Assembly (NCBI GenBank): GCA_026988125.1
Contig: JALSLU010000083.1
Coordinates: 1 to 52,509 of the forward strand
Length of the DNA: 52,509 nucleotides
Source: Sulfurospirillum sp.
GTDB taxonomy: Bacteria > Campylobacterota > Campylobacteria > Campylobacterales > Sulfurospirillaceae
Direction: 5' to 3'
Shown: positions 1 to 52,509 of the stretch, one piece after another
Position numbering within the stretch: the stretch's first letter is position 1
Layout: every line of letters begins with the position of its first letter
Translations under genes and position numbers: made by a program
The notes under the pieces: generated by a model
Databases searched by the model: none
Told to the model about the DNA's origin: nothing
What the model saw: only the letters and a program-made list of their open reading frames with translations

Positions 1-1
1 A

Positions 2-1081
2 AAAAAAGCGCTTGAGTTAGGAATAAAACCTGAAAATATTTTCATAGAGGATTTAAAAGAGGAGTTTGTTAGAGACTATGTTTTTCCAATGTTTAGAGCC
101 AATGCTATATATGAGGGTGAGTACCTACTAGGAACTAGTATAGCTAGACCACTCATAGCAAAAAGACAGGCTGAGATAGCAAAGCTAACTGGAGCTGATG
201 CAGTAAGTCACGGGGCTACTGGCAAAGGAAATGACCAGGTTAGATTTGAACTTGGGTACTTGGGAATCAATCCAGATTTAACCATAATTGCTCCTTGGAG
301 AGAGTGGGATCTAAATTCAAGAGAGAAACTGCTTGCTTATGCAAAAGAGCATGGCATAGAGATTGAGAAGCAAGAGGGAAAATCACCCTACTCTATGGAT
401 GCAAACCTTCTTCATATCTCCTATGAGGGTTTGATTTTAGAAGATCCAAACCAAGAGCCAGAAGAGAGCATGTGGAGATGGACAACAAATCCAATAGATG
501 CGCCAAATGAGCCAGAAGTTGTAGAAATTGGCTATAAAAAGGGTGATCCTGTTACACTAAATGGCAAAAAACTTAGCCCCGCAAAGATGCTTGAAGCTTT
601 AAATGAGCTAGGTTGTAAACACGGCATAGGTAGGATCGATATAGTAGAAAACAGATTTGTAGGTATGAAAAGTAGAGGCTGTTACGAGACCCCTGGTGGA
701 ACTATTATGCTAAAAGCTCACAGAGCCATAGAGAGCATAACACTAGATAGAGAGGCTGCTCACTTAAAAGATGAGATTATGCCAAAGTATGCAACTGCTA
801 TTTATAATGGTTTTTGGTTTGCTCCTGAGAGAGAGATGATGCAAGCAATGATAGACAAAACCCAAGAAAGCGTAAATGGAACAGTTAGGTTAAAGCTTTA
901 CAAAGGGAATGTTATGGTTATTGGTCGTCATAGTGAAAAAAATAATCTTTTTAACGCAGAGTTTTGTACATTTGAAGAGGATGAGGTTTACAACCAAAAG
1001 GATGCTGAGGGCTTTATAAAACTAAACGCCCTTAGATTTATAATTGGTGGTAAAAATAAAAAGTTTTATGGTGAAAATTAA
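2..1081 (+). CDS. argG: Argininosuccinate synthase, 5'-truncated by window edge
   Basis: This enzyme condenses citrulline and aspartate with ATP to argininosuccinate in arginine biosynthesis, in the cytoplasm. The ORF track starts at 89, but the same frame is open back to base 2 ([17 protein letters not shown]...), so the true start lies left of the window. About 359 residues are visible; the family is usually about 400, so roughly the first 45, including the SGGLDTS-type ATP loop, are missing. Family signatures seen are [37 protein letters not shown] and APWREWD. The gene abuts the rhodanese gene and leads into rplI-hslVU-era, an order I know from Campylobacter. Identification is secure; only the N-terminus is unseen. 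Confidence 0.97.
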
Positions 1082-1471
1082 TTGAGCGTGGCATGGAAAG
1101 AGAGTCTAAGTAGCACTGAGATAGAAAGCGACACCTTAGAAAAACTGCTTAAAGATAGAGAGAATGGAAAAGTTGATTTTTTGCTAATAGACATAAGAGA
1201 GCTTTATGAGTATAGTGATTTAAGCATAGAAGGAACTGACCTTCTTTTGCCAACCACTACTATACACACAAAGATGGAACTTTTGGAGAGTTTAAAAGAT
1301 AGATTTTTGATTCTTTATTGCAGAACCGGGAGCAGAACCTCTCATATGCTTAGAGTTTTAAGTAGAATGAATTTTAAAAGAGTTACTCATTTGAGCAATG
1401 GAATAGTTTCGTATGGTGGCAGAACACTAAAAAATGCCCCCATACCAAATAAAATAGATGGAGATATGTAA
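1082..1471 (+). CDS. Single-domain rhodanese-like protein
   Basis: A 129-residue single rhodanese domain, probably a cytoplasmic sulfur-transfer or persulfide-handling protein. Visible features are the substrate-fold motif [16 protein letters not shown] and the active-site loop [11 protein letters not shown], where the Cys of CRTGSR is the expected persulfide carrier. The stop TAA overlaps the rplI ATG by one base. The start is uncertain: TTG at 1082 abuts the argG stop, GTG at 1088 is an alternative, and neither has a strong Shine-Dalgarno, so translation may depend on coupling to argG. The sulfur acceptor cannot be read from sequence. Placement between argG and rplI is compatible with simple co-transcription. 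Confidence 0.85.
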
Positions 1472-1917
1472 TGAAAGTACTTTTGGTAAAAGATGTAAAG
1501 GGATTGGGAAAAGCTGGTGAGATTAAAGAGGTAAAAGATGGCTATGGAAAAAACTTTCTGATTGGAAAGGGTTTTGCAAAACTAGCAACCAACGAGGTTA
1601 TAAAAAAGCATCAAGCAGCTCTTAGAAGAAAGGCTGAGCAAGAGAAAGAGGAGCTAGAGAGATTAAAAGAGTTAGAAAAAACTCTAAGCAATGTAACTCT
1701 TGTTATAAAAAGAAAGCTTGGAGCAAATGGTAGCTTATTTGGAGCTGTTACCAAAGAGGAAATTGCCGAGGAGCTAAAAAAACAGCACAACATTGATATA
1801 GATAAAAAAATAGTTGAGATAGAGCATCCTATAAAGGCTACAGGAATTTATGATATAACTCTAAAACTAGGGCACGGAATCCATGCTCCATTAAAAGTTG
1901 AAATAGATGGAGAATAA
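1471..1917 (+). CDS. rplI: 50S ribosomal protein L9
   Basis: Large-subunit ribosomal protein L9, which binds 23S rRNA near the L1 stalk. At 148 residues it has the normal length. The N-terminal signature [18 protein letters not shown]...[10 protein letters not shown] and the GFAK segment are clear. A charged alpha-helical linker around residues 45-75 joins the N-domain to the C-terminal domain, which carries the usual [11 protein letters not shown] motif. The ATG shares its A with the rhodanese stop (TAATG), and hslV follows after 5 bp, so it is co-transcribed with its neighbours. Confidence 0.98.
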
Positions 1918-1922
1918 GCCAT

Positions 1923-2465
1923 ATGTTTGATGCAACAACCATACTAGGCTACAAAGCTGACGGAAAAGCAGTAATTGGCGGAGATGGACAGGTTACATTT
2001 GGAAATGCTATCTTAAAAGGCAATGCTACAAAGATTAGAAAACTTCATCATGGGAAGATATTGGCGGGGTTTGCCGGTAGCACTGCTGATGCTTTTAATC
2101 TGTTTGATATGTTTGAAGGGATTTTAGAGCAAAAAAAGGGTGATCTTTTTAAATCGGTTATAGAGTTTTCCAAAGAGTGGCGAAAAGATAAGATGCTAAG
2201 AAGACTAGAGGCTATGATGATAGTTCTAAACACTGAGCATATCTTTATCTTGAGCGGAAATGGAGATGTAGTTGAGCCTGAAGATGGAAAGATTGCAGCA
2301 ATTGGAAGTGGAGGAAACTTTGCAATAAGTGCTGCTAGAGCTTTAGAAAAACATGCCAACCTAGAGCCTGAATTGTTAGTAAAAGAGAGCTTGCAAATTG
2401 CAGGAGAGCTCTGTATTTATACCAATACAAATATAAAAACTTTTGTTTTAGAGGATAAAAAGTAG
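1923..2465 (+). CDS. hslV: ATP-dependent protease peptidase subunit HslV (ClpQ)
   Basis: Threonine peptidase subunit of the HslUV (ClpYQ) protease, forming double hexameric rings capped by HslU. It has 180 residues. It starts [10 protein letters not shown], so the catalytic Thr would be residue 5 after removal of a short propeptide, rather than residue 2 as in E. coli (MTTIV); I recall the same form in Helicobacter. Other family signatures are [31 protein letters not shown] and [16 protein letters not shown]. hslU begins on the next base after its stop, giving the conserved hslV-hslU pair. Confidence 0.97.
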
Positions 2466-3788
2466 ATGAATTTAACACCAAAAGAGATTGTTTCATACTT
2501 AGATGAGTATATCATAGGGCAGCTTGAAGCTAAAAAGGCTATTGCAATTGCTCTTAGAAATAGATACAGAAGATTAAAACTAGATAGCCAAATGGCTGAA
2601 GAAATTATGCCAAAAAATATACTTATGATTGGAAGCACTGGAGTTGGAAAGACTGAGATTGCTAGAAGATTGGCTAAGATGATGGGTTTGCCATTTGTAA
2701 AAGTTGAGGCTAGCAAATATACTGAGGTAGGTTTTGTAGGAAGAGATGTTGAGTCTATGGTAAGAGACTTAGTGATGGCTTCAATAAACCTTGTAAGAAA
2801 TGAGCATAGAGAGAAAAATAAAGAGAAAATCGAGCAAAGAGTTGAGAAGATTATCATTGAAAAACTCCTGCCACCACTTCCAAAAGGTGCTAGTGAGCAG
2901 AAAAAAGAGGACTATGAGAGAAGCTATGCTAGGATGCTTGAGAGGCTTAGAAATGGTGAGCTTGATGAGCTTAGTATAGAGGTTGAGATCAAGAAGGGAG
3001 CTGAGTTATCAGATAGCTCTCTGCCACCTGAGATGCTAAAGGTTCAAGAGTCATTTATGAAGATTCTAAACAGTGGAAAAGATAGCGTAAAAAAGGAGCT
3101 AAAGGTTAAAGAGGCAAAAGAGGCTCTAAAGCACAATGCTAGTGAAGAGCTTTTAGACTTTGAATCAATCAAAATTGAAGCGTTAGAGAGGGCTCAAAAT
3201 GGAGGAATTATCTTTTTGGACGAGATAGACAAAGTAGCAGTAAGCTCAAGCTCTTCTCACAGAAGTGATCCGAGCAAAGAGGGTGTTCAAAGAGATTTGC
3301 TTCCTATAGTAGAAGGAAGTGATGTTAACACAAAGTATGGTATGGTAAAGACTGATCATATGCTTTTTATTGCAGCTGGAGCGTTTCACCTTAGTAAACC
3401 AAGCGATCTGATTCCAGAACTTCAAGGAAGATTCCCTCTAAGGGTTGAGTTAGAGTCTCTAACTGAAGAGGTTCTATATAAAATCTTAACCCAAGCAAAA
3501 AATTCACTCCTTCGTCAATACAAAGAGCTTTTAAAGGTTGAGAATGTTGAGCTAGAATTTGAAGATGAAGCGATAAAAGCTATAGCAAAGATTTCACAAA
3601 TGACAAATGAAAAAACTGAAGATATAGGGGCTAGAAGACTGCATACTGTTATAGAGAAAGTCATAGAAGATATAAGCTTTAGTGCAGATGAGCATGCCGG
3701 AGAAAAGATAGTCATTACAAAAGATTTGGTTCACCAAAAACTTGACACCATAGTAGAAGATGAAGATAGCAGTAGGTACATACTCTAA
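2466..3788 (+). CDS. hslU: HslU (ClpY) AAA+ unfoldase of the HslUV protease
   Basis: The ATPase partner of HslV unfolds and threads substrates into it. It has 440 residues, the normal size. It opens with the family sequence LTPKEIVSYLDEYIIGQ; Walker A GSTGVGKT lies near residues 56-63 and Walker B IIFLDEIDK near residue 250. The VGRDVESMVRDL and GARRLHTVIEKV (sensor-2) motifs are present. A helical I-domain lies between about 110 and 230. The C-terminus ends SSRYIL, the tail that docks into HslV. Its stop overlaps the era start (TAATG). Confidence 0.98.
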   Translation: MNLTPKEIVSYLDEYIIGQLEAKKAIAIALRNRYRRLKLDSQMAEEIMPKNILMIGSTGVGKTEIARRLAKMMGLPFVKVEASKYTEVGFVGRDVESMVRDLVMASINLVRNEHREKNKEKIEQRVEKIIIEKLLPPLPKGASEQKKEDYERSYARMLERLRNGELDELSIEVEIKKGAELSDSSLPPEMLKVQESFMKILNSGKDSVKKELKVKEAKEALKHNASEELLDFESIKIEALERAQNGGIIFLDEIDKVAVSSSSSHRSDPSKEGVQRDLLPIVEGSDVNTKYGMVKTDHMLFIAAGAFHLSKPSDLIPELQGRFPLRVELESLTEEVLYKILTQAKNSLLRQYKELLKVENVELEFEDEAIKAIAKISQMTNEKTEDIGARRLHTVIEKVIEDISFSADEHAGEKIVITKDLVHQKLDTIVEDEDSSRYIL

Positions 3789-4693
3789 TGGATAACAAAA
3801 CTACAAACATTGAGACAAAAGCGGGTTTTGTCTCTGTTATTGGGCGACCAAATGCAGGAAAAAGTTCGCTCCTAAATTGGCTTGTTGGCGAGAAAATCGC
3901 TATGGTTTCTCACAAAGCCAATGCTACAAGAAAACGCTCAAACATTATAGTTATGCATAAAAATGCTCAAATAATCTTCATAGATACCCCTGGACTTCAC
4001 GAAAAAGAGAGGCTTTTAAATAAATTTATGATGGATGAGGCTCTAAAGGCTATGGGGGATTGTGATTTGATTCTATTTTTAGCTCCAATTACTGATAGTC
4101 TAAAAGATTATGAAGCCTTTTTAGAAAAAAATAAAAAAAACACCCCTCACATACTCCTTTTGACAAAAATGGACAATGCTAACAAAAAAGAGATATTTAA
4201 AAAGATAGAAGCCTATTCTAAGTATCAAGATAGATTCAAAGCTCTTATACCTGTATCTATAAAGAAGGGAACTTCAAGAGAGTATCTGCTTGATCAAATT
4301 GTAAAAGAGTTACCAAATCATCCCTATCTTTACGATACAGAGATTTTAACAACCGACACAGTAAGAGACCTGTATAAAGAGTACATAAGAGAGGCAATTT
4401 TTAGCAATACCAGTGAAGAGATTCCATACTTTGCCGATGTTATAATCGATAAAGTAGAAGAAGATGAAGAGATAGATAACATATATGCTACCATCATAGT
4501 AGATAAAAAGAGTCAAAAAGGGATAGTCATTGGAAAAGATGGTAAAACTCTTCAAAGAATTGGACATGAAGCTAGAAAAAACATAGAAAGACTAAGTGGA
4601 AAGAGAGTTTTTTTAAAACTTTTTGTAGTTGTCAAGCAAGGGTGGAGTCAAGATAAGGATTTTTTGAAGAAAATTGGGTATGTATTAGAATAA
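3788..4693 (+). CDS. era: GTPase Era (16S rRNA-binding)
   Basis: An Era-family GTPase needed for 30S subunit maturation. It has 301 residues. The GTPase motifs are G1 GRPNAGKSS near residue 19, G3 DTPG near residue 60 and G4 TKMD (NKxD in most homologues, so the first Asn is replaced here). The C-terminal KH RNA-binding domain shows IVIGKDGKTLQRIG. The ATG overlaps the hslU stop by one base. It is the last gene before a 67-bp gap and the secretion cluster. Confidence 0.97.
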   Translation: MDNKTTNIETKAGFVSVIGRPNAGKSSLLNWLVGEKIAMVSHKANATRKRSNIIVMHKNAQIIFIDTPGLHEKERLLNKFMMDEALKAMGDCDLILFLAPITDSLKDYEAFLEKNKKNTPHILLLTKMDNANKKEIFKKIEAYSKYQDRFKALIPVSIKKGTSREYLLDQIVKELPNHPYLYDTEILTTDTVRDLYKEYIREAIFSNTSEEIPYFADVIIDKVEEDEEIDNIYATIIVDKKSQKGIVIGKDGKTLQRIGHEARKNIERLSGKRVFLKLFVVVKQGWSQDKDFLKKIGYVLE

Positions 4694-4760
4694 ATTTAAT
4701 ATTTATATGCTATTATAGGTACAGAGATTGGCTAATTTGCATAAAATATAGGTAAAAACA
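4694..4760 (+). promoter_or_regulatory. Probable promoter region of the secretion/pilus-like cluster
   Basis: This 67-bp gap is the only space between era and the nine-gene cluster. It contains -10-like hexamers TATTAT (4711-4716) and, nearer the gene, TAAAAT (about 4742-4747), on an AT-rich background typical of sigma-70 promoters in this phylum. There is no convincing -35, and no correctly spaced sigma-54 site. No hairpin terminator for the era operon is seen here, so readthrough is possible. Confidence 0.35.
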
Positions 4761-6275
4761 ATGGTAAAAATCGATAAAAAAAATTATCATGAGATTATCT
4801 CAATAGATCCTGTTAGTTTAAAAGCTTATTTATACTTTAAAAATGAAATAAAGCCAATAAATTTAGATAAAATTAAAAGAAATTCTTTTTTTGCATCCTA
4901 TATACAGAGTAAAAATATAATTAGTTCTACTATTGAAATTAGCAGAAATATACCGGATGAAGATTTACAAGACGCTATCGAGATAAAAGTTTATGATGAG
5001 CTGGGTTTGGATAGCGCCGTAGAATATAACATAACATACTCTGAAATTGAAACTAATAATACTAAAAACAAAACCTTTAATGTATTTGTAATTGACTCAA
5101 ATATATTAACTTCTCAGTTTGATAAAGTAATCAAGAAAACAAAATACATCGACTATATAACCACCGCACCATTTCTAATTCAATCACTCTATAAAAAAAG
5201 ATTAATTGAGTCTGATTCGGTTGATTGTTTTGTATATTTTCAAAAAAATGATGCTTTTTTAGCAATTTATAGAATGGGAGAGTATCTATACTCTAAATCT
5301 CTTCACTATTCATTAAGTGAATTAAATGAAAAATTTTGTGAATTGAATGGAGAGAGAATTGATGAAGATGAGTTTTTAAAACTACTAACGACTGAAGGCT
5401 TAAAAACAACTAATTTAGCTTACCAATCCTCTTTGATGAAACTTTTTGGTGAATTGTTTTTGTATATAAATGATGTTATTTTGTTTGCTAAACGATCGCA
5501 TGAAATTGAAAAGATAGATAAAATCTTTATTGGTTCAGAAGTTGGTATTTTAATTGGAGTTGATGAATATGCAAAAAGTTATCTAGGTTTGGAATCTTTT
5601 GAATTTAATTTCTCCATAGCTATAAATTCAAATGAGTGGTATATTGATCAAATTCACATATTAACAATACTAAGTGCGCAAATTTATCTTGAAGATGATA
5701 ATGAAAAATTTAATTTTTCTAAGTTCAAAAGACCTCCCCCGCTAAATAAGAGACCTTCTGGTAAACTTTTAGGCGTTATTGCTGCAAGTTTGGTTTTATC
5801 TTTAGCTTTTCCCGCATATCAATATGGTTTTTCTTTATTTTTAAATATTGAAAGCAAAAAAGCAAAAACAGAGTACAAAATCTTGAATAGTGAAGCAAAT
5901 AGAATTAGAAAAGAGATTAGTACACTAAAAAATGAGAGAGCTAAAGTAGCAAAAATTATAGAACAAGAGTCTAAAAAACTTGAATTTAGAAAAAAACTAT
6001 TAACGCAAATGTATGAGAAAAAGATTAATTATCCAATGAAAGCTAAAAATATTACTAAAATTATAAAAATAATTAATAAATATGATTCAAAAATTTCATC
6101 TATTGAGTATGAAAATAGGATTTTGAAGTTTTATATCCAAAATAGTGATGATAAAAAGATTACAGAACTAATAAAAGAATTAACAAAACTTCAAAACTAT
6201 AAGGTTAGTACTGATAAAATAGAAAAGGGTTTTGACAAAGAGTTGTATTTAAGTACTATTATGGTAAGGATTTAA
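4761..6275 (+). CDS. PilM/PilN-like (GspL/MshI-like) assembly protein
   Basis: First gene of the secretion cluster, 504 residues. Residues about 1-320 are soluble and look like the actin-like cytoplasmic module of PilM/GspL, including an IEISRNIPDEDLQDAIEIKV stretch resembling the PilM region. One membrane helix follows at about 335-357 (LLGVIAASLVLSLAFPAYQY), then a charged coiled coil (about 360-405) and a small C-terminal alpha/beta domain like PilN/GspL. It therefore appears to combine PilM and PilN roles in one chain, linking the cytoplasmic ATPase to the inner-membrane platform. Sequence similarity to named families is weak; the assignment rests on architecture and position just ahead of PilO/PilP/secretin-like genes. 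Confidence 0.7.
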   Translation: MVKIDKKNYHEIISIDPVSLKAYLYFKNEIKPINLDKIKRNSFFASYIQSKNIISSTIEISRNIPDEDLQDAIEIKVYDELGLDSAVEYNITYSEIETNNTKNKTFNVFVIDSNILTSQFDKVIKKTKYIDYITTAPFLIQSLYKKRLIESDSVDCFVYFQKNDAFLAIYRMGEYLYSKSLHYSLSELNEKFCELNGERIDEDEFLKLLTTEGLKTTNLAYQSSLMKLFGELFLYINDVILFAKRSHEIEKIDKIFIGSEVGILIGVDEYAKSYLGLESFEFNFSIAINSNEWYIDQIHILTILSAQIYLEDDNEKFNFSKFKRPPPLNKRPSGKLLGVIAASLVLSLAFPAYQYGFSLFLNIESKKAKTEYKILNSEANRIRKEISTLKNERAKVAKIIEQESKKLEFRKKLLTQMYEKKINYPMKAKNITKIIKIINKYDSKISSIEYENRILKFYIQNSDDKKITELIKELTKLQNYKVSTDKIEKGFDKELYLSTIMVRI

Positions 6276-6278
6276 CTT

Positions 6279-6923
6279 ATGAATAGAGTTAATTTACTAA
6301 GTAGACTTGATAATTATTTAAAAGATAAAAAAGATAGTGAAATTTCTCTGATATTTTTTATGATTTTTGCAATAGTTGCGTTTTTTGTCTATATGTATAT
6401 TTTTCCATTTGCTGAGAAAAACTTAAAAAAAGCCCAAAAAGAGTATAAGAGTATTGAAGCTAAGCTTATTCAAGAGAAAACATTTTTAAACTCTGTGAGT
6501 AAAAATGGAGATAGAAACTATATTTTAAAAAAAATTAAAACTGATTTAGACAAGGATAAGAGTAAACTCAAACAAATAACTTTTGAAAACTCATATGTAG
6601 ATAAGAAGTTAAAAGATCTCTCTTATGTACTTTTTAATGATAAAAATTGGGCAAAATTTTTAGATTCAATTACCCTTTTAGCTAAGCATTACAATATTGA
6701 TTTAAAGCTTATAGAAAACCAGTTTTTAGAACCAAACTTACAACAAATCAAAGAAGTTTTAACTTTAAAAGTGATTTTTTCTGGAAACTTCAAGAGTATA
6801 TTAAAATTTATAAATTCTTTAGAAGAGAGTAAATTGGTTGTTGATATTAAAAAAATTAACTTAAATAGTGACTCTATAATTAATGGTGAATTGGATATTG
6901 CTGTTTGGGGGATGAAATATTGA
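6279..6923 (+). CDS. PilO/MshJ-like inner-membrane protein
   Basis: A 214-residue bitopic protein. A short cytoplasmic N-terminus is followed by one helix at about 22-43 (EISLIFFMIFAIVAFFVYMYIF), a periplasmic coiled coil (about 45-110) and a small alpha/beta domain (about 115-214). This is the PilO/GspM layout. It starts 3 bp after the PilM/N-like gene and its end overlaps the PilP-like gene. In related systems PilN, PilO and PilP form the periplasmic alignment complex linking platform and secretin. Assignment is by architecture and order rather than a diagnostic motif. Confidence 0.65.
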   Translation: MNRVNLLSRLDNYLKDKKDSEISLIFFMIFAIVAFFVYMYIFPFAEKNLKKAQKEYKSIEAKLIQEKTFLNSVSKNGDRNYILKKIKTDLDKDKSKLKQITFENSYVDKKLKDLSYVLFNDKNWAKFLDSITLLAKHYNIDLKLIENQFLEPNLQQIKEVLTLKVIFSGNFKSILKFINSLEESKLVVDIKKINLNSDSIINGELDIAVWGMKY

Positions 6924-7345
6924 TAAAATATGTTTTTTTTATGCTATTAGTAGCTTTAAGCTATTTATTTTCGAGTGAAAGTTTTTCAGAGAGTATTGAA
7001 ATTTATGATAATTTTTTTAAAAAAATTGGTCAAGAAAGAGTAGGCATAGAAGAAACTAAGATAGATAGCTTGAAAGATCCTTTTATATTGAAACAAAAAA
7101 AAGAAATAGATACTGAAAATAATAATACAAAATCAACAACAAAGGAAAAAGTGTATAATTTAAAAGCCATTATTAACAAAAGAGTTAAAATCAATAATAA
7201 TTGGCTTACAGTTGGTGACAGTCTTGATGATTTTAAGATTATTGGTGTAAAAAGCAGGAGTGTTATTATTTCAAATGGATATAATAAAAAAGAGATTTTT
7301 TTAAGGGAAAAAGATGCAAAAAAAATTAAATTTTTTACTAAATAA
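6920..7345 (+). CDS. PilP/MshK-like periplasmic protein
   Basis: About 141 residues. An N-terminal hydrophobic segment (KYVFFMLLVALSYLF) serves as anchor or signal, followed by a polar low-complexity linker and a C-terminal compact beta domain (LKAIINKRVKINNNWLTVGD...VKSRSVIISN...EIFLRE), like the HR/PilP domain that contacts secretin N-domains. The track begins at TTG 6905, but TTG at 6920 overlaps the preceding stop (TTGA) and has a GGGGG tract 8 nt upstream, so I prefer it. By position it may correspond to CtsR of Campylobacter; that link is inferred. Confidence 0.6.
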   Translation: MIKYVFFMLLVALSYLFSSESFSESIEIYDNFFKKIGQERVGIEETKIDSLKDPFILKQKKEIDTENNNTKSTTKEKVYNLKAIINKRVKINNNWLTVGDSLDDFKIIGVKSRSVIISNGYNKKEIFLREKDAKKIKFFTK

Positions 7346-8792
7346 ATATAAAATACTCGTTTTAATAGTTAGTTTATGTTTTGTTCCATCTTATCTGAGT
7401 GCGACTACAAATGGAGTATGTGATTATAAAGTATTTAATATAAAATCTACAGAGGCTATTACAAATATTGAGCTTTTAAATCAGTTGGCAGATAGCTGTA
7501 ACTTTAGTATAATTGTTAAAGATAATGTTGCCGCTAAGATAATTAAAAAGGAGCTGTATAGTATTAATATAAAAGATATGTTTTTAGATGAGATTTTTGA
7601 GCTTTTAATTTCAGATAATGATCTGTTTTATGAATATAATAAAAATTATTTAAAAATTTCTGCTTTAAAAACTGAAACATTTCAAGTAGATTATATTACT
7701 TCAATCAGGCAGGGAACTGCAAATATTGATGCTTCTGTCGATATAAAAATTACTGAGGGTGATACAGGTAGTGCAAATACAGGTAATGGAGACAATGTAA
7801 TAACTTCTAATGATACATTTGACTTTTGGGGTACAGTCAAGAGTGAACTAGTTTCAATAATGAATACGGGTGAGGAAGAATATATAGCAAAAGAGCCTAT
7901 TGTAAATCAGAATGCTGGATTAGTAACTGTAACTGGTACTAGAAGTCAATTAAAAAGAGTAAAAGAGTATATAGATAAACTACAAGAATCTCTTCATAAA
8001 CAGGTTCTTATAGATGTTAGTATATTGTCTGTAGATTTAGAAAATAGTTCAAATAGAGGTATTGATTGGGATAGATTTGATTTATCATTGAAAAGTACAA
8101 CTACAATAGACGATACAAAAAATATTGCAAGTTCCATATCTTCTACTTCAAATAGTATTGTAAATATAGTAAATAATGCAACATTCACTATGCAATCCCT
8201 AATAGATTTTTTAGATAAAAATGGTGACACTAGAGTGGTCTCTAGTCCGAAAGTTTTAGCTATGAATAATCAGCCTGCTATAATTACTGTTGGAGATAAT
8301 ATAAACTATAGAATTGCTCAAGAAACAAATAATAATGATGCAAATACTCAAACTGTTACTTACAACAATTACTCGATGTTTATAGGCATATTACTCAATA
8401 TTACTCCAGAAATAACAAAAGAGAATGATATAATTTTAAGAATAAATCCTTCAATTAGTAGTTTAAAGTTTGCAGAAGATCAAGCAAGACAGCTAAATAG
8501 AGAGATAGCTCCAGATACTAAAGAGAGAAAAATTTCAACAGTTGTAAAAGTAAAAAATGGAAATACAATTATTTTAGGTGGACTAATTTCAAGATCAAAT
8601 ACTATTAATAATCAAAATGTACCTCTTTTGGGAGATATACCGCTACTTGGAAAAGCCTTTTCATACAAGGGTAAAAATACAGGTACAACGGAGCTTATTT
8701 TTGTAATCACTCCTAGGATAATTGGCTCAAAAGACAATACTAAGATTACCTTAAAAGACTTGGGTTTTTCTAAGAAGATTTATGAACAGTAG
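7314..8792 (+). CDS. Type II/IV secretin (GspD/PilQ/MshL-like; CtsD-like)
   Basis: Outer-membrane secretin forming the gated channel, 492 residues. The N-terminal signal is hydrophobic (ILVLIVSLCFVPSYLSA). A short N-domain (about 40-120) is followed by a Ser/Thr/Asn/Gly-rich stretch and then the secretin beta-domain (about 205-485). Diagnostic motifs include RVVSSPKVLAMNNQPA, NGNTIILGGLI, VPLLGDIPLLGKAF and TELIFVITPRII. It has fewer N-domains than classic GspD, matching PilQ/MshL-type proteins. The start ATG 7314 lies inside the end of the previous gene. This is the most secure anchor, with the ATPase at 11005, for calling this a secretion or DNA-uptake cluster. Confidence 0.93.
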   Translation: MQKKLNFLLNKYKILVLIVSLCFVPSYLSATTNGVCDYKVFNIKSTEAITNIELLNQLADSCNFSIIVKDNVAAKIIKKELYSINIKDMFLDEIFELLISDNDLFYEYNKNYLKISALKTETFQVDYITSIRQGTANIDASVDIKITEGDTGSANTGNGDNVITSNDTFDFWGTVKSELVSIMNTGEEEYIAKEPIVNQNAGLVTVTGTRSQLKRVKEYIDKLQESLHKQVLIDVSILSVDLENSSNRGIDWDRFDLSLKSTTTIDDTKNIASSISSTSNSIVNIVNNATFTMQSLIDFLDKNGDTRVVSSPKVLAMNNQPAIITVGDNINYRIAQETNNNDANTQTVTYNNYSMFIGILLNITPEITKENDIILRINPSISSLKFAEDQARQLNREIAPDTKERKISTVVKVKNGNTIILGGLISRSNTINNQNVPLLGDIPLLGKAFSYKGKNTGTTELIFVITPRIIGSKDNTKITLKDLGFSKKIYEQ

Positions 8793-9591
8793 TAGATTTA
8801 GTGATTTAAAAGATATTTTTTTAGATACTGGTGTGTTCGATTATGTTAATTTAGACAAATCGTCTCAAGCTTATGAAAAGATTGCGAGTGCCATAGATAA
8901 GCCTTTAAAACTCATACTCCTTTTTGGTAAACCAGGGGTTGGAAAAACATTTTTATTGCAAAAGGTTTATAATGATTTTTATAAAAAAAAGAGTGTAGTT
9001 CTATTTTTAAGACCTTTTTTTAATGAAAGAGATTTTTTAGTATCTCTTTATGAGGAAATTTTTGAAGAGAAGTCTCCAGACTTTTCAAATTATAATGAGT
9101 TTTTGTCCATATCATTAAAAAAATTATCTAATGATCAATCTATTACAGTATTTTTGGATGAGGCTCAGTTATATCCAAAAGACCTTGTGGAAAGAATTAG
9201 ACTCTTAGCTGATTCTAGAAAATTTAAATTTCTTTTTACTGTTCACAAAACGGAAGAAGAAGATATTTTGGCAAAAGATTATTTTAAAACTAGAATTTGG
9301 GAAACAATAGAGTTAAAAAACTCATCACTAAATGAGATTAAAATATATATAGAAAAAAAACTACTTTTTCACAATAAATTCGAGTCTTTAAGTTTATTCT
9401 CCAATAGAAGCTTTCATCTAATTATGAAGTTGACTAATGGTAATTTACGGACTATAAATAAACTAATGTATAAAACTTTTGAAATTTTAGAATATTATGA
9501 TAAGTATAAACCGTCCACAATAGGCGCTAAAGGTTTGAAACCAAAATTTATAGAGATGGCTGCAATTGATTTAGGAATTATAAATGATTAG
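8782..9591 (+). CDS. ExeA/MshM-like P-loop ATPase (CtsP-like)
   Basis: A 269-residue AAA ATPase of the ExeA/MshM type. Walker A is GKPGVGKTF near residue 50, Walker B is VFLDEAQ near residue 130, and a helical lid follows (NGNLRTINKLMYKTFEIL). Unlike ExeA it has no C-terminal transmembrane segment or peptidoglycan-binding domain, so it is cytoplasmic and ATPase-only. It overlaps the secretin end by 11 bp. In C. jejuni a nucleotide-binding protein (CtsP) next to the secretin is needed for natural transformation; orthology is inferred from order and fold. Confidence 0.8.
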   Translation: MNSSRFSDLKDIFLDTGVFDYVNLDKSSQAYEKIASAIDKPLKLILLFGKPGVGKTFLLQKVYNDFYKKKSVVLFLRPFFNERDFLVSLYEEIFEEKSPDFSNYNEFLSISLKKLSNDQSITVFLDEAQLYPKDLVERIRLLADSRKFKFLFTVHKTEEEDILAKDYFKTRIWETIELKNSSLNEIKIYIEKKLLFHNKFESLSLFSNRSFHLIMKLTNGNLRTINKLMYKTFEILEYYDKYKPSTIGAKGLKPKFIEMAAIDLGIIND

Positions 9592-10459
9592 CGCAGAAGA
9601 TATTGTTGAACTTGAAAAAAAGTGGCTTAGATATAAAATAAAAACGGGCTTTAAGTTCTATATTTTTTTTATAATTTTTATACTTGTTATTACTTCTTTA
9701 ATATACTATATGTTTATAAAAGATAATGATGCAATAAAAGTAGATAACTCAAATGAATCAAACAAAACAGAAAAAATGAAATTTCTCAAAAAATTAAATT
9801 TTCAAAATAACTCAAAAACTAAAAAAATTAAACAAAATGCTTTTGATGTAAATATAAGTAAAATTGATTCAAATAAGACTAAAAATGACATAACCTATGA
9901 CATTGAACAATATATTATGTATAATAATTCTTTAAAAAAAAACAAAGCTATATTAAAACCGAAACAAGAGGAGCCGTTTAGTTTTAAAATTGAACCTACA
10001 CCACAAAAAGCTGAACAATTTTTTAACTCTAGAGAATTAATACTACATAAACCATATAGTAATGAAGTTTCTACAGAAAATAAACTAGTACTTCCACTTA
10101 AAAATAATCAAAATAAAATTCAAAATAAAAACTTAGTTATTGGAACTACTAAAATAAATACAATTGAATACCTTAAAAATAAATTTTATAAAACTTCAAA
10201 TATATCTTTTGCTTTGAGAATAACGAAGGAGTACTACTACAAAAAAGAGTATAAAAAATCACTAAAATGGGCTTTGATAGCGAATGACTTAGACTCCTCA
10301 AATGAAGATACTTGGTACTGGTTTGCAAAATCAAAAGTCAAACTGAATGAAAAAGAGAACGCTATAAAAGCCTTAAAAGCTTATTTGGCACAAAAAGAAT
10401 CAGTCAAACTAAAAGCACTACTTACTAAAATTCAACATGGAGATAGTAATGATTTGTAA
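9584..10459 (+). CDS. Bitopic TPR-like membrane protein (MshN-like; CtsX position)
   Basis: 291 residues. A cytoplasmic N-terminus is followed by a membrane helix at about 26-46 (YIFFIIFILVITSLIYYMF), a long Lys/Asn/Ser-rich linker (about 48-190) and a C-terminal TPR-like repeat pair (YYYKKEYKKSLKWALIANDL, WYWFAKSKVKLNEKENAIKAL). MSHA systems have a TPR protein (MshN) in the same position after MshM, and Campylobacter has CtsX between CtsP and CtsE; neither has a recognisable motif to match beyond this layout. The coding is markedly A/T-rich, with long A runs in the linker. It is probably a periplasmic scaffold. Confidence 0.6.
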   Translation: MISAEDIVELEKKWLRYKIKTGFKFYIFFIIFILVITSLIYYMFIKDNDAIKVDNSNESNKTEKMKFLKKLNFQNNSKTKKIKQNAFDVNISKIDSNKTKNDITYDIEQYIMYNNSLKKNKAILKPKQEEPFSFKIEPTPQKAEQFFNSRELILHKPYSNEVSTENKLVLPLKNNQNKIQNKNLVIGTTKINTIEYLKNKFYKTSNISFALRITKEYYYKKEYKKSLKWALIANDLDSSNEDTWYWFAKSKVKLNEKENAIKALKAYLAQKESVKLKALLTKIQHGDSNDL

Positions 10460-11000
10460 AAAAATTTTAATTTTAATTATATTTGTGTCTGCATTACAAA
10501 GTTCCACCAAAGATGATATCATAGAGCTATATTATCAAAAAAAATATGCTTTAGCGTGCAAAAAAGCTGGTGAATTATACAGCAAGTACAGTAGTGATGA
10601 GGATTTTTTGAGTTTATATGCTGATGCATGTATACAGACTGATATGATAAATAGAACCATACTCCCTATAATAAAACTTCACAAAACTCCAAAATCAAGA
10701 GAAAATGCAGTCTATTTTGCAACAATTCTTTATCAAAAAAAGCTTCTATATTACGCTTTAGTTGATGATGTAGATATCTCTTATATTAACTTACCAAAAA
10801 CAAAGTATATATTGTCTATTATTTTTGATAAATTTATAAATGGAAATTATGACTATAAGGATGGTGCTTATTGGTTTAATGATGATATCGATGAAAATAT
10901 TAGGTACAAATTGTCAGTAGAGACACATCAAAAAGTTAAAAAACTATTTTTGAGAACTTATAAAAGTGATAAAATGATAAAAGTTAGAACATATTGGTAA
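10449..11000 (+). CDS. Exported protein of unknown function in the secretion cluster
   Basis: I do not recognise this protein. From ATG 10449 it is 183 residues, with a cleavable-looking signal peptide (KKILILIIFVSALQSSTK) and a mostly helical mature part containing Tyr-rich segments (YYQKKYALACKKAGELYSKY...). The first 100 residues look like degenerate TPR or Sel1-type helices. The track start at 10437 lacks a ribosome site, whereas ATG 10449 has GGAGA 5 nt upstream, so I use 10449. It overlaps the end of the TPR-like gene and sits 4 bp before the GspE-type ATPase, implying a periplasmic accessory role in the same machine. Confidence 0.55.
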   Translation: MICKKILILIIFVSALQSSTKDDIIELYYQKKYALACKKAGELYSKYSSDEDFLSLYADACIQTDMINRTILPIIKLHKTPKSRENAVYFATILYQKKLLYYALVDDVDISYINLPKTKYILSIIFDKFINGNYDYKDGAYWFNDDIDENIRYKLSVETHQKVKKLFLRTYKSDKMIKVRTYW

Positions 11001-11004
11001 AGTC

Positions 11005-12750
11005 ATGAAAGAAATAAAAAATATTTTAAACTATTTTGTTGAAAATAGGATCATAGATGAAGATAGTGCTAAAAAAATTTTTTCTCATTTAGAAAATACT
11101 AAAACTTCATTGGGTGAACTTTTAGTATCAGAAGGTTTTTTCACAAAAGAGGATTTACTTCTTTTAAGTATAGAATTCCTTAAAAAAGGATACTTAACTT
11201 TAGAAGAGATAAACAACTATCTATCGATAAGTACTGAAGAATTTTTGCAAGAGTTAGCTAAAAATTTGAAATTGGAGTATGTTGATCTTGATTCTGTAGA
11301 TATAGATTACGGTATGCTTTCAAAATTACCTTTTGAAAAATTAAAAAAATTTGGCGCTTTGCCAATAAAGCAAGATGAAATAAATATCTATATTGCTCTT
11401 GTAAACCCTATGGATTTGAATGCTCAAGAGGGAATACAAAGGATTTTTCCAAGAAAACTTGTTAAGTATGTCATAGCTGAACCATTACTGATCGAAAAAT
11501 ACCTGAATAAAGCAGATATGACTGAAAGCATAAAGGGTTTAATTGGTGATATTAGAAAAGAGTTAACATCTAGTGCTGCTGAAAATCCTCAAGAATTATC
11601 TAGTATATTAAAATTAATAGAAATCATCTTAAAAACTGCAATTTTAGCAGGAGCTAGCGATATTCATATTGAGCCAACAGAGAACAACTGTATTATAAGA
11701 GCTAGAATTGATGGTATGCTTAGTGAAACATTTATATTTGATAAAGATATTTATCCTCCTCTGGCTTCTAGAATGAAATTGTTATCCAATATGGATATTG
11801 CAGAAAAAAGAAAACCTCAAGATGGAAGGTTTTCTGCTACTATACTATCAAAGGAGTATGACTTTAGAATTTCAACACTTCCTGTACTAAATGGTGAGTC
11901 TATTGTTATAAGAATTTTAGATAAATCAAAAGTTATGATAAAATTAGAAGAACTTGGCATGCATGAAAAAAATTTTGGAAAGTTTAATAAAGCGATGCAT
12001 GCTCCATATGGAATCATTTTTGTAACTGGACCAACAGGAAGTGGGAAAACAACCACTCTATATGCTGCACTAAATGCTATTAAAAGTGTGCAAACAAAGA
12101 TCATTACAGTTGAAGATCCTGTTGAGTATCAACTAAATTTAACTCAACAAGTTCAAGTAAATTTAAAAGCTGGTTTAACATTTGCTTCTGCACTAAAATC
12201 TATACTTAGACAAGATCCAGATATAATTATGATTGGTGAGGTTAGAGATAAAGAAACCCTCAAAATTGCAGTTCAAGCTGCCCTTACTGGACACTTAGTC
12301 TTTTCAACACTTCATACAAATGATTCGGTAAGTGCAATTACTAGGGTTATGGATATGGGAATTGAACCGTATTTACTCAGTGGTTCATTGGTGGCAATTG
12401 AAGCTCAAAGATTAGTTAGAAAATTATGTTCCCATTGTAAAAAAAAGATTACATTGCCATCTGCTACTTTAAAAAGAATTGAGGAGTACCTGCCAAGTAA
12501 CTATCAATTTTACAAGCATGTAGGTTGTGAAAAGTGTGCTCAGACTGGATTTAAAGGAAGAGAAATGTTATCTGAAATTTTACTTGTTAGTGAGAATTTA
12601 TCTAGCATGATAGCAGCAGGAGAGAGTAAAAAAAATCTTCTAACACAAGCAAAAGCTGAAGGTTTTACAGATATGTTTAGTGATGGAGTCATTAGAGCTG
12701 CCAATGGAATTACAACACTAGATGAAATTATGAGGGTGGCAAAATCATGA
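11005..12750 (+). CDS. GspE/PilB/MshE-type assembly ATPase (CtsE-like)
   Basis: Cytoplasmic hexameric ATPase that powers pilus or pseudopilus assembly, 581 residues. The N-terminal part (about 1-170) resembles MshEN/GspE-N domains that bind the platform and, in some homologues, c-di-GMP. The motor has Walker A GPTGSGKTT (about 342-350), an Asp box, Walker B DPDIIMIGEVRD and the His box LVFSTLHTND. A four-cysteine zinc motif (CSHC...CEKC) lies at about 475-511, typical of GspE/PilB rather than PilT. It is followed directly by the platform protein with a 4-bp overlap. Confidence 0.94.
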   Translation: MKEIKNILNYFVENRIIDEDSAKKIFSHLENTKTSLGELLVSEGFFTKEDLLLLSIEFLKKGYLTLEEINNYLSISTEEFLQELAKNLKLEYVDLDSVDIDYGMLSKLPFEKLKKFGALPIKQDEINIYIALVNPMDLNAQEGIQRIFPRKLVKYVIAEPLLIEKYLNKADMTESIKGLIGDIRKELTSSAAENPQELSSILKLIEIILKTAILAGASDIHIEPTENNCIIRARIDGMLSETFIFDKDIYPPLASRMKLLSNMDIAEKRKPQDGRFSATILSKEYDFRISTLPVLNGESIVIRILDKSKVMIKLEELGMHEKNFGKFNKAMHAPYGIIFVTGPTGSGKTTTLYAALNAIKSVQTKIITVEDPVEYQLNLTQQVQVNLKAGLTFASALKSILRQDPDIIMIGEVRDKETLKIAVQAALTGHLVFSTLHTNDSVSAITRVMDMGIEPYLLSGSLVAIEAQRLVRKLCSHCKKKITLPSATLKRIEEYLPSNYQFYKHVGCEKCAQTGFKGREMLSEILLVSENLSSMIAAGESKKNLLTQAKAEGFTDMFSDGVIRAANGITTLDEIMRVAKS

Positions 12751-13988
12751 AATATTTTGAAGTATCGTCACTATTTAAAGGTAAAAAGATTATTAAAACA
12801 ATAAAAGCACCTAGCAAAAATGATGCGCTGGCAATGGCTAAATCAAAATCGGCAGGTATAGTTTTAAGTGTAAAAGAGACTTCAGCACCAATAGAGGATC
12901 AATTTAAAAATTTTAAAGAAACTATTTTAGGGACAATTAATAAAAAAAATATAAAAATGAAAAATTTGATTGCTGCTATTAGACAATTGGCGGTTATGAC
13001 AAATGCTGGAATATCAATTCATGATAGCATCAGAGAGGTTAAAAACGCTACAGTTGATTCAACATTAAAGAGTATTTTTGAGCAGATAGATGATGATTTG
13101 AACTCTGGTTTAAGCTTAACTGAATCTATGATGAATTTTAGATATGAATTGGGAGATGTTACTATAGCCATGGTTGAACTTGGTGAAAGTACTGGTAATA
13201 TGGCTGAATCATTAGAAAAACTTGGTGAAATATTAGAAGAGATTGAAGAAAATAGACAAAAATTTAAAAAAGCTTTGAGGTATCCTATTACTGTTGTTGT
13301 TGCTATAGGTATAGCATTTACAATTTTAATGGTCTATGTTGTACCAAAATTTAGAGATATTTTTGCTAAATTAAAAGCAGATTTACCTCTACCTACAAAA
13401 ATTTTAATGGCAATGGAATACGCTATAAACAACTATGGTTTATACATTCTCTTATGTTTATTTGCAACTATTGCAATCATTAAATATCTTCTTAAAACAA
13501 ATGAAGAGTTTAAAAATAGTTTTGATAAAAATATTTTAAAGGTGTATCTCGTGGGGAAGATCATTTTTTATGCAACACTTAGTAGATTCACACTTATTTT
13601 TACAGAGCTAATAAGAGCTGGAATTCCGATATCTGATGCATTAGATACATCTATTCTTACTATAGACAATACGCACCTAAAAAACAAACTTTCTTCTGTT
13701 AAAGTCTCAGTAAGTAGAGGTGTTTCATTAACTGAAGCGTTTAGAGAAACTGGACTATTTGAAGGTATGCTTATACAGATGATTCATGCAGGTGAGCAAA
13801 GTGGTACTTTGGATAAAATGCTAGAAAAAGTTACAAATTATTTTAAATCTAAATTTAATGATATTATAGACAATATCGCTAGCTATATTGAGCCAATTTT
13901 ACTAGCTTTTATTGCAGGAATGGTACTCCTTATGGCACTAGGAATCTTTATGCCGATGTGGGATATGGCTCAAGCTGTTAAAAACTAA
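12747..13988 (+). CDS. GspF/PilC/MshG-type inner-membrane platform (CtsF-like)
   Basis: Polytopic platform protein, 413 residues, with the duplicated T2SSF domain. The first copy includes LIAAIRQLAVMTNAGISI and a later copy LSRFTLIFTELIRAGIPISDAL. Membrane helices lie at about 178-200 (YPITVVVAIGIAFTILMVYV), 225-250 and 383-405 (LLAFIAGMVLLMALGIFMPM). Both copies carry the glycine-rich GEQSGTLD/GESTGNMAESL motif. The gene ends convergently with flgH; stop codons overlap within CTAA, leaving no room for a terminator. It is the last gene of the cluster. Confidence 0.93.
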   Translation: MKYFEVSSLFKGKKIIKTIKAPSKNDALAMAKSKSAGIVLSVKETSAPIEDQFKNFKETILGTINKKNIKMKNLIAAIRQLAVMTNAGISIHDSIREVKNATVDSTLKSIFEQIDDDLNSGLSLTESMMNFRYELGDVTIAMVELGESTGNMAESLEKLGEILEEIEENRQKFKKALRYPITVVVAIGIAFTILMVYVVPKFRDIFAKLKADLPLPTKILMAMEYAINNYGLYILLCLFATIAIIKYLLKTNEEFKNSFDKNILKVYLVGKIIFYATLSRFTLIFTELIRAGIPISDALDTSILTIDNTHLKNKLSSVKVSVSRGVSLTEAFRETGLFEGMLIQMIHAGEQSGTLDKMLEKVTNYFKSKFNDIIDNIASYIEPILLAFIAGMVLLMALGIFMPMWDMAQAVKN

Positions 13989-14698
13989 AATGGCCAAACA
14001 GACTCAACAAATTTTGAGCCCCAAGGCTTTTTTGTTGCTCTGTCTATTTCTCCCTCTGTTTTATACAGAATCTTAGCATCAGCAATAAATTTTGAATTAA
14101 TAGTATTTGTTTGATCTATATCATATGGTCTTATTACGCCACTTATTTGAATTATCTGTTTTTCTCCATTTACTAATAGCTCCCTACTTCCCTCTATAAA
14201 ATAATTTCCATTATTTAAAATTTTTATAATTCTAGCTGAAATTGTTGTTGTAAATGATTCATTTCTACTATTTTTTCCCGTACCAGTATATGTATTTGAC
14301 GAACCAGCTTCAAACCCGATGCTACCATACTTGTTAAATGTATTTGCTATGGTGTTTATAGCTCCTCCTGCATTAGCTCCTGGAGTAATTACACCAGCTC
14401 CTAAACTATCTTTATTGGTTTCAGAAATAGTTTTTTGACCAGTTGAGCTCTGTGCTATGGACTCTGTTATAACAACAGTAACAATATCATTTACATTCAT
14501 AGCTTTCAGATCGGAAAAAAGTGGATTATCACCCTTTCCAAAAATACTACCTGGATTTACTATAGATTGTTGTTTCACTTTAGGCGGGAGCTGTTCAACA
14601 TATTTTGGTGGCTTCATTTCAATTTTTGGATCAACCGGATGAGTTGAACATCCTACAAATAAAACTCCAATAGATAACACAACAAAAGAAAATTTCAT
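13985..14698 (-). CDS. flgH: Flagellar L-ring protein FlgH (lipoprotein)
   Basis: Outer-membrane L-ring subunit of the flagellar basal body, 237 residues. A lipoprotein signal is visible at the start (VLSIGVLFVGCSTHP, lipobox VGC). Family features are GSIFG...NPLFSDLKAMNVNDIVTVVI, a Gly/Thr/Ser-rich beta region (about 90-160), NGNYFIEGSRELLVNGEKQIIQISGVIRPYDI and a C-terminal segment ending VWPF. It is the last gene of the long minus-strand operon, just after ackA, rather than in a flagellar cluster, and no sigma-54 site is seen in the 31-bp gap upstream. Confidence 0.95.
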   Translation of the reverse strand: MKFSFVVLSIGVLFVGCSTHPVDPKIEMKPPKYVEQLPPKVKQQSIVNPGSIFGKGDNPLFSDLKAMNVNDIVTVVITESIAQSSTGQKTISETNKDSLGAGVITPGANAGGAINTIANTFNKYGSIGFEAGSSNTYTGTGKNSRNESFTTTISARIIKILNNGNYFIEGSRELLVNGEKQIIQISGVIRPYDIDQTNTINSKFIADAKILYKTEGEIDRATKKPWGSKFVESVWPF

Positions 14699-14729
14699 CT
14701 ACTACTCCAAATCTTTTAAAACTTACTAC

Positions 14730-15917
14730 TTATATAAGCAATTTTAATTCCAAGTAGGTTTGCATTGCAATTTCAAGTTCTTCATCAGTAGGAATTACTA
14801 AAATTTTTATTTTAGAATCTATATTGGAAATCTCTCTTATGCCTGAAGTCATCTCTTTGTTTTTATCTATATCTAACTCTATCCCTAAATGTTTCATATT
14901 ATTCAAAATTTTACATCTACTTCTGTAATCATTTTCTCCAATCCCACCTGTAAATACCAAACAATCAACCTTGCCAATAACGGCTATATATGCACCTATA
15001 TATTTTTTAATTCTATATGTAAAAATATCAATTGCCAATTTTGCTTTTAAATCGCCCAAAGAGGCTAGTTTATGAATTTCTCTCATATCACTCTTGCCAC
15101 ATATTCCTTTTAAGCCGCTCTTTTTATTAAGCATCTCATCTAACTCATCAAAACTAAGAGCATATTTTTTTGCTAAATAGATAAGAATTGCGCTATCTAT
15201 ATCTCCGCTTCTTGAACCCATAACCAACCCCTCAAGAGGAGTAAAGCCCATAGATGTATCTATGCATTTTGAGTTTGATATTGCACACATGCTAGAGCCA
15301 TTTCCAAGATGTATGGTAATAGCATTTAAACTCTCTTTTTTTAAAAATTTCATAGCTTTTTTAAGTACAAAACTATGAGAAGTACCATGAAAACCATATC
15401 TTCTAATACCATCTCTTTCATAGATACTATAATCTAGAGCGTATATGTAAGCATAATTTGGCATACTAGAATGAAATGCTGTATCAAATACTGCAACCTG
15501 AGGAGTTTCTTTTGATAGATGTCTCATACTTCTAATACCATCTAAATTTGCTCCGTTATGAAGTGGTGCTAAGGGGATTAGTTTTTCTATTTCAATTTCA
15601 ACATCTCTATCTATCACAACAGGAGATATAAATCTACCTCCACCATGAACAACCCTATGTCCAATACCACAAAGCTCTTCAAAACTATCAATCATCCCGC
15701 TTTTTTCTAAAAACTTTTGCATTGCTCTGAGTGCTTCAGAGATATTTTTTATCTTTAATCTGTTTTCTATCTTTTTTTTACCATACACAATTTTAACATT
15801 AGATATATCTTGTCCAATTTCTTCTACAATTCCACTAATTAAAGAGAGCTTTTTTTTCATGTCGAAAAGTTTAAACTTAAGAGATGAGCTTCCAGAATTT
15901 ATTACCAAAATTTTCAT
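14730..15917 (-). CDS. ackA: Acetate kinase
   Basis: Interconverts acetyl-phosphate plus ADP and acetate plus ATP. It has 395 residues, the normal length. Signatures are the N-terminal phosphate loop MKILVINSGSSSLKFKLF, GIGHRVVHGGG, AVFDTAFHSSMP, RRYGFHGTSH and LGNGSSMCAI. It lies 11 bp downstream of pta, forming the usual Pta-AckA acetate pathway, which allows acetate use or overflow alongside the acetyl-CoA metabolism encoded further right. ATG start at 15917. Confidence 0.98.
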   Translation of the reverse strand: MKILVINSGSSSLKFKLFDMKKKLSLISGIVEEIGQDISNVKIVYGKKKIENRLKIKNISEALRAMQKFLEKSGMIDSFEELCGIGHRVVHGGGRFISPVVIDRDVEIEIEKLIPLAPLHNGANLDGIRSMRHLSKETPQVAVFDTAFHSSMPNYAYIYALDYSIYERDGIRRYGFHGTSHSFVLKKAMKFLKKESLNAITIHLGNGSSMCAISNSKCIDTSMGFTPLEGLVMGSRSGDIDSAILIYLAKKYALSFDELDEMLNKKSGLKGICGKSDMREIHKLASLGDLKAKLAIDIFTYRIKKYIGAYIAVIGKVDCLVFTGGIGENDYRSRCKILNNMKHLGIELDIDKNKEMTSGIREISNIDSKIKILVIPTDEELEIAMQTYLELKLLI

Positions 15918-15928
15918 CTATTATCCTC

Positions 15929-18004
15929 TTATGAACTTTGAGCTTGAAGCGCAGTTATGACAATAGTATTTACAATGTCTGAGACCAAACAACCTCTGCT
16001 TAAATCATTAACTGGCTTTTTTAACCCTTGTAAGATTGGTCCAATTGCCACAGCATTTGTACTTCTTTGAACGGCTTTGTATGTATTGTTCCCGGTATTT
16101 AGATCTGGAAAGATAAAAACAGTCGCTCTCCCGGCAACTTTTGAATTTGGAAGCTTTTTTTTGGCTACTTCTGGATCAATTGCCGCATCATACTGTATTG
16201 GTCCTTCTATTGGAATATCTGCTCTTAACTCTCTTGCTATCTTAGTAGCTTCTACAACCTTTTGAACATCTTTGCCACTGCCTGAGCTTCCTGTTGAGTA
16301 AGAGAGCATCGCAACTCTTGGCTCAATTCCAAAAGTTTTGGCACTAAGAGCTGAAGATATTGCAATCTGGGCCAACTCTTTGGCATTTGGGTCTTGATTA
16401 ACTGCACAATCCCCATAAACTAAGACTTTTGTATCTAAACACATAAAAAATATACTCGAAACTATAGAAATATCTGGTTTTGTCTTTATAATCTGAAGAG
16501 CAGGTCTAATTGTCTCAGCAGTAGTGTGAATTGCTCCAGAGACCATGCCATCAGCATATCCTAAATGAACCATCATGGTTGCAAAGTAAGATAGATTGTG
16601 CATCACATCTCTAGCAGACTCAAGTGTAACTCCTTTGTGAGATCTAAGCTTATAAAACTCCTCAACAAACTCATCAAAATGCTCATAATCATCTATCTCA
16701 ACAATTTGTGCTTTACTTAAATCTAACCCCAAAGATAGGCTTTTGTGCTCTATATCCTCTTTTTTTCCTAAAAGAATTATATTTACAACATCTCTTCTTA
16801 GAAGAATCTCAGCAGCCCTTAAAACTCTCTCATCGGTTGCTTCAGGAAGGACTATTGTTTTTTTATCTTTTCTTGCTTTTTCAAAAAGCATATATTCAAA
16901 CATTATTGGCGTTAAGGTTTGATTTGATACTAAATCTAACTTTCTCTCCAAAGCTTCAAAATCAACATACTTGGTAAAAATACCTTGAGCAAGCGCTATC
17001 TTTCTCTCGCTTGTTACTCTAATTTGTGCTGGAACACAATTTACTTTAGTAGCCGCATCAAATGTATCTTCCTTAACAGATAGTATAGGAAGTGGCATAT
17101 CACTAAGCCCCTCTATGAGTCTTTTTACATTTTCTCCAACTTCAAACCCGCCAGTTAAAAGAAGACCTGTTATATTTGGATAGTTTCTTGATTTTATAGA
17201 AGTAATTGAGCCTATGATTATGTCTGCTCTATCGGCTGGCGTGATTATGAGCTCTCCTCCTTTTATCCTTTCTAAAAAGTTTTCAAGCTTCATTGCTGCA
17301 ACTTTTATAGAGGAGATTACCCTTTTAAAATCCTTTTCATTGCCCACAATTAATTTACAATCCAAACCTCTATACACATCACCAATTGTTGGAGTATCCA
17401 ACTCTTTTACTTCTGGCAAAAAATAGGTAAGGTTTTTAAACTTCTCCTTTTGCAATGAGCCAATCATACTCTCATCTACTCTATTTACAAATGTAGCAAA
17501 GTGACTACACCCCTCTTTTTTTGCAGATTTGCTAACTATGTAAATCTCATCTAAAATCTCCTGCTTACTCTTAATAGCACCTTTTAAGACAGGACATACT
17601 GGAGTACCCAAATTTTTAGCAATAAGAAAATTTATATCATAATCTAAAGAACTCGAAAAAGAGACTTGATGCACACCCTCTATAAGTATAAAATCAAAAT
17701 CTTTCTCTACTGTTTTATACTTTCCAATCAACTCCTCTATAAACTCTTCGCTTCTATTGTGGGCGATCATAGTCTCTACTTCATCAATTCCAAAACCAAA
17801 AGTATCTTCATAGGACATATCTATCTTGTATCTCTCAAGCATAAACTCTATATCGCTATCTATACTATCTCTACTTTTTATTATTGGTCTAAAAAAACCT
17901 ATTCTGCCGACTCTCTTTTGCAAAAACTCCATCATTCCCATAGTAACAACCAAACTTCCTGAAGCCTTCTCAAAAGGAGATATATAGATACTTTTTATTT
18001 TCAC
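15929..18004 (-). CDS. pta: Phosphate acetyltransferase (long form with DRTGG domain)
   Basis: Converts acetyl-CoA and phosphate to acetyl-phosphate. The 691-residue long form has an N-terminal P-loop-like domain (about 1-210, degenerate loop SPFEKASGSLV), a DRTGG regulatory domain (about 215-335) and the catalytic PTA domain (about 365-690). The catalytic part shows VLPEATDERVLRAAEIL, GYADGMVSGAIHTTAETIRPAL and LSYSTGSSGSG...PIEGPIQYDAA. The start is GTG 18004 with AAGGA 6 nt upstream. murF ends 9 bp upstream, so pta and ackA sit inside a cell-wall operon. Confidence 0.97.
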   Translation of the reverse strand: MKIKSIYISPFEKASGSLVVTMGMMEFLQKRVGRIGFFRPIIKSRDSIDSDIEFMLERYKIDMSYEDTFGFGIDEVETMIAHNRSEEFIEELIGKYKTVEKDFDFILIEGVHQVSFSSSLDYDINFLIAKNLGTPVCPVLKGAIKSKQEILDEIYIVSKSAKKEGCSHFATFVNRVDESMIGSLQKEKFKNLTYFLPEVKELDTPTIGDVYRGLDCKLIVGNEKDFKRVISSIKVAAMKLENFLERIKGGELIITPADRADIIIGSITSIKSRNYPNITGLLLTGGFEVGENVKRLIEGLSDMPLPILSVKEDTFDAATKVNCVPAQIRVTSERKIALAQGIFTKYVDFEALERKLDLVSNQTLTPIMFEYMLFEKARKDKKTIVLPEATDERVLRAAEILLRRDVVNIILLGKKEDIEHKSLSLGLDLSKAQIVEIDDYEHFDEFVEEFYKLRSHKGVTLESARDVMHNLSYFATMMVHLGYADGMVSGAIHTTAETIRPALQIIKTKPDISIVSSIFFMCLDTKVLVYGDCAVNQDPNAKELAQIAISSALSAKTFGIEPRVAMLSYSTGSSGSGKDVQKVVEATKIARELRADIPIEGPIQYDAAIDPEVAKKKLPNSKVAGRATVFIFPDLNTGNNTYKAVQRSTNAVAIGPILQGLKKPVNDLSRGCLVSDIVNTIVITALQAQSS

Positions 18005-18013
18005 ACTGAATCC

Positions 18014-19444
18014 TTACATATAGCTTGGTGCGTCATTGGAAAAGAGGATTAAATCTCCACTTTTAGTATGCTTTTGTAAAACATTTTGTAAATCATTTTT
18101 ATCTTTTAAGATAATCTTTTGTGTTCTTACAATATGCTCATCCAAAGTTTTCAAATTAACTTTTCCACTTATAATCACCAAATCAAAAACCTCATCAATC
18201 TTTTGTGCCAACTCAATGTTTGCTTCAACACTGCTCTCAACAATACCAGGGGTTACTAGAATTTTTCTTCCGTTAAACTCGCTTACAAGATCATATGAGC
18301 TCATCATCCCCTCTAAGTTTCCATTGTAGCTATCATCTATGATAATCTTTCCATTTGCCTCTATCTTTTGAAGTCTATGCTCTACTCCCTCAAGCAAGCC
18401 TACTGCTTTTACAATCTCTTCCATTGGCATAAACTCTTTTGCTATAAGAATTGCTCCCAATATATTTATCGCATTGAACTCTCCCAAAATTGGGGCGCTA
18501 AACTCATACTCTTTTTCATCAATCTTAGCTATAAACTTAATCCCATCAAGACTCGATTCAACCTTTAAAATCTCATCGCCAAAAACTTCTACTTTCTCAT
18601 CTGGTTTAACATAGGCACTTTTGTGAACAATTGCCTTTTTAAGCCTTTTGGAGTTTAAAAGCTCCATCTTTGTATTTCGTATATTTTCTAATGTTTTAAA
18701 ATACTCTATATGCTGCTCACCAATAACTCCAACTATGGCATAGTGGTGATTTAAAAATCTTGCTATTTTATCTATATCACCCCTTAGCCTTGCTCCAGCT
18801 TCTACAATATATATCTCAATATCATCTCTTAAGTTTTCATTTATATCTTTTATAATTCCAGCTAAAGTATTTACACTTCTTGGTGTTTTGTAGCTATAGT
18901 AATTTTTACTCAAAATTTGATACAAAAAATTTTTTATGCTTGTTTTTCCATAACTAGCCGTAATTGCAATGATTTTTAAGTTCTTTACCTTATCAAGCTT
19001 TTTTTTAGCACTATTTTTATAGCCATTAAAAAGAATTTTTTCAAACAAAAAACTTATGAGTATAGATACAAATATAGGAAGAATTACTCCAAAATTTTGA
19101 CACTTATCATATGCTAGACATAAAGTATCTTGAAAAATTGTAGATAATATTAAAAATAGAAAAAATCTTTTAACTCTATTAGTAAATATAAGTTTTTTAT
19201 CTAATTTTTTATACCATAGAAATAGAGTCGGCAGATACAAAATATATAGATATATCCAAAAAAAATCTCCGCTAAGGTAATAGACAAAAATAGGGACAAT
19301 AAAAAAAAGTAGATGCCAATCATATCTCTGATAGTGAAAAACAACTCTCTCTAACTTATAGCTATACCATTGAAGAGCACTTATAAGATAAACACTTAGC
19401 GCTAAAACAAAAATAAAGTGTGAAATTGTAGCAAAAAGTATCAT
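18014..19444 (-). CDS. murF: MurF-type Mur ligase with N-terminal membrane domain
   Basis: Likely UDP-MurNAc-tripeptide:D-Ala-D-Ala ligase, 476 residues. Unlike textbook MurF it begins with about 130 residues of hydrophobic helices (ATISHFIFVLALSVYLISAL, LLFFIVPIFVYYLSGDFFWIYLYILYLPTLFL, LPIFVSILISFLF), then a Mur ligase middle domain with P-loop ITASYGKTSIKN near residue 157 and a C-terminal ligase domain (about 355-476). The neighbouring ddl supplies its substrate D-Ala-D-Ala. I recall the same ddl-hydrolase-murF order in Helicobacter and Campylobacter. ATG overlaps the acylphosphatase stop. The assignment to MurF rather than another Mur ligase rests on synteny. Confidence 0.82.
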   Translation of the reverse strand: MILFATISHFIFVLALSVYLISALQWYSYKLERVVFHYQRYDWHLLFFIVPIFVYYLSGDFFWIYLYILYLPTLFLWYKKLDKKLIFTNRVKRFFLFLILSTIFQDTLCLAYDKCQNFGVILPIFVSILISFLFEKILFNGYKNSAKKKLDKVKNLKIIAITASYGKTSIKNFLYQILSKNYYSYKTPRSVNTLAGIIKDINENLRDDIEIYIVEAGARLRGDIDKIARFLNHHYAIVGVIGEQHIEYFKTLENIRNTKMELLNSKRLKKAIVHKSAYVKPDEKVEVFGDEILKVESSLDGIKFIAKIDEKEYEFSAPILGEFNAINILGAILIAKEFMPMEEIVKAVGLLEGVEHRLQKIEANGKIIIDDSYNGNLEGMMSSYDLVSEFNGRKILVTPGIVESSVEANIELAQKIDEVFDLVIISGKVNLKTLDEHIVRTQKIILKDKNDLQNVLQKHTKSGDLILFSNDAPSYM

Positions 19445-19713
19445 TCTATTATCTCAAAAGTATCAAACTTACAAAAATCAATTTTTTGGCACTCTATATT
19501 TTTAACCTCTGAAAAGGTACTACCCTCATAGAGTTTATTTATAAAATATTCCAATTCACTATCTAACTCAATATTGACAATTACTTTTACACTACCATCA
19601 TCCATGTTTTTAACATATCCAACATAGCCTAGCTCTTGAGCCAAATCTTTAACAAATTTTCTATACCAAACACCCTGAACTTTTCCAAATACAATTAATC
19701 TATAAGTTTCCAT
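19441..19713 (-). CDS. acyP: Acylphosphatase
   Basis: Small enzyme hydrolysing acyl phosphates, 90 residues from ATG 19713. The signature GKVQGVWYRKFV carries the catalytic Arg, and YVKNMDDGSVKV carries the catalytic Asn. The track start is GTG 19716, but ATG at 19713 has AGAGG 5 nt upstream, a better spacing. It overlaps murF by ATGA. Because pta-ackA downstream make acetyl-phosphate, a housekeeping role on acyl phosphates is plausible, but the physiological substrate is unknown. Confidence 0.93.
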   Translation of the reverse strand: METYRLIVFGKVQGVWYRKFVKDLAQELGYVGYVKNMDDGSVKVIVNIELDSELEYFINKLYEGSTFSEVKNIECQKIDFCKFDTFEIIE

Positions 19714-19729
19714 CACTACCTCTTTAAAA

Positions 19730-20449
19730 CTAAAGAAGGGTAACCAATCTTTTTTCTATAAATTTTGAATTTTTTATAAAGAAAAAGTGATCACCTCCCA
19801 ATTCATAAAACTCACTACCTTTAATCAACTCTTTTATTTTTCTACCACTTTCTAAGGGGGTTATATAGTCCTCCCTCCCCCAAAATATAACAGTTTTTGA
19901 AGTTAAATTTTTAAAATGCTTACTAAAGTCCTCATCAACTACAAGTTTTAAAATTTCATACATAGTTTGACTCATCTCTTTTACATCATCACTTGCAAAA
20001 AATTTATAAAATTTTTTAGGTAAGAGCCCTTTAAAGGCTTTAAACAGTATAATTTTTAACTTAGTTTTTAAAGATTTTTTCCTAACAATACCCGCACTAC
20101 TTAAAAGAGTGAGATTTGCAGGATTTAGTAAAGTCGCTACCTTTCCTCCAAAAGAGTGTCCAACTATGCAAGATAGCTCATCAATATGTAATGATTTTAA
20201 AAACAGTTCAACTATACTAGAGTAATCTTGTGTTGTAATAATCTCCTCTATGCTTGAATTTCCAAATCCAGGTAAATCAAGATAAATGTGTTTAAAATCT
20301 CCAAAACACTTTCCAAATGCTTGTTTCATTATCTCTTTAGAACTTCCCCACCCATGTAAAAACAAGATAGTTTTCTTCTTACTTGGATTTAAAATTTCAT
20401 AACTTAGTGAATAAACTTTTGAGCCATACTCTATCTCTTTTAGTGCCAT
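19730..20449 (-). CDS. Alpha/beta-hydrolase family protein
   Basis: A 239-residue alpha/beta hydrolase. Visible features are the oxyanion segment FLHGWGSSKE, LDLPGFGNS, the nucleophile elbow GHSFGG (Ser near residue 97), the acid region FWGREDYITPLESG and the catalytic His in GGDHFFF. No signal peptide is seen, so it is cytoplasmic. Its ATG abuts the stop of the Phd-like gene, and it precedes acyP-murF. A hydrolase occupies the same place in Campylobacter and Helicobacter operons as I recall, which hints at a conserved but unknown envelope-linked role. Substrate not predictable. Confidence 0.85.
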   Translation of the reverse strand: MALKEIEYGSKVYSLSYEILNPSKKKTILFLHGWGSSKEIMKQAFGKCFGDFKHIYLDLPGFGNSSIEEIITTQDYSSIVELFLKSLHIDELSCIVGHSFGGKVATLLNPANLTLLSSAGIVRKKSLKTKLKIILFKAFKGLLPKKFYKFFASDDVKEMSQTMYEILKLVVDEDFSKHFKNLTSKTVIFWGREDYITPLESGRKIKELIKGSEFYELGGDHFFFIKNSKFIEKRLVTLL

Positions 20450-20671
20450 TTAACTTCTCTTGGTTTTGTTGTATATTTTTTCTAGTATCTCCATAGCTTC
20501 ATACATCTTTTCATATTCTTCAAAAGGTAGTAAAACTGCTTCAAATTTATTGTTTTTTACTATTACCAACTTCTTCTTTTTACCACTTTTTAATGACTTC
20601 AATTCTGAAGAAAAATTTCTAACAACCTCTGTTGCACTCACAATCTCATCAGCACTAAATTTACTAGCCAC
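20450..20671 (-). CDS. Phd/YefM-like small protein, no toxin partner
   Basis: A 73-residue protein resembling Phd/YefM antitoxins: SADEIVSATEVVRNFSSELKSL at the N-terminus, then the KLVIVKNNKFEAVLLPFEEYEKM beta-strand pair and a helical tail. Start is GTG 20671 directly after the ddl stop, with AGGA 6 nt upstream. No RelE/Doc toxin follows; the next gene is the alpha/beta hydrolase. I recall a similar short ORF at this locus in Campylobacter, so it may be a domesticated regulator of the ddl-murF operon rather than half of a toxin-antitoxin pair. DNA binding is inferred only. Confidence 0.75.
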   Translation of the reverse strand: MASKFSADEIVSATEVVRNFSSELKSLKSGKKKKLVIVKNNKFEAVLLPFEEYEKMYEAMEILEKIYNKTKRS

Positions 20672-21709
20672 CTACTTTCCTTTTGCAGATTGTATAGAGT
20701 TTATGTACCTATATTCACTCGGAACTTTTGTAGCACTAGGAAGAGCTTTACTAAGAGACAAAATGACCTCCTCAAAATCTTCAAAAAGATAGTTTGCCAT
20801 ACTTCCTGGAATAGGGTTTATCTCATTTACATAAACCTTCTCATCCCATACAAAAAAATCACACCTTATCAAAGAACCTAAAAAAAGTGGTTCATAAAGA
20901 GACTTAAATGAGTTCTTTAAACTCTCTTCTAAAGTAGCAGATATGTCAGCTCTATTTACCCTCTTAGTTCTAGAAAAATCCAAATATTTCTTATCAAAAT
21001 CTAAAAACTCCTCTTTTTGAGGCTCCTCTGTTACTGAAAATTTATACCCATTGGCTACTTTACAACCAGCCAAATTATACTCTTTTATTCCATCGATAAA
21101 TGGCTCAACCAATACCTGAGTGTCAAACTCAAAAGCAACATCAAGTGCATAATCCAACTCATCTTTGCTCTTTACAACACTTATACCAATGGAGCTTCCA
21201 AGTCTAAGAGGCTTTATTATAACAGGAAATTTAAAATCGATCTCTCTTACAGAGTTTTTTGCCAAAACTCTGTAATCTAAAACTGATACTCCCTTCTCTT
21301 TAGCATATAGTTTTGTTAGAAGCTTATTGTAGCTAACAACACTAGCCTCAACCCTAGGTCCTATAAAATCTATCTCGAAAAACTCCAACAAAGAGGCAAG
21401 CTTTCCATCTTCACCATCTGCCCCATGAACAAGGTTTATACACAGATCAAACTCTATCTTTTTTACACCTATTAAGCTCTTTACAAAGAAACCACCTTTT
21501 TTTATCTCAAGTTTTTTATATTTTTTATACTCACCACTACTAAATTTTTTTGAGGTTATTTCATCAGTCGGTATGAGATAAAATTCTCTATTGTAATCAC
21601 AAAAGATATATACTAAAGTCGATTTTAAAACTTTTTTAAGAGCAATAGCACTTACTATACTAATCTCATGCTCAAAACTTTTTGCTCCAAAAATTATCGC
21701 TATTTTCAC
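20672..21709 (-). CDS. ddl: D-alanine--D-alanine ligase
   Basis: ATP-grasp ligase making D-Ala-D-Ala for peptidoglycan, 345 residues. It opens FGAKSFEHEISIVSA, a variant of the GGxSxEhevS motif. LVHGADGEDGKLASLLE, the ATP-grasp segment PVIIKPLRLGSSIGI and the metal-binding end VYVNEINPIPGSM are all present. Start is GTG 21709 with GGAG 7 nt upstream. It sits between ruvA and the Phd-like gene, supplying the substrate for murF four genes downstream. Confidence 0.96.
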   Translation of the reverse strand: MKIAIIFGAKSFEHEISIVSAIALKKVLKSTLVYIFCDYNREFYLIPTDEITSKKFSSGEYKKYKKLEIKKGGFFVKSLIGVKKIEFDLCINLVHGADGEDGKLASLLEFFEIDFIGPRVEASVVSYNKLLTKLYAKEKGVSVLDYRVLAKNSVREIDFKFPVIIKPLRLGSSIGISVVKSKDELDYALDVAFEFDTQVLVEPFIDGIKEYNLAGCKVANGYKFSVTEEPQKEEFLDFDKKYLDFSRTKRVNRADISATLEESLKNSFKSLYEPLFLGSLIRCDFFVWDEKVYVNEINPIPGSMANYLFEDFEEVILSLSKALPSATKVPSEYRYINSIQSAKGK

Positions 21710-21724
21710 TTATTTACTCCTAAT

Positions 21725-22282
21725 TTATCCAAGCCTCTTTAGAGCTTCTTTTATAAGTTCACTCGTTTGATTTGAATTACATTGAGATAAAACTTTTTTA
21801 ACTCTATCTTTTTTGAAGCCTAAACTCTCCAATGCCATCAAAGCTTCATTAAATGCTATATTTTCACTCTTAGAACCCTCTATACCTAGTGAAAAATCAC
21901 TAAGCTCCACCAAAATCCTCTTTGCACTCTTAGGACCAATACCTGGAACTCTTTTAAAAGCTTCTATATTTCCAGAGCTTAAAGCAGAGGCAAACTCATT
22001 AGGATTTAGAGTAGAACAGACTGCCAATGCAGTTGATGGTCCAATGCCATTTACTTTTATAAGAGTATCAAACACCCTCTTCTCTTCAAGATCTAAAAAT
22101 CCATAAAGATTATTTGCATCCTCTCTTATGATTTGAGTAATATGCAACAAGACCTCTTTTAATTCAACTCTTGAAGAGCAAAATAGCGAAACATTTATCT
22201 TATATGTAAAGCCCGAATTTGTTTTTATATATAGAAAAGTTGGCTCTTTTTTAGTTATTAATCCCTCTATAGCTACTATCAA
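21725..22282 (-). CDS. ruvA: Holliday junction DNA helicase subunit RuvA
   Basis: Tetrameric Holliday-junction-binding subunit that recruits RuvB. It has 185 residues. The OB-fold N-domain is MIVAIEGLITKKEP..., followed by the helix-hairpin-helix region VNGIGPSTALAVCS and VPGIGPKSAKRILVEL, then a small C-terminal domain (EALMALESLGFKKDRVKKVLSQ) that contacts RuvB. Start is TTG 22282, overlapping the upstream stop as TTGA, which implies translational coupling. ruvB and ruvC are not in the window. Confidence 0.96.
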   Translation of the reverse strand: MIVAIEGLITKKEPTFLYIKTNSGFTYKINVSLFCSSRVELKEVLLHITQIIREDANNLYGFLDLEEKRVFDTLIKVNGIGPSTALAVCSTLNPNEFASALSSGNIEAFKRVPGIGPKSAKRILVELSDFSLGIEGSKSENIAFNEALMALESLGFKKDRVKKVLSQCNSNQTSELIKEALKRLG

Positions 22283-24192
22283 TTGCTATACTCACTAGAT
22301 CGTTTTATTTCAAATTCATCACTTCCGGTCTCTTTTAGAGTTATCTCTCTTATGATTTCATGCTCTTTTGTATTGTAAACCTTTTCTATTGGTGGAGATA
22401 AAAGCTTAAATTTTATAACATTGTACTCTCTCCAAGGAGAGTGATTTATGATTTTTGCTGAAAAAACTCTATTTTGGGCTTGATTTAATTCTTCTTTTAA
22501 ATTTTTCAACTTTAACTTTTCATCTTTAAAGTGTTTTAGTGATTCGTTATACTCATTAACCATTTTTTGATAATCTTTAATTTTCTTCAAAAGTGACAAC
22601 GGAGGCTTTTTCCCACCTTTTTTTAACTCAATGATTCTCTCTTGTACCATCTCTATGGAAGGTTTTAGTTTGTCTAAAACTCTTTTTTTCTCTTCTAAAA
22701 ATTTTGGCATCTGTTTAATTTTAAGTGTTGTAGCCTCTATCTCTTTTGTGATTCTTTCTATATCATCATGTAGCTCCCTAGTAGAACTTGGATCTATTAT
22801 AAATTTGTTATTTGTACCCAATAGCTCCTTAACTTCTATTACATTTGATGAAATCATTGTGACATTAGAAGATAATTTTTTTATAATTATATTTTTTCCT
22901 ATAACTTCTCCACCAATTGCTTGATTCACTGTTATATTTTCAGCTTCTATTTTTCCACCCTCTAGTCTATCAATCTCAACATCTTGAGCGATTAACTCTC
23001 CTCTATGGATAGCGATTTTAGCTTCTTTCGCTTCAATTTTGGATGTCTTGTGAGTCTGTCCACCTACGCTAATTTTTTCCGTCTTTATTTTTGCACCACT
23101 TCCTACATTTCCCTCTACATTTAACTCATAGGTCTCAATACTCATACCAGGACCAACTGCATCCTTAAAAACATCATCCTCTTTAATGTTTATTACAACT
23201 TCAGATTCAATTTCAGTCTCAATTGAACCAGTAGATTTAAAACTTACCTCCTCAACTTCCATCTCATCTTTTATATCATATGTACCATTATCTTCAACTA
23301 CATAACCATTTCTATTTGCAATGTATTTAATCCTCTCATCATCCTCTTTTTTTATAATATTTTCTGTAATTTTTATTAGTACTTCGCTATCATCTCTTGG
23401 TTTTTCTACTGGTAAAAATTTTCCTTGACAATTTCTCCCTGGTTTTCCCTCTTTGGGTTTTATATACTCCATAATGCAATCACCTTTGGAAACTGCCAAT
23501 ATAAAACCTCTCTTTGCGTAATCAACTCTTCCATTTTTATTCTGTTGAGCCAATGCTTTTTTGTAGTGGTATATGAAATCATCATTTGTAGGCTTGATTG
23601 GATCTACTCCCTCACAAGCAATAAACATAACATCTTCATCTAAAATTCCATTTACTCTTATGCTTGATACAACTTTTTTAATCTCTTTATACATCTTAGA
23701 ATCATTAATACCAACTAAAATGCCAGATTTTATTTTCTTTTTATTTACCTCTTCTGCAATATCATGCTCAAGCTTTAAGTAATACTTAGCCTCAATATCT
23801 TTCTTTATAGTTACTATTACCTTAGTCAACATTTTATTTGCACCAAGAATAATAGGAGGAATTGGTTTGCTATCTTGTTCACTAGATTTAAAAACTTCAA
23901 CCTTATAAAGCTGTTTTATAGCTAAATTTGGATTTATCAAAAAGTCTTTATCTTTAAATTTTTTAAATATAATCTTATCAGCCTCAATCCAACCCTCCTC
24001 TTTGTTAAACATAACTTTTGTTCTTATCTGTATTATCTTAAAATCTAGTTCACTTAAGTGTAGGTTTTTAGCCAAAGATATGCTTTTTAACTCTCTTGGT
24101 ATATTCTCACTCTCTATTATGATTGATTTAAACTCATCTTCACTTTTTTTATTTTCGTTATCTTTCTTCTCTTTACTACCAAATAAACCCAT
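22279..24192 (-). CDS. FapA-domain (DUF342) protein
   Basis: A large FapA/DUF342 family protein of 637 residues from ATG 24192 (MGLFGSKEKKD). The track begins at TTG 24207, but GAGG lies about 7 nt before ATG 24192, so I prefer that start. After a charged N-terminus (about 1-80), the FapA core has a repeated beta-helix-like region (VNIKEDDVFKDAVGPGMSIETYELNVEGNVGSGAKIKTEKISVGG...) at about 335-460, then a coiled coil (about 475-590). FapA (flagellar assembly protein A) links to flagellar and localisation functions in some bacteria; its role here is not established. It is the first gene of the operon reaching flgH. Confidence 0.8.
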   Translation of the reverse strand: MGLFGSKEKKDNENKKSEDEFKSIIIESENIPRELKSISLAKNLHLSELDFKIIQIRTKVMFNKEEGWIEADKIIFKKFKDKDFLINPNLAIKQLYKVEVFKSSEQDSKPIPPIILGANKMLTKVIVTIKKDIEAKYYLKLEHDIAEEVNKKKIKSGILVGINDSKMYKEIKKVVSSIRVNGILDEDVMFIACEGVDPIKPTNDDFIYHYKKALAQQNKNGRVDYAKRGFILAVSKGDCIMEYIKPKEGKPGRNCQGKFLPVEKPRDDSEVLIKITENIIKKEDDERIKYIANRNGYVVEDNGTYDIKDEMEVEEVSFKSTGSIETEIESEVVINIKEDDVFKDAVGPGMSIETYELNVEGNVGSGAKIKTEKISVGGQTHKTSKIEAKEAKIAIHRGELIAQDVEIDRLEGGKIEAENITVNQAIGGEVIGKNIIIKKLSSNVTMISSNVIEVKELLGTNNKFIIDPSSTRELHDDIERITKEIEATTLKIKQMPKFLEEKKRVLDKLKPSIEMVQERIIELKKGGKKPPLSLLKKIKDYQKMVNEYNESLKHFKDEKLKLKNLKEELNQAQNRVFSAKIINHSPWREYNVIKFKLLSPPIEKVYNTKEHEIIREITLKETGSDEFEIKRSSEYSN

Positions 24193-24272
24193 GTTAGACC
24201 TCATCAAATAAATAGTATTATACTACAATAAAGTTTAATCCACGCCTAATAGCAGTTTAGATAAAATACATT
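24193..24272. promoter_or_regulatory. Divergent promoter region, FapA operon versus murJ operon
   Basis: An 80-bp divergent gap. On the minus strand a consensus TATAAT lies at 24217-24222, about 25 bp before the FapA-like start, with GAGG for translation. The sequence around it (AGTATTATACT) is palindromic and reads as a -10 on either strand. A second plus-strand candidate, TAAAAT at 24262-24267, lies almost on the murJ ATG. Clear -35 boxes are absent, as is common for sigma-70 promoters in this phylum. Confidence 0.5.
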
Positions 24273-25673
24273 ATGATTCTTAAAAACTTTTTTACAAATA
24301 GCTTTGGCATCCTAACTTCACGCATTTTTGGCTTACTAAGGGATTTGCTCAGCGCTTCTATACTTGGTGCCAATATTTACAGTGATATATTCTTTGTAGC
24401 CTTTAAACTGCCAAACCTCTTTAGAAGAGTATTTGCTGAAGGTGCTTTTTCTCAAAGCTTCATACCAGCATTTGCCAAATCGACAAAAAAAACAATTTTT
24501 TCATTTAAGATTTTTACAAAATTTTTTCTTTTTCTTCTCTTTTTATCTCTAATTGTTACACTCTTTAGTCCATGCATAACAAAAATTATAGCTCTAGGCT
24601 TTGATGAAAAGACCATAGAGATCGCATCTCCGCTTATAGCTATAAACTTCTACTACCTACCGCTCATCTTTTGTGTAACATTCTTTGGAAGTTTATTACA
24701 ATACAAAAACCACTTTGCAACTACTGCATTTTCCACTGCTCTTTTGAACATTGCACTCATTGTGGCTCTGCTTTTAAGTAAAGATTTAGAAAAGATTGAA
24801 ATTGTCTATGCTCTTAGTTATGGAGTAGTAGCCGGAGGGCTTTTGCAGCTCTTAGCCCACATAATTGCTCTAAAAAGCAAGGGTTTATTAAAAATCTTCA
24901 AATATGGCTTTTTATATAGAAAAAAAGAGATAAAAAAAGAGGAAAAAAGCTTTTTAAAATCCTTTTTACAAGCCATTGTTGGCAACTCTACTCCTCAAAT
25001 TTCAGCCTTTTTAGACACCGCCATAGCAAGTTTTTTAGCCTATGGAAGCATAAGCTATCTTTACTATGCAAATAGAGTTTTTCAACTCCCATTAGCTCTT
25101 TTTGCAATAGCACTAAGTGTAGGAGTTTTTCCAAAAATTGCACGCTATATAAAACTAAAAGATGAAAAGAGTGCCAACAGGCTCTTTAGAGAGGGTTTTT
25201 GGATTCTCTTTTTTCTTCTTTCGCTCTCAAGTGCAGTTGGCATAATCTTCTCTAGTGAGATTGTAAAACTGCTTTTTGAGAGAGGGGCATTTACTCAAAA
25301 AGATACTCTAGAGAGTGCAAAGGTTTTAAGCATGTATCTAGTAGGACTCATACCTTTTGGTTTAGCTAAACTATTTTCACTCTATCTTTATGCAACACAC
25401 AATCAAAAAAGGGCTGCTAAAATCTCTCTAATTGCACTTAGTGTAAATGTTTTACTCTATGCTCTTTTAGTTGCTCCGCTTGGAGTTAGCGGATTAGCTT
25501 TGGCAAGCTCTGGTGGAGGGATTGTTCTTTTTATCTTAAGCATACACTCTTTTGGAGTAAAAAAGTTTTTAGATATAATACTTTGCAAAAAACTATATAT
25601 ATACATTTTAGCTATGGCAATACTCATACCATTGCTACTATATTCTAAGGAAATTATTGATGGTTATTTATGA
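24273..25673 (+). CDS. murJ: Lipid II flippase MurJ (MviN)
   Basis: MATE-like MOP-superfamily flippase carrying lipid II across the inner membrane, 466 residues with about 13-14 hydrophobic helices. The N-terminus FGILTSRIFGLLRDLLSASILGA and the FFVAFKLPNLFRRVFAEGAFSQSFIPAF segment are the typical MviN/MurJ signature, containing conserved Arg residues. First gene of the plus-strand operon murJ-cysS-msbA, which is divergent from the operon carrying ddl and murF, so peptidoglycan precursor synthesis and flipping lie back to back. Its last 14 bases overlap cysS. Confidence 0.96.
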   Translation: MILKNFFTNSFGILTSRIFGLLRDLLSASILGANIYSDIFFVAFKLPNLFRRVFAEGAFSQSFIPAFAKSTKKTIFSFKIFTKFFLFLLFLSLIVTLFSPCITKIIALGFDEKTIEIASPLIAINFYYLPLIFCVTFFGSLLQYKNHFATTAFSTALLNIALIVALLLSKDLEKIEIVYALSYGVVAGGLLQLLAHIIALKSKGLLKIFKYGFLYRKKEIKKEEKSFLKSFLQAIVGNSTPQISAFLDTAIASFLAYGSISYLYYANRVFQLPLALFAIALSVGVFPKIARYIKLKDEKSANRLFREGFWILFFLLSLSSAVGIIFSSEIVKLLFERGAFTQKDTLESAKVLSMYLVGLIPFGLAKLFSLYLYATHNQKRAAKISLIALSVNVLLYALLVAPLGVSGLALASSGGGIVLFILSIHSFGVKKFLDIILCKKLYIYILAMAILIPLLLYSKEIIDGYL

Positions 25674-27051
25674 TTCAGTCCAAAAAAAGAGAGTTAAATT
25701 TACTCCTATAAACAAAGATGAAGTAAAAATCTATGTGTGTGGTCCCACAGTTTATGATGATGCACATCTAGGACATGCAAGAAGTGCTATTGCGTTTGAT
25801 CTTTTAAGAAGGGTCTTTTGTGAACTTGGTTTTAAAGTAACTTTTGTAAAAAATTTTACAGACATTGATGATAAAATCATAAACAAAATCAAAGATAGTG
25901 GGAAAAGTCTAAAAGAGATTACAGAGTTTTACATAAAAAGATACAAAGATGAGATGCACCAACTAGGTGTAAAGGATGCAGATATTGAGCCAAAAGCAAC
26001 CGAGAGCATAGAGGATATTGTTAGATTCATAGAAGCTCTTTTAGAAAAAGATATAGCCTATAAAACAAAAGATACGATCTATTTTGACACCTCAAAAGAT
26101 AAAAAGTACCTAAGCCTATCTCATATGCAAATAGATGATGCCAAAGCTAGAGTTGAGGGAGATGAACAAAAAAGAGATCCAAAAGATTTTGCTCTTTGGA
26201 AGTTTAAAAAAGAGGGGGAGCCTTCATTTAATGCCCCTTTTGGTGAGGGAAGACCAGGATGGCACATTGAGTGTAGCGCTATGATTGAAAAACACTTGGC
26301 AAATAGTGGAGAGTACCAAATAGACATACATGCAGGAGGAGCTGATCTTTTGTTTCCACACCATGAAAACGAGGCTAGCCAAACAAGGTGCAAATCCAAC
26401 CAGGAGTTAGCAAAGTACTGGATGCACAATGGATTTGTAACGATTGATGGCGAAAAAATGAGTAAATCTTTAGGAAATAGCTTTTTTTTAAAAGATGCTT
26501 TAAAGGTCTATGACGGAGAGATTTTAAGATTCTATCTACTAAGCTCACACTATAGAGCCAATTTTAATTTCAATGAAGAGGATTTGCAAAGCAGCAAAAA
26601 AAGGTTAGATAAAATATATAGGCTAAAAAAGAGAGTTTTTGTAGCAAAGAGTGGCTCTGCAAGCAAAGAGTTTAAAGAGTCTATGCTAGAGGCTCTAAGT
26701 GAAGATTTAAACATCTCAAAAGCTCTATCTTTAGTAGATGAAATGGTCTCAAAAGCGAACGAAAACCTAGATTTAAATCCAAAAGACAAAGCCCTAAAGG
26801 CTCAAATAAGTGCAAATATCGGGTTTTTGGAGCCACTTTTGGGAGTTGGGGCAAAAAATCCTTATGAGTACTTTCAAATAGGCATAAGCAAAGAGGAAAA
26901 AGAAGAAATTGAAAAATTAATAGAGATGAGAAATAGTGCTAAAAAAGAGAAAAATTATGCATTAGCAGATAAAATTAGAGATGAGTTAAAATCAAAAAAC
27001 ATTGCCATAATGGATACACCAAGTGGCACTGTTTGGGAGAGAGTTATATGA
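25660..27051 (+). CDS. cysS: Cysteinyl-tRNA synthetase
   Basis: Class I aminoacyl-tRNA synthetase, 463 residues from ATG 25660. The track start is TTG 25657; the adjacent ATG is the likelier codon. Motifs are YVCGPTVYDDAHLGHARS (HIGH variant HLGH plus one zinc Cys), GWHIECSAM and LLFPHHENE for the remaining zinc ligands, and the KMSKS loop at GEKMSKSLGN. The C-terminal helical domain includes RNSAKKEKNYALADKIRDEL. It overlaps murJ by 14 bp and the ABC transporter by ATGA. Confidence 0.97.
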   Translation: MVIYDSVQKKRVKFTPINKDEVKIYVCGPTVYDDAHLGHARSAIAFDLLRRVFCELGFKVTFVKNFTDIDDKIINKIKDSGKSLKEITEFYIKRYKDEMHQLGVKDADIEPKATESIEDIVRFIEALLEKDIAYKTKDTIYFDTSKDKKYLSLSHMQIDDAKARVEGDEQKRDPKDFALWKFKKEGEPSFNAPFGEGRPGWHIECSAMIEKHLANSGEYQIDIHAGGADLLFPHHENEASQTRCKSNQELAKYWMHNGFVTIDGEKMSKSLGNSFFLKDALKVYDGEILRFYLLSSHYRANFNFNEEDLQSSKKRLDKIYRLKKRVFVAKSGSASKEFKESMLEALSEDLNISKALSLVDEMVSKANENLDLNPKDKALKAQISANIGFLEPLLGVGAKNPYEYFQIGISKEEKEEIEKLIEMRNSAKKEKNYALADKIRDELKSKNIAIMDTPSGTVWERVI

Positions 27052-28772
27052 AGCCAAACGAGGGCTTGAAGTTAGTTTTTAAAAGATTTTCACCCTATTT
27101 TAAAGATTATGTTCCTTATTTCATTTTAGCTTTTATAGGTATGATTTTGGCCTCTGCCGGGACTGCAGCTTCAGCCTACCTAGTAAAGCCTCTTTTAGAT
27201 AAAATTTTCATAGCAAAAGATGCTCAAATGTTAAAACTGCTTCCATATGCCATAGTTGCAGTTTACATTGCAAAAGAGGGCGGAAGATATATGCAGAGCT
27301 ATTTTACAAGCTATATTGGACATGATATTATAAGAAGGTTTAGAAATAAGATTCTAAACAATCTTCTTATTCAAGATATATCTTTTTTTCATAAATACAG
27401 AACTGGTGAGCTCATAAGCAGAAATACAAATGATGTTGAGAGAGTAAGAAGTGTTGTTAGTAATTTGATCCCTGATTTTTTAAAAGAGAGTCTTACAATT
27501 GTTGGTTTAGTTGGGGTTGTTATTTATCAGAGTCCTACATTAGCATTTTGGGCACTTATAGTTTTACCACTTGCAATATTACCGCTTAGTAAACTTGCAA
27601 GAAAAATGAAGAAAATCTCAAGAAAATCTCAAGAAAAGATTAGTGATATTACTGCAAAGCTAAGTGAAATTTTTAATAATATAGAAATAATTCAAGCAAA
27701 TAATGCAAAAGAGTATGAAGCTAAAATTTTTGAAAAAGAGAATCAAAAATACTTCGATATTACAATGAAATCAGTTAAGGTTGCACAACTAGTTAGTCCA
27801 ATGATGGAAGTTTTAGGGGCAATTGGTGTCTGTACAGTCATAATAATTGGTGGAATGGAAGTCATAGAAGATAGAATGACTATGGGAGCTTTTTTTTCAT
27901 TTTTAACTGCCCTTTTTATGCTTTATTCCCCTATAAAAAGAATTTCAACTCTTTATAATCAGCTACAAGAAGCAGTTGCAGCAAGTGAAAGAATTTTCTT
28001 TTTACTTGATCATAAGCCAACCATAAAAGATGGCAAGAAAGAGATTCCAAAAGTTATTACATCGATTGAGTTTAAAAATGTTGTCTTAAAATATGGAGAT
28101 AAAGTTGCATTAGATGGTATAAATTTAAAAGCAACAAAAGGGGAATTTATAGCACTTGTTGGCGATAGCGGTGGTGGTAAAAGCTCACTTGTTAACTTAA
28201 TTTTAAGATTTTATGAATCAAGTAGTGGTCAAATTTTGATAAACGATACGGATATAAAAGAGTTTAGTTTAAAAAGCTTAAGAGACTCCATATCTATAGT
28301 GACTCAAAGAGTCTATATATTTAATGATACAATTGCAGCTAATGTAGCTTATGGAAAGCCAATTGATGAAGCAAAAGTAATAGAGGCTTTAAAAAATGCC
28401 AATGCTTATGACTTTGTAAAAGAGTTAAAAGATGGTATATATACAAAGCTTGATGAGTTTGGAGTAAACCTTTCAGGCGGACAAAGACAAAGAGTTGCAA
28501 TAGCTAGAGCAATCTACACTGAACCACAAATTTTGATTTTTGATGAGGCAACAAGTGCCCTAGATAGCATAAGTGAACAAAAAATTTCTAAAGCTATGGA
28601 GCATATAGCAAAAGATAGGATCACTTTTGTTATAGCCCATAGATTAAGCACAGTTAAAAAAGCCGATAAAATAGCCATACTAAAACATGGTAAAATTGTT
28701 GCAATTGGCAGTGACGAAGAGCTAAGAGAGCGCTCAATAGAGTATAAAAATTTAAAAGGCTTACAGACTTAG
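27048..28772 (+). CDS. msbA: MsbA-like lipid A exporter ABC transporter
   Basis: A half-transporter of 574 residues from ATG 27048, which overlaps the cysS stop (ATGA); the track start TTG 27033 seems less likely. The N-terminal ABC transmembrane domain (about 1-310, six helices) contains the coupling region DISFFHKYRTGELISRNTNDVERVRS. The C-terminal ATPase has Walker A GDSGGGKSS, signature LSGGQRQRVAIARA, Walker B ILIFDEATSALD and the AHRLSTV switch. Lipid flipping is assigned from family resemblance and from Campylobacter synteny, where msbA follows cysS. Confidence 0.9.
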   Translation: MKPNEGLKLVFKRFSPYFKDYVPYFILAFIGMILASAGTAASAYLVKPLLDKIFIAKDAQMLKLLPYAIVAVYIAKEGGRYMQSYFTSYIGHDIIRRFRNKILNNLLIQDISFFHKYRTGELISRNTNDVERVRSVVSNLIPDFLKESLTIVGLVGVVIYQSPTLAFWALIVLPLAILPLSKLARKMKKISRKSQEKISDITAKLSEIFNNIEIIQANNAKEYEAKIFEKENQKYFDITMKSVKVAQLVSPMMEVLGAIGVCTVIIIGGMEVIEDRMTMGAFFSFLTALFMLYSPIKRISTLYNQLQEAVAASERIFFLLDHKPTIKDGKKEIPKVITSIEFKNVVLKYGDKVALDGINLKATKGEFIALVGDSGGGKSSLVNLILRFYESSSGQILINDTDIKEFSLKSLRDSISIVTQRVYIFNDTIAANVAYGKPIDEAKVIEALKNANAYDFVKELKDGIYTKLDEFGVNLSGGQRQRVAIARAIYTEPQILIFDEATSALDSISEQKISKAMEHIAKDRITFVIAHRLSTVKKADKIAILKHGKIVAIGSDEELRERSIEYKNLKGLQT

Positions 28773-28876
28773 TACAATTTTAATGATTTTTTAGTATAAT
28801 CTACAACCTTTTATTCCTCTGAGACATACTAGGGTTTTTAGAGGTGCCCATATAGCATATAAAACAAGGATACAAA
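28773..28876 (+). promoter_or_regulatory. Promoter and hairpin leader of pyrD
   Basis: A 104-bp gap. A TATAAT box lies at 28795-28800 (TTAGTATAAT), a good sigma-70 -10. Downstream, CCTCT (28816-28820) can pair with AGAGG (28840-28844) across a CTAGGG-T5 stretch, giving a small leader hairpin. The element CTAGGG-T5-AGAGGTG (28829-28846) also occurs, with one extra T, over the mltG stop at 47389. AAGGA lies just before the pyrD ATG. No known riboswitch class was recognised. Confidence 0.45.
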
Positions 28877-29938
28877 ATGTTAAGTTATGAAATGATGAAA
28901 AAGATTTTTTTTAAATTTTCACCGGAAAGGGCTCACGAAATAGTTGAGTTTGTATTTAAAAATAGTTCAGTGTATTGCCCGTTTATACCCTCTTATTTGA
29001 GTGAAAAGTACTTTTTTACCGATCCTAGAATAGAACAAAATCTTCTTGGAACAAAGTTTTTAAATCCGATTGGATTAGCTGCAGGCTTTGACAAGAATGC
29101 TACAATGATAAAAATGCTAAATGCTTTAGGGTTTGGACACATCGAGTTTGGAACGGTAACTCCAAAACCTCAAGAGGGAAATCCAAAACCAAGACTATTT
29201 AGATACCCTGAATTTGAAAGTATCCAAAATGCAATGGGCTTCAATAATGATGGTTTAAGCGTAGTTAGTAGAAGAATTGGTAAAATCTATCCATATGCTA
29301 TACCTCTAGGTGCAAACATTGGAAAAAATAAAACCACCCCTCAAGAAGATGCTTTAGATGACTACAAAGAACTCATAAATGGTTTTAAAAACCTTTGTGA
29401 TTACTTTGCCATAAACATTTCATCTCCAAATACACCAAATCTTAGAGATTTACAGAATGAAGAGTTTATAAAAGAACTTTTTTCTATGGCAGCTAATCTT
29501 ACTAAAAAACCTCTACTTCTTAAAATTGCCCCAGATATGCAAGCCAAAGATGCGATAAAGTTATGTGGTATTGCCATTGAAAATGGAGCTTCAGGGATAA
29601 TTGCAACAAATACAACTACTGATTACTCACTACTTCCAAATGCAAAAAGTTTTGGTGGTATAAGTGGTAAAGTTCTAAAAGAGAAAAGTAGAACTCTTTT
29701 TAAAGAGCTAGGAAGAGAGTTTTGTGGTAAAACAACACTTATAAGTGTTGGAGGAATTGATAGTGTAGATGAGGCATATGAAAGAATCAAAGATGGTGCA
29801 AGTCTAATTCAAATATATAGTGCATTTATCTTTAAGGGTCCAAAATTAAACTATGAAATTTCAAAAGGAATTTTAGATAGAATGAACAGTGATGGAATTC
29901 ATCATATAAGTGAACTTATAGGAGTTAACCACAAATGA
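28877..29938 (+). CDS. pyrD: Dihydroorotate dehydrogenase (class 2, quinone-linked)
   Basis: Membrane-associated flavoprotein oxidising dihydroorotate with quinone in pyrimidine synthesis. It has 353 residues, including the N-terminal helix pair of class 2 enzymes (MKKIFFKFSPERAHEIVEFVF). Motifs are NPIGLAAGFDKNA, the catalytic-Ser loop NISSPNTPNLRDLQ, ATNTTTDYS and the phosphate-binding SVGGIDSVDEAYERI. AAGGA lies 6 nt before ATG. Its stop overlaps the M16 protease start (ATGA). Confidence 0.97.
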   Translation: MLSYEMMKKIFFKFSPERAHEIVEFVFKNSSVYCPFIPSYLSEKYFFTDPRIEQNLLGTKFLNPIGLAAGFDKNATMIKMLNALGFGHIEFGTVTPKPQEGNPKPRLFRYPEFESIQNAMGFNNDGLSVVSRRIGKIYPYAIPLGANIGKNKTTPQEDALDDYKELINGFKNLCDYFAINISSPNTPNLRDLQNEEFIKELFSMAANLTKKPLLLKIAPDMQAKDAIKLCGIAIENGASGIIATNTTTDYSLLPNAKSFGGISGKVLKEKSRTLFKELGREFCGKTTLISVGGIDSVDEAYERIKDGASLIQIYSAFIFKGPKLNYEISKGILDRMNSDGIHHISELIGVNHK

Positions 29939-31233
29939 TTAAAAAAATTTTAATCTCTATTATATTTTTAGGAGGCCTTATGGCAAGTACACTGCCAAAT
30001 TTTGAAACAAAAACATTAGATAATGGATTACAAATAGTTGTAATACCCATGAAAAATGAAACAGGAGTAATCACTACCGATATTTTTTATAAAGTTGGAA
30101 GTAGTAATGAAGTTATGGGAAAGAGTGGAATTGCTCATATGTTAGAGCATCTAAATTTTAAATCAACTAAAAATTTAAAAGCTGGTGAATTTGATGAAAT
30201 AGTCAAAGGTTTTGGAGGAGTTAATAATGCTTCAACAGGATTTGATTATACTCACTACTTCATAAAAAGCTCATCTAAAAACCTTTCAAAATCACTTGAG
30301 TTATTTGCTGAACTTATGCAAAACTTAAAACTTAGTGATGAAGAGTTTCAACCTGAAAGAGCCGTAGTTCTCGAGGAGAGAAAATGGAGGACAGATAACT
30401 CACCTATAGGCTACCTATACTTTAGACTTTTTAACAACGCATTTATCTATCATCCATATCATTGGACACCAATCGGATTTAAAAATGATATAAAAAATTG
30501 GACTATTGAGGATATTAGAGAGTTTCATTCCAACTACTATCAACCATCAAATGCAATTGTAGTAGTTGCAGGAGACATTGATGCTAAAACAGTTTTTGAC
30601 GAGACAGAAAAGTACTTTGGAGATATTAAAAGCAAAAAAGTAATCAATCCATCTGCTCATCAAGTTGAGCCTGAACAAGATGGAGCAAAAAGAGTCTATC
30701 TTAAAAAGGATAGTGAAGTTGAGATGTTAGCAATTGCCTATAAAATACCTAACTTTTTAAGTAATGACCAAGTAGCACTATCTGCTCTAAGCGAACTCCT
30801 TAGTAGCGGAAAAAGCTCAAAGCTTCAAAAAATTTTAGTAAATGATAAAAAGATGGTAAACCAAATTTATGGTTACAATATGGAGAATAAAGATCCAAGT
30901 ATTTTTATGTTTTTGGCAGTTGCAAATCCTGGAATAAAAGCTGAAGATATAGAAAAAGAGTTATTGGCTATTATTGAAGAGATAAGGAATGGAAATGTAA
31001 GTGATGAAGAGGTTGAAAAGATAAAGACCAATACTAAAGCTGACTTTATCTTCTCTTTGGAAAGCTCTTCAAATATTGCTAACCTTTTTGGTGGTTACTT
31101 AGCAAAGGGGGATTTAACACCTCTTTTAAATTATGAAGAAAATATAGACAAACTAACAAAAGAGGATATAATTGATGTTGCTAAAAAATACTTAGTTAAA
31201 GAGAAATCTACTACGGTCATCTTAAGAAAATAG
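29935..31233 (+). CDS. Exported M16-family zinc peptidase
   Basis: A 432-residue single-pair M16 (pitrilysin-like) protease. The N-terminus has a cleavable-looking signal (KKILISIIFLGGLMAST), so it is periplasmic. The inverse zinc motif HXXEH is present (HMLEHLNFKST) with the downstream Glu region AVVLEERKWRTDN, so the catalytic half is intact. The C-terminal half (about 215-430) is the non-catalytic M16C domain. It overlaps pyrD by ATGA and is followed 13 bp later by dapA, the same order I recall in Campylobacter. Peptide substrate unknown. Confidence 0.92.
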   Translation: MIKKILISIIFLGGLMASTLPNFETKTLDNGLQIVVIPMKNETGVITTDIFYKVGSSNEVMGKSGIAHMLEHLNFKSTKNLKAGEFDEIVKGFGGVNNASTGFDYTHYFIKSSSKNLSKSLELFAELMQNLKLSDEEFQPERAVVLEERKWRTDNSPIGYLYFRLFNNAFIYHPYHWTPIGFKNDIKNWTIEDIREFHSNYYQPSNAIVVVAGDIDAKTVFDETEKYFGDIKSKKVINPSAHQVEPEQDGAKRVYLKKDSEVEMLAIAYKIPNFLSNDQVALSALSELLSSGKSSKLQKILVNDKKMVNQIYGYNMENKDPSIFMFLAVANPGIKAEDIEKELLAIIEEIRNGNVSDEEVEKIKTNTKADFIFSLESSSNIANLFGGYLAKGDLTPLLNYEENIDKLTKEDIIDVAKKYLVKEKSTTVILRK

Positions 31234-31246
31234 TAAAGGATAAAAA

Positions 31247-32140
31247 ATGAAAACAGATCTAAAAGGGGCTATGACAGCTCTTGTAACACCTTTTAAAAAC
31301 TCTAAACTTGATGAAGAGGGTTATGCAAAACTTATAAAAAGACAAATTGAAAATGGAATTGATGTTGTTGTGCCTGTAGGTACAACTGGTGAGAGTGCAA
31401 CCCTTACTCATAACGAACACAAGAGATGTATAGAGATAGCAGTAGATGTATGCAAAAATAGTAATGTAAAAGTTATTGCTGGAGCTGGTAGTAACGCAAC
31501 TCATGAAGCTGTAGATTTGGCAAAATTTGCTGAATCTCACGGTGCACATGGAATTTTATCTGTAACACCATACTACAATAAACCTATGCAAGAGGGACTC
31601 TATCAACACTATAAAGCGATCGCAAATGCAGTTGAAATCCCTGTACTTCTCTATAATGTTCCAAGCCGAACTGCATGTGATTTGATGCCTGAGACTATCT
31701 ATAGACTCTTTAATGAGTGTCCAAATATTTTTGGAGTAAAAGAGGCGACTGGTTCTATAGAGAGATGTGTTGATTTGTTAGCACATGAACCAAAATTAAG
31801 CCTAATAAGTGGAGATGATGCAATTAACTACCCAATTTTATCAAATGGGGGAAGTGGTGTTATCTCTGTTACTTCCAATATACTACCAAATAAAATTTCT
31901 GCTCTAACTCATGCAGCACTTGAGGGTGATTTTCACGAGGCAAAAAGAATTAATGATGAACTATATACTATAAATAAAGCCCTATTTTGCGAGAGTAATC
32001 CCATACCAATAAAGGCTGCAATGTATATTGCCGGACTTATTGACTCTTTAGAGTATAGACTTCCTCTAACACCTCCTAGTACTCAAAATTTTAAAAAAAT
32101 TGAAGCCGTTATAGCAGAGTATGAGATACCAGGTTGCTAA
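31247..32140 (+). CDS. dapA: 4-hydroxy-tetrahydrodipicolinate synthase
   Basis: Condenses pyruvate and aspartate semialdehyde in the lysine/diaminopimelate pathway, giving the peptidoglycan cross-linking residue. It has 297 residues. Motifs are [16 protein letters not shown], the catalytic Tyr region [24 protein letters not shown], and the Schiff-base Lys in [10 protein letters not shown] Shine-Dalgarno AAAGGA precedes ATG. The position after the M16 protease matches Campylobacter gene order. Confidence 0.97.
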
Positions 32141-32175
32141 TGACATTGAGTTTAAAAATATAGATAAGGATTATA

Positions 32176-32958
32176 ATGATTTGTAAAGAGATGAAAGGAA
32201 AAACTCTAGTTATAAGTGGTGGAACTAGAGGAATAGGTAGAGCCATAGTGTATGAATTTGCAAAAAATGGTGTAAATATTGCTTTTACTTACAACTCAAA
32301 TGAAGAGTTAGCCAAAGAGATTGTTGAAGATTTAGAAAAAAATTTCACCATCAAAGCAAAAGCATATCCATTAGATATACTTGAGCCAGATGACTATAAA
32401 GAACTATTTAAAAAAATTGATAAAGATTTTGATAGAGTAGATTTTTTTATATCCAATGCAATAATCTCAGGAAGAGCAGTAGCTGGTGGCTATACAAAAT
32501 TTATGAAACTCAGACCAAGAGGTATAAACAATATCTTCACAGCAACTGTTAATGCTTTTGTAGTTGGCTCTCAAGAGGCAGCAAAGAGAATGAAAAAAGT
32601 TGGTGGAGGTAGCATTATCTCCATCTCATCAACAGGAAATTTAAAGTATATAGAGTACTATTCTGGTCACGGAACAGCAAAAGCTGCGGTCGAAGCTATG
32701 GCAAGATATGCTGCAGTTGAGCTCGGTGAGTTTAACATAAGAGTAAATGTTGTAAGTGGAGGTCCAATTGAAACAGATGCGCTAAGAGCTTTTAAAAACT
32801 ATGAAGAGGTAAAAGAAAAAACTGCGAAGCTTTCACCATTAAATAGGATGGGTAAACCAGAAGATTTGGCTGGAGCATGTCTATTTATCTGCTCAGATAA
32901 AGCTAGCTGGATGACTGGACATACACTACTAGTAGATGGTGGAACAACTTTCAAATGA
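32176..32958 (+). CDS. FabL-like short-chain dehydrogenase (probable enoyl-ACP reductase III)
   Basis: A 260-residue SDR. The dinucleotide motif ISGGTRGIGRAI is near the N-terminus. The catalytic segment SISSTGNLKYIEYYSGHGTAKAA has YX6K spacing, with His where a classical SDR YxxxK Tyr would sit. That spacing plus the VVSGGPIETDAL stretch resembles the B. subtilis FabL-type enoyl-ACP reductase more than a standard SDR. It may therefore catalyse the last step of fatty-acid elongation, but the substrate is inferred. ATG 32176 has AAGGA 5 nt upstream; Met6 is an alternative. pgsA overlaps its end. Confidence 0.8.
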   Translation: MICKEMKGKTLVISGGTRGIGRAIVYEFAKNGVNIAFTYNSNEELAKEIVEDLEKNFTIKAKAYPLDILEPDDYKELFKKIDKDFDRVDFFISNAIISGRAVAGGYTKFMKLRPRGINNIFTATVNAFVVGSQEAAKRMKKVGGGSIISISSTGNLKYIEYYSGHGTAKAAVEAMARYAAVELGEFNIRVNVVSGGPIETDALRAFKNYEEVKEKTAKLSPLNRMGKPEDLAGACLFICSDKASWMTGHTLLVDGGTTFK

Positions 32959-33500
32959 TGTTTAATTTACCAAACTTATTAGCCCTTATAAGAATTCTTC
33001 TTGCCCCACTAATGCTCTTTTTTTTAGTTGGAAGGGATAGTGCTATCTTTGAGGGAGTACATGTAAGCTGGCTTGATTATATGGCAGCACTAATTTTTGT
33101 TATTGCAAGTATAACTGATGGATTTGATGGTTTTATAGCTAGAGAGTGGAATCAAAAAACAACTCTAGGAGCTATACTGGATCCACTTGCAGATAAAATG
33201 CTTATGCTTGGTGCCTTTTTAGGTCTCATGATCATAGATAGAGCAAGCGTTTGGGCAATCTATCTTATACTTACAAGAGAGTTTTTTATAACAGGACTTC
33301 GAGTAGCTGCCGTTAGCAAAGGAATTGATATCGCTTCATCAATATGGGGAAAAGCAAAAACCCTCCTTCAAATGTTTGCCATAGGATTCTTGACAATGAA
33401 TTGGCCATTTGCAGATACTTTGCTTTGGTCAGCAGTAGCTTTAACACTATACTCTGGATTTGAGTATATTTTAGAATATGCAAAAAAGGTGGAACATTAA
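32955..33500 (+). CDS. pgsA: CDP-diacylglycerol--glycerol-3-phosphate phosphatidyltransferase
   Basis: Integral-membrane enzyme committing CDP-diacylglycerol to phosphatidylglycerol, 181 residues with about 5-6 helices. The CDP-alcohol phosphotransferase motif DGFIAR...G..LDPLAD is complete (DGFDGFIAREWNQ, then LGAILDPLADKML). The N-terminus FNLPNLLALIRILLAPLM is typical of PgsA. It starts within the SDR stop codon region (ATGATG) and abuts rseP. The cluster with the FabL-like gene and rseP gives an envelope-lipid theme. Confidence 0.93.
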   Translation: MMFNLPNLLALIRILLAPLMLFFLVGRDSAIFEGVHVSWLDYMAALIFVIASITDGFDGFIAREWNQKTTLGAILDPLADKMLMLGAFLGLMIIDRASVWAIYLILTREFFITGLRVAAVSKGIDIASSIWGKAKTLLQMFAIGFLTMNWPFADTLLWSAVALTLYSGFEYILEYAKKVEH

Positions 33501-34561
33501 TGGGTATAGTTACATCTTTATTAGTTTTATCATTTCTTATATTTTTTCATGAATTAGGACACTTTTTAGCCGCTAGATATTTTGGAGTAAAAGTTGAGGT
33601 ATTTAGCATTGGTTTTGGCAAAAAAATATTTTCTAAAATTATTGGAGATACTGAGTATAGATTAAGCGCAATTCCACTTGGTGGGTATGTTCAAATGAAA
33701 GGTCAAGATGATTCTGATCCAACAAAGTTTTCTAATGATCCAGATAGCTACAATAGAAAAAAACCTTGGCAAAGGATTATAATCTTAATAGCTGGACCAT
33801 TTGCAAACTTTTTTTTAGCTTTCTTACTATACATTGTCATAGCAAATATTGGAGTTACAAGGTTGGCTCCTGTTATTGGAGAAGTTTCACAAAACTCACC
33901 CGCTCAACAAATAGGTTTAAAAAAGGGTGATAAAATACTAGAGATAAATGGTCAAAAGATAAATAGCTGGGATGATTTAAGCAAGTTAATTAAACAGAGC
34001 AATGGAAAACTAATCTTAACTATACAAAGAGATAAAACTATACAAGCATATCTAGTAAAACCAGATACTAAAGAGGTTAAAAATATATTTGGTGAAATCA
34101 AAAAGAGAAGAATTATTGGAATCTCCCCTTCGGGAGAGACAGTAATAATAAACTACAATCCTATTGAAGCAATTCATTTTGCTTATAGTGAAACCATAAG
34201 AGCTACAACACTGATCCTAAAAAGTTTACAGAAGCTTGTTGAGGGAGTTATACCTGCAAAAGATTTAGGTGGTGTTGTTAGTATTGTGCAAGTGACAGCA
34301 AAAGCAAGTGAAGTTGGAATTGTAGCACTTTTGGGATTAACTGCACTTATTTCAGTTAATCTTGGAGTTTTAAATTTACTTCCTATTCCAGCACTAGATG
34401 GTGGACACATTATGTTTAATCTTTACGAAATAGTACGCAAAAAACCACCTAGTCAAGAGGTTTTATATAAACTAACGGTTATGGGATGGGTATTTTTACT
34501 ATCGTTAATGGCATTTACTATATTTAACGATATTTATAGAATTGCAGGAGGACATGGATGA
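33500..34561 (+). CDS. rseP: RseP-type site-2 intramembrane zinc metalloprotease
   Basis: M50 family protease, 353 residues, in the inner membrane. The active-site motif HELGH (FFHELGHFLAARYFG) lies in the first helix, and the third zinc ligand is in the LLPIPALDGGH motif near residue 297. One PDZ domain is visible (about 125-200: SPAQQIGLKKGDKILEINGQ), versus two in E. coli RseP. Hydrophobic helices lie at about 95-115, 270-295 and 325-345. Start overlaps the pgsA stop by one base, and its end overlaps the YggS gene (ATGA). The substrate (an anti-sigma factor or remnant signal peptides) is unknown. Confidence 0.95.
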   Translation: MGIVTSLLVLSFLIFFHELGHFLAARYFGVKVEVFSIGFGKKIFSKIIGDTEYRLSAIPLGGYVQMKGQDDSDPTKFSNDPDSYNRKKPWQRIIILIAGPFANFFLAFLLYIVIANIGVTRLAPVIGEVSQNSPAQQIGLKKGDKILEINGQKINSWDDLSKLIKQSNGKLILTIQRDKTIQAYLVKPDTKEVKNIFGEIKKRRIIGISPSGETVIINYNPIEAIHFAYSETIRATTLILKSLQKLVEGVIPAKDLGGVVSIVQVTAKASEVGIVALLGLTALISVNLGVLNLLPIPALDGGHIMFNLYEIVRKKPPSQEVLYKLTVMGWVFLLSLMAFTIFNDIYRIAGGHG

Positions 34562-35241
34562 TAAATACATATGAAGAAAAATTTGATAAAATTTTAAAAA
34601 ATATAGAAAAAGTAAGACTTACTGTAAACCAGCACCAAATCATAAAAATCGTTGCTATTAGTAAAAGTGTCGACTCAAACTCAATAAAGCAGATGTATAA
34701 TGTAGGTCAAAGAGCCTTTGGAGAAAATAGGGTTCAAGACCTAAAACAAAAAGTTCAAGATTTAAATGAGTTACCAATAGAGTGGCACTTTGTAGGAAGA
34801 TTACAAACAAATAAAATTAATGCTCTATTGGATTTAAAACCTACTCTTATTCACTCTATAAGCTCACTAGATTTGGCTAATGAGATTAACAAAAGAGCTG
34901 AAAAAAAGGGTTTAGTAGTAGATGGGCTACTTCAAATAAATAGTGCTTACGAAAAGCAAAAAGCAGGGGTTATGCCAGAAAATGCACTTGAAACTTATGA
35001 TGAAATTTACTCAAAATGTAAAAATATAAACCTTAAAGGTGTAATGAGTATAGGGGCTCACTGTGAAGATAAAGAGACAATTAAGAAAAGTTTTCAAACA
35101 ACATACAAAATTTTTGAAAATTTGAGTAAATATGAAGCAAAAATTTGCTCAATGGGAATGAGCAGTGATTATGAACTAGCAGTTGAATGTGGCTCAAATA
35201 TGTTGAGAATCGGAAGTGTTTTATTTAAAGATACCCCTTAA
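34558..35241 (+). CDS. YggS/PLPBP-family pyridoxal-phosphate homeostasis protein
   Basis: A 227-residue PLP-binding TIM-barrel protein of the YggS/PROSC family, non-enzymatic and linked to vitamin B6 and amino-acid homeostasis. The PLP Lys is in VAISKSVD near residue 40. Other motifs are FGENRVQDLKQKV, WHFVGRLQTNKI, KAGVMPE and the phosphate-binding SMGMSSDYELAVECGSNMLRIGS. Start overlaps rseP by ATGA. The gene converges with the regulator below; the two stops overlap within TTAA (35238-35241). Confidence 0.94.
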   Translation: MINTYEEKFDKILKNIEKVRLTVNQHQIIKIVAISKSVDSNSIKQMYNVGQRAFGENRVQDLKQKVQDLNELPIEWHFVGRLQTNKINALLDLKPTLIHSISSLDLANEINKRAEKKGLVVDGLLQINSAYEKQKAGVMPENALETYDEIYSKCKNINLKGVMSIGAHCEDKETIKKSFQTTYKIFENLSKYEAKICSMGMSSDYELAVECGSNMLRIGSVLFKDTP

Positions 35242-37424
35242 GTATCTTTATATTTTTCACGAATTTCCAAAAATTTGTCAAGATTATTAAAAAATATGTC
35301 TGTAAGATTTGGATCAAAGTGTTTTCCTCTTTCGCTTTTAAAAAGCTCTAAGATTCTCTCTAGCTCCCACGCTTTTTTATATGCTCTATCACTACCAAGA
35401 GCATCAAAAACATCTGCAATCGCAGTAATTCTACCAAAAATATGTATCTTTTCTCCAGCAATTCCACACGGATAACCACTTCCATCCCACTTTTCATGAT
35501 GCCTATATGCAATTAGTGCTGCTGCTCTTAAGATCGGTCTTTTAGAATTTTTTAGAATTTCATAACCAATTTCGGAATGAGTTTTCATAATCTCCCACTC
35601 CTCTTCATTTAACCTTCCAGGTTTATTTAAAACACTATCAGGAATTCCAACTTTACCAATATCGTGCATTGGCGAAGCAATGTAGAGTAGTTCTGCATTT
35701 TTTTTACCCAAACCTGCTAAAAGAGCCAAAAGCTTTGAGTACTCTGCTACTCTTTTTACATGATTTCCGGTCTCTCGTGAGCGACTCTCCCCAATCTCTC
35801 CCATCTTATAGATAATCTCTTTTTGTGTATCCTCAATCTCTTTATGTATGTTAACTATTTCAGTTATATCATGCCTAATACCTAAAAATTCAATTATATT
35901 TTCATTCTCATCTTTTATAGGAACAATTGTAGTCTCAACAAAGTAGGTGGCTCCATTCTTTTTCTTACTGCTTGCTCTACCCTTCCAAATTTTTCCACTT
36001 TTTATAATCTTTATAATTTTGTTTAAATCTGTAGATTTATTTAAAACTTCATAGCTTTTTCCAATTAACTCATCTCTTGAGTAGCCTGAAATTTCACATA
36101 GTAAATCATTTACAAAAGTTATCCTCATATTTAGATCAACTCTAAAGAGCATATTTGAAACCTCAATAGCCTTATGATACTCCTGTGATAATCTATATGC
36201 TTTTTTAAAATTTTTTTCAGTTATATTAAGATCTTTTTCTAACTCCTCTTTAATTGACTCTAAATCCGTTATATCATCTCTTATAGCTATATATTCCACT
36301 ATGTTTCCATCATAATCTACTATTGGATTTATGATACTTTGAACATAGTAAAATCCTCCATCTTTTTTTCTATTTTTTATTTTTCCATGCCATACTTGTT
36401 TAGATTTTATAGTTTCCCAAAGCTCCTTAAATGCCTCTTTTGGCATATCAGGATGTCTTACTATATTATGAGGTTTTCCCATGAGTTCATCTTTTGTATA
36501 ACCAGAAATTTCACAAAATTTTTCATTTACAAAAGTAATAATACCTTTAGTATCCGTTTTTGAAACTATAAAGCTCTTATCTACAACATCTTTGTACTCA
36601 TTGAGCATTTTTTGCTTGCATAAAACCTCGGTATGTTTTCTATTCATCTCAACAGATATTGCAACTTTTAAGATAAATTCCTCTATTTGAAATGGTTTTT
36701 TTATAAAATCACTAGCACCAGTTTTTAGACAATCTCTAATTAATTCAGCACTATAACTACCAGATAGCATTATGATTGGTATATGGCAAAATCTATCTTC
36801 ATCTTTTATCATTCTTAAAAGATCTAAGCCATTTACATCTGGTAAATCTAAATCTAAAATAATTAAACTAATATTTTGATCCTTTAAAATCTCAAACCCA
36901 TCTTTCGCTTTATGGACAACTATGGAATTGTAGTTTCTAATAGAGAGTAAGTTTTGAAGTTGCTTACACATAAAGAGTGAATCATCTATAATGAGAATTG
37001 TACTATTTTTGTTAGTCTCAAGTGATTCAATAGTAGATAAAATTCCCTTTAGAGAAAACTCAAAATTTTTATCCTTTACAACATAGTCCAAAATTCCACT
37101 CTTAAAAAGAGTCTCTCTTATGTGTACATCCTTTTCAGAGGTCAGTATAATTATTTTTGCTTCAGATATACTTTTTATACTATTTACCAGATCTTCACCA
37201 TATGAGTCTGGAAGGTTCAAGTCTAGTATAATTATGTCAAAGCTATCATTTTCTATTTTTGAAGTGGCATCTTTTAAGGAGTATGCTTGAGTAACCTGTA
37301 AAAAGTTTTTTTCTAAAAGCTTTTCATATACCTTTTTGTTAAAAACTTCAGAGTCTTCTACGATCAATACTTTCAAATTTGAAAAACTATTTAACTTTTT
37401 TACTTGTTGTTCACAGTAAAGCAT
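35238..37424 (-). CDS. REC-REC-PAS-PAS-HD-GYP c-di-GMP phosphodiesterase regulator
   Basis: A 728-residue cytoplasmic signalling protein. REC1 spans about 17-125 with phospho-Asp D68 (IIILDLNLPD), and REC2 about 141-255 with D191 (LIILDLDLPD). PAS1 (about 283-390) carries NIVRHPDMPKEAFKELW, a signature of Aer-type redox-sensing PAS domains; PAS2 spans about 415-525. HD-GYP (about 540-728) has HDIGKVGIPD and HHEKWDGSGYP, both intact, so phosphodiesterase activity is expected. There is no membrane segment. It converges with the YggS gene. A TATAAT lies at 37454-37459 (minus) before the ATG. No histidine kinase lies in the window. Confidence 0.9.
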   Translation of the reverse strand: MLYCEQQVKKLNSFSNLKVLIVEDSEVFNKKVYEKLLEKNFLQVTQAYSLKDATSKIENDSFDIIILDLNLPDSYGEDLVNSIKSISEAKIIILTSEKDVHIRETLFKSGILDYVVKDKNFEFSLKGILSTIESLETNKNSTILIIDDSLFMCKQLQNLLSIRNYNSIVVHKAKDGFEILKDQNISLIILDLDLPDVNGLDLLRMIKDEDRFCHIPIIMLSGSYSAELIRDCLKTGASDFIKKPFQIEEFILKVAISVEMNRKHTEVLCKQKMLNEYKDVVDKSFIVSKTDTKGIITFVNEKFCEISGYTKDELMGKPHNIVRHPDMPKEAFKELWETIKSKQVWHGKIKNRKKDGGFYYVQSIINPIVDYDGNIVEYIAIRDDITDLESIKEELEKDLNITEKNFKKAYRLSQEYHKAIEVSNMLFRVDLNMRITFVNDLLCEISGYSRDELIGKSYEVLNKSTDLNKIIKIIKSGKIWKGRASSKKKNGATYFVETTIVPIKDENENIIEFLGIRHDITEIVNIHKEIEDTQKEIIYKMGEIGESRSRETGNHVKRVAEYSKLLALLAGLGKKNAELLYIASPMHDIGKVGIPDSVLNKPGRLNEEEWEIMKTHSEIGYEILKNSKRPILRAAALIAYRHHEKWDGSGYPCGIAGEKIHIFGRITAIADVFDALGSDRAYKKAWELERILELFKSERGKHFDPNLTDIFFNNLDKFLEIREKYKDT

Positions 37425-37453
37425 CCTTACTTTTCCTTACTAACTATAAAACT

Positions 37454-37459
37454 ATTATA
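37454..37459 (-). promoter_or_regulatory. -10 box of the HD-GYP regulator promoter
   Basis: The minus strand reads AAGTATAATAG, a perfect TATAAT about 30 bp before the regulator ATG, and a Shine-Dalgarno-like TAAGGA lies further down. It is the only candidate in the 93-bp gap to the oorC terminator. No clear -35 is seen. Confidence 0.5.
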
Positions 37460-37485
37460 CTTAAAATTGTTTAATTGGAGCTAAT

Positions 37486-37514
37486 AAAATGAAGAGGAAA
37501 ATCCTCTTCATTTT
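37486..37514. terminator. Strong hairpin terminator after oorC
   Basis: A perfect 13-bp inverted repeat, AAAATGAAGAGGA and its complement, with a 3-nt AAA loop, beginning 3 nt after the oorC stop. On the minus strand the stem ends in TTTT then ATTAG, giving a short U tract, so it should end the TCA/OGOR operon. It also has A's and T's on both sides and could act from either direction; the HD-GYP gene reads away from it. Confidence 0.8.
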
Positions 37515-37517
37515 GTA

Positions 37518-38075
37518 TTATTTTGAAAGTGCTTCTAGTGCATACTTTTTACCAAGAGAGTAGGCAAGTTTATTTGCTTCATGAACTTTAGGAGGAACCT
37601 TTGAAAGCATAGTCTCTATAAGTATCTCTTCATCTATTGCATTCATGATTGTATTTGCTATTGCTAGGGCAACAACTGATTGAGTAATAACATTACCAAC
37701 CTCTTCTTTTGCAATCTTTATAATAGGAATCTCAATAATTCTCCATTTTTTTCTATCTTCATCAGTTGGTTTAACCAAGTAAGGATCAATTACTATCGTT
37801 CCACCCTCACTAACACCATCTTTAAATAGATCATAACTCTTTTGTGCAACTGATAGCATAAAATCGATTTCACCATCATTTGCATATGGATAAAATATCT
37901 CTTCATCATCCAATGTTATATCAACAACTGTTGGTCCACCTCTAACTTGTGAAGTATAAGTTGCCGTTTTTAGTCCATACCCACCAAGCTTAATCTTAGC
38001 TGCAGCAAAAATTTCACCTGCAAGAAGAACACCTTGTCCGCCAACACCAGTAAATCTCATTAATGTTCTAGCCAT
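37518..38075 (-). CDS. oorC: 2-oxoglutarate:acceptor oxidoreductase, gamma subunit
   Basis: Gamma subunit of the four-part OGOR, 185 residues. Family features are TGVGGQGVLLAGEIFAAA at the N-terminus, YTSQVRGGPTVVDITL and the C-terminal IETMLSKVPPKVHEANKLAYSLG. With the alpha, beta and delta subunits it interconverts 2-oxoglutarate and succinyl-CoA plus CO2 using ferredoxin or flavodoxin; in autotrophs it runs as a carboxylase in the reductive TCA cycle. It is the last gene of the operon, directly followed by a terminator. Confidence 0.95.
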   Translation of the reverse strand: MARTLMRFTGVGGQGVLLAGEIFAAAKIKLGGYGLKTATYTSQVRGGPTVVDITLDDEEIFYPYANDGEIDFMLSVAQKSYDLFKDGVSEGGTIVIDPYLVKPTDEDRKKWRIIEIPIIKIAKEEVGNVITQSVVALAIANTIMNAIDEEILIETMLSKVPPKVHEANKLAYSLGKKYALEALSK

Positions 38076-38086
38076 GATGTATCTCC

Positions 38087-38944
38087 TTATATCTTTTTCT
38101 TAAACTCATCTTGAGTAATCTTTTTTCTCTTACCTTGGTGAGCATCGATAACATCTTGGTACATATCGCAATACTCTCTAGCACTCTCATCCTGCTTTAA
38201 AATTCCAGTTGGAAATTTATTAAGTTTCTCTTCATCTGATAATTTCTCATACTTTGTTTTAGGTATGGTCATCTGATCAATCCAATCTAAATTTTCCATA
38301 GCATTTGCCATTTGATTTTTTCTTCCTAAATTTACATGACAATTGGACATTATATCGAAAAATGAAAACCCTTTATGTTTGAAACCATTTATAAAAAGTT
38401 TTTCAATCTTTTTAGGATCAAGCACCGTTTCTCTACCTACAAAGCTTGCACCAGATGCAATCGCTAGCTTGCAAGCATCAAATGTTGGATCAATATTTCC
38501 AACTTTCTGAGAAACTGTCCACATACCTTGAGGAGTCGTAGGAGATGTTTGAGAGTTGGTAAGACCATAAATAAAGTTATTTATAACAATAAAATTTATA
38601 TCTATATTTCTTCTAGCACCATGAATCGTATGATTACCACCAATTGCCAAAGCATCACCATCACCAGCAACACAAATCACATGCTTATCTGGATTTGCCA
38701 TCTTGATTCCAGTTGCATAAGCTACAGTTCTTCCATGGGTTGTATGAACAGTATTGAAATCAACATATGATGAAGTTCTACCACTACATCCTATTCCAGA
38801 AACTATACATACATCATCTTTACTCCAACCCATTTTATCAATTGCTCTTATCAGTGCTTTTAAAATTACACCGTCACCACAACCCCAACACCAAAGCGTT
38901 GGCATTTTTTCTAATCTTAAATATTTGTCATAATTGAAAGCCAT
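38087..38944 (-). CDS. oorB: 2-oxoglutarate:acceptor oxidoreductase, beta subunit (TPP-binding)
   Basis: Thiamine-diphosphate subunit of OGOR, 285 residues. It has the cysteine-containing entry CWGCGDGVILKAL, IGCSGRTSSYV, the TPP-binding GDGDALAIGGNHTIHGARRN and the NNFIYGLTNSQTSPTTPQG motif. The Cys residues near the N-terminus and at about 196 (NCHVN) may bind the 4Fe-4S cluster found in this subunit family. It overlaps oorA by one base and lies between oorA and oorC. The set DABC is complete. Confidence 0.96.
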   Translation of the reverse strand: MAFNYDKYLRLEKMPTLWCWGCGDGVILKALIRAIDKMGWSKDDVCIVSGIGCSGRTSSYVDFNTVHTTHGRTVAYATGIKMANPDKHVICVAGDGDALAIGGNHTIHGARRNIDINFIVINNFIYGLTNSQTSPTTPQGMWTVSQKVGNIDPTFDACKLAIASGASFVGRETVLDPKKIEKLFINGFKHKGFSFFDIMSNCHVNLGRKNQMANAMENLDWIDQMTIPKTKYEKLSDEEKLNKFPTGILKQDESAREYCDMYQDVIDAHQGKRKKITQDEFKKKI

Positions 38945-40095
38945 TAGAACACCTCCTTAACTTTCTCTACAATCTCAAATGGAGATATAGGTCTTCCATT
39001 AACTTTGTAGAGACCCTCTAAATCCAATCTGCCAGAAACTCTCTCTACTTCTTCAGTGTATTGTCTGATATTAAGCTCAACACAAAGAACATTTTTAACC
39101 ATATCTGTGAAATGTCTAATTCTCTTTGCAGGACTTGGCCAAAGTGTAATTGGTCTAAAAAGTCCAGCTTTAACTCCATCTTTTCTTAGGTGTCTTATAG
39201 CCTCTTTCGCAGCTAGTGAAACAGAACCATAAGCAATAATTAGAACTTCACCCTCTTCTCCATTAAAATCATCAAGCATAAACTCTTCATTATACTCAAT
39301 TTCTTCAGCATAATTCATAACCTTGTCTTCAAGTCTCTGAATCAGTTTTCTACAAGTTTCTATCTCCTCAGTTGGAAAACCTTTAGCATCATGGTGAAGA
39401 CCAGTAAAGTGATACCTATATCCTTTAAACATTGGATTTAGTACTGCTGGTTCATCCTCACCTACCCCATAGGGTCTATACTCTTCTGGATTTCCATCAA
39501 AAGTTTTTCTAGGTACTACTCCCTTTTCAACTTCCTCTTGTGTTGGAATTATTGCTTTTCCATGCATATGACCTAAGGTTTCATCAGTTAAAACTATAAC
39601 TGGTTGCATAAATCTATCTGCTATATTAAATGCTCTTACAACCTCAGTATAACATTCAGCTAAATTTCCTGCACAAAGAGTTATTGATCTATAATCACCA
39701 TGACTTGGATTTCTAGCTTGCCTTATATCTCCTTGAGATACACGAGTTGGAAGACCAGTACTTGGACCACCTCTCATAACATTAACCAATACCATTGGAA
39801 CTTCAGCCATTTGAGCTAAACCCAAATTTTCAGCCTTTAGGGAAACTCCTGGACCGCTTGTAGCCGTTAAGGCTCTAACACCGCTCATAGCAGCTCCAAT
39901 TGTTGCACAAATACCAGCTATTTCGTCTTCCATTTGAATTGCATATCCACCTCTTTGTGGGAGTAAATCAGAAATTGTATGCATAACCTCACTTGAAGGT
40001 GTTATAGGATAACCCCCAAAAAATTTACATCCAGCATCAACGGCCGCCAATGCAGCTAAATCATTTCCAGTTGATATGACCTCTCTTGTTTTCAT
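38944..40095 (-). CDS. oorA: 2-oxoglutarate:acceptor oxidoreductase, alpha subunit
   Basis: Pyruvate-ferredoxin-oxidoreductase-type alpha subunit, 383 residues. It begins REVISTGNDLAALAAVDAGCKFFGGYPITPSSEVM, followed by QMEDEIAGICATIGAAMSGVRALTATSGPG, the pattern of the PFOR domain I. The region after residue 280 (VLIIAYGSVSLAAKEAI, LRKDGVKAGLFRPITLWP) is the second domain. It makes the 2-oxoacid and CoA site with oorB. Start is ATG 40095, 12 bp after oorD. Confidence 0.96.
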   Translation of the reverse strand: MKTREVISTGNDLAALAAVDAGCKFFGGYPITPSSEVMHTISDLLPQRGGYAIQMEDEIAGICATIGAAMSGVRALTATSGPGVSLKAENLGLAQMAEVPMVLVNVMRGGPSTGLPTRVSQGDIRQARNPSHGDYRSITLCAGNLAECYTEVVRAFNIADRFMQPVIVLTDETLGHMHGKAIIPTQEEVEKGVVPRKTFDGNPEEYRPYGVGEDEPAVLNPMFKGYRYHFTGLHHDAKGFPTEEIETCRKLIQRLEDKVMNYAEEIEYNEEFMLDDFNGEEGEVLIIAYGSVSLAAKEAIRHLRKDGVKAGLFRPITLWPSPAKRIRHFTDMVKNVLCVELNIRQYTEEVERVSGRLDLEGLYKVNGRPISPFEIVEKVKEVF

Positions 40096-40107
40096 TAATT
40101 TTTCTCC

Positions 40108-40428
40108 TTAAACACCATCTGGTAATCTATAATTATTTTTTTTGATCAATTCAGCTCTCTTTTTTGCTTCCTCTTTTATCTTTGAAAATTTGTATTCTTT
40201 TCTATCAGCTACAAAAATTGCAAAATCTGGACAGTGCAACTCACAATCATAGCATCCAATACAATCTTGAGGAGCAATTATTGTTATCATTGCACCAAGA
40301 GTTGAACTTGGCTCAGGTCTCATAGCAAGAACACCTGCAGGACAAACAGAGACACAAACATCACATGCTTTACATCTCTCTTCATCAACCCACACAGCTG
40401 TATCTTTTGGGGCTGTTACTACACTCAT
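40108..40428 (-). CDS. oorD: 2-oxoglutarate:acceptor oxidoreductase, delta subunit (2x4Fe-4S)
   Basis: A 106-residue ferredoxin-like subunit. It has two [4Fe-4S] motifs: CKACDVCVSVCPAG near residue 19 and CIGCYDCELHCPD near residue 57. It shuttles electrons between OGOR and the external ferredoxin or flavodoxin. It is the first gene of oorDABC, with AAGGAG upstream of ATG 40428 and a TATAAT-type box at 40457-40462. All cluster cysteines are intact. Confidence 0.95.
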   Translation of the reverse strand: MSVVTAPKDTAVWVDEERCKACDVCVSVCPAGVLAMRPEPSSTLGAMITIIAPQDCIGCYDCELHCPDFAIFVADRKEYKFSKIKEEAKKRAELIKKNNYRLPDGV

Positions 40429-40456
40429 ACTTTTTCTCCTTAATTCTTAAATTTAA

Positions 40457-40462
40457 ATTATA
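40457..40462 (-). promoter_or_regulatory. -10 box for the oorDABC operon
   Basis: On the minus strand the 78-bp sucD-oorD gap reads TTGGTATTATAATTT. The TATAAT at 40457-40462 is a perfect -10, about 30 bp before oorD. Thus oorDABC can be transcribed separately from sucCD, although cotranscription is not excluded. Confidence 0.5.
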
Positions 40463-40506
40463 ATACCAAGTTTATATTAAAATTAACTCTTTTAGAAGTT
40501 AAAAAT

Positions 40507-41379
40507 CTATTTTTTCAAAACTTCTGCTACTTTTTTACCTATCTCAGCAGGACTTACAACTACATGAACGCCAGCTTTTTCCAAAGCTTCCATCTTTTCC
40601 TTTGCAGTTCCAGCGCTTCCACTCACTATTGCTCCAGCATGTCCCATTCTTTTTCCTTTTGGAGCAGTCTGTCCAGCTATAAAAGCTACTACAGGTTTTG
40701 TTATATTCTTTTTGATAAATTCTGCTGCTTGAATCTCTAAATCACCTCCAATTTCACCTATCATTACGATAGCTTCAGTTTCTGGATCCTCTTCAAACAT
40801 AGGAAGAAGTTGTTTATAGCTAAGACCTATTATAGGGTCGCCTCCAATCCCAACTGCAGTTGTGATTCCAAAACCCTCATTACACACTTGATTTGCTCCT
40901 TCGTAGGTCAATGTACCAGACTTGCTAATAAGTCCTACATTTCCCTTTTTAAATACCATTCCGGGCATAATTCCTATCTTGCATTCCTGCGCAGTAATAA
41001 TTCCAGGGCAGTTAGGCCCTATTGTTTTCATACCATTTTTTATTGCATACATTTTTGCAAACATCATATCTTTTACTGGAGCTCCCTCAGTAATTATGAC
41101 CGCTAACTCAATACCTGCATCAGCTGCTTCCATTATTGCATCAGCTACAAATGCAGGAGGAACAAAGATCATACTCACTGTTGCTCCAGTTTGCAAAACT
41201 GCATCTTTTACAGTGTTAAAAACTGGTTTCCCAAGATGGGTTTGTCCACCTTTATTTGGAGTAACTCCACCTACTATTTTAGTGCCATAGGCTAAGCATT
41301 GCTCAGCGTGAAAAGTACCCTCTTTTCCGGTGAAACCCTGAACTATAACTTTTGTATCTTTATTAACTAAAATGCTCAT
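40507..41379 (-). CDS. sucD: Succinyl-CoA synthetase, alpha subunit
   Basis: Alpha subunit of ADP- or GDP-forming succinyl-CoA synthetase, 290 residues. Motifs are [17 protein letters not shown], the phospho-His region [13 protein letters not shown] near residue 246, and [20 protein letters not shown] in CoA-binding context. It catalyses succinyl-CoA formation in either TCA direction. Start overlaps sucC by one base. Terminates 78 bp before oorD. Confidence 0.97.
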
Positions 41380-42551
41380 TACAACTCTCCTTTAGCCGCT
41401 AAAACTGCTTTTTTTGCACCATCGCCTAAGTCTGATGCGGTTATGATATTTTTAATTCCGGCATTTTGTAAAATCTCAGCGGCCTCTTTTGCATTTGTTC
41501 CATCCAATCTCACAACAACAGGCACATGCACATCTACTAATTTCGTAGCTTCCAAAATACCATTTGCAATTCTATCACATCTAACTATACCACCAAATAT
41601 ATTTACAAAAATTGCTTTTACATTTTTATTTTTTAAAATAATCTCAAACCCTTTAGCAACCGTTTGAGCATTTGCTTTTCCTCCAACATCTAAAAAGTTT
41701 GCTGGAGTTCCTCCCATATAGTTGATTGTATCCATAGTTCCCATTGCAAGACCAGCTCCATTCACCATACAACCAATTTCACCATCAAGAGCTACATAGC
41801 TAAGTCCATACTCACTAGCCTCTCTCTCATCTGAATCCTCTTCACTCAAATCTCTCATAGCTTCAATTTCTGGGTGTCTGCCAAGAGCACTATCATCAAA
41901 TCCCATCTTTCCATCTAATGCTATAAAGTCTCCACTACCTGTTTTCACAAGAGGATTTATCTCTATAAGTTCTGCATCATTTTCCATATAAACTCTATAC
42001 AATGCAGAAGCAAATTTTATAAACTTTCCAACCTGCTCTTTAGGCAACCCTAGCCCAAAAGCCAACTCTCTTCCGTGAAAGCCTTGAAAACCTATTGTTG
42101 GATCTACTGCTACTTTTATAATTTTTTCTGGTGATTCTTCAGCAACCTTTTCTATCTCCATTCCACCCTCTGTTGAAGCCATAATTACGGGCATCTCTTT
42201 TGCTCTATCTAGTACAACACCTAAATAAAGCTCATCTGCAATATCAACACCCTCTTCTATGTAAACTTTTTGTACTAGTTTACCTTCTGGTCCAGTTTGA
42301 TGAGTAACTAAAGTCATACCTAAAATTTCACTAGCATACTTTTGAACCTCTTCAATACTTTTAGCAACTTTTACACCACCACCAAGACCTCTTCCTCCAG
42401 CATGAATTTGAGCTTTAACTACCCAAATATTTCCTCCTAATTTTTTAGCATTTTCAACAGCCTCTTCAACTGTTGTTGCTAAAAGCCCTCTAGGAACCGG
42501 AACATTGTATTTAGAAAAAATTTCCTTAGCTTGATATTCATGTACATTCAT
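41379..42551 (-). CDS. sucC: Succinyl-CoA synthetase, beta subunit
   Basis: ATP-grasp beta subunit, 390 residues. It starts [22 protein letters not shown], with [16 protein letters not shown] for nucleotide binding, [16 protein letters not shown], and the C-terminal [15 protein letters not shown] motif. With sucD it makes or uses succinyl-CoA adjacent to OGOR. TAGGAG precedes ATG 42551. It follows fumB across a 43-bp gap. Confidence 0.97.
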
Positions 42552-42594
42552 ATAATCTCCTATAAATTTTTATTTTAAATTTTACTATATGCGC

Positions 42595-43155
42595 TTATTT
42601 TACTTCGTATTGTTCTCTGCCTATTTTATATAAATCCTGCCCATACGAATCATTTATAACTGTCAGAGGAAAATCAACAACCTCTAGTTTTCTTATTGCC
42701 TCAGGACCTAACTCAGGATAAGCTATAACCTCTGCACTCTTAATCTGTCTAGCTAGTAGTGCTCCTGCACCTCCTGTAGCTCCAAAATATATAGCTTTAC
42801 ACTCCTTACAAGCATCAATCACCTCTTGATTCCTTTTTCCTTTTCCAATCATACCTTTTAAACCCTTTTGTCTTATCAAGATAGGTGAGTAAGAATCCAT
42901 CCTATACGATGTAGTTGGTCCTGCGCTTCCAATTGGGTCACCTGGTTTTGGTGGTGTTGGTCCAACAAAGTATATTACTGACCCTTCAATCTCAAAAGGT
43001 AATTCTTTACCATCGTTAATTAAATCAACTAATTTTTTATGAGCTGCGTCACGAGCAGTATATATTGTACCACTAAGATAGACTATATCACCAGATTTTA
43101 ACTGCTCAACATCACTATCACTAAGAGGTGTTGTTAAATAATAGGTTTTACTCAT
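42595..43155 (-). CDS. Class I fumarate hydratase, beta subunit
   Basis: The C-terminal-type subunit of the two-subunit class I (Fe-S) fumarase/tartrate dehydratase, 186 residues. Features are LKSGDIVYLSGTIYTARDAAHKKL, YFVGPTPPKPGDPIGSAGPTTSYRMDSY and GATGGAGALLARQIKSA. It lies 9 bp downstream of the alpha subunit. It belongs to FumA/TtdB-like enzymes, unlike the class II FumC that I recall in C. jejuni. Fumarase over tartrate dehydratase is chosen from the TCA neighbours. Confidence 0.9.
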   Translation of the reverse strand: MSKTYYLTTPLSDSDVEQLKSGDIVYLSGTIYTARDAAHKKLVDLINDGKELPFEIEGSVIYFVGPTPPKPGDPIGSAGPTTSYRMDSYSPILIRQKGLKGMIGKGKRNQEVIDACKECKAIYFGATGGAGALLARQIKSAEVIAYPELGPEAIRKLEVVDFPLTVINDSYGQDLYKIGREQYEVK

Positions 43156-43164
43156 ATCTCTCTC

Positions 43165-44016
43165 CTATAACTTTATAGTGGTGTGCCTACTGCTGTGACA
43201 CTGAACATTTACTGAAACTGGAAGACTTGCAATATGGCAAGGGTTTGCCTCTATGTGCACTCCAAATACTGTTTGGGTACCGCCCATTCCCATAGCGCCA
43301 ATTCCTAGTTTATTCAACTCTATTACAAGTTCATCCTCCATCTCTCTTAAAACTGGATCCTCATTTACGCTGCCTAGTTTTCTAAAGAGCGCATGTTTAC
43401 TTGATATTACAGCTTTTTCAAAAGTTCCACCAATTCCAACTCCAACAGTCAATGGAGGACAAGGATTTGGTCCTGCATTACTTATAACCTCTTTTACATA
43501 ATCAATTATGCCTTGTCGTCCCGCAGCTGGAGGTAAAACTGTTGCTCTACTTACATTTTCACTACCACCACCTTTTGCAGCATACTCAATTTCAAGCTCA
43601 TCTCCCTCAACTAAATCAAAGTGTATTATTGCAGGAAGATTGTAACCAACACTATCTTTTAGGTTTTCTCTGCTATCCCACTTACATGTAGAAGCTCTTA
43701 AATAACCCTCTTTATATCCCTTTTGCGTACCTTCATTGATGGCATCTTTTAATGTTCCACCAACTACTTTTACATCCTCCCCAACACGAACAAAAAAGAC
43801 TGCCAATCCAGTATCTTGACACAAAGGTTTTTGCTCATCTGAAGCAATTTTGGCATTTTCTAAAAGCTGTCTAAGAACTTCTTTGGCTACAGGGCTCTTC
43901 TCATTTTCAAAAGCCTCTTGCATCTTTTGCAATGCATCTTTTGGAAGATTTGTTCCGCTATATATTATGCAATCTCTAATAGCTTTTACAATATCTTCAT
44001 ACTTAATCTCTCTCAT
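43165..44016 (-). CDS. Class I fumarate hydratase, alpha subunit (Fe-S)
   Basis: The N-terminal-type subunit, 283 residues, holding the labile [4Fe-4S] cluster. Likely ligand cysteines are in QKPLCQDTGLAVFF, NAGPNPCPPLTVG and EANPCHIASLPVSVN. Also GKGYLRAST-type segments and GGGSENVSRATVLPP support class I fumarase. It hydrates fumarate to malate, reversibly; mdh lies 4 bp upstream. The oxygen-sensitive cluster suits anaerobic or microaerobic life. Confidence 0.92.
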   Translation of the reverse strand: MREIKYEDIVKAIRDCIIYSGTNLPKDALQKMQEAFENEKSPVAKEVLRQLLENAKIASDEQKPLCQDTGLAVFFVRVGEDVKVVGGTLKDAINEGTQKGYKEGYLRASTCKWDSRENLKDSVGYNLPAIIHFDLVEGDELEIEYAAKGGGSENVSRATVLPPAAGRQGIIDYVKEVISNAGPNPCPPLTVGVGIGGTFEKAVISSKHALFRKLGSVNEDPVLREMEDELVIELNKLGIGAMGMGGTQTVFGVHIEANPCHIASLPVSVNVQCHSSRHTTIKL

Positions 44017-44020
44017 ATCT

Positions 44021-44971
44021 TTACTCCTCGAAAAAATTGCTTTTTTTTAGTGTATTGAGTAGATTATTTACTGACTCTACACTTTTAGCAAAAAGCCTCT
44101 GTTCGTTAAGATTTAATGGTAGCTCAACAATCTCTTCAACGCCATTCGCACCCAACACTACAGGAACACCATTTATGGTATCACTATAGCCATACTCGCC
44201 CTCCAACAAAGTTGCACAAGGGTAAACAGATTTAGAATCTTCTAAAATAGCCTCAACCATTTTAACTGCCCCATTAGCTGGAGCATAGTATGCTGAAGTG
44301 CCCATGTAACTAACAATTTGAGCTCCACCATGTCTTGTTTTTTCTATGATTTCTTCTATTTCAAATTTACTTAGCAAATCTTCCAATGCAACACCATTCA
44401 CACTTGAGTATCTAGGAAGTGGAACCATATCATCCCCATGTCCTCCCATAACACTTGCTCTTACTTGACCAAAGCCAAAACCAAGTTTTTCAGATATCAA
44501 AGTCTCCATTCTAGCACTATCTAATATACCAGCCATCCCAACAACTTGATTTTTTGGATAATTACCAACTTTTAAAGCTACATAAGTTGTTGCGTCAAGT
44601 GGATTTGTAACAGTTATAACGATGGCATCCGGAGCATTTTTTCTAACTTTTTCTACTATCTCTTTAATGATTTTAGCATTAATCATAAGAAGATCATCTC
44701 TACTCATACCTGGTTTTCTCGGAACTCCTGCAGTTATAACCACTACATCACTATCTTTTATCGCTTCATATTCACAAGAAGCACTTATGGTAGTATGGCT
44801 TCCCTCTGGTGATGTCGCTTGTGTAATATCTAAAGCCTTTCCTTTAGCTAGACCCTCCACAATATCAACCAAAACTATCTCTCTGCAACTCTTCCTCATA
44901 GCAAGCCAATAACAAACGGTTGCACCAACATTTCCTGCTCCTATAATAGCAACTTTTTTTGCTCTTAACAA
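44021..44971 (-). CDS. mdh: Malate dehydrogenase
   Basis: NAD(P)-dependent malate dehydrogenase of the LDH-like type, 316 residues. It has the dinucleotide loop VAIIGAGNVGATVCYWLA, the substrate loop AGVPRKPGMSRDDLL, the NPLD motif VTNPLDATTYVAL and the catalytic His in MGGHGDDMVPL. The Arg in RKPGMSR favours malate rather than lactate. Start is TTG 44971, supported by AAGGAG 5 nt upstream. Preceded by the icd gene with a hairpin between them. Confidence 0.95.
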   Translation of the reverse strand: MLRAKKVAIIGAGNVGATVCYWLAMRKSCREIVLVDIVEGLAKGKALDITQATSPEGSHTTISASCEYEAIKDSDVVVITAGVPRKPGMSRDDLLMINAKIIKEIVEKVRKNAPDAIVITVTNPLDATTYVALKVGNYPKNQVVGMAGILDSARMETLISEKLGFGFGQVRASVMGGHGDDMVPLPRYSSVNGVALEDLLSKFEIEEIIEKTRHGGAQIVSYMGTSAYYAPANGAVKMVEAILEDSKSVYPCATLLEGEYGYSDTINGVPVVLGANGVEEIVELPLNLNEQRLFAKSVESVNNLLNTLKKSNFFEE

Positions 44972-44993
44972 ACAGACTCCTTTGTATTGTTAA

Positions 44994-45016
44994 GAGGGGA
45001 ATTAATTTATCCCCTC
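44994..45016 (-). other. Intercistronic hairpin between icd and mdh
   Basis: GAGGGGA (44994-45000) pairs with TCCCCTC (45010-45016) over a 9-nt AT loop, just downstream of the icd stop on the minus strand. After it only TTAACAATAC follows, so the U tract is weak. It could be an attenuator, a partial terminator or an mRNA stability element that lowers mdh relative to icd. Confidence 0.5.
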
Positions 45017-45021
45017 AAAAA

Positions 45022-47193
45022 TTATATGTTATTTATGATAGCATTGAGCGTAGCACTAGGTCTCATAGCCTCTGCTGCTTTTTTATCATCTGGCTTAAAG
45101 TATCCTCCTATATCTTTTGCCTGACCTTCTGCATTTTTTAACTCCTCAAGGATTTTTGCTTCATTATCAGCCAACTCTTTTGCAACTTTAGCAAATTTAT
45201 CATCACTCTTACCAAGAGCTTCTGCCCAGTATCTTGCTAGGTAGTAGTGACTAGCTTTATTATCAGGCTCACCACACTTTCTACTTGGCTCTTTTGAGTT
45301 GTCAAGGTATGCTTCATTGGCACTATCTAGCGCTTCACAAACTGCTTTAACTTTTTCATCACCAGTTTTATTATAAATCATTCTTAAAGACTCAGCAAGT
45401 GCTAAAAATTCACCTAGTGAATCCCATCTTAAATGACCCTCTTTCAAGAATTGCTCAACATGTTTAGGTGCACTTCCTCCAGCACCTGTTTCAAACAATC
45501 CTCCACCAGCTAAAAGTGGAACTATACTCATCATTTTAGCACTAGTTCCTAGCTCTAAAATTGGGAATAGATCAGTTAAATAATCTCTTAAAACATTTCC
45601 TGTAACAGAGATAGTGTTTAATCCTTTTCTTATTCTTTTTAGTGAGAATTTCATTGCTTGCTCAGGAGCCATTATGTGAAACTCTATAGGATCTTTCTCT
45701 AAATGAGGTGGTAGGTACTCTACTACTCTTTTAATTAAGTTTGCATCATGAGCTCTATTTGAATCTAGCCAAAAAACAATTGGATCGCCAGTTAATTTTC
45801 CTCTTTCGTGTCCTAATCTTACCCAATCTTTAACTGCAACATCTTTAACCTTATATAATCTCCAAATGTCACCCTTTTTAACACTGTGGCTCATTAGGAT
45901 ATTGCCATCGCTATCTTTAACATCCATAACACCATCTTCTGGAATCTTATATGTAAAAGGGTGCGAACCATACTCTTCAGCTTTTTTAGCCATCAATCCA
46001 ACATTACTAACATGGCCCATAGTAGATACATCAAACTGTCCATTTACTTTACAATCCTCAAGCATCTTGCTATACATTCTAGCATATGTTCTATCTGGAA
46101 TAACAGCAACACACTCTTGAAGCTCTCCATCTTTATTCCACATTTTTCCACCCTCTCTTATTACAGGAGGCATAGATGCATCAATGATAATATCATTTGA
46201 GAAGTGTAGGTTAGTTATACCTTTGTCACTATCTACCATAGCTATGTTTGGTCTATTTTCATAAACTTTTTTAACAGCCTCTTTTATCTCATTTTGCTTA
46301 TCTTCTGGAAGTTTTTGAATTTTTGCTTCAAAATCACCCATTCCTAAGTCAGGATTAAACCCAACACTCTCTAAATCATCTTTATATTTCTCTAAAACAT
46401 CACTATAATAGCTCTTCACCGCATGACCAAACATAATTGGATCACTTACCTTCATCATTGTAGCTTTTAAATGAACTGACCAAAGAAGATCATTCTCTTT
46501 TGCATCATTGATTGTTTTGTTTAAAAATGAATCAAGCTCACAAGCACTTAAAAAAGATGATGAAACGATTTCTCTATCTTCGACATCTAAAGTTTGCAGG
46601 CATTTTCCATTTAAATTAATGCTAAGTGTATCGTTTTTACTCATTATTACAGATTGCTCATTTGCATAGAAATCATTTTTTTCCATATGGGCTACATAAG
46701 CTTTACAATTATCACTAAATGGTTTTAATCTATGTGGATTCTTTTGAGCAAACTTTTTAACTGCAGTTGCAGCTCTTCTATCGCTATTTCCCTCTCTTAA
46801 AACTGGATTAACAGCACTTCCTAAACAGGTTGCATACTTTGTTTGAATCTCTTTTTCTTCTTCATTCTTAGGCTCTTCTGGATAATCTGGCAAGTCAAAA
46901 CCTTGCTCATTAAGTTCAGCTATACAAGCCTTAAGCTGAGGAATTGAAGCAGATATATTTGGAAGCTTTATGATGTTTGCTTCTGGCTTTAAAACTAGCT
47001 CTCCTAGCTTTGCTAACTCATCATCCATTTTTCCCATAGCAGCTAAAACTCTACCTGCAAGTGAAATATCACTCAACTCTACTTCAACATTTGCCTCTTT
47101 TAAAAATTTCTCTACTATTGGAAGTAAAGAATAAGTTGCTAAAGCTGGTGCTTCGTCTATCTTAGTCCAAACAATTTTTGAAACTGGCGCCAT
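45022..47193 (-). CDS. icd: Monomeric NADP-type isocitrate dehydrogenase
   Basis: Large monomeric isocitrate dehydrogenase, 723 residues, a family (about 740 aa) unrelated in architecture to the dimeric ~420-aa enzyme. Family stretches are KIVWTKIDEAPALATYSLLPIV at the start, VNPVLREGNSDRRAA, SVMSKNDTLS-like substrate region and GTSAKMMSIVPLLAGGGLFETGAGGSAPKHVEQ. It makes 2-oxoglutarate or, in the reductive direction, isocitrate. ATG 47193 has AAGGAG upstream. It heads the operon. Cofactor specificity (NADP) is family knowledge. Confidence 0.95.
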   Translation of the reverse strand: MAPVSKIVWTKIDEAPALATYSLLPIVEKFLKEANVEVELSDISLAGRVLAAMGKMDDELAKLGELVLKPEANIIKLPNISASIPQLKACIAELNEQGFDLPDYPEEPKNEEEKEIQTKYATCLGSAVNPVLREGNSDRRAATAVKKFAQKNPHRLKPFSDNCKAYVAHMEKNDFYANEQSVIMSKNDTLSINLNGKCLQTLDVEDREIVSSSFLSACELDSFLNKTINDAKENDLLWSVHLKATMMKVSDPIMFGHAVKSYYSDVLEKYKDDLESVGFNPDLGMGDFEAKIQKLPEDKQNEIKEAVKKVYENRPNIAMVDSDKGITNLHFSNDIIIDASMPPVIREGGKMWNKDGELQECVAVIPDRTYARMYSKMLEDCKVNGQFDVSTMGHVSNVGLMAKKAEEYGSHPFTYKIPEDGVMDVKDSDGNILMSHSVKKGDIWRLYKVKDVAVKDWVRLGHERGKLTGDPIVFWLDSNRAHDANLIKRVVEYLPPHLEKDPIEFHIMAPEQAMKFSLKRIRKGLNTISVTGNVLRDYLTDLFPILELGTSAKMMSIVPLLAGGGLFETGAGGSAPKHVEQFLKEGHLRWDSLGEFLALAESLRMIYNKTGDEKVKAVCEALDSANEAYLDNSKEPSRKCGEPDNKASHYYLARYWAEALGKSDDKFAKVAKELADNEAKILEELKNAEGQAKDIGGYFKPDDKKAAEAMRPSATLNAIINNI

Positions 47194-47358
47194 TTAATCT
47201 CCTTGAATTTAAAGTTTATGATAGTACTATATAGATTAATTTCTTTTAACATTTTTAAACAAAAGATTTTATTTATATAATTTTAAATTTTGTGTAATTT
47301 TAACTTTAAGTGTAATGAAACTATCTGTTTTATGAATTTATTTTAAGCTTTATTTAAG
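47194..47358 (-). promoter_or_regulatory. Upstream region of the icd operon
   Basis: This AT-rich stretch between icd and the mltG terminator has no ORF. On the minus strand the sequence around 47226-47231 (TATAGT) lies about 33 bp before the icd ATG and is a plausible but imperfect -10. Further away (about 47277) the plus strand shows TATATAAT. No operator or riboswitch pattern is evident. Confidence 0.35.
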
Positions 47359-47409
47359 GACACCTTTAAAAAAAACTAGCTCTTTGTGCTAGGGTTTTTT
47401 AGAGGTGTC
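47359..47409. terminator. Long hairpin terminator over the mltG stop codon
   Basis: Arms of 22 bp at 47359-47380 (GACACCTTT...CTAGC) and 47388-47409 flank a 7-nt loop and match at 19 of 22 positions. The right arm includes the last codons and stop of mltG. On the minus strand the core stem CTAGC/GCTAG is followed by eight T's, an intrinsic terminator; on the plus strand T6 also follows the stem, so it may be bidirectional. Confidence 0.75.
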
Positions 47410-48342
47410 TTTAATATTTAAAAGATGTCTTTTATAGTTTTTTGAGAAGATATGTTTGCCATTTTTCCCTCTTACAAAGTAGAGATAATCGGTTTTTTTG
47501 GGAAAAATGGCTGCTAAAATTGCCTCTTTAGATACACTACATACTGGACTAGGAGGTAAACCTTTGAATTTGTAAGTATTGAACTTTGTATTGTCCGATT
47601 TAATCCTTTTAGGTGTAACTTTTATATGCGAATACTTACCATAATTAAGTGTTCCATCCATTTGTAACTTCATACCACGCTTTAACCTGTTGTAAATAAC
47701 AGATGAAATTATTGGCATCTCTTGAGTATTTGCTGCCTCTTTTTGAATTATGGAAGCAATTATTAGATACCTATACCAACTTTTTTTATTGTATGTTCTA
47801 AAAATTTTTATTGCCATCTCTTTATGAAATTTATATGCATAGCTCAGAAGATAAACAATCAAATGTTTCTGACTGATACCCATAGGTATATGATAGGTTT
47901 GTGGAACAATGTAGCCATCTCTTAAAGGACTTAAATCAATATAATATCTCATTAATTTTTCATAAGAGAGAGAGTACTTTTGTGAAATTTGCTTTAAAAA
48001 TATCTCTATAGTCTCTCCAGGAATCAAAGTGATCTCATTTAAAGCTGCCTTTGAAGTGGCCAATTTATACAAAAAATCTCCCCTGCTTAATCTATTTTCA
48101 CCTATGTTTATCCATCCATATTGTGGTTTTCCTATAAAAAAGAGTATATACTTATCTACCGTTGGAGAGAGATTAAACTTCTGCTTTGTTAAATATGTTA
48201 TAATCCCACCTATAGAGCCTTTTGGGATATTTACAACCTTTGTAGAGATGATTGGTTGAGAGAGATAAAATATAAGTGAAGCCATGATTATAAGCATAAC
48301 ATCTAAAGTTATAAAAAGTATTTGGACTCTATTTTTAATCAT
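47389..48342 (-). CDS. mltG: Endolytic murein transglycosylase MltG (YceG)
   Basis: Inner-membrane lytic transglycosylase that ends nascent glycan strands. From Met at 48342 it is 317 residues; the track ORF runs up to 48405. A membrane helix near the start (VQILFITLDVMLIIMASLIFYL) is followed by the YceG domain. The catalytic Glu motif is ASIIQKEA (usually ASIVEKET), with VIYNRLKRGMKLQMDGTLNYG, YKFKGLPPSPVCSVSKEAI and DYLYFVRGKNGKHIFS. Start is uncertain; it overlaps the divergent AsmA-like gene. Stop lies in a long hairpin. Confidence 0.9.
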   Translation of the reverse strand: MIKNRVQILFITLDVMLIIMASLIFYLSQPIISTKVVNIPKGSIGGIITYLTKQKFNLSPTVDKYILFFIGKPQYGWINIGENRLSRGDFLYKLATSKAALNEITLIPGETIEIFLKQISQKYSLSYEKLMRYYIDLSPLRDGYIVPQTYHIPMGISQKHLIVYLLSYAYKFHKEMAIKIFRTYNKKSWYRYLIIASIIQKEAANTQEMPIISSVIYNRLKRGMKLQMDGTLNYGKYSHIKVTPKRIKSDNTKFNTYKFKGLPPSPVCSVSKEAILAAIFPKKTDYLYFVRGKNGKHIFSKNYKRHLLNIKDTSKKP

Positions 48343-50845
48343 AATTATTTTAGCTACCCTACTTTTTTTAGTTTTAAAAAATGGTATAAGAGTTGAACAA
48401 ATCACTTTACCGAAATTTCAAATAGAGCAATTCTACATAAAATTAGATAAAAAACTGATTGTAAGTATTGATAAAGTTAAAATATTTAATAAAAACAAAG
48501 CTTCTTCATCAATCAAAGAGATAAAAAATATTTTAACTTACATACCATATCTAAATAAATTTTTTGACTCGATCTCAATAAGAAGTGTAAAGTTAGACGA
48601 TAAAGAGATTAAGTTACTATACAAAGATAACATATTTTACATAGATAGTAACTTTTTAAGTATTAACTCAACAATACACCCTTGGAAAAATAGTATTGAG
48701 ATTAAGATAAAGCAGATGAATTTAAAAGATTACAAAGTTAAATTAAAAGGAAATTTAAATCTAAATTTGGATAAAAAGAGCTTTATATTTCAGGGAAATT
48801 TTTCAACCTTTAACATAGTTGGAAATTTAAATTTAAGTTATGAAGATTCGATTTTAAACTATAAACTATCTACAAAAAAGTTTAATACCCTAAAACCATT
48901 TATGGATTTTTTATCTAAAAAAATTGCATTACGGGAAATTATATCTGCTTGGATATATAAAAGAATTGTTGCAAAAGAGTATAAATTACACTATTTGGAG
49001 GGAAAACTAAATCTCGAAACTTTGGAGTACTATCCAGAAGAGATGAATGCAATGGCAAGTGCAAAAGATGTAGTTGTAAAATTTTCAAAAGAGGTTCCTG
49101 CTGCTGTTGTTGATGACTTAGATATAGTTCTAAAAGATAACAAGCTCATATTTAAAGTCAAAAAGGCTACATATGAAAAAAAAGATATAAGTAAATCTAA
49201 AATTCACATTTATAATGTTTTAACAAGAGGAGCAGGAATAATTATAGATATAAAAACAAAAACTCTCTTAGATGATTCCATACATAAAATATTAAAAGCT
49301 TTTAAAATAAAGATTCCAATAATGCAAAAATCAGGATACACCGATACTAATGTTTTTCTTGATATAGATTTTGAGCCAATTGGCATAAAAAGTTATAAAG
49401 GTACCTTTGTAGTTAAAAACTCACTTTTGAGTATTTCAAATGTTCCAATGTTTACAAAAAAAGCTTATATTGAGTTAGATAATGATTATGTCTACATAAA
49501 AAACTCAAACCTTAAATATAAAAAGCTTTTCGATTTAAATACAACCGGAACATTTGACATCAAAAAAAATAGCTACAAAAGCATAAATTACATAAATTCA
49601 CTAAATGTTAAACTTGGAAGTACTGAACTACTAAATATAAAAAATTCAACAACACCCTCTAGTTTAAAGGTATCCAAAGATGGTACAACTATAGTTTTAA
49701 ACAAGCTAGATACAACACTTTCATTTAAACAAAAGAGTACATTCATAGTAAAAAATTTAAAAAATTTAAAAAAGAATTCAAAAATTATGCAAGAGCTTAA
49801 AATTGATAATGCTGATGTATTCGTAGAGACTGAAGATTTTAAAGATTTTAAAATTTTGGCCAATATAAAAAAAATAGACTTACCTCTATATAAAAACAAT
49901 AAAAAAGTTGACTCTCTTTTATTAAATATTAGTACCAATGGAGATAGCTTTTATGCAACTTCGAAAGATAAAAGTATAAAAATTTCTCAAAAAGATTTTT
50001 TAATGGTTGAATTTGAAAAATATAATTTTATGCTAAATGATGGAAATTCAACTTTAAACTTAAAACAAGATTTAATCGTTAAAGCAAAAAATTCAAATAT
50101 TATCTTGAAAAAGCCAAATAAAATTTTACTGAGTGATAAATTTAGATTAAAGATTGATGCAACAAAAAGAGAGCTTAAATTTGACTCTTCTTTTTCAAAT
50201 CAATCTATGCACATAGAGAAAAACAGCAACTTTTTTAAAGTAGATACCACAAATCTAAATGATGTCTTTATAAATAGCCTACTAGGAGAAAAAATATTTG
50301 AAAATGGAAAATTTAGAATAACAATTTTAGGAAAAAACAAAGATAATTTTAGTGGAAAATTTTTCGCATCAAATTCGACACTCAAGAGAATGAAATTTTA
50401 CAATAATTTAATGGCACTAATCAATACAGTACCATCACTACTTACTTTTAAAGCTCCAGGTTTTAATGAAGATGGCTTCTCACTAAATAAAATGATGTTA
50501 GATTTTATCTACAAAAATGGAGTAATAACTTTTAAAAAAATTGATATAGATGGTAAAAGTACTGATGTTATAGGTCACGGTATATACAATACAAAAAATT
50601 CCTCAATAAATTTAACTCTACAGCTATCCATTTTAAAAAGTTTAAGTAGTGTTGTAAAAAATATTCCTATAGTAAACTATATTATACTAGGGAAAGACAA
50701 CAAATTCTACACCAATATCAGTGTTTCTGGGGATATAGATAATTTGAAAATAAAAACAAATATACTTAAAGATACAGCCATAACCCCGTTAGATATAATC
50801 AAAAGAACACTTCAAACACCTTTTAAAATTTTTGAAGCTAACTAA
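48284..50845 (+). CDS. AsmA/YhdP-like (DUF3971-type) envelope protein
   Basis: A large bitopic protein of 853 residues. One N-terminal helix at about 14-32 (WTLFLIIIILATLLFLVL) is followed by a long periplasmic region rich in beta-strands and polar Asn/Lys/Ser stretches. The C-terminal region (SSINLTLQLSILKSLSSVVKNIPIVNYIILGKDN... and ending TPFKIFEAN) resembles the AsmA/YhdP C-terminal domain. YhdP/TamB/AsmA proteins are proposed lipid-transport bridges to the outer membrane. Start ATG 48284 lies inside mltG; no alternative in-frame Met precedes the TM. Function by family only. Confidence 0.78.
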   Translation: MIISITSKVIKSIWTLFLIIIILATLLFLVLKNGIRVEQITLPKFQIEQFYIKLDKKLIVSIDKVKIFNKNKASSSIKEIKNILTYIPYLNKFFDSISIRSVKLDDKEIKLLYKDNIFYIDSNFLSINSTIHPWKNSIEIKIKQMNLKDYKVKLKGNLNLNLDKKSFIFQGNFSTFNIVGNLNLSYEDSILNYKLSTKKFNTLKPFMDFLSKKIALREIISAWIYKRIVAKEYKLHYLEGKLNLETLEYYPEEMNAMASAKDVVVKFSKEVPAAVVDDLDIVLKDNKLIFKVKKATYEKKDISKSKIHIYNVLTRGAGIIIDIKTKTLLDDSIHKILKAFKIKIPIMQKSGYTDTNVFLDIDFEPIGIKSYKGTFVVKNSLLSISNVPMFTKKAYIELDNDYVYIKNSNLKYKKLFDLNTTGTFDIKKNSYKSINYINSLNVKLGSTELLNIKNSTTPSSLKVSKDGTTIVLNKLDTTLSFKQKSTFIVKNLKNLKKNSKIMQELKIDNADVFVETEDFKDFKILANIKKIDLPLYKNNKKVDSLLLNISTNGDSFYATSKDKSIKISQKDFLMVEFEKYNFMLNDGNSTLNLKQDLIVKAKNSNIILKKPNKILLSDKFRLKIDATKRELKFDSSFSNQSMHIEKNSNFFKVDTTNLNDVFINSLLGEKIFENGKFRITILGKNKDNFSGKFFASNSTLKRMKFYNNLMALINTVPSLLTFKAPGFNEDGFSLNKMMLDFIYKNGVITFKKIDIDGKSTDVIGHGIYNTKNSSINLTLQLSILKSLSSVVKNIPIVNYIILGKDNKFYTNISVSGDIDNLKIKTNILKDTAITPLDIIKRTLQTPFKIFEAN

Positions 50846-50929
50846 ATGCTAATTTATTTTTTGATCTTTTCTTGGGAGGAGTGTTAAAAATTTCGTGTCA
50901 ATCTGATAAAATAATATCAAGGATTGACA
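50846..50929 (+). other. AT-rich gap, possible left end of an insertion sequence
   Basis: An 84-bp stretch before the transposase remnant. GAGTGTTAAAAATTTCGTGTCA (50879-50900) has the look of an IS256-type terminal inverted repeat, but no matching right copy was found to the right, so the assignment is weak. No terminator for the AsmA-like gene was seen here. Confidence 0.3.
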
Positions 50930-51204
50930 ATGGAAGAGAAAATAGAATTTGATTTCGATGAAATACTCAAAGAGTTTAGAAATGGTAAAAAACTTACAGG
51001 AAAAAGTGGGCTTTTAGCTCCACTAATCAAATAACTTACAGAAGCAGCACTCGAAGCAGAGGTAGAGTCTCATATTGCCAATGATGTACTTAGTGGGAAA
51101 CCTAACAGAAGAAATGGTTTTAATAAAAAACTATCAAAGCTACCAGTGATGGAACCTTTGAATTAGAGTTAGTATTAGCGGGAGTGCTAGAATTTTAATG
51201 GATG
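50930..51204 (+). pseudogene. Decayed IS256-family transposase N-terminal remnant
   Basis: From ATG 50930 the frame reads MEEKIEFDFDEILKEFRNGKK...LLAPLIK, then an in-frame TAA (about 51032), then LTEAALEAEVESHIANDVL...NRRNGFNKK, the N-terminal part of IS256/mutator-type transposases. A one-base deletion in the A6 run at 51125-51130 shifts frame; in the new frame TIKATSDGTFELELVLAG follows before a stop near 51199. The catalytic DDE domain is absent. Three lesions (nonsense, frameshift, truncation) make it a dead copy. Neighbouring genes look intact. Not in the ORF track. Confidence 0.8.
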
Positions 51205-51271
51205 TAAATGTCAATGTACCAAGATAAAGTATTAAATGAAGAGAGTACAGTACATTTAAATGTACTCTCAA
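51205..51271. other. Non-coding tail with palindrome and hairpin
   Basis: Between the transposase remnant and the minus-strand gene. GAGAGTAC (51241-51248) pairs with GTACTCTC (51262-51269); inside lies an 18-bp perfect palindrome AGTACATTTAAATGTACT. Right after the stop at 51272, it could be the minus-strand terminator, though the T tract is poor. The 66-aa plus ORF at 51208 reads through it and is not convincing. Confidence 0.5.
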
Positions 51272-52509
51272 CTACTTCCTGTTACTATGAACTTTTACAG
51301 CTTTTTTTAGTTCCAGAATTAACTCTTTTTGTCTATTATACATATACTTCAATAGATATACATCAAAAGGATTCTCTAAAATCGTCTCTACCACAACTTT
51401 TGTTTTAGTTTCTTCAACACTTTCAATAAAGATTACTTTCCCTTCTATATCCATCATAAAAAACCCATTTTCACCCAACTCGTTTGGTAACTTAAATTTT
51501 AATTTTACAGTAGTATTTTTCAACTCCATTGGAAGTGAATGATTTAAAATTATAGCTACAGCTTTTGTTGAGATATCCATAATATAGCCACTAAACGAAC
51601 TTTTAGAAAATGATATATTTATTGGTGTTCGTATGCTTGGTTGAACTCTAGTGTTTTTTCTACTATTTGCACTGGTTTCTAACAATTTAAGATCATTGAT
51701 AACCACATATGATTTCTCTATATTTACATAAACAACATTTGCTTCTATATCTTTTTCTAAATCTGGAATCTGAAGTACAGTTTTTTGCTCAAATTGCATT
51801 GAGTAGCCTTGAATAGTATCGCTATGAAGATAGTAGTTATCTTCTTCAACTTTTAAGACTTTTGAGCGAGTATTTATACACAGACCTTTATAAATGTTTA
51901 AGAGTTTAATTGGAGTTTTATTTACCAAATATGTCTCTAGTGTGTGACTGATTAATTCATTTTCATCTATTTCATTATTAAAATGATTTATCTCATAAAA
52001 ATCACAGCTATTAAAGGCATTTTTTAAGTATGAGTGCCGATTAATTTGCTCTATAGTATCTATTGTATTGTTTATCTCAAGTTTGCTTATATTTAATAAT
52101 GTGGAAGTGATGATTGAAGAAATTTTTTTATCAATTTTGGTCAGAATTAATCTTTGATGGAGAGATTCAAGTTCAATTTTTGCACTTTCAAAATTATAGT
52201 TTTCAACCAATAAAATGAAACAGTGAGAACTCCACTGAAATATATCTTGCGATAACTCCTTTTTATATACAAAAAGCTCTTCAACAAATTTTTTCGCAAA
52301 CTCATACATAGCTATGTGCCCATAAGTACTTAAAAGTTTTTCAAAGTTATTTAAATTTATGCAGGCAATACATAATTCTTTTGCTTCAATCGAATTTTGA
52401 GCCAACTTATCTTTTAATATCTCTATAAACTGAAATCTACTTTTTGTTACAAATTTTTCGACACTATTCTCAACTTTTTCTAACGGAACTATTGTAATAA
52501 GTTTTTCAC
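51272..52509 (-). CDS. GGDEF-like (degenerate) plus PilZ-like signalling protein, 5'-truncated
   Basis: The track ORF starts at TTG 52405, but the frame stays open to the window edge (EKLITIVPLEKVENSVEKFVTKSRFQFIEIL...), so the N-terminus is outside. Visible part about 411 residues. The first ~120 (RFQFIEIL, ACINLNNFEKLLSTYGH, QWSSHCFILLVE) resemble a GGDEF fold in which the GGDEF motif position is replaced (SSHCF), so no cyclase activity is expected. The C-terminal ~110 resemble PilZ: RKNTRVQPS (RxxxR) and IMDISTKA (DxSxxG with Ala for Gly). A c-di-GMP receptor is plausible. Further N-terminal domains may exist. Confidence 0.7.
   Translation of the reverse strand, partial: EKLITIVPLEKVENSVEKFVTKSRFQFIEILKDKLAQNSIEAKELCIACINLNNFEKLLSTYGHIAMYEFAKKFVEELFVYKKELSQDIFQWSSHCFILLVENYNFESAKIELESLHQRLILTKIDKKISSIITSTLLNISKLEINNTIDTIEQINRHSYLKNAFNSCDFYEINHFNNEIDENELISHTLETYLVNKTPIKLLNIYKGLCINTRSKVLKVEEDNYYLHSDTIQGYSMQFEQKTVLQIPDLEKDIEANVVYVNIEKSYVVINDLKLLETSANSRKNTRVQPSIRTPINISFSKSSFSGYIMDISTKAVAIILNHSLPMELKNTTVKLKFKLPNELGENGFFMMDIEGKVIFIESVEETKTKVVVETILENPFDVYLLKYMYNRQKELILELKKAVKVHSNRK

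Follow-up and report, generated by a model that had tools for sequence, protein, structure and literature searches.

The MSHA pilus of Vibrio is encoded by genes in the order mshI-J-K-L-M-N-E-G. The MSH class of filament machines has been reported in Epsilonproteobacteria, all MSH loci lack a prepilin peptidase gene, and in the MSH model the major pilin gene, mshA, may be a loner (Denise et al. 2019, PMC6668835). In Vibrio, the assembly ATPase MshE binds c-di-GMP via two 24-residue motifs (PMC5013675). A second described system, Cts, takes up DNA in Campylobacter jejuni. This bacterium cannot be transformed without CtsD/PilQ and ComEC, and loss of Cj0683, the protein that precedes priA, costs >3.7 log10 of transformation; Cj0683 interacts with CtsE in yeast two-hybrid assays and was described in 2023 as unique to Campylobacter (PMC10046745). 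In a literature search that did not cover the two founding Cts papers, we found no paper joining the Cts and MSH names, none equating CtsR, CtsP and CtsX with MshK, MshM and MshN, and none giving homologues of Cj0683 outside Campylobacter.

Here we analyse nine genes, called I, J, K, L, M, N, X, E and G, at positions 4761-13988 of a Sulfurospirillum contig. The window, that is, the whole stretch of 52,509 nucleotides under analysis, is one entire contig (C83) of a 1.87 Mb assembly (176 contigs, 98.6% complete) from the family Sulfurospirillaceae, phylum Campylobacterota. Our preferred reading, to which we give a probability of about 0.65 from sequence comparison, is that these genes code for the part of a type IV filament machine that spans the envelope, and that this machine descends from MSH systems and most likely serves DNA uptake.

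Composition of the nine-gene operon

The nine ORFs lie on the plus strand throughout and none is interrupted. Successive genes are separated by gaps or overlaps of +3, -19, -32, -11, -8, -23, +4 and -4 bp, and this spacing, between +4 and -32 bp, makes transcription as one unit likely, in line with the sequence-only reading, which took the overlaps between contiguous genes as a hint of one operon. The neighbouring hslV-hslU-era genes (1923..4693, plus strand) are outside the machine; as conserved neighbours, they show where the operon stood ancestrally. By its secretin, the nearest named relative is Sulfurospirillum arcachonense DSM 9755 (62% identity; locus L127, the same contig as G165). Elsewhere in the window, positions 37518-47193 (minus strand) hold a (reductive) TCA-type cluster with 2-oxoacid:ferredoxin oxidoreductase subunits, succinyl-CoA ligase and monomeric isocitrate dehydrogenase, and positions 48284-50845 encode an 853-aa protein of the YhdP family; at its 5' end, this gene overlaps an ORF on the other strand (47389-48405).

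Gene I (4761..6275) has an MshI/GspL-like layout, with a PilM-type actin-fold cytoplasmic domain, a single membrane helix near residue 334 and a PilN-type periplasmic part. Its match to PilM in the sequence libraries is below threshold. However, its AlphaFold2 model (pLDDT 86.7) matches a solved PilM structure in Foldseek (E 9.5e-14), and its family profile gives a weak C-terminal match to PilN (E 0.008, residues 327-473); the protein is thus predicted to be a PilM-PilN fusion with the architecture of GspL. Gene J (6279..6923) would encode a PilO/MshJ-like inner-membrane protein, on a match to Pfam PilO that is under the cut-off (E 0.0027) and on its position; it has one membrane helix and is homologous to gene J of a second operon of this genome, located on contig C37 (see below). 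Gene K (6905..7345, from an uncertain TTG start) is putatively a PilP/MshK-like periplasmic protein, judged by position and size.

The secretin is encoded by gene L (7314..8792; Pfam secretin, E 6.2e-47), which is of the MshL type since it scores 262 bits against the NCBIfam MshL equivalog, above the cut-off of 250.2. Gene M (8782..9591) encodes an AAA ATPase of the MshM/ExeA type (AAA_22, E 7e-10) with the Walker A motif GKPGVGKT. Gene N (9584..10459) is MshN-type, with a single N-terminal membrane helix at residues 18-36 and a TPR-like C-terminus that gives weak TPR matches. Gene X (10437..11000, probably starting at 10449) encodes an uncharacterised protein, predicted to be exported to the periplasm, without any sequence match in Pfam, NCBIfam or PDB. 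Its confident model (pLDDT 92.8) shows TPR-like helical hairpins and, after them, a beta domain; in a fold search, the matches were TPR-like but weak, and no E-value reached 0.001. Gene E (11005..12750) encodes the assembly ATPase, of the MshE/GspE type (T2SSE, E 2.7e-132; MshEN, E 2.8e-15), and gene G (12747..13988) the inner-membrane platform, of the MshG/GspF type (T2SSF, E 7.2e-52). The profile search proposed earlier for each ORF has therefore matched the secretin, AAA_22, T2SSE with MshEN, and T2SSF domains firmly.

The operon shares with the Vibrio MSH locus its gene order and a secretin above the MshL equivalog cut-off and, as in MSH loci generally, no prepilin peptidase gene is present in the locus; mshE, mshG, mshL and mshM stand together in the window, MshE, MshG and MshM being assigned by domain and position. 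It differs from the MSHA/MSH pilus in three respects: the pilins are not in the locus, there is an extra gene, X, and the c-di-GMP-binding motif of MshE has been lost.

Conservation and relation to the cts genes of C. jejuni

The secretin is matched in 365 of 397 genomes of the phylum, a count in which weak matches may represent other secretins. Seventeen loci from genomes other than those of the C. jejuni group were compared. All of them have I, J, K, L and E in the same order, while N and G occur in 16, M in 15 and X in 13; X was not detected in several members of Sulfurospirillum proper. Eighty named loci include 49 with a complete I-J-K-L-M-N-E-G set, 26 of them with X too, and several of the others are cut at contig edges. 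The upstream neighbours are equally stable: hslV-hslU-era precedes the operon in 16/16 loci with enough sequence, from eight families, and era is upstream in 53 of the 54 named loci with testable sequence. From this comparison, the locus is old and vertically inherited, not an oddity of one genome. Moreover, the operon is the sole GspE/PilB-type machine in relatives that include G123, G336 and G183. Most operon-bearing genomes examined outside the C. jejuni group carry two copies of PilT.

For comparison with Cts, profiles were built from the 17 loci and the window, leaving C. jejuni-group sequences out, and run on C. jejuni-group loci. They recover each of ctsR, D, P, X, E and F at its own position, with E-values from 8.5e-11 to 1e-180, which gives a one-by-one orthology: ctsR is K, ctsD is L, ctsP is M, ctsX is N, ctsE is E and ctsF is G. 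The individual values are 8.5e-11 to 7.6e-18 for K, 5.5e-170 for L against the CtsD-position protein, 1.2e-22 for M against a 198-aa ATPase at the CtsP position, 2.7e-31 for N against the CtsX-position protein (~198-226 aa) and 3.2e-75 for G against that of CtsF. In the window, the homologues of all six stand in one operon and in the same order. The K-L-M-N-E-G proteins of C. jejuni GP013 measure 103-470-202-195-519-393 aa, and the published lengths are 472 for CtsD, 202 for CtsP, 195 for CtsX and 519 for CtsE (PMC8308473).

In a concatenated tree of the six proteins, cts falls inside the Campylobacter part of the clade (SH-aLRT 100, UFBoot 93), and cts of C. jejuni and C. coli is well separate from the paralogous operon on C37. 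In the tree of the ATPase only, CtsE sits on a long branch, with an attachment among A, B and L075 that is not settled. Taken together, orthology of the operon to Cts, rather than paralogy, is well supported by the sequence data. CtsX is a bitopic protein whose C-terminus is periplasmic, and it is bound by CtsP; the same topology as that of CtsX is predicted for gene N of the window.

The C. jejuni-group loci nevertheless differ from the window operon. They adjoin a gene of ~1185 aa, in place of hslV-hslU-era, and the profiles of I and X find no match at them. A PilM/PilN gene (I) was found in controls but not in four whole C. jejuni-group genomes, and neither PilO (J) nor X is present at the cts locus of C. 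jejuni-group genomes. Each of the four genomes has one GspE/PilB/PilT-type ATPase and no PilT. Since gene I and PilT are gone from these genomes and kept in other operon bearers, the reduction lies in the C. jejuni group, and its cts operon is an orthologous, reduced version of the nine-gene operon. The resemblances to MSHA and to Cts, both noted from the sequence at the outset, are thus both right and describe the same thing. One further match, of the gene J profile to the 101-aa protein at the CtsT position (E 2e-4), was taken as similarity between hydrophobic N-termini and was not used. The cts operon of one C. jejuni-group genome (L067 in G193) has no ctsP-like gene and a short ctsX-like gene; ctsP is said, in published work, to be absent from C. 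lari, which agrees with this locus.

Pilins and other filament machines of the genome

No class III signal peptide was found across the whole window, and N_methyl has no match on this contig against 11 on other contigs. Prepilin peptidase and PilT are likewise missing from the contig. The sequence-only reading had noted these gaps and supposed that the parts are borrowed from elsewhere, and indeed other contigs encode pilins, prepilin peptidase (PilD), two PilT, ComEC and DprA, the latter with an E-value of 2.7e-48 that is under its cut-off. Of the partners suggested for a search of the genome, PilD, ComEC and DprA were therefore recovered, but CtsG and CtsT were not: their globular parts, with the N-terminal helix removed, have no significant match among the assembled pilins of this genome, where one pilin locus probably falls in an assembly gap.

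Genomes with the operon as their single machine (G123, G336 and G183 among others) share a recurring pilin set spread over three loci. The first consists of one or two pilins directly upstream of priA, an arrangement seen in at least 27 genomes, including that of the window, which has two such pilins on contig C32. Without its N-terminal helix, the priA-proximal pilin of C32 still matches the priA-linked pilin of the C. jejuni group (E 1.8e-12), which is Cj0683. No priA-linked pilin was found in five Helicobacter-like genomes that have priA but no secretin, ATPase or pilins, nor in G008, which is Arcobacteraceae-like.

The second locus, flanked by fliW (or proC) on one side and by the gene for the hibernation factor (HPF) on the other, comprises three minor pilins and an exported protein of 1280-1466 aa. 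In the genome of the window, the start of contig C26 matches the last 16 residues of the last pilin of this cluster and continues into the HPF gene, so the cluster probably lies in an assembly gap. The giant exported protein (L111:645-5045 in S. arcachonense, with equivalents in L108, L109 and L110) stands between FliW or ProC and the minor pilins, carries a Calx-beta domain in one case and is a candidate tip adhesin; the corresponding locus of the C. jejuni group (L112) lacks this protein and retains FliW-ProC-CtsT. The third locus is a single pilin of ~220-250 aa that follows a gene for a PMT-like membrane protein and a glutamine-amidotransferase gene. In the window genome this pilin is on C147 and matches its C. 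jejuni-group counterpart outside the helix (1.3e-14). The PMT-like gene always adjoins the single pilin gene (L119:3874-5724, L114:4336-6295), and its product is possibly a pilin glycosyltransferase or a conserved assembly factor.

Besides the window operon, the genome encodes two other distinct filament machines. The C37 operon (L050:7726-16683, minus strand) contains homologues of all nine genes in identical order, with 24-49% identity. In contrast to the window operon, it has pilins attached, upstream (L050:7726-18386 with the pilins), and was seen at such a locus only in some of the Sulfurospirillaceae examined. In relatives, this operon is flanked by pilins at either end, with one pair next to the gene of a UvrD-like helicase; the window genome has the same arrangement at the end of contig C127, which suggests that C127 and C37 probably adjoin. 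The third machine is a canonical type II secretion system (T2SS) split over C2 (L051:2165-9993), C23 (L002) and C13 (L054); its GspD and GspG score above their cut-offs. Sequence common to the ends of C23 and C13 suggests that gspG-H and gspI-J are neighbours.

The two MSH-type machines also differ in their ATPases. In a scan for the c-di-GMP motif that allowed variable spacing, gene E of the window has lost five of the six key residues, leaving one Gly, and all six are kept in only one of 86 orthologues. By contrast, both motifs are intact in the C37 ATPase (where they are spaced by 31) and in three relatives. The NCBIfam motif model NF053729 (cut-off 38) gives 16.5 bits for the window protein against 61 bits for the C37 ATPase. 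The motif, which controls MSHA pili, is a regulatory trait of Vibrio MshE and lies outside the published definition of the MSH family. Its loss in the window ATPase and presence in the C37 ATPase argue that the window machine would not be run as an MSHA attachment pilus.

Likely function and its implications

The sequence-only reading had left DNA uptake, secretion and surface attachment open, and the function now narrows to DNA uptake as the most likely role. This reading draws on the orthology to Cts, the Cj0683-like pilin beside priA, the loss of the c-di-GMP motif and the occurrence of PilD, PilT, ComEC and DprA in the genome, although ComEC and DprA are found widely and carry little weight here. 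In such a machine, PilD would process pilins encoded chiefly beside priA, and ATPase E on platform G would polymerise them. I, J and K (PilM/N-PilO-PilP) would hold the platform in line with L, the secretin. Next to it, ATPase M and N, which is bitopic, may form a sub-complex, and X could be a periplasmic accessory. The fibre would exit through L, bind DNA and be retracted by PilT; ComEC would then bring one strand into the cytoplasm, and DprA would pass it to recombination. The C. jejuni group would have lost I, J, X and PilT while still taking up DNA with the reduced K-L-M-N-E-G machine.

The main alternative is a pilus comparable with MSHA that retracts and serves to attach the cell or to sense surfaces, DNA uptake being secondary or having arisen in Campylobacter only. 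The MSH gene order and the MshL equivalog match speak for it, as do the two PilT copies of most operon-bearing genomes and the locus with FliW, the giant exported protein, three minor pilins and HPF in single-machine relatives. However, gene E has lost the c-di-GMP motif, and the second MSH-type operon keeps the motif and comes with pilins of its own and, in a relative, with an adhesin that has a laminin-G domain. Moreover, the sole defect reported for mutants of the orthologous C. jejuni system is that they no longer take up DNA, biofilm being unchanged (PMC10046745). We regard this alternative as unlikely, but the surface-adhesin-like giant protein at the minor-pilin locus of single-machine relatives suggests attachment too, which counts against a role in uptake alone.

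A type II protein secretion system is highly improbable. The operon shares with the canonical T2SS homologous ATPase, platform and secretin domains, and matches the GspE and GspF models strongly. However, these matches remain under the GspE, GspF and GspD equivalog cut-offs, GspC is absent and there is no local GspG, whereas the canonical T2SS of the same genome has GspC, GspG and a GspK-F order, with 22-46% identity to the window parts; GspC, GspG and the GspD/E/F equivalogs are found on C2 and C23. Least credible of all is the view that the operon merely duplicates the one on C37 and is redundant or in decay. Although each of the nine genes has a C37 paralogue in the same order, all nine frames are intact with their Walker motifs and CxxC pairs present, the locus position is the same in eight families and several relatives have this operon as their sole PilB/GspE-type machine. 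A dedicated pilin operon or a canonical T2SS elsewhere had been named beforehand as a find that speaks against the filament-machine reading. Literally, both occur in this genome, yet the reading stands, because the window operon is anciently placed and is the only GspE/PilB-type machine of G123, G336 and G183.

Returning to DNA uptake, we lean slightly towards a broader proposal, in which the operon and its dispersed pilins would be the complete ancestral competence pilus of Campylobacterota, derived from MSH and freed from c-di-GMP control. The C. jejuni version would be a stripped one, without PilM/N/O, the retraction motor and the giant surface protein, in which retraction by PilT is unneeded.

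The kind of machine and Cts itself were already known; the part-by-part Cts assignments and the pilin partners look new. They provide identities for poorly understood competence proteins, with CtsR being PilP/MshK-like, CtsP MshM-like and CtsX MshN-like, and Cj0683 gains a homologue outside Campylobacter. Two functionally separate MSH-type machines, told apart by c-di-GMP binding, are predicted in some Sulfurospirillaceae. DNA uptake in Campylobacter may be framed as the reductive evolution of a pilus, and a comparison of full with reduced machines makes it directly testable how uptake is powered where PilT and the alignment complex are missing.
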